In this document: piece after piece, positions 1 to 24,106 of the stretch
How the letters are laid out: each line of letters begins with the position of its first letter
Position numbering within the stretch: position 1 is the stretch's first letter
Virus record (IMG/VR): IMGVR_UViG_3300013099_000089
Location: 1-24,106 of that record
Length of the DNA: 24,106 bases
Strand: one strand, 5' to 3'
From: a virus
The notes under the pieces: model-generated
What the model was told of the DNA's origin: nothing
Seen by the model: the letters and a program-made list of their open reading frames with translations, nothing else
Database searches by the model: none
Made by a program: the position numbers and the translations under genes

Positions 1-3000
1 CCCTACAACAAAACAATATTCTTCGTCTGGTTGCAAAAATACAGGAGCAGAAAATTCAAAATGAGTAGGTATCGTCCCATCACTCGATACGTTAACATTT
101 TCTGGTTTTAATGTTACTTCTGAGTAAGGTACAATAATTGAATTAGGATAACCATTAGTCATATTTCTAATTTGAAACCATGCAGGTTCCTTACCAGTTG
201 TTTTTGCACTAAAGTAAAGGTCTGCCCCTGTCAAAAATACACCGTTCGATTCTGCTACAGAAAAACTTTGAGCAATAGGATCGTCACCACTACCTCTAAC
301 TGGTATTGTTCTTCTACTAACGCTTGTAAGTGTGCGGTTTTGTCTTGTGTTGCGTTCAATTAAATTGGGTGATGTAACTGCAAGAACTGTCTCTCTCGAA
401 GTTTCTGCTAATCCACCTGAATAATGTTGTGCTTCGGCTGAGGTTGTTAACTCGTCTGGATCATCGCTATTGTCTTCTAAATTCGTTAAGCGAAAAACGT
501 TCTTACCTGTGAAGAAACGCTTATCACTTCTGTTAGGAATTGTAAATACACCAACAATTGACCCCGTTGCGTCTGTGACCAATGGTGAAGAGTTCGATCC
601 ATTGATAGGTCTACAATCGACTGTGACAGGTTCATCATTAAAGAAAGCATAAAGTATAGTGTTAGGCAACATATTTGATGCCATAAACTGTACTTCACTG
701 CGTCTAATATAAGGAATTAAATTAACAGAGGTAACACTAGAACCAAGACTTGAATTTGTTATCTGCTCTTCAATAGTTCGATTAACACCTGTACGGGTCT
801 GGTTTGTTTGTGTAGTGGTTGTTGTAGTTCTGCCACTTACGGATCTGTTAGTTTGTTGTGATCTTGTTCTCCAGTTATTCCATTGCGTTCCTAAAACACC
901 TGCCGCATTTGCAATTTGTGCTATGTCTTCAAAACCAGTGTCAATTGCAACGTTTAATGTAGGGGCAGTTGTTGTATCTTTCCAGATGTCATTATCTGGA
1001 CTCAACTTCATACTTCCTTCTGTTTCATAAATGAAATAAGGATTAACTGAAATTGACTTACTTGCCCACGGTTGATTCATCCATGTTTCACTTTGATAAG
1101 GTAGTGTTAATACTTCACCATTTCTTTGAAAGTTACTCGACTTCGATTCATTGAACTTTAATGTAACGGATCGAGGTGTGAAAGAAGGTGCTAACACTCC
1201 ACGTTCGGTGTCCATTGCTGTTGTAAATTCTGAATTAGAAGTATCTGAGGCAATATAGTCTTTGAAGTTGTCTACTAAGAAACCATTCTTAAATCTATCA
1301 AGTCCGTTAGCGTCTTTGACATTTAATGATTCTGTTTCCTTTTCGAGCATATTGAATGTGACATAATATTCAAGGTTGCCAATTCTACGCTCAAGTTTGC
1401 CAATGTCTCGCATTGTATAGCGTTTATTATCAATATACTCCATTCTAACGTCTAAATTGACATCAAATGTATATGGTTTATAATTGATAAAATAAATGCC
1501 CATTGAGTTTTCGGCAGGTTCAGGTTTTCTTGGATTTAAGTCTGGCGTTCCTTTTACAACAAAGAAATTGCCGTCTTCTAATAAGCAAAGAGTGTCCCAT
1601 CTTGATAAATAATATTCAATATCAAAAATAATGTTGCTTTCATCTTCTGGTAAGTTAACCAGTTTTGCACCTACACCTGCAAACGTGCCGTCTGCTCCGA
1701 TAGTTGGTCTAAAGTCAATAGCGTCTGAAAGTTTATAAGTTTCGCCTTCATTGGTTGTATAACTTGGAATATCTTCATAAGTGAAATCAATGTCAGGATC
1801 GTTAACCATTGTTGAATAACTATCCACACTGAAAAAGTCACCTGAGCCTGTATGTTCTAAGTATTCAAATTCAATAGAACAAAGTGACCCTGCTTCTGGC
1901 ATTGTTAAACCTGCGTTTAACGTTATTGTCGCAACATCGTAATAATTGTCTTTTTCACCAGTCTGTAATGTGTAATTTTCAGTAATGTCTGAGTCGTCTG
2001 AAAGATCAATAACGCTCAATAGCTTATATCCATCAGGAGTCATTAAGTTAATAACTGAAACGTCACTTGCAATGTTATTTAAGAATTTTTTATTAAGAAT
2101 TTTTTTACGTTCAAAAATAGAACTTTGTAACACATTAAACGTAAGTGCAAAGTTTTTACCAATATATCCAGTACCAACATTCACTGAAATTTGACTTATC
2201 TCTGCTGTGATGGCGTTTGCGGCAGTTAAATCCCAAGGTAAATAATTGTTGTTTGTAACGGTTTGTAAACCACCCACCCATGTATTAGCGTCAAATGCCA
2301 TATAAGATTCGTTAGCTTCTGCTAAAAATACGGCTTGTCCTGAGTTGTTAACAGACGTAACCATTTTTTTAGTGATAGTCACACTGGTATTTGAGACTAA
2401 CGCATTATCTGCGTCACGTATAGACTTTGTAAATTCATAAGGAACTTTAAATAATAAATTATTATTGACAGTTTCATAAATTTTTGCAACACCTGTCACA
2501 TCATCAACTTTAATATTGCCACCAAAGGTTTGATTACCGCCACCTGAAATATAAATTGATAAAGCATCTGAGATCACTTTACCTTCGAGCATATGAATGT
2601 CAAAAATGTATAAACGGTAAACAGCGTCAATGCCTGCAACACCTGAATCAATTTCAATTAATTTTGAACGAACTGTCCCTACTGGATTTCCAGTAGGGTT
2701 CCCACCACTCATTAACCCATCAAATAATTGTAAGGTTTGATAGTCATTAAAAGTTGTGCTATAAGATGTGTTTGTGTTTGGTATTGTATTACTAGCACTG
2801 TCTAGCTCAATTGTTAAATAATTGCCAATTTGAGGTCTTACAACGGTAGAACGTGTAAATCCTGTGTCTCTTGCTTTTTCAGCGGGCGTAACCCTTTCTG
2901 CGATAATATCAATTTCACGACCCTTAACATAGGCTTTACCTTCACTTGACTTAATAGCAATTTTTGTTTCATCGCCACCGTTTTCTGCAAGTTTCCAACC

Positions 3001-4002
3001 GTCAATTTGTTCATCAGTTTTTAAATGTTCAATAAAATTCACTGTGAATGGTGTTGTTGTGTAGTTACCCGATTCATCATAAGTACGTCTTGCTAACGTA
3101 TTCATTAAGTCTGCATATTCAGTCTTGTCACGAATTTCTTGTAAAACGCCTTCTTCAATTTTAGCCAATAGTGTGAAGTTTTCGTCATCTTCATCAGTTA
3201 AAGGCTTTTTAATAAGGTTTAACGTGATCTTATATCTATCAGCACCCGGAGCTACATAGTTAGGTGATCCTAACGCATTATCATTCAGTGTTGGATCGTC
3301 ATCAGAAGTTACAATACTTTGAATAATATCAAATCCAACTTTGTAAGTTGGCGTTGTACCGTATTTTTCTAATGAAATCATTTGCTGAGGGTTCTCAACA
3401 AATTTTCCAAATACATAGAAACTTGCTTCTTCAACTGCAAATAATGACCCTGTACCTGTTGGCTCAATATTAGCATCGTCTAACGTGTTATCTTGGTCTG
3501 CACCTGTACATGTAGGACAGCGTACTATCACCTCATAAATAACAAAACCTTTATCATCTAAGACTTCTAAAGTTTCACCGTTCACGAATTGTGAAGTTTC
3601 GCCATCAACTGCGGTAGTGCGGTAGTTAACATAAAGCGTATCTGGATCAAATTCAGTTTTAGCAATGGTAAAAAATACTTCTGCTTCAATTCCAGAAGTC
3701 TTACCACGAACGTTATTATAAATGACACGATCAACGTTTGTCGCATCACCCTCAGTATCTAAGTCTTTAAGTCTAACGTATTGTTGATGATTCTTTAAAC
3801 GAACTGACCCTGAGCGAACCATTGAGCCAAATTTGAAAATGTGGTTTGCAAACTCTTCGGTTTGGTTTGATAAAATTGACTGGACTTGATTTAGTTCACG
3901 GGTTTGTAAAGCAACGGAAGGCTTAAATAGCACTTCATAATAATTTTTTGTTGCTTCAAAGTCATCAAAGTATGGCTCTTTGTTAAATTGTAGTTTAGCC
4001 AT
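1..4002 (-). CDS. DUF4815-type long virion structural protein, partial (C-terminus off left edge)
   Basis: An open frame of 1334 codons runs from an ATG at 4002-4000 to the window edge with no stop, so the protein is at least 1334 residues. Upstream, AAGGAA overlapping the stop of the preceding gene is a good ribosome site. Residues 8-60 (EPYFDDFEATKNYYEVLFKP, then ALQTRELNQVQSILSNQTEE) match the N-terminus of DUF4815 proteins, which are large structural proteins of marine T4-like myoviruses. Around residues 1052-1072 there is a Thr/Arg/Gln-rich linker with six consecutive Thr, followed near 1096-1121 by IPYIRRSEVQFM...PNTILYAFF, typical of the same family. The visible end (about 1245-1334) resembles the C-terminal beta domain of these proteins (AQSFSVAESNGVFLTGADLY). 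Its place after gp8 is where T4 has gp9/gp10, so a baseplate-peripheral or fibre-attachment role is inferred. One CPTC pair occurs near residue 160. The family call is fairly certain; the exact role is not known. Confidence 0.85.
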   Translation of the reverse strand, partial: MAKLQFNKEPYFDDFEATKNYYEVLFKPSVALQTRELNQVQSILSNQTEEFANHIFKFGSMVRSGSVRLKNHQQYVRLKDLDTEGDATNVDRVIYNNVRGKTSGIEAEVFFTIAKTEFDPDTLYVNYRTTAVDGETSQFVNGETLEVLDDKGFVIYEVIVRCPTCTGADQDNTLDDANIEPTGTGSLFAVEEASFYVFGKFVENPQQMISLEKYGTTPTYKVGFDIIQSIVTSDDDPTLNDNALGSPNYVAPGADRYKITLNLIKKPLTDEDDENFTLLAKIEEGVLQEIRDKTEYADLMNTLARRTYDESGNYTTTPFTVNFIEHLKTDEQIDGWKLAENGGDETKIAIKSSEGKAYVKGREIDIIAERVTPAEKARDTGFTRSTVVRPQIGNYLTIELDSASNTIPNTNTSYSTTFNDYQTLQLFDGLMSGGNPTGNPVGTVRSKLIEIDSGVAGIDAVYRLYIFDIHMLEGKVISDALSIYISGGGNQTFGGNIKVDDVTGVAKIYETVNNNLLFKVPYEFTKSIRDADNALVSNTSVTITKKMVTSVNNSGQAVFLAEANESYMAFDANTWVGGLQTVTNNNYLPWDLTAANAITAEISQISVNVGTGYIGKNFALTFNVLQSSIFERKKILNKKFLNNIASDVSVINLMTPDGYKLLSVIDLSDDSDITENYTLQTGEKDNYYDVATITLNAGLTMPEAGSLCSIEFEYLEHTGSGDFFSVDSYSTMVNDPDIDFTYEDIPSYTTNEGETYKLSDAIDFRPTIGADGTFAGVGAKLVNLPEDESNIIFDIEYYLSRWDTLCLLEDGNFFVVKGTPDLNPRKPEPAENSMGIYFINYKPYTFDVNLDVRMEYIDNKRYTMRDIGKLERRIGNLEYYVTFNMLEKETESLNVKDANGLDRFKNGFLVDNFKDYIASDTSNSEFTTAMDTERGVLAPSFTPRSVTLKFNESKSSNFQRNGEVLTLPYQSETWMNQPWASKSISVNPYFIYETEGSMKLSPDNDIWKDTTTAPTLNVAIDTGFEDIAQIANAAGVLGTQWNNWRTRSQQTNRSVSGRTTTTTTQTNQTRTGVNRTIEEQITNSSLGSSVTSVNLIPYIRRSEVQFMASNMLPNTILYAFFNDEPVTVDCRPINGSNSSPLVTDATGSIVGVFTIPNRSDKRFFTGKNVFRLTNLEDNSDDPDELTTSAEAQHYSGGLAETSRETVLAVTSPNLIERNTRQNRTLTSVSRRTIPVRGSGDDPIAQSFSVAESNGVFLTGADLYFSAKTTGKEPAWFQIRNMTNGYPNSIIVPYSEVTLKPENVNVSSDGTIPTHFEFSAPVFLQPDEEYCFVVG

Positions 4003-4015
4003 TGGCTAGTATTCC

Positions 4016-4549
4016 TTATGAGTAAATTATAAGCATTGGCATTTTTTTAATACCAAGTCTTTTTGCTAACGCTAATCTGTGATTTCCTTCACCAACGTAA
4101 ACCTCAACATCTCCGTTTGGTTGTCTTCTCACATTAACCACGCCATGATCTTTAATTGACTTGGTTTTTTCAATATCAGTTTTATGTTTTTGCCAACCAA
4201 AATTATCATCTGCGTCAATGTCACGGTCATATTCACGAAATTTCCATAATTTCCTAACGTCATACTTAAACATTAAGCTGTCAGCTAATCGCATATTATG
4301 TTTGGCATATAAGTTAATAACTTTATCAAGTGTTATAATGCCAATTTTATCCATTAATTCTTTTTTACTTCTGATATAAACAGGAAAGTTATCTTGCTTA
4401 ACACCTTTAACCTTAACAGGTTTGCGTTTAGTGCTTTTTATAGGACTGACTTTTTTGGTTGTTTCCTGATATTTATGCTCTGGGTGATCTGGAAACTCAC
4501 CAATAAGGTCATCTAAAATACTTTCATGAAATTGTTTATAAGTTTTCAT
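4016..4549 (-). CDS. ParB/sulfiredoxin-fold nuclease-like protein with T4 internal-protein-like leader
   Basis: The protein has 177 residues. The C-terminal part (about 130-177) contains KDHGVVNV, a short beta hairpin and GEGNHRLALAKRLGIKKMPM (residues 153-172). The GxxNHR helix followed by LGI...P is the core signature of the ParB/Srx fold, whose members cut or bind DNA or bind nucleotides. The middle is basic and helical (residues 35-125). The N-terminus, MKTYKQFHES, closely resembles the leader MKTYQEFIAE that I recall from T4 internal proteins IPII and IPIII, where it targets proteins into the prohead. A possible prohead-protease site, I-G-E before F19, follows at residues 16-18. The start overlaps the gp8 stop by one base (TAATG) and has no clear ribosome site, so it is probably translated by coupling with gp8. 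A ParB-like protein is not part of the T4 baseplate. The fold is a good match; the function and packaging idea are inference. Confidence 0.75.
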   Translation of the reverse strand: MKTYKQFHESILDDLIGEFPDHPEHKYQETTKKVSPIKSTKRKPVKVKGVKQDNFPVYIRSKKELMDKIGIITLDKVINLYAKHNMRLADSLMFKYDVRKLWKFREYDRDIDADDNFGWQKHKTDIEKTKSIKDHGVVNVRRQPNGDVEVYVGEGNHRLALAKRLGIKKMPMLIIYS

Positions 4550-6012
4550 TAAAATTTCAACGTTAGTTTAACGTCTTCAATTTGACCACCTGAACGATAA
4601 ACAGGCTCAATATTTTCAATATACATAATTTCACCTGTGGCTTGCATCAGTTCTTCAAAACCACTTGTATCAGTTCCCGACCAATCTTCATTAGCAGGGC
4701 CAATATATCTTTGAGCAATAGCAGTATTTCCATTTACGTCTTTTGGATCGATTAACATTGTTAATTGTCTAAAATCGCCATCGTCACTATCAATAGGAAA
4801 GTAACCACCCTCGTCATCATCAAAACGGCTGTGTAAGGTCACGTAACGCCCGTTTAGCTCTAAGACTACGTTTGCCCCATGCCCTGACTTTGGAGCCATT
4901 ACAGAGCTTGCTATGGCTCCTGAGCCATCACCTGCAATAACAATGTTAGGTGTAGTTAAATAACCCGTTCCTACATTTGTGATTTGAATTCCAACTACTT
5001 CACCTGCAATTAAAATTACAGTACCTTCGGCTGTAACGCCAGAAGTAGGTGCATCAAAAGTTGCCGTGGCTGAGGTATAACCCGTGCCTGCTACTGCAAT
5101 ATTAGCACTTGAAACTGAAAGAGGTTTTGCGTTTTGTTGCACATTCCATTGAGGGGAACCGTCATCAGTTAATTTTACTTCGATTGGAATGTATTTAGAG
5201 GTTAAGAAAGAAATTGCATCACTAGGACTAACGGTTGCCATATACTGCCATACATAACTATCTGAGGTTATGACGGGATCAATAAATGTCCCCGTTGGTT
5301 TAGCAGTAGAGGGAATTCCACCATTATTATTTAAACATTTGTAAATATTACTTTCGTCTGTCATAACATAAAATGGATTGGTGTATTCAAAGTCTTCTAC
5401 TTCTGGATCGAATTTGTCATAAACTGTCCCCGTTAACCAATCATAACGCTTAATAGCAAAATTGACGCTTGTTTGTTCTAGTCGTTTTGCTGAAATAATG
5501 TCTGATAAAGTTTGAACTTGGCTTATATAATTGTCAACTGGCGTATCTGGCGTATCATTTGTGATAACTTCCCAGTAATCAGTGTCAGACGTTAGGTTGC
5601 CTGCGGTTGCCAATTCATTAATGTAAATATAATTATTTGTATCTTCTACAATGTCACCCAAATTATACGTTGTACCAATATCCCACGTTGGCGATCCTGT
5701 CAGGTCACGCCATTCGTCTTTTTTACCAACCGACAAATATAAATTATTTTCAAAAAAACCAGTTTGAATGATGGCTTCTACTGCTAACCATGAAACGCCA
5801 CCGTCTGAGGCACTACCAGAAACGTGAGTCGGAGGTGTTGCACCACTTGTCCCTGTGGTTTCTGCAATGTATTTATAATTTGAGTTATAAATAACGTCAC
5901 CTATCGCATAAACTGTGGCAGTTAACCAATTATTATAATTATATGTTTGAAAAGAGTTAATAAATGAATTCGCATTATAAACTCTTAACGTGTTTGTTAC
6001 TATTGAAGGCAT
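4549..6012 (-). CDS. 8: Baseplate wedge subunit gp8 homologue, enlarged by inserted modules
   Basis: The protein has 487 residues against 334 for T4 gp8. Segments that line up with T4 gp8 are YLSVGKKDEW (92-101), AIKRYDW (186-192), the ...YVWQYMATVSPSDA block (253-266), YIPI (274-277), DGDFRQLTMLIDP (411-423) and, most clearly, the end from EELMQATGEIMYIEN to the C-terminal Phe (453-487). Between these lie extra pieces. Residues 27-77 and 108-149 each have the pattern W...T.Y..GD.V.....Y, as in small carbohydrate-binding modules of phage fibres, and 301-384 holds two GTGY beta repeats. gp8 is a dimeric wedge protein that connects the baseplate core to peripheral parts. It follows the gp7-position gene by 13 bases with AAGGGA upstream, and its stop overlaps the next gene by one base. 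The assignment rests on sequence pattern plus gene order. Confidence 0.85.
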   Translation of the reverse strand: MPSIVTNTLRVYNANSFINSFQTYNYNNWLTATVYAIGDVIYNSNYKYIAETTGTSGATPPTHVSGSASDGGVSWLAVEAIIQTGFFENNLYLSVGKKDEWRDLTGSPTWDIGTTYNLGDIVEDTNNYIYINELATAGNLTSDTDYWEVITNDTPDTPVDNYISQVQTLSDIISAKRLEQTSVNFAIKRYDWLTGTVYDKFDPEVEDFEYTNPFYVMTDESNIYKCLNNNGGIPSTAKPTGTFIDPVITSDSYVWQYMATVSPSDAISFLTSKYIPIEVKLTDDGSPQWNVQQNAKPLSVSSANIAVAGTGYTSATATFDAPTSGVTAEGTVILIAGEVVGIQITNVGTGYLTTPNIVIAGDGSGAIASSVMAPKSGHGANVVLELNGRYVTLHSRFDDDEGGYFPIDSDDGDFRQLTMLIDPKDVNGNTAIAQRYIGPANEDWSGTDTSGFEELMQATGEIMYIENIEPVYRSGGQIEDVKLTLKF

Positions 6013-6025
6013 TTATTAAAGTCCC

Positions 6026-7645
6026 TTATTCTATTGTTATTATTGAATCGTCATGATATGACATTGTATCTCGGCAATGTCTTATAACTTGATCGATTGT
6101 ATAGTCTTTGAAAGTCCAGATAGGATATTCAAAGCTCTGGTAAAATTTTATGTCGTCTAAGTCATTGTCTGTTAAGTCTATTGCACAAACATTTGACTGT
6201 TCTAATATTTTTTCAATTGAGAGTGCGTTGGCACTGGTTATTGTAATATTATTTATGTCATTTATTAAATCAATGACTACAAATAATGAGCGTGTTACGT
6301 CATCAGGAAGTGAAATACTAACGTCAATGGAATTTTCTAACGCATACATTCCAAATAATTGAGTTCCTGCGGGATGAGCCAAACGTCTAATTTGTTCTAT
6401 CCATTTATGAGGGGAAACCTCAGACTTGATAATGTATGAAAATTTTTGATATAAGTAGCTGTCTTGCATCCTATCATAATTTGATAGCCAATCATTTTGA
6501 TCTTTGTAATATTTAGGTGCGTTGTAAATAACTGCTAACACACTTTCAAGTATTGACCCTACGCCATCCACTGAGGTAATAGTAACGTTAGGTGATGAGG
6601 TATAATTTATGCCTGAGTCAATAACGTCAATTTTTTTTATTTTACCTATATCGTTTCCGTTGAGTTCAATGTTTGCTCCCGTTCCTGTTGCATTTCCAAA
6701 ATAAACAACCGTTTTAAATTGATAGTCATATCCACTATTATTTATAACAATACCTGTTATGGCTCCACTCCCATCAATTGTCTTAACTTCTGCGGAAAAT
6801 CCATAACCTGTGTCACCTACACTGGGGGAGGCATACAGAATATCACCCACAAGATAATTAACCCCACCACTAATAATATTATATTCATTGAAAGCACCCT
6901 TTGTTAAAAGTTTTATTTTTGCCTTAGCATCACCGTCCACTGAAATTGTGTCTTCATAACGATAATTCACACCACCATCTACAATATCAATGGTATTCAC
7001 AAGTGTTAATGTTTTTTCATAAACGCTATAGTCATCAATAGTTAGTTTTATATCCTCATCTTGCAAAAATTGACCCTGATAAGAAGAAATGTCCAGTTTC
7101 ATTACCAATTCATTTTCGTAATAACTTACAGTAATAGCGTCAAGAACACCCGTTGCACCTGAGCTTTGACCCTCAATGAAAGCGTTAAGTTGTTCTGAAT
7201 TTATTGTAAGGCGATCAAAATTCGTGCCCGTAATATACATATAGTCTTCTGAAACCCAATTTCCATTTGAGCTTTCATGTAAAAACTCTCTCGGATAAAA
7301 CGTTTCAAGATCTGCATTGTGTACCATTGTAAAAATGAACTTAAAGGAATTCTCTGACCCTTTAGCAAGATAGAATTCTCTAATGTATTTAATGAGTGTG
7401 TCGCCATCGACCTTTATATCCTTTGGAAAGGTATCTGCAAACTCTTCTAAGTATTCTGCAATAAAGTCATTATCAGCAAGGTCTACATCAATATTATATT
7501 TACAACGTTCAATGAAATCTAAAACGTTGCCTGTTTCTTCCATGTACTCATAATAAGTCTTTATGAATAGTGCAAATAATTGATACTCGTTATTAACAAA
7601 TTGCGGTAACGTATATTGTACTATACTGGAAATTTTATCTTTCAT
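6026..7645 (-). CDS. Baseplate structural protein in the gp7 position (helical N-terminus, GxGY repeats)
   Basis: I place the start at the ATG at 7645-7643 (539 residues) rather than an upstream TTG at 7660. This leaves an 11-base overlap with gp6, with GAGAA about nine bases upstream. Residues 1-125 are mainly helical (QYTLPQFVNNEYQLFALFIK, later YIREFYLAKGSENSFKFIF). This N-terminus is common in marine T4-like structural proteins; its KGS/KGT helix also recalls P2 gpI, which is considered equivalent to the gp7 core. Then follow an ESSNGNWV segment and four beta repeats marked by GGVNY, GGVNY, SGYDY and SGINY (about residues 220-365). After these comes another helical block with SPHKWIEQIRRLAHPAGTQL (about 400-420), also typical of the family. 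It sits between gp6 and gp8, exactly where T4 has gene 7 (1032 residues). I therefore infer that it acts as the third wedge-core subunit, but direct similarity to T4 gp7 is not evident. Confidence 0.7.
   Translation of the reverse strand: MKDKISSIVQYTLPQFVNNEYQLFALFIKTYYEYMEETGNVLDFIERCKYNIDVDLADNDFIAEYLEEFADTFPKDIKVDGDTLIKYIREFYLAKGSENSFKFIFTMVHNADLETFYPREFLHESSNGNWVSEDYMYITGTNFDRLTINSEQLNAFIEGQSSGATGVLDAITVSYYENELVMKLDISSYQGQFLQDEDIKLTIDDYSVYEKTLTLVNTIDIVDGGVNYRYEDTISVDGDAKAKIKLLTKGAFNEYNIISGGVNYLVGDILYASPSVGDTGYGFSAEVKTIDGSGAITGIVINNSGYDYQFKTVVYFGNATGTGANIELNGNDIGKIKKIDVIDSGINYTSSPNVTITSVDGVGSILESVLAVIYNAPKYYKDQNDWLSNYDRMQDSYLYQKFSYIIKSEVSPHKWIEQIRRLAHPAGTQLFGMYALENSIDVSISLPDDVTRSLFVVIDLINDINNITITSANALSIEKILEQSNVCAIDLTDNDLDDIKFYQSFEYPIWTFKDYTIDQVIRHCRDTMSYHDDSIITIE
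6560..6990 (-). repeat. GxGY/GGVNY beta repeats in the gp7-position protein
   Basis: Four copies of a motif DGGVNY, SGGVNY, NSGYDY and DSGINY, each followed by a strand and a Gly-rich turn (GTGANIELNG, GDTGYGFSAEV). The same type of repeat, GTGY...P.....GDGSGA, occurs twice in the neighbouring gp8 homologue (about 4861-5112). Confidence 0.6.
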
Positions 7646-9425
7646 TCTGATAGTTCTCAACTAATGTAACAACTGACTGACTGATTGTTAGGATATTATT
7701 TCTGACTGTGAAAAAGTCTGGGTTTTTGGGTGTACTGTGAACGGCTAGTAAATTTGTATTTGTATAAAGCCCGTCCACTTGAAAATTGGTTAGTCGAACT
7801 TGTCCTAAGTCATAATCTACCACACCAAACGTTTCATCTGGATAAACAACAAATTCATTTTTAAACTCATCCCAATAATAAATATGAATTAGTCCTGTTT
7901 GATTATCATCTTTAAAATATGAGCGTGACATTCTAAAAATGAACTCTTCGGAAAGCACTGACCCCTTCACAATTGGATTGTTAAACTCCACATAATAAGT
8001 CTGAGGTGAGTAAAGTATAGGCTCAAAGCGTTTTTCAATACCAATATTATTATAAGTGGTGAACGCACTTGGATCACTGGCTATAATTCGTGCTGATAAT
8101 GTCGCATCAGAATAGAATGAGCCAAATTTATTTAAGTCGTTTACGTTATAGTCGCTTACAATACCTTCAATAATAGCTCGTAATTGCCCTACTGACAAGT
8201 TGGTTTTTAATGGATTCCAATTTGTTTGAATATCTAAATTAATGTAAAGGAAGTCTGGGTCTATAATAATGGGGTTAATAGTTGCGGTATTGAAACGTTG
8301 CAAAATTTTGATAATGGTATCTTTTGACTTAGATGATAACAGTTCACCAAATTTAGGTTTAATCGATATAAAGACTGCTCCATATTGTTTTGGATCATTA
8401 TCTTCACCACCCCACACCGAAATTGAATTGATGTTACGATATTCTGCCATGAGAATATTTTTATAGTCATCAGTTGTCACACAACGGTTTTGTCTTCGGT
8501 AATGATAAGGAATATTGAAACGTAACTCTTCAATGGTTTCTTTATCCAGACCACCGTCTGAAATTTTAACAGTTGTAAGCTCATAGGTATAGGGTGACTT
8601 TGTTAAACTAAATAATGTTGCAAAATTTCCCTCAACTCCAGATGTTTCAAGATATGACACTTTAATATAATTGGCATTAGCTAACTGCTTACCATAAACG
8701 TTATTACCAAAAAATATTTCATAATAACCTTCTTCGTTCACTGCGATAAAATAAACTTCTGAGTCTTTATCAATTTGTGTGAAGTCATCTGCTCGTTTAT
8801 ACGTCACAAAATTTGACTCTTGATCTGTCTCGTAAACGTCTACCTGAATGGTTTTTATGTCAATATTTTCACTTCTGATAATATAACGTTGGTTTAATAG
8901 AGTATTATCAACAAGATAGCGTGATAAGCTAAAGTGTCCCTCATGAATTGCAACATTACTTACGGTATAGTCATATTGTCCTAATATTGTTGACTCATTA
9001 TAAATGAAAACGTCATCAAGTAAAACAAACACTCGGTTATCTTGAGCGTTATTATCAGAATTAAACTCAGTACCACGATTGATCACTACTTTTTTATTGC
9101 TTGGCTCGTTGCCTGCGTTAATATCCACTTGAATGTCAACATCAGCACTGGCACTTCTGGATGAGTCAGGAACGTAATTCATTAACTTGGCTTTTGAAGT
9201 CATACCAGATAATGTTTGTGCTGAGTCAATAAAACTTTCATTCGCTAACATATGAGCATAAAAACCCATATAGTGAGTGTTATAAGCCAACACGTCCATT
9301 AAGATGTTCATACCACTGGCTGTAAAGTCGTAGTCCTTAAACTCTTGTTGGTTTTTCATATAACCTATCAGGTTATCTTTAATACCCTGAAAGTCTAAAT
9401 TTTGTACGTTTAAATTTTGTGACAT
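7635..9425 (-). CDS. 6: Baseplate wedge subunit gp6 (gpJ-like)
   Basis: At 596 residues it is near the 660 of T4 gp6. The N-terminus carries the conserved helical core of the family: LDFQGIKDNLIGYMKNQQEF followed by DYDFTASGMNILMDVLAYNT and MGFYAHMLANESFIDSAQ (residues 10-72). The middle has VTTDDYKNILMAEYRNINSI and then DPKQYGAVFISIKPKFGE (about 315-360), which is characteristic of gp6/baseplate J proteins. The C-terminal ~120 residues look like a beta domain. In T4, two gp6 copies per wedge clamp gp7 and link neighbouring wedges into the ring around the hub. Its start codon overlaps the gp25 stop by one base (TAATG) and is preceded by AGAGAG, indicating coupled translation. Its stop lies inside the next gene. 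The assignment is strong from motifs and from its position after gp25. Confidence 0.93.
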   Translation of the reverse strand: MSQNLNVQNLDFQGIKDNLIGYMKNQQEFKDYDFTASGMNILMDVLAYNTHYMGFYAHMLANESFIDSAQTLSGMTSKAKLMNYVPDSSRSASADVDIQVDINAGNEPSNKKVVINRGTEFNSDNNAQDNRVFVLLDDVFIYNESTILGQYDYTVSNVAIHEGHFSLSRYLVDNTLLNQRYIIRSENIDIKTIQVDVYETDQESNFVTYKRADDFTQIDKDSEVYFIAVNEEGYYEIFFGNNVYGKQLANANYIKVSYLETSGVEGNFATLFSLTKSPYTYELTTVKISDGGLDKETIEELRFNIPYHYRRQNRCVTTDDYKNILMAEYRNINSISVWGGEDNDPKQYGAVFISIKPKFGELLSSKSKDTIIKILQRFNTATINPIIIDPDFLYINLDIQTNWNPLKTNLSVGQLRAIIEGIVSDYNVNDLNKFGSFYSDATLSARIIASDPSAFTTYNNIGIEKRFEPILYSPQTYYVEFNNPIVKGSVLSEEFIFRMSRSYFKDDNQTGLIHIYYWDEFKNEFVVYPDETFGVVDYDLGQVRLTNFQVDGLYTNTNLLAVHSTPKNPDFFTVRNNILTISQSVVTLVENYQNER

Positions 9426-9826
9426 TATCTTACTCTCTGTAAATAAATTGTGACCGTAACTGGTTCTAGTTGGTTTTCAGTAACGTAAATAATTGTCACT
9501 TTATATTCTTGCTCTGTAACTTCGTTCAATTCGACTATTACATTTTGAACTTTGGCTCTTGGTTCGTATTTTCCGATACCAAATTCAATAACGGATTGTA
9601 TCTCATTTTGAGTAACAAAAGTAGCAGGCTCAAATAAATAATGTCTCAATCCTATATCAATTTCACGATTAAAAGACCTGTCCCCTGCATCCGTCATAAT
9701 TAACATTTGCAATGCTCTACTGACTGCCTCTTCATCATACTTTTTCGGCACGTCACCCGTTAATGGGTGTGCTGTGAATGTTAGATCAAGGTCTGTGTAT
9801 ATTCTGGTTTTATTTTTTTTAAACAT
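9425..9826 (-). CDS. 25: Baseplate wedge subunit gp25 (GPW/gp25 family)
   Basis: At 133 residues it is almost identical in length to T4 gp25 (132). The sequence shows the family layout: an N-terminal Y.DLDL.F..HP.TGD segment (10-25), a helix beginning VSRALQMLIMT, the DAGDRSFNREIDIGLRHYLF strand-turn (46-65), and the YEPR motif at residues 87-90, whose EPR is the most conserved part of the gp25/GPW family. These small proteins form the sheath-initiating collar of the baseplate, donating strands to the first sheath ring. Three bases separate it from the PAAR gene, and GGATAAGAA lies just before the ATG. It shares one base with gp6. Lysozyme activity, sometimes annotated for this family in older databases, is not expected. 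Confidence 0.95.
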   Translation of the reverse strand: MFKKNKTRIYTDLDLTFTAHPLTGDVPKKYDEEAVSRALQMLIMTDAGDRSFNREIDIGLRHYLFEPATFVTQNEIQSVIEFGIGKYEPRAKVQNVIVELNEVTEQEYKVTIIYVTENQLEPVTVTIYLQRVR

Positions 9827-9829
9827 TTC

Positions 9830-10129
9830 TTATCCGTTTGCGTAAACATTAGGCGATCCACCCACGGCATAACTGCCACATGCCACGGGATCACCCTCAC
9901 GCCCTGCTTGTAAGTTGTTAACATAAACATCTGGCGATCCTCTTGCTAAAACACTATCATGACAGTGAACGTGATTTCCGTGTGGACAACAATGTACCAT
10001 CCATTTATCAGTTTGCCTATGCCACGGTATAGTGTTAACAATAACGTTAGTGCTTGCTTGAATATTAATTCTAGGTGGCCAGCAAGTGTGACCTGTGCAT
10101 ATCATGAATAATAGATGAGCCGCAGGCAT
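9830..10129 (-). CDS. 5.4: PAAR-repeat spike tip protein (T4 gp5.4-like)
   Basis: This 99-residue PAAR protein has the standard features: MPAAHLL at the start, TGHTCWPP (12-19), the first GS..VYVN-type strand around 64-71, EGDPVACGS (78-86) and GGSPNVYANG at the C-terminus. PAAR proteins form a small cone that sharpens the membrane-piercing spike and carry one metal ion held by His and Cys. Candidate ligands are His37, His46, Cys47/48, His50/53 and Cys84. An unusually dense cluster CCPHGNHVHCH occupies residues 47-57. AGGGGA lies about ten bases before the ATG. It precedes gp25 by three bases, which fits with spike and baseplate parts being made together. A 50-base gap upstream is the largest in the window; I see no convincing promoter or hairpin in it. 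Confidence 0.93.
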   Translation of the reverse strand: MPAAHLLFMICTGHTCWPPRINIQASTNVIVNTIPWHRQTDKWMVHCCPHGNHVHCHDSVLARGSPDVYVNNLQAGREGDPVACGSYAVGGSPNVYANG

Positions 10130-10179
10130 TTTAAACTTTTCCCCTAGAGTGTAAATATAAGTGATACATTAAGTTTGTG

Positions 10180-11793
10180 TTATAAGTCATTGTTTTCGTG
10201 CTCACATGGATCACATTGAGACTTGACCCTATTATCTTCTTCTGGTTCTAAGTCTGGGTATATAGGATCTTTTGGTTCACAACCATATGGATCACAAGTC
10301 TTTTCAGTGTCCATTGCTAAGACATAATCTTCCATACACGATTTAGCAATGCCTTCAATGGGTTCTTCAATTATTTCAATTATTTCAGGTTCGTCACAAG
10401 GACAAAGTTCTAATGGGGTCAAGTTGTTCACTTTAAATACTTCGTCAACACATGGATCACATGGATTGTCATTTTCAATAGGTCTTAATCCCTCTTCAAT
10501 TTCAGGTTCAGGACATGGTACACACATTCCATTACTATTTATACTCACAAGTCCCTGATACTCTGGCAAAATTAAACAATTATCACAAAGTCCTTTTGCC
10601 TCTTCTTCTAATGGTAAGACTATAGGCTCAGGTATAGGCTCAATGAATTTGGGTTCTTCGCCTTTATCCCACTCTTTAATGAAAACTTGTTGTTGAAAAT
10701 TAATTCTATTATCAAGATATGCTTTAAGGTCTAAGTCCCAGTTATTAATTACACAAATATAAAAAATACCGTCAATATAAGTTTCAGGCTCTCTTGGAAA
10801 ATATGCTCTAATTTCAACTGGGTAATTATAGGTTTCGGTAATAGCAAGTTTTTCCCCCACTTTAAAGTCATTATCAACAATATCACTTTTTTGCCATGTG
10901 CGTAATGATAAAAATGGGGGCATTTCTTCTATGGATAATTCCAAATCACAATCAAGACGTGACCCATTTTTATTGATAATGTTAAAACGCAAGTCTGTAA
11001 AATTATAAACAGGTGCATATAGTGACCAAACGTTAGCTTTAGCCCCTGTTTCTATTGGCTCCAAGTCAATTACAACACTTTCAGGAATGAATTCTCCTTC
11101 TATTGTCTCTACATAAGGATCAATTGCTAATTTTAACTCACAATCTGTGTATTGAAACATGTCTTTAAAAACAAAACGGTCTTCAAACACTTCTGACACA
11201 CTACGCCATGCAAAGCTAGGCTTAATGTCAGGTCTTGAAAAACAGTCTTGTTCTGGTATAAATCCAGATATGAAACCACCCGTAGTCATTAATAATGGCG
11301 TTGGTAACGCACCACCTATAATAAAATAAGCGATAGGCTCTAAACAAGGGGGTGGTGGTGGTTCTGGTATGTCAATATTTCTAACCCATGCACCGTGCCC
11401 CATATCATTAAAATTTGGAAATAATATAAAAGGGTAGTCTGTAAACTCAATGTTGAGCGTATAGTCAACACTATCAGATGACTTTAAACAAAAGTAATAC
11501 TCACCGATAAGCCCATCATAGATAATTTCATTATAAAAATTTTGAATGTAACTAATACCAACTGGCAATAGTTCGCCATCTTGATAACGGTATAAATGCA
11601 ATTCGATGTCAATAGAGTTGGTTGTGTGTGGGGTCACGTCTATACGATATGTCATTGTTTCATTTTTTAACATATCGTATTCGTAATAGTCCACATCATT
11701 AAGACTCAATGATCCTATATAGTCAGCGTTAGGCGTTAGCTTTATTACATTCGTGCTTTCTAAGAAAAACTTTTCAATACAATTAATTGCCAT
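10180..11793 (-). CDS. Putative tail or adhesin protein with Cys-rich CxxC repeat tail
   Basis: The ATG at 11793-11791 follows a near-perfect ribosome site (AAGGAGG at 11800-11806), so I take 537 residues. A longer frame reaching 11841 would start without such a site. The gene overlaps the upstream stop by 11 bases. I do not recognise the whole protein. Residues 20-120 look like a small beta-sandwich (TYRIDVTP...IDIELHLYR). A PEPPPPPC linker lies near 143-150. Residues about 190-370 hold further beta segments including GSRLDCDLELSIEEMPPFLS, which resembles a unit of the neighbouring 1182-residue protein. From 396 to the end the sequence is acidic, rich in Pro and Glu, and carries 13 Cys mostly as CxxC pairs (CDNC, CVPC, CDPC, CPC, CDPYGC, CDPC) about 21 residues apart. 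There is no signal peptide or membrane segment. Its place between adhesins and the spike suggests a virion part; its function is unknown. Confidence 0.7.
   Translation of the reverse strand: MAINCIEKFFLESTNVIKLTPNADYIGSLSLNDVDYYEYDMLKNETMTYRIDVTPHTTNSIDIELHLYRYQDGELLPVGISYIQNFYNEIIYDGLIGEYYFCLKSSDSVDYTLNIEFTDYPFILFPNFNDMGHGAWVRNIDIPEPPPPPCLEPIAYFIIGGALPTPLLMTTGGFISGFIPEQDCFSRPDIKPSFAWRSVSEVFEDRFVFKDMFQYTDCELKLAIDPYVETIEGEFIPESVVIDLEPIETGAKANVWSLYAPVYNFTDLRFNIINKNGSRLDCDLELSIEEMPPFLSLRTWQKSDIVDNDFKVGEKLAITETYNYPVEIRAYFPREPETYIDGIFYICVINNWDLDLKAYLDNRINFQQQVFIKEWDKGEEPKFIEPIPEPIVLPLEEEAKGLCDNCLILPEYQGLVSINSNGMCVPCPEPEIEEGLRPIENDNPCDPCVDEVFKVNNLTPLELCPCDEPEIIEIIEEPIEGIAKSCMEDYVLAMDTEKTCDPYGCEPKDPIYPDLEPEEDNRVKSQCDPCEHENNDL
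10183..10608 (-). repeat. CxxC repeat tail with ~21-residue spacing
   Basis: Residues 396-537 of the 537-residue protein. Cys occur at 403/406, 424/427, 445/448, 464/466, 486, 500/505 and 527/530, giving a step of about 19-22 residues. Between them are Pro/Glu-rich stretches such as PCPEPEIEEGLRPIE and CPCDEPEIIEIIEEPIE. The arrangement suggests metal sites or disulfides along an extended acidic arm. Confidence 0.65.
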
Positions 11794-14700
11794 CGTTTTC
11801 CTCCTTCGGTGACGTAAATAAAGATATACCCGTTTCGCCATTTTCTGTGACTAATAGTGGTAGTGTATAACACCTTGCGTCCATTTGATGTTCAAATTCA
11901 GCCATTTCCATTGTTGGTATAGGAATGTCTTCAGTGATTGGATCGCCATTTTCATCTAATGGTTTCCATTCATTTATTAAACAACTGTCAACTGGAGTAT
12001 GCCAATTTAAACCTAAACCAATTGGTACATAGAATGACTCTAACGTTGCATGTTCTCCACCCCAACCTAAAATTGGTGGCACGTACCACGTTCCTTGCAC
12101 ATAAGAGCCTACTATTATAGTGTTTACTGAAAATTCAGGAATATCAATATAAGAATAAAAACCTAATCTTGCTCGTAAGAGCCAAGGTGGGAAAGTGGTT
12201 AATGTGAAGTCTAAACGAGATCCAGAATAATAATCAACTTTCATACCCTTAACAGATGAGAACGTTCCGACTGTACACTCTTCACCCGCTCTGGCTGAAT
12301 ACTCTATACAGTCAAAGTTTAATTCATTACCGAAGTCAAACGTTACGTTATTACCAATAGGAATGATATAACCCGGACAAAAGCGAATATATTCAATATT
12401 TTCAAATACAAAATCCATCCATGACGTTACATTCATTTTAGTGAATATTTCACGGTATCTTGCAGTCTCACCCATTAAGAATAAGTCACTGGTTTTTGCA
12501 ATACCTGTCTCTGCCACAAATGGGCTAGACTCAATACCACCTTCTAATTCAAATGTGAGTGAGTAACTAGCAGGTAAGTCAACTTGAATTTCTGATAATA
12601 CAGAATAAGGCACTGTCGGCTGATCGTTGTAAAGCACCTCATTAGGAATTGGATAAATTTCATTATCAAATCCTGTTAATGGGTATTTATCAAGTCCTAA
12701 CGACTCACATACACTTCCATGACTAAATTCAACTTCAAAACGTTTATTAACTGCTAATTCAAGGTCTTCAATACCCATTCTGTCATTGTTACAAACATTC
12801 CAAACACGGAAACCTTGATCGTCAAATTCAAATTCTAACGTTTCATATTCACTCGGTCTTACTGTTACATCACCCCAATCTGGATCGAGTTCTGTTAAAT
12901 TACAGAAATTGATACCACCTACACCACCCCAACCGTCACGTAAGGTCGATCCAAAATAAACATCAAGGACAAGACTTGCAGAAACGATAACGTCAAATGA
13001 CATATATGTGTTAGAACCAGTTTCATAAACAATTGACATACCCTCGCCTAATGGCACGTCTATATCAAAGGTTGCTTCTGAGCCAAAAATAATGTCAGGG
13101 ACTAACGCTACAAATTCAAATGATAATTCTAAGAATGTATCTGAATTATGCTCATAAGTCATTGCAAAGGTTGACCCGACATTTAAGAAAACGTCCAGTA
13201 CCTCACCACCATGATAAGCGTTATTTATCCAGTTGAATTCATCTAAGGTGTCAAACCATGCGTTAGCCCCATTATAAGCCTGAACATCCATTTCCTGTGA
13301 AGGGTTATCGACTAATTGAAAGTCTGCTAGATATTGACCTGCAAATGCTCTGGGATATAAGGCTCTTGCAGTTTGTAATTCAAAATCAGATTCAAGTCCA
13401 TGCTCTGCTAAACTGTCAAGTTCCGCAGGTAGGTTTTCAGAAAAGTCAAGTTCTACATATTCACCATATTCAAAGTCATATTCAAATTCTACACCACCTG
13501 AATTGTTTAAATAGTCAAGTTGTGTACTTGCTCCTGAAAATGCTTCTGGATAGAGTGCATAAGTGGTGTTGAGCGTTAATGTAAGGACTTCTGAGCCATG
13601 TTCTACCTTAGTTACACCTAGACCCTCACTAGGACTGTCTGTAAGCTCTAAGTCGCTCTCAGAGCCATGTAGAGCGTCCATGTCTAAAATGGCATTAATG
13701 ATAATTGTATCTAATACTGCATTTTGTCCAGACTCAGCATAAACGTCAAGTTCAATTGAAGGGAAAATATCCAGTTCAAAGTCAAGGGTTTCTTGTCCAT
13801 GCTCTGCGTCAACATCATATATTACGGGAGCCGTTAGCCATTCAAAATGAAACTCTTGTCCATTATAAATCTCATCAATCTCTAACGTTGGTGCAGGATG
13901 ATCGTCAAGATCATGTTCTACATACGCTCCAGAATATGCGTCAACATCAGTAAAGACAATAATAGAAGTAAAGTCTGCGTCTGAATAAGAGCCATGCTCA
14001 TAATCAACTTCTAACGTCTTAACTGGATTGTCATCTAATTCAAAATCAGAGTAAGCACCAAATCTTGCCAAAGTCTCAAAATATGGGGTCACTTCTATTT
14101 CAAAGGCTTCTTGATACGCACCCGAATAAGCATTGAATATATCAAAGATAATTTCAACACCTAAACTGGTAGATACATCAGCACCATGATAGGCAACTAA
14201 TTCTAATGCTGAACATTCATAATCATAATTAAAATGATAATAGAAATTGTGAGGTACTACATCTAACGCAGGGTTTGAGTCAGAAGGACAAAGTTTAAAG
14301 TTCCAGTTTAAATTCTTACCATAACCACCTTGAGAGGATAGCTCTAAATTAGGATTGGGTACGCCACCTGAAAATAAATCGAGGTCAAGTGTTGCCGCTT
14401 GCGTACCACGACTTGCAAATGATAATTGAAAATCCATCTCAACATCAGCAAGAAAATCAACTTTAATTGGAAATTGTTTACAACTATCATCAACACCATA
14501 ATCAATTATAATCTTTTCATTGAATAATCGAGTAAGTTCTGTATCTGCAAGCTCGGTTACGTCATTAACTAATTGAACTGTTGATGTGAACGTAGAATGA
14601 GGACACAGGACAAAATCATGACTAAGTTCTAACGTTTTTTGTGTGTCAAGTGTTGCTTCTGCACTTACACAATTAACAGCGTGAGCAAAGTCCCACTCAT

Positions 14701-15331
14701 AAAGCATATCAAAAATTGTCCAATCTTCACCAAATGCAATATCATAACCTAAGTTTATAGGCTCATCACTCGAATTAAAGGTAAAATCGTATGGATCGCT
14801 ATCATCTGAATTGGTCAGAATTTCGCCACCCATCTCAAAGATGATATTATGAATGTTAGGTGCTTTATAAGGACAAAGCACGGGCATCAAATTGAAATTA
14901 ACAACACGATTTTTAGGATATGTTTCTAACGCTAACTCAATGTTTTGCACAATTTGAATATAGGTCGCACACACATAATTATATTCAAGGAAATAAAGAG
15001 GTTCTGGATCAAAACAAATTGAAAAATTTCGTTGGGTTTGTAAGCCTAATTGAACATCGAGGTCTACTGTTAACGTTTGCCCATGAGTAAAATAATTTTC
15101 ACAAAGGTAATTATACTCAAAGGTATAGAATTCGTGTCTATGCTCACAAATACCAAATGAGGCATGAGTGGAGTTATAAAAGAAAAACACGCCATAAGAC
15201 CCCCCGTAAGCGTCTATTGTACCAATAGATTGCGGTTCGGGTGGTGGTATGTGCGAATCATCTGTTATGAAAGGATAAAGACTTTTATCCCCTTCTGTTT
15301 TTGTCGTGTCAAAATTGATCTCAAGTGGCAC
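11783..15331 (-). CDS. Large repetitive virion protein with ~22-residue beta repeats
   Basis: The protein has 1182 residues and starts at a GTG (15331-15329) that is six bases after AAGGGG. An ATG two bases upstream is in another frame. Three regions are visible. Residues 1-378 hold Cys/Tyr-rich modules with EYNYLC (72-77), EYNYVC (116-121) and NYDYEC (368-373) and with LCP at 152, 242 and 348. Residues about 379-798 are roughly nineteen degenerate repeats of 20-23 residues, each opening with G-[AQSE] and ending in an aromatic or acidic residue before H, S or N (for example GAYVEHDLDDHP then ...LEIDEIYN). The last ~380 residues are a less regular beta-rich tail ending in an acidic segment. 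The composition is strongly acidic. There is no signal peptide or enzyme motif. A fibre shaft or adhesin is inferred from its place after LamG proteins. Its stop overlaps the next gene by 11 bases, and both share a GSRLD...PP.L motif. Confidence 0.75.
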   Translation of the reverse strand: MPLEINFDTTKTEGDKSLYPFITDDSHIPPPEPQSIGTIDAYGGSYGVFFFYNSTHASFGICEHRHEFYTFEYNYLCENYFTHGQTLTVDLDVQLGLQTQRNFSICFDPEPLYFLEYNYVCATYIQIVQNIELALETYPKNRVVNFNLMPVLCPYKAPNIHNIIFEMGGEILTNSDDSDPYDFTFNSSDEPINLGYDIAFGEDWTIFDMLYEWDFAHAVNCVSAEATLDTQKTLELSHDFVLCPHSTFTSTVQLVNDVTELADTELTRLFNEKIIIDYGVDDSCKQFPIKVDFLADVEMDFQLSFASRGTQAATLDLDLFSGGVPNPNLELSSQGGYGKNLNWNFKLCPSDSNPALDVVPHNFYYHFNYDYECSALELVAYHGADVSTSLGVEIIFDIFNAYSGAYQEAFEIEVTPYFETLARFGAYSDFELDDNPVKTLEVDYEHGSYSDADFTSIIVFTDVDAYSGAYVEHDLDDHPAPTLEIDEIYNGQEFHFEWLTAPVIYDVDAEHGQETLDFELDIFPSIELDVYAESGQNAVLDTIIINAILDMDALHGSESDLELTDSPSEGLGVTKVEHGSEVLTLTLNTTYALYPEAFSGASTQLDYLNNSGGVEFEYDFEYGEYVELDFSENLPAELDSLAEHGLESDFELQTARALYPRAFAGQYLADFQLVDNPSQEMDVQAYNGANAWFDTLDEFNWINNAYHGGEVLDVFLNVGSTFAMTYEHNSDTFLELSFEFVALVPDIIFGSEATFDIDVPLGEGMSIVYETGSNTYMSFDVIVSASLVLDVYFGSTLRDGWGGVGGINFCNLTELDPDWGDVTVRPSEYETLEFEFDDQGFRVWNVCNNDRMGIEDLELAVNKRFEVEFSHGSVCESLGLDKYPLTGFDNEIYPIPNEVLYNDQPTVPYSVLSEIQVDLPASYSLTFELEGGIESSPFVAETGIAKTSDLFLMGETARYREIFTKMNVTSWMDFVFENIEYIRFCPGYIIPIGNNVTFDFGNELNFDCIEYSARAGEECTVGTFSSVKGMKVDYYSGSRLDFTLTTFPPWLLRARLGFYSYIDIPEFSVNTIIVGSYVQGTWYVPPILGWGGEHATLESFYVPIGLGLNWHTPVDSCLINEWKPLDENGDPITEDIPIPTMEMAEFEHQMDARCYTLPLLVTENGETGISLFTSPKEENDGN
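11800..11806 (-). promoter_or_regulatory. Ribosome binding site deciding the start of the 537-residue protein
   Basis: The minus strand reads AAGGAGG followed by AAAACG and ATG. This near-consensus site is inside the 3' end of the 1182-residue gene and selects the ATG at 11793 over any start further upstream. Confidence 0.8.
12940..14197 (-). repeat. About nineteen degenerate ~22-residue repeats
   Basis: Residues about 379-798 of the 1182-residue protein. Each unit starts G-[AQSE], runs through an alternating hydrophobic strand such as DFELD or LTLTLN, often has a Pro in the middle (DNP, DHP, DSP, FPS), and ends with a second strand and A-[YE]-[HSN]. The alternating pattern suggests a beta-solenoid or fibre shaft. 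Units vary from 20 to 23 residues and are not conserved at DNA level. Confidence 0.7.
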
Positions 15332-15337
15332 ATCTTA

Positions 15338-15343
15338 CCCCTT
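15338..15343 (-). promoter_or_regulatory. Ribosome binding site for a GTG start, overlapping an out-of-frame ATG
   Basis: The minus strand reads AAGGGG, then TAAGAT, then GTG for the 1182-residue protein. The T of the spacer makes ATGTG, so an ATG two bases upstream lies in the wrong frame. The long frame needs the GTG. Confidence 0.6.
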
Positions 15344-15346
15344 GAA

Positions 15347-17140
15347 TTAATTTAAGTGGGAGTCAGTATATTCAGCAGGCAATACAGGGCCGTGAATTCT
15401 ATAACGTGTTGTCTTATTATCTGGTATGAATGAAACTATATCAAGAAAACGATTGGTTGCCGCATAATATAAATACTCACCTGTAATTGAGTCTGACGTT
15501 ATCTCGTTTTTAAGCTCACCACTAATATGCTCATAAAAGCGAACCGTTGCGGGTATAGGATTTCCTTGCAACAACGTATAACCATTTAATTTATAGCGTG
15601 TAGTATAAAGCCAACGGTTTGTAATTATTTGCTCTTGTATAGCATAATCATAATATGCTAATTCACATATCTCACCTGATATGCTCTGTTTTCCCGGACT
15701 CATGCCCATAATATGCAATTGTGAAGGATCACCGTTTTGAACTAAATTGGCGTTGTATGAATTATTAAGCTCACCGTCAATGTATAATCGTAACGTTGTG
15801 CTTGTGCGTTTTATACACACATAATGCCACAACCCATCATTCCATTGTTCTTTCACACCCGTAACAGGGTTTTCATCTCTTGAATTTAAAGTATGTTCAG
15901 GGTCAAATCTTTCACTGACTTGGATATGTCCGATACCATCCTCATTATCTTTTGAATTTAACCAAACGATAAGACCGTCCCATTTATAATTTTCTTCAAC
16001 ACAAGAAAGAAGTGCCCCTCTATTATTTACAATAGAATTAAACCAAAATTCAACGGTATAGTTTGCACCTATGTTTATAATATTAGTAGGATTTGCATAA
16101 GCATTATAAGACGTAACCGAAGCGTTAGCATCAGGTGAAAAATAAGTGCCATGACTTTCGATCAATTTTTCAGGGCCATTCTTAAAATTGGTCACATCAC
16201 CATAATAAGTTCCATTTTTACCACCAACGTCTGCATAAAGAATATTATCTAATGGATTGTCTTCTTCGTCAAATCGCCAATAGTCGTGTGGATAGTCATT
16301 TTTGATCATTGTATCATAATGAGTAGTTTTACGATAATGGTTGCCCACTTGTTCTTTTGTAAGGCTATAGTCATAAATAGCTACTTGATCAAGTCTTAAC
16401 TCTTCTGATTGATAATCGACAACTGGATCACCACCGCTAGTTCCGCACAATCTCCACGGTTCTGCAACGTTAGTGTTTGGGTACTCGTCAATGTAATTTA
16501 CAACACTTGTACCAAATATAATACCATTAACGTATAGAATGAGAGTTGTTTCATACTCATTCACGTCTGTTTGTTTACAGTCATAAGTGGCAATAACGTG
16601 ATTTGTCTTATTCCATATAGGGTATTTTCCATCTTTTCTGTTACCTTCGTAACATTTCAAAGAACGTCCCTGAAAATTGACTTCGAGATAATCCGTGCTA
16701 TTCCAAATTTCAACCTGTCGAATAACAAGCATTGACCCTTTTTTGATAATAGGACTTATGATAGTTTTGTAATATCCCGGCTCTCCTACATTATCAATAG
16801 TAGCAGGTGGTTTCTTACTATACATAAATTCAACAGAAAACGATCCTAAGTTTGGAAAATACCATGAATTAGAATGTTGAGCCTCTAACCAGAAATTAGT
16901 CCACTCCCCATTTAATTTTTCATCTTTCGCCACACGTAAAGAAGCCTGATCTGAAACTTCAAGATCATTTAAGGATAGTTGATCCAATAGATAATTGCCA
17001 CCACCCATAATTGATAATGGGTTGAGATTGTCGATTTCATCTAATACGATTCCATCGTCATCACCACCACCATTATCATGATCAAAAGACCAAAAAGTTT
17101 TAGGCTTGTCATTAAATATCGTCTGTTTAAGTCCGGGCAT
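15347..17140 (-). CDS. Tail adhesin with two LamG/concanavalin-like domains
   Basis: The protein has 597 residues. The first lectin-like module (about 10-270) contains KTFWSFDHD, FSVEFMYS, ILYVNGIIFG and the closing helix YDYSLTKEQVGNHYRK. The second (about 280-520) contains DYWRFDEED, YTVEFWFN, WHYVCIKRT, LRLYIDGELNNSY and YDYAIQEQIITNRW. These are hallmarks of LamG-like jelly-roll domains that bind sugars or proteins on the host surface. The last ~75 residues (YKLNGYTLLQGNPIP, then SDSITGEYLYY) match the C-terminal domain found in the 1939- and 228-residue proteins here. Twelve bases separate it from the preceding gene and 15 from the next. The ribosome site (AAGAG) is weak. A receptor-binding or fibre role is inferred; a depolymerase is less likely because no catalytic motif is visible. 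Confidence 0.8.
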   Translation of the reverse strand: MPGLKQTIFNDKPKTFWSFDHDNGGGDDDGIVLDEIDNLNPLSIMGGGNYLLDQLSLNDLEVSDQASLRVAKDEKLNGEWTNFWLEAQHSNSWYFPNLGSFSVEFMYSKKPPATIDNVGEPGYYKTIISPIIKKGSMLVIRQVEIWNSTDYLEVNFQGRSLKCYEGNRKDGKYPIWNKTNHVIATYDCKQTDVNEYETTLILYVNGIIFGTSVVNYIDEYPNTNVAEPWRLCGTSGGDPVVDYQSEELRLDQVAIYDYSLTKEQVGNHYRKTTHYDTMIKNDYPHDYWRFDEEDNPLDNILYADVGGKNGTYYGDVTNFKNGPEKLIESHGTYFSPDANASVTSYNAYANPTNIINIGANYTVEFWFNSIVNNRGALLSCVEENYKWDGLIVWLNSKDNEDGIGHIQVSERFDPEHTLNSRDENPVTGVKEQWNDGLWHYVCIKRTSTTLRLYIDGELNNSYNANLVQNGDPSQLHIMGMSPGKQSISGEICELAYYDYAIQEQIITNRWLYTTRYKLNGYTLLQGNPIPATVRFYEHISGELKNEITSDSITGEYLYYAATNRFLDIVSFIPDNKTTRYRIHGPVLPAEYTDSHLN

Positions 17141-17152
17141 CTAACGCTACTC

Positions 17153-17584
17153 TTAACAGGTCGCTCTTGTGATTCTTAACTGTCCTGCCAAAATCTTTGG
17201 AGCACCGTCACCGTCATTAACCACTTTTTGAGTTGTTAAGTAAGCAACGAATAATAAATTGTTAGAACCACCAATGTCTGAGTCATAAAGACCTGCCCCT
17301 ACAATTGTATTCCAGTTTGCAGTAGGTGTACCGTATTGAATATCACCTGAATTAGAATATTCTAAGTTACCACCTGTTGGCCCATTCCAACCACCTGCCA
17401 ATACGCCAACACGCCCATAACCTGACCCTGTAGTGGGAACTTCTTGCCCACCTGAGCCGTCAAGACTTGGCACGGTATTAAATAACGCTACATAAATAAT
17501 TGGCACGGCTGTCCATGCTGTGTTATGTAGTAAAAAGTTCATTTGATTTTGATATAAATAATTGGAAGTCGTAGCACTCGCCAT
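17153..17584 (-). CDS. Small phage tail-fibre family protein
   Basis: The protein has 143 residues. It follows the pattern of a widespread small phage protein usually annotated as tail fibre: an N-terminal helix, then TAVPIIYVALFNT (25-37), GQEVPTTGSGYGRVGV (46-61), TANWNTIVGAGLYDSDIGGS (88-107), and a final strand set with LTTQKVVNDGD...AGQLRIT. The layout YVALF...GG.EV...GY.R...W....G.YD...GGN.L....LTT.K.V..GD is the family signature. Its biochemical role is not established; it may decorate a fibre or the capsid. AAGGAG lies ten bases before the ATG. It follows the discoidin-like gene by four bases, inside the adhesin cassette. Confidence 0.75.
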   Translation of the reverse strand: MASATTSNYLYQNQMNFLLHNTAWTAVPIIYVALFNTVPSLDGSGGQEVPTTGSGYGRVGVLAGGWNGPTGGNLEYSNSGDIQYGTPTANWNTIVGAGLYDSDIGGSNNLLFVAYLTTQKVVNDGDGAPKILAGQLRITRATC

Positions 17585-17588
17585 AACT

Positions 17589-18275
17589 TTAGTCTCCTTG
17601 AATTTCGGTAGGGATAATAAAGTCCCTTACCTGTGAATTATAAATTTGTTCTGTTTCATCTTCTAAAATGACAGCATAATAAATTTGATTGTTTGTCATT
17701 CTAAATTCATATTTGCCTGTCACGGGATCTGAATAACCGCCAGTTACCCATGATCCATCTGTTCTCTTGTATATATTTATCCATCTTTTTTCTGGTACTT
17801 CATTGACAAGAACTGTCCCTGCAATTTTATACTTGAAAGGTCGGTCAATTTCATAAAGATTAAATTCACCGTTAATCCATGTCGCACCCGTAACACTTAA
17901 AACTTCTATCCATTCAACATCGTCATCAGACATTTCTAATGTAAATACAGACGGGGCTTGCTCACTCGAATATCCATCACGAATTTTTATCGCAACGGTA
18001 AAAACGTCTATAATATCAAGCCCATTGGTGTCATATTTTAGCCAATGTGGATAAGATGAAGAACTATTCCAAAATGTCCCTGCACTATTGTTAAACGCAT
18101 TTGATGCAGGATATGTCCCCGAAAAAATAGAGGATGCAGTTGCTAACGATCCTGATGAGGTAGGCACTGACACTCTAACCCCATCTATATTTCGATATTC
18201 AACTTGTGCTAACGACACATAACCTGAATATCCAGAAGTAAAATTTAATCGCCAGAATTGGTGTGCATTACTCAT
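17589..18275 (-). CDS. Discoidin-like (F5/8 type C) adhesin with beta-sandwich C-terminal domain
   Basis: The protein has 228 residues. Residues 6-145 look like an F5/8 type C (discoidin) module: QFWRLNFTSGYSGYVSLAQV, a variable loop, YPASNAFNNSAGTFWNSS (55-72), then HWLKYD (about 77-82) and VFTLEMSDDDVEWIEVLSV (about 110-128). Such domains bind glycans or lipids. From about 148 (YKIAGTVLVNEVP) to the end, with YSDPVTGKYEFRM and YNSQVRDFIIPTEI, it carries the small C-terminal domain shared with the 597- and 1939-residue proteins. Its ATG directly follows the stop of the upstream gene (TAAATG), with GGAAG nine bases upstream, so translation is probably coupled. A host-binding fibre or tip component is inferred. 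Confidence 0.8.
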   Translation of the reverse strand: MSNAHQFWRLNFTSGYSGYVSLAQVEYRNIDGVRVSVPTSSGSLATASSIFSGTYPASNAFNNSAGTFWNSSSSYPHWLKYDTNGLDIIDVFTVAIKIRDGYSSEQAPSVFTLEMSDDDVEWIEVLSVTGATWINGEFNLYEIDRPFKYKIAGTVLVNEVPEKRWINIYKRTDGSWVTGGYSDPVTGKYEFRMTNNQIYYAVILEDETEQIYNSQVRDFIIPTEIQGD

Positions 18276-21200
18276 TTAAGTCACTTCCGTTTTCGTTATT
18301 CGATCATGCCCAATAGGGTCAAGATGTGGCACTCCATCGTCATCAATTGCAATAACAAAATATTCCTGACTCGGATCATACTCTCGCCATCTAAGGTCAA
18401 ATTCTCCCGTGCTTGCATTAGACGTTACTTTGTCTTCAAGTTTTGCCGTTGTTCTATTATATATCATCACTTCATTGGCGTTAGGCTCACCATCTTTTGT
18501 GACCGTGCCTGTAATTTGATATTCAGTGGCTAACGCTTCATAAAGATTGTTAACTTCGATAGGGGTCAAAACGTGATTAAAAAACATCACTTCGTCTAAC
18601 GTTCCGTTTGTTTGGTGGTGTGTTTTACCATTATCATAATAATTCAAACAACCTAAAACAAGGTGTGAAGCAGTATCAATATCTGGAACCAATGTATGAA
18701 TATTTGAAGTTGAATAATTCATCTCAACACCGTTCAAATACAATTTAACAACAATTCCGCTATTATCTTCAACTGTTACCGTTACATAATTCCATACATC
18801 ATAAGAAATAGTTTCACTACCATTTGTGTTATAATAATCATAAGCGTCATCATATATAGTAAAATATAAAATGTTGTTTGCTATTGCTAGTTTATATTCA
18901 ATTCGTGAGTTTCCATAACCCATTGAAACCAACACATTTGTAGGGTTAGCGTCAACAACATCGTCAATTTTAACCCATAGCGAAATTGAATAATTACTTT
19001 GTCGATTTAACACTGGTATGTTAGATATGGCAGTGTCTAACATTACCTTATCAGTTGCACCAGAGGCAACACTTACACCGTCAAACCATGCCCCATTTCC
19101 ATTAAAACCAATAGCTGAACTACAAAAACCATAATTCGTGAGTGCCACGTTTTGAATTTCATCAATGGCACTAACGCTAATGTCGTCTTCAAACGTCCAA
19201 TGAAGCACTGGAAACGTTTCAGCTTTCACCTTATCATAATTCGTGCCTAAGTAACCTTCATTCCAAATCGTAGAAATATCGTTAGCAGGCATTACAACAC
19301 TTGAAACAAATAATTGATCAATGTAGCCTAAGAATGAGCCGTCTTCCGCTGTTTGGCTCGCAGGACTGCCTCTACCAAAAGTCACGCCATCTGCATAATA
19401 TGCCCAACATGACCCTATTGAAGTACCACCGTTGCCGTTATATTGAATCCAAGTGCCACCCTGAGTCTGAACTAACATACCATTAATATAAAGGTTTAAT
19501 TCCTTCGACACGCCATTGACTGTTGCAACTATGAAAGAAGTTTTTCCAACGGGAATATAATTACTAACGTTCACAACACATTTTGTTTGAACGCCACCAT
19601 CTAATAAAAATATTCCAACTTCTGCGTTATAAATTCCTAATTCAATTCCGTTGGTCTCTCCCCCGTCTTTAAAAATACAATGATGTCCCGTAACACTATC
19701 AGGCTTTATCCATGCAGAGATTGAAAGTGTATTATTATTCCAGTTTTGCACATCAAGATCGCCACCCGTTGCACCGATTGACCCCAAATAGTGAATGGTT
19801 TGATCGACTTGACTTGCATTAAAAAACGCTGAGTGTGTGCTTTGTTTGGTTAATGGCACAGGTTGACGTGTTACACCTCCAAAATATGTCCCCGTATATT
19901 GTGAGTAAGCAGATTTACAAATTCCATCATAGTCATAGTCAAAACGATTCCAAAAGTTATTGATTAGTTCTTTAACAATATCAATAAAGCCACCTTTCAA
20001 ATCGTTTTTAATTAGGTAATGATCTAAAATTGATCTGTTGCCAATTTTATTTTGATAGATAGCAACGTCATCATATTGACCTTTATAATAAGTGGGAGTG
20101 CTCGTCGACCCTTGTGTACTTCTACCAAAACTCCACTTGACCCCAGAGGTTCTTAATGAGCCAGTAGCAGAACTTGCAGAACTTGTTTCTTGACCATTTA
20201 AAAAGGTGTGTAATTTACCACCTGAGTAATAAGCAAACGCTATATGATACCATTCACCTAAGTTGATCGTTTCTTCACTAAGTGTATATCGTGATTCATA
20301 GTAAGTTGATCCTATAACCACCATAACAATCAACTCACTTTGAGAAATATATGCGTTCAAACCCCAACCACCGTTAGAGTCTGAGCCTTTAGTGAACATT
20401 ACAAAATCACCATTATTATTCAATTTTGCCATACATTCAATGCAAAAGCCTGTCCCTGTAATAATGTCATCTTCAATGCCGATATAATCTTCAATGCCGT
20501 CCATTGTCACATTTGAGCCTGAAAATGTGGGGTCACTATGAGCATTGCCCATATAATTATAGGTTTCATCAAATACGGCAATGGGGTCAGGTTGATCATT
20601 CATACGATAAAACGCTAACGCTCCATCTGTCATCACCTGAGTATAATAATCGTCTTCAACTAAAAGGTTTTTTAACCCTTCACGATAATGTGCTTGAATT
20701 TGAGTTTCGGTTAACGCTATTTCATTGTAGTAAGCAGGGTAATCAACATCACCTTGAAAAAATTGTGAGCCGTCTGCGTTTTTTGCAACACTTGCCCCTC
20801 TCGCAGTAGGCGTTTTATTGTGTTGTGCAACACTCATAGAATTGACTAATTTTCCATTGTCATAAGCTCTTAAAGTGCTTCCATCATAGGTTAAAACAAA
20901 ATGATGCCATTGATCAACGTTAGGCACTATAATTGTAAGATCACTCCAACCAACGGGACTATACACATAAAAATATAATTCTGTACCACCGCCAGTGTGA
21001 ATTAAAGCAACGTCACGAATACCAAAAATTTCACCTGATATATTAAAAGTCGTGCCAAAAGATTTAGCCCAACATTCCAACGTTATATTATTCATTGTTG
21101 GTGGTAATTGATCGCTTGATACATGAGTCCATGCGTTAGAGCCATTATAAGCCAACGATTTTGACTCGTCATTGATGCCATTAACGCTAATCGGAGTATT

Positions 21201-24095
21201 AAAACTTTCAGCAATAACATTTTCCATCACATCAAGAGGATATTGATCAACCACGTCATTAAAAGGTAAAAAGAAATAAGGGTTATCAGCTTTTACAAGG
21301 TCAATATAGGCGTTAGAGGTAATTTCTACCCCCTGACTAATTAAATAACGTCTGCGAAAGTCTTCTTCTGCTAACACTTCGTTAAAGACTGCAACATGTG
21401 CGATAGTGCCATTGGTGTAACTTATATCATTATTATTTTGAGCAATAGTAAATAATGTATAAGAAATATAATTTATAGCAGAATTACTTTCGGACGGTAA
21501 CGTTATTATAAATATTCCATTAACATAAACATCAATTGAACTCGCATCGAACGTTATTGCTAAGTGATAAGTTTTTCCAGTTTCAATGATCACGCCCGTT
21601 GCACTCGAACTATTCCAACCTGCATCGGTATTAATATGGATGGAAATAGACCCGTCCCCATTAATTCTAAACACATAACCACCACCCCTTTGAACAGAAA
21701 TTAAATCCTGAGTGCCAACTATCGTATTTATTTTAAATAAACACTCACAGGTAAATTGATCCCATCGACCTATAAGCTGATTATTATCGACTCTCAGATA
21801 TTGATTCGTACCATTGAATTGTAAAGAAGTGTCACCACTGGTTTCATCAAGTCCTGTTGAGTTCATTGTATCAGCGGAACCGTTTACAAATGTTGCGTTC
21901 GCACGTCCCATCATATCATACGCAATCGTCCCTGTAAGCTCGTTTAAGGGATAATAACAAATAGGTTCCTGAGCTATCATATCAGCCTGATAAGCCGTTA
22001 GAGGGTCTGGTAGAGTGTACTGAGCACCTTTATTGTAGTTATCTTTAATTTGTGTGGCTGTAAGCAATTTATCATAAACTGCAACGTGTTTTAAGTAGCC
22101 CTTCCAAGAATAATTAGTGGGAAAAACATGACCCGTGCTTTGAAAACATAAATCGCTTGCAAACTGGCTCACTGTAAAACTAACGTCTGATAAGAGTTCA
22201 CCGTTCACATAAAATTTCATATTGCCATTAATGTTGTCATAGACTGCGACTGCGTGAACGTATTGACCCCTCTCAAATAAATTGTAAATAATATTAGTAG
22301 AATTTAAGGCGTTATTATTATTCTTTAAATAAATGTCACTGTACTTTGTGTCAGTTACCTCCCAGAAAACAATTCGATCTTCGTTGGCGTTATCTTCAAT
22401 TATTTCTGGCAAAAATTGTGCATTTTGACCGTTATCAAAAACAGGGTCAATGTTTAACCATATTTCAAACGTTAGCCTTTGAATATCATTATCAATGAAT
22501 GTCTCACTTTTTAAATAATCAGAGTTGCCCCCTGCAATAAATGACTGAGTGCCATCAAACACTACCGCACCCGTCACACTCGCAGAATTTCCATTCCCTG
22601 AGAGATCAAGTGCATGTAAGGCGTTAGGGGCATCCGTGCAAGGCAGATACATTAAAGGGTTATAAGAAAGTATTAAATCTTCATAGCGGTCAGTGGCAGG
22701 TGTTGCACCCAAATTATAACGATCAAGTACGTCTTGAGCACTTAAAGTCTTGTTATAAAGGACTAATTGATCAATGGTAAATCCACTTGGATCGTGTGCC
22801 GCAGATGAATTATTATTAATTCCGTATTTACTTGACCCTGAAATATCGGGAACGGAATTCGGATCTGCAATAATTAGCAGACCATTGACATATATTTTTC
22901 GACCTAATTCGTCTTCTGTACAAACAATATGATAAGTTTCATTCAACTTAAACATAAATTTAGTGTATATAAGGTGGCTTGCCCCATCCCAGTTTTGAAA
23001 CCTTAATTCTTTGGTAGTAGGTTTATAATAAAATCCATGATAAATTCCATAATTATTAGCGTCAATAGTACAAGCTAATGCCGAAGCGTTGTTAGTTGAC
23101 AACTCTTGAAAATTTATCCACAATTCTGTTGTGGCATTAACCCCTCCAAATTCTGGAATAGTGTCAGTGTATGCTTCACCCGTGGTAAGAACTTTTAAAG
23201 ACTTTCCAACTGCATCCACAAGTAACGAATCTTCTTTAGAGTAACTTCCAGTGATAGTCATATCTCTAGCATTGCCTGAGCTATCCAATAACGTAGTGCC
23301 TGAGTCCTCGTCCATACGCCACCATGCAAATACTGACCCCGACCCGACAATCAGATCATCATAGGCGTTATCACCTGCAATATAATTTTCAAAGGTTGCA
23401 AAAGTTTTATCGTCTTGAACGTAAATTAGAGAGGTAGTGCCATTTCGAGTTTCTGTTATTTGTCGAGTTATGCTTGCTCTTGTATCTGGATCATTAAAAT
23501 TAGCGGTAAACACCTTGCTAGAAGCGTCCATATTACTAAAAGTTGTTGCATCAAATAAGTACCATGTTGTGCTATCTTCATATCTTACTAATATTAAATC
23601 AAGGTCGGGCATATAATAAATATAACCGTTCACTGGATCTTGAAAGACGCTAGAGGTATTGACCGTGCCCGTACCTGTCTTTTCAAAAACGTATAAGCCC
23701 CCAGTTTGAGCGTGAGTTACCCATAAATGCGTAGGTGATTCTGCAATCGCAGTTACCCATGTTGATTGATCTGGAATCTTTTGAATTCTAGTAGAGATAA
23801 TGCCAGAGGTTATATCGAATGACCATACGCCACTATTTGAGCAAGGTAGCCACAAAATTTGATCAAAGTCTGAAACAAAAGCAACCGTAAATTGATCCCA
23901 TTGAGTGTCCATTAGATAATTTTCACTATCTATTTCAAGTAATGTCCCTGTATCAAATGTTGCAATTCTACAATAATGTGGGGTGGATGAGCCAAACGTA
24001 GTGGTTTGTCGATACGTTTGCACATAACAATCTGGATGCTCTACCGCAAGTGTTTTAGTATAGCCTGCATAATCGGGTAACGTTGGAATTGCCAT
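18276..24095 (-). CDS. Giant tail adhesin with seven tandem LamG-like lectin domains
   Basis: The protein has 1939 residues. Residues about 35-235 look like a partial beta-propeller (ILWLPCSNSGVWSFDITSG, VTAIAESPTHLWVTHA, DLDLILVRYEDSTTWYLFD). Seven LamG-like modules follow, beginning near residues 242, 468, 698, 925, 1145, 1372 and 1622, about 220-250 residues each. Each has an entry strand such as FAWWRMDED, ICYYPLNE or LHWTFEDD, a central E.W strand (LTFEIWLNID, LSISAWIKPD, YSISLWVKID), a hairpin with (V/I/L)NG (IYVNGLLI, LYINGMLV, LYLNGVEM), and an exit helix such as LSAQDVLDRYNLG or LTPIEVNNLYEAL. From about 1858 (YQITGTVTKDGEP) a short beta-sandwich domain closes the protein. No catalytic motif is seen. 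It is the first gene of the visible unit; the ATG is 11 bases from the window edge, with GAGAT upstream. A receptor-binding fibre is inferred. Confidence 0.85.
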   Translation of the reverse strand: MAIPTLPDYAGYTKTLAVEHPDCYVQTYRQTTTFGSSTPHYCRIATFDTGTLLEIDSENYLMDTQWDQFTVAFVSDFDQILWLPCSNSGVWSFDITSGIISTRIQKIPDQSTWVTAIAESPTHLWVTHAQTGGLYVFEKTGTGTVNTSSVFQDPVNGYIYYMPDLDLILVRYEDSTTWYLFDATTFSNMDASSKVFTANFNDPDTRASITRQITETRNGTTSLIYVQDDKTFATFENYIAGDNAYDDLIVGSGSVFAWWRMDEDSGTTLLDSSGNARDMTITGSYSKEDSLLVDAVGKSLKVLTTGEAYTDTIPEFGGVNATTELWINFQELSTNNASALACTIDANNYGIYHGFYYKPTTKELRFQNWDGASHLIYTKFMFKLNETYHIVCTEDELGRKIYVNGLLIIADPNSVPDISGSSKYGINNNSSAAHDPSGFTIDQLVLYNKTLSAQDVLDRYNLGATPATDRYEDLILSYNPLMYLPCTDAPNALHALDLSGNGNSASVTGAVVFDGTQSFIAGGNSDYLKSETFIDNDIQRLTFEIWLNIDPVFDNGQNAQFLPEIIEDNANEDRIVFWEVTDTKYSDIYLKNNNNALNSTNIIYNLFERGQYVHAVAVYDNINGNMKFYVNGELLSDVSFTVSQFASDLCFQSTGHVFPTNYSWKGYLKHVAVYDKLLTATQIKDNYNKGAQYTLPDPLTAYQADMIAQEPICYYPLNELTGTIAYDMMGRANATFVNGSADTMNSTGLDETSGDTSLQFNGTNQYLRVDNNQLIGRWDQFTCECLFKINTIVGTQDLISVQRGGGYVFRINGDGSISIHINTDAGWNSSSATGVIIETGKTYHLAITFDASSIDVYVNGIFIITLPSESNSAINYISYTLFTIAQNNNDISYTNGTIAHVAVFNEVLAEEDFRRRYLISQGVEITSNAYIDLVKADNPYFFLPFNDVVDQYPLDVMENVIAESFNTPISVNGINDESKSLAYNGSNAWTHVSSDQLPPTMNNITLECWAKSFGTTFNISGEIFGIRDVALIHTGGGTELYFYVYSPVGWSDLTIIVPNVDQWHHFVLTYDGSTLRAYDNGKLVNSMSVAQHNKTPTARGASVAKNADGSQFFQGDVDYPAYYNEIALTETQIQAHYREGLKNLLVEDDYYTQVMTDGALAFYRMNDQPDPIAVFDETYNYMGNAHSDPTFSGSNVTMDGIEDYIGIEDDIITGTGFCIECMAKLNNNGDFVMFTKGSDSNGGWGLNAYISQSELIVMVVIGSTYYESRYTLSEETINLGEWYHIAFAYYSGGKLHTFLNGQETSSASSATGSLRTSGVKWSFGRSTQGSTSTPTYYKGQYDDVAIYQNKIGNRSILDHYLIKNDLKGGFIDIVKELINNFWNRFDYDYDGICKSAYSQYTGTYFGGVTRQPVPLTKQSTHSAFFNASQVDQTIHYLGSIGATGGDLDVQNWNNNTLSISAWIKPDSVTGHHCIFKDGGETNGIELGIYNAEVGIFLLDGGVQTKCVVNVSNYIPVGKTSFIVATVNGVSKELNLYINGMLVQTQGGTWIQYNGNGGTSIGSCWAYYADGVTFGRGSPASQTAEDGSFLGYIDQLFVSSVVMPANDISTIWNEGYLGTNYDKVKAETFPVLHWTFEDDISVSAIDEIQNVALTNYGFCSSAIGFNGNGAWFDGVSVASGATDKVMLDTAISNIPVLNRQSNYSISLWVKIDDVVDANPTNVLVSMGYGNSRIEYKLAIANNILYFTIYDDAYDYYNTNGSETISYDVWNYVTVTVEDNSGIVVKLYLNGVEMNYSTSNIHTLVPDIDTASHLVLGCLNYYDNGKTHHQTNGTLDEVMFFNHVLTPIEVNNLYEALATEYQITGTVTKDGEPNANEVMIYNRTTAKLEDKVTSNASTGEFDLRWREYDPSQEYFVIAIDDDGVPHLDPIGHDRITKTEVT
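18540..23370 (-). repeat. Seven-fold LamG-like module array
   Basis: Within the 1939-residue adhesin, seven protein modules of about 225 residues repeat head to tail, each with the same order of landmarks: an entry aromatic strand, an E-x-W/L-x-W-like strand, an NG hairpin, and a helix ending in (R/N)xY(N/R)xG. The DNA shows no long identical repeats between modules, so the duplications look old and diverged rather than recent. Confidence 0.75.
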
Positions 24096-24106
24096 TAAGG
24101 TATCTC

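What the first reader, a model, noticed from the sequence alone, without database searches (positions are those of the whole stretch)
4016..4549. ParB-fold protein carrying a T4 internal-protein-like capsid-targeting leader inside the baseplate operon
The first ten residues, MKTYKQFHES, differ by only a few positions from MKTYQEFIAE, the start of T4 IPII and IPIII as I recall them. That leader directs the internal proteins into the prohead, and the prohead protease removes it after an (I/L)-x-E site. Here I16-G17-E18 gives a fitting site. The rest is a basic protein ending in a ParB/Srx core with GEGNHR. Together this suggests a DNA- or nucleotide-acting effector that is packaged and injected, although it is encoded between gp8 and DUF4815.
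Basis: partly seen in the sequence, partly recalled or inferred. Interest (0 to 1): 0.65.

Follow-up and report, generated by a model that had tools for sequence, protein, structure and literature searches.

The report
Capsid-targeted ParB-fold phage cargo protein
A marine virus of bacteria carries a small protein whose first few amino acids look like a shipping label that loads it into the virus head, so that it is probably injected into the host with the viral DNA; the same kind of label marks many unrelated proteins in related viruses and could be used to find injected anti-defence proteins.

Summary
The ORF is real (4016-4549, minus strand, 177 aa), coupled to gp8 and just ahead of DUF4815/VrlC. 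Comparison supports the capsid-targeting reading. MKTYKQF starts at least 115 ORFs in viral contigs, on 67 unrelated bodies; a scrambled 7-mer gives 9 stretches. Beyond the searched residues the T4 processing signature reappears: [ILMV]xE ends at residue 10 in 48% (1% elsewhere), Glu at 9 or 10 in 84%. Bodies are strongly basic, like T4 internal proteins, and include Acb1 and SAM lyase. Of 50 larger contigs 20 carry gp23 and 20 the gp21 protease; 1 carries an HK97-type capsid gene. Relatives (38-40% identity) begin MKSFSQFIEEG or similar and lie in tandem blocks of leader genes; the GEGNHR domain also sits behind other lineage-specific leaders. Correction: I16-G17-E18 is not conserved; the likely cut is after E9. 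The body is a ParB/Srx fold without cysteine or HTH, so neither sulfiredoxin nor partition ParB; its activity is unknown. New variant of a known kind (T4 internal proteins). Packaging, cleavage and injection are inferred, not shown.

The parts
4016..4549 (-). ORF of the leader-bearing ParB/Srx-fold protein (177 aa, P0001)
   Evidence: start overlaps the gp8 stop (TAATG)
4523..4549 (-). Leader, residues 1-9 MKTYKQFHE; proposed cut after E9, before S10
   Evidence: MKTYKQF on 67 unrelated bodies with E9 or E10 in 56 of 67; aligned glutamate conserved in relatives
4496..4504 (-).
   Evidence: Relatives have L-A-D, V-G-D, L-G-S here; IPI sequence
4385..4522 (-). Residues 10-55: LDD motif followed by a Lys/Arg-rich, low-confidence linker
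   Evidence: pLDDT about 50-67 over residues 1-40; pI 9.4 for residues 10-55
4019..4384 (-). Residues 56-177: ParB/sulfiredoxin-fold domain
   Evidence: AlphaFold pLDDT mostly above 90; Foldseek and VIA-align matches to Srx, ParB, SerK, SbnI
4232..4234 (-). Codon of invariant E106 (R-E-Y motif)
   Evidence: Invariant in 22 sequences
4076..4093 (-). GEGNHR motif, residues 153-158 (pocket motif of the ParB/Srx fold)
   Evidence: Invariant in 22 sequences; aligns with the HR motif of SbnI
4549..6012 (-). gp8 baseplate wedge gene, upstream neighbour, start-stop overlap
   Evidence: PF09215 3.4e-8, phrog_438 1.3e-67
1..4002 (-). DUF4815/VrlC-type baseplate gene, downstream neighbour, cut by the contig end
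   Evidence: PF16075 8.9e-57
6026..9826 (-). Rest of the baseplate wedge operon: gp7-like, gp6, gp25

Best explanation
The protein is an internal (head-packaged, injected) protein of a marine T4-like phage. (1) Its N-terminal amphipathic leader MKTYKQFHE binds the prohead core, as the T4 capsid-targeting sequence does. (2) The gp21-type prohead protease removes the leader, most likely after E9 (F-H-E|S), leaving a basic protein of about 168 residues. (3) The Lys-rich segment helps hold it among the packaged DNA. (4) It enters the host with the DNA, where the ParB/Srx domain (E106, GEGNHR pocket) acts at once on a nucleotide or nucleic-acid substrate, most plausibly against an early host defence or for host take-over. 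It is made from within the baseplate operon, so that it is present while heads assemble. Shown here: the ORF, the shared leader, the processing signature, the association with gp21/gp23, the tandem cargo blocks around relatives, the fold. Inferred: packaging, cleavage, injection (about 0.8). Guess: the activity in the host (nucleotide-dependent enzyme about 0.5).
For: Leader on 67 unrelated bodies against 9 scrambled-peptide stretches. [ILMV]xE ending at residue 10 in 32 of 67 against 1% beyond residue 60; E9 or E10 in 56 of 67; codons vary (36 distinct 21-mers), so the peptide is what is selected. Bodies basic: median pI 9.9 against 5.8 (P about 1e-16); this protein 9.7. gp23 in 20 and gp21 in 20 of 50 larger contigs, HK97-type capsid in 1. 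Relatives at 38-40% identity begin MKSFSQFIEEG, MKTFSQFMQEG and the like; the two long contigs have gp21 and gp23, and the gene lies inside tandem blocks of genes with the same leader and other bodies. Relatives in other lineages sit behind those lineages' own shared leaders with L/I-x-E: MKLxxLFES, MNRELNxLLE, LIRES. gp21 of two relatives begins MKLISEFSE / MKLIAEFNE. Leader proteins include Acb1, SAM lyase and GNATs, and some match PHROGs 'internal head protein' and 'internal virion protein' from residue 1. T4 Ip1-3 block GmrSD restriction (PMC12373910).
Against: No proteomics. The window is a 24 kb fragment without head genes, so gp21 in this very phage is not seen. F-H-E is not the classical L/I-x-E; the E9 class is inferred from a minority (17 of 67 with E9 only) and from relatives. 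The gene lies in the baseplate operon, whereas relatives lie in cargo blocks, so a tail role is not excluded. In the nearest named marine phages (HTVC008M, Mosig, Melnitz, S-SM1) the leader motif is rare or absent. What the ParB/Srx domain does is unknown.
Confidence: 0.8

Rival explanations
1. The protein is a baseplate or tail component or assembly factor: its gene sits between gp8 and VrlC, and the N-terminal helix docks it to the baseplate rather than to the prohead core.
For: Position and start-stop coupling within the wedge operon.
Against: In five named relatives gp8 and VrlC adjoin with no gene between, so it is an insertion, not a conserved baseplate part. Relatives lie away from the baseplate genes, in blocks of leader genes. 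The leader occurs on GNATs, Acb1 and SAM lyase.
Confidence: 0.1
2. The leader is a targeting signal for something else made during infection (membrane, replication site, chaperone), and the I/L-x-E signature is an accident of an amphipathic helix.
For: The motif is a short helix in the model (H4-15, low confidence); no packaging shown.
Against: Glutamate at exactly 9 or 10 in 84%, often followed by a small residue, in phages with gp21, and the gp21 protease itself carrying a like N-terminus. A helix alone does not predict a fixed glutamate.
Confidence: 0.08
3. Packaged as proposed, but the cut is after E18 (I-G-E|F), as in T4 IPI (I-T-E at 17-19).
For: Fits L/I-x-E literally; IPI has I-T-E at 17-19 and its mature form has 76 residues (PMC3012670).
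Against: Relatives have D or S where E18 stands; the aligned glutamate that is kept is E9. In T4 an Asp at the cut position blocks processing (PMC9026906).
Confidence: 0.2
4. The injected ParB/Srx domain is a decoy or subunit mimic of host ParB/Srx-fold defence proteins (GmrS, DndB-like) rather than an enzyme.
For: GmrS is a ParB-like domain and T4 internal proteins target GmrSD (PMC5512222; PMC12373910).
Against: E106 and GEGNHR are strictly invariant across very divergent relatives, which looks like a kept pocket rather than a binding surface. Not tested.
Confidence: 0.1

Closest known systems
T4 internal proteins IPI, IPII, IPIII with the capsid-targeting sequence
   Same: N-terminal MKT[YF]xxF leader, small basic body, T4-type phages, bodies unrelated to each other, genes in tandem blocks in relatives
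   Different: Body is a ParB/Srx fold; register of the glutamate is 9 rather than 10; gene lies in the baseplate operon; packaging not shown
ParB/sulfiredoxin superfamily (ParB N-domain, Srx, SerK/SbnI free serine kinase)
   Same: Fold and the HR motif of the nucleotide pocket
   Different: No catalytic Cys of Srx (no cysteine at all), no HTH or parS-binding part of ParB, no C-terminal domain of SerK/SbnI
DdrB-like ParB domains of polyvalent proteins (phage P1 DdrB)
   Same: ParB/Srx domain in phage proteins thought to be packaged and injected (PMC5512222)
   Different: Here a solo domain behind a short leader instead of a domain inside a giant protein
phrog_3147, ParB-like proteins of mycobacteriophages (Tonenili, Stubby)
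   Same: Among the best sequence and structure matches in annotated phages
   Different: 500-790 aa proteins with the domain inside; leader not examined there

Membership tests
T4 internal proteins (CTS cargo) | N-terminal leader with aromatic residues at 4 and 7 (targeting positions) | tested here: met
   Y4 and F7; positions from PMC9026906
T4 internal proteins (CTS cargo) | Prohead protease site L/I-x-E at the end of the leader | tested here: inconclusive
   F-H-E at 7-9 (conserved Glu, unusual P3) and I-G-E at 16-18 (not conserved); canonical sites in relatives and in 32 of 67 leader proteins
T4 internal proteins (CTS cargo) | Phage encodes gp21-type protease and gp23-type capsid | tested here: inconclusive
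   Not in the 24 kb fragment; present in both long relatives and many leader contigs
T4 internal proteins (CTS cargo) | Small basic body | tested here: met
   pI 9.66
T4 internal proteins (CTS cargo) | Found processed inside the mature head and injected | not testable with these tools
   Needs virion proteomics
ParB/Srx fold superfamily | Fold and pocket motif | tested here: met
   Pfam ParB_N only 0.046, below its cut-off
Sulfiredoxin | Catalytic cysteine in the GCHR motif | tested here: not met
   Protein has no cysteine; N156 stands at that place of the motif (motif from general knowledge)
ParB partition protein (CTP clamp) | HTH parS-binding domain after the N-domain, ParA partner | tested here: not met
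   Protein ends with the ParB/Srx fold at residue 177; no ParA seen in the window
SerK/SbnI free serine kinase | Serine kinase activity and second domain | tested here: inconclusive
   HR motif aligns (E 0.49); fold Z 4.6-5.8; second domain absent; activity not testable

The most novel reading that the evidence does not exclude
Phages with a gp21-type prohead protease use lineage-specific N-terminal zip codes (MKTYKQF, MKSFSQFxEA, MKLxxLFES, MNRELNxLLE, LxxLIRES) as a general loading system. Cargo genes move between systems by swapping the leader, and the GEGNHR ParB/Srx domain is a recurrent cargo found behind all five. Reading the leaders would list injected effectors, anti-CBASS and anti-restriction proteins included, directly from sequence.
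Probability: 0.6. Interest if true: 0.82.

Novelty: new variant of a known kind. Interest (0 to 1): 0.68.

Why it matters
T4 internal proteins are the textbook case of proteins injected to disarm host restriction, and in the papers I could read they are described in T-even phages of enterobacteria. If the same leader system runs through marine T4-like phages and more distant phages with gp21-type proteases, a nine-residue tag becomes a predictor of injected effectors, most of which have no known function. It would also explain how Acb1 and SAM lyase could act before phage transcription starts, and it gives a simple test with the existing T4 CTS-GFP packaging assay.

Tried and rejected
Direct search of viral contigs with the single protein found no relatives; the GEGNHR pattern and a four-row profile did. 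phmmer against PDB gave only noise. PADLOC gave nothing. I expected many MKT[FY]xxF leaders in named cyanophages and pelagiphages: an exact pattern found one in five genomes and a wider one a few, so the system is patchy. Sulfiredoxin and partition ParB were rejected on residues and domain content. A DNA- or RNA-level element at the leader was rejected because codons vary freely. No paper with these leader peptides was found. A tblastn of a closer relative against named phages found nothing. The baseplate-part idea was weakened by gp8-VrlC adjacency in five relatives.

Full report
What is there. The window is a 24,106-base viral contig. The finding is an ORF on the minus strand, 4016-4549, 177 aa, MKTYKQFHESILDDLIGEF...GEGNHRLALAKRLGIKKMPMLIIYS. 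Its ATG overlaps the stop of gp8 (TAATG), and the DUF4815/VrlC gene starts 13 bases beyond its end. In five named relatives (HTVC008M, Melnitz, Moby, S-SM1, Mosig) gp8 and VrlC are adjacent with nothing between, so this gene is an insertion in a conserved operon.

The leader against T4. The T4 record gives MKTYQEFIAEA for IPII and IPIII and MKTFKEFTSTTTPVSTITEA for IPI. In T4, residues 4 and 7 of the IPIII leader matter for targeting and residues 8 and 10 for processing, and the protease cuts after L/I-x-E (PMC9026906). The window keeps Y4 and F7 but not I8 and E10.

Is the leader more than chance? Of 124 sites, 115 start ORFs of 45 aa or more and 2 lie deep inside ORFs; clustering by body leaves 67 unrelated proteins. 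Residues 8-11 were not part of the search, yet [ILMV]xE ends at residue 10 in 32 of 67 (background 1%), E10 occurs in 39, residue 11 is most often Ala, Leu or Ser, and E9 or E10 is present in 56 of 67. There are two registers: F-[ILMV]-x-E at 10 and F-x-E at 9, the latter mostly followed by G or Q. The window protein belongs to the second. Codons 2-7 all vary, with four codons used for T3, so selection is on the peptide. The bodies are basic: median pI 9.9 against 5.8 for other ORFs of such phages, P about 1e-16; the window protein is 9.66. T4 internal proteins are likewise basic (PMC9026906).

Which phages. Of 50 larger contigs carrying the leader or the GEGNHR motif, 20 have T4 gp23 (PF07068) and 20 have the gp21 protease (PF03420), largely the same ones; only 1 has an HK97-type capsid gene. 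Leader genes lie just downstream of gp23 in G016 and G022, and G029 has four consecutive leader genes with different bodies.

What the cargo is. Among 67 leader proteins Pfam finds Acb1, the anti-CBASS protein (L028, 1.7e-18), S-adenosylmethionine lyase (2 members, best 2.9e-20), cytidylyltransferases and GNAT acetyltransferases; PHROGs 'internal head protein' (2667) and 'internal virion protein' (7857) match some of them from residue 1. SAM lyase and Acb1 counter restriction and CBASS (established knowledge of these families). T4 Ip1-3 all block GmrSD type IV restriction (PMC12373910).

Relatives of this protein. A GEGNHR pattern scan and a profile scan gave relatives. The closest full-length ones, 35-40% identical, start MKSFSQFIEEGFLDD, MKTFSQFMQEGFLDD, MKTFSQFREGFLDD, or from GTG MKRLKSYLVQEGFLDD and MKRFARYIEEGFLDD. 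Aligned, the window's E9 corresponds to their leader glutamate, while E18 is D or S. In G059, G060, G063 and G064 the gene lies beside further leader genes (MKSFSQFSEA, MKTFSQFNEA, MKRFSQFIEED) with other bodies; the two long contigs carry gp21 and gp23, and their gp21 begins MKLISEFSE or MKLIAEFNE. In G050 the relative (44% identical, MKLSQFLQEA) is in a block of about ten genes starting MKLxxLFE[SN] or close variants. In G051 the GEGNHR protein starts MNREINERLDD, like five other proteins starting MNRELNRLLE and variants. In G038, G039 and G052 it starts with an LLRxLIRES-type helix, and in G038 and G052 genes placed between gp21 and gp23, where the scaffold lies, begin with the same kind of helix. 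An unbiased test of shared N-termini among unrelated proteins of one genome recovers these leaders and the T4 one (G050 7, G059 7, G060 2, G029 10, G051 14, T4 part 1 pairs, against 0-0.4 expected from internal stretches); it also picks up a few other N-terminal families, and several genomes give none. So this ParB/Srx domain recurs behind lineage-specific leaders. Some distant GEGNHR proteins (L148, L159) have no evident leader.

The body. AlphaFold on an 18-sequence alignment gives pLDDT 83 overall, above 90 for most of residues 41-177, and a helix at 4-15 with low confidence. The fold matches sulfiredoxin, ParB, SerK and SbnI (Foldseek probability near 1 with E 0.005-0.05; VIA-align Z 4.6-6.7); by the tool's own note such Z values alone are modest, but the HR motif aligns with SbnI and viral ParB-like proteins match. 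E106 and GEGNHRL are invariant in 22 sequences. There is no cysteine and no HTH. ParB/Srx domains have been reported as NTPases, nickases and nucleases, and fused versions occur in injected polyvalent proteins (PMC5512222). Which of these applies here is not known.

Verdict. The cut is more likely after E9 than E18. The protein is best described as a T4-type internal protein with a ParB/Srx body, and the wider pattern, leaders that differ by lineage on exchangeable cargo, is the more interesting result. Everything about packaging and injection is inference from comparison.

Noticed in passing
L248 / G050:10727-22434: Block of about ten genes with unrelated bodies starting MKLxxLFE[SN], including two GNATs, a ParB C-terminal-domain-like protein and the GEGNHR relative; looks like another capsid-targeting leader in a phage of unidentified type.
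   Followed up: partly
G051 (L228-L234), 12789-13529, 88382-88735, 113209-114018, 132954-133892: Six proteins share MNRELNxLLE-type N-termini with L-x-E near residue 17, the GEGNHR protein among them; the gp21 homologue sits in a 538 aa ORF.
   Followed up: partly
G038:28687-29894, G052:116817-117288: Genes between gp21 and gp23 (scaffold position) begin with an LKxLVKE-type helix like that of the GEGNHR proteins of the same lineage.
   Followed up: partly
L028:1370-1831: Anti-CBASS Acb1 homologue carrying the leader MKTYKQFISEK, suggesting a pre-packaged, injected anti-CBASS protein.
   Followed up: partly
G029:108446-110334: Four tandem genes with MKTYKQF[IM]xE[AS] leaders: two GNAT-like, one that looks by eye like an ADP-ribosyltransferase (no Pfam match), one basic unknown.
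   Followed up: partly
G059:69056-69715 and G060:40763-41425: The gp21 prohead protease itself begins MKLISEFSE / MKLIAEFNE, like the cargo leaders; parallels the LIE-9 site noted for T4 gp21 (PMC9026906).
   Followed up: no
G035 (contig of L089), 110468-113540: gp23 and gp21 matches are interrupted by several in-frame TGA and TAA codons; fragmentary or recoded, not examined.
   Followed up: no
window:18276-24095 and 11783-17140: Very large tail-like ORFs with repeated modules in the same orientation, upstream in the operon; not studied.
   Followed up: no
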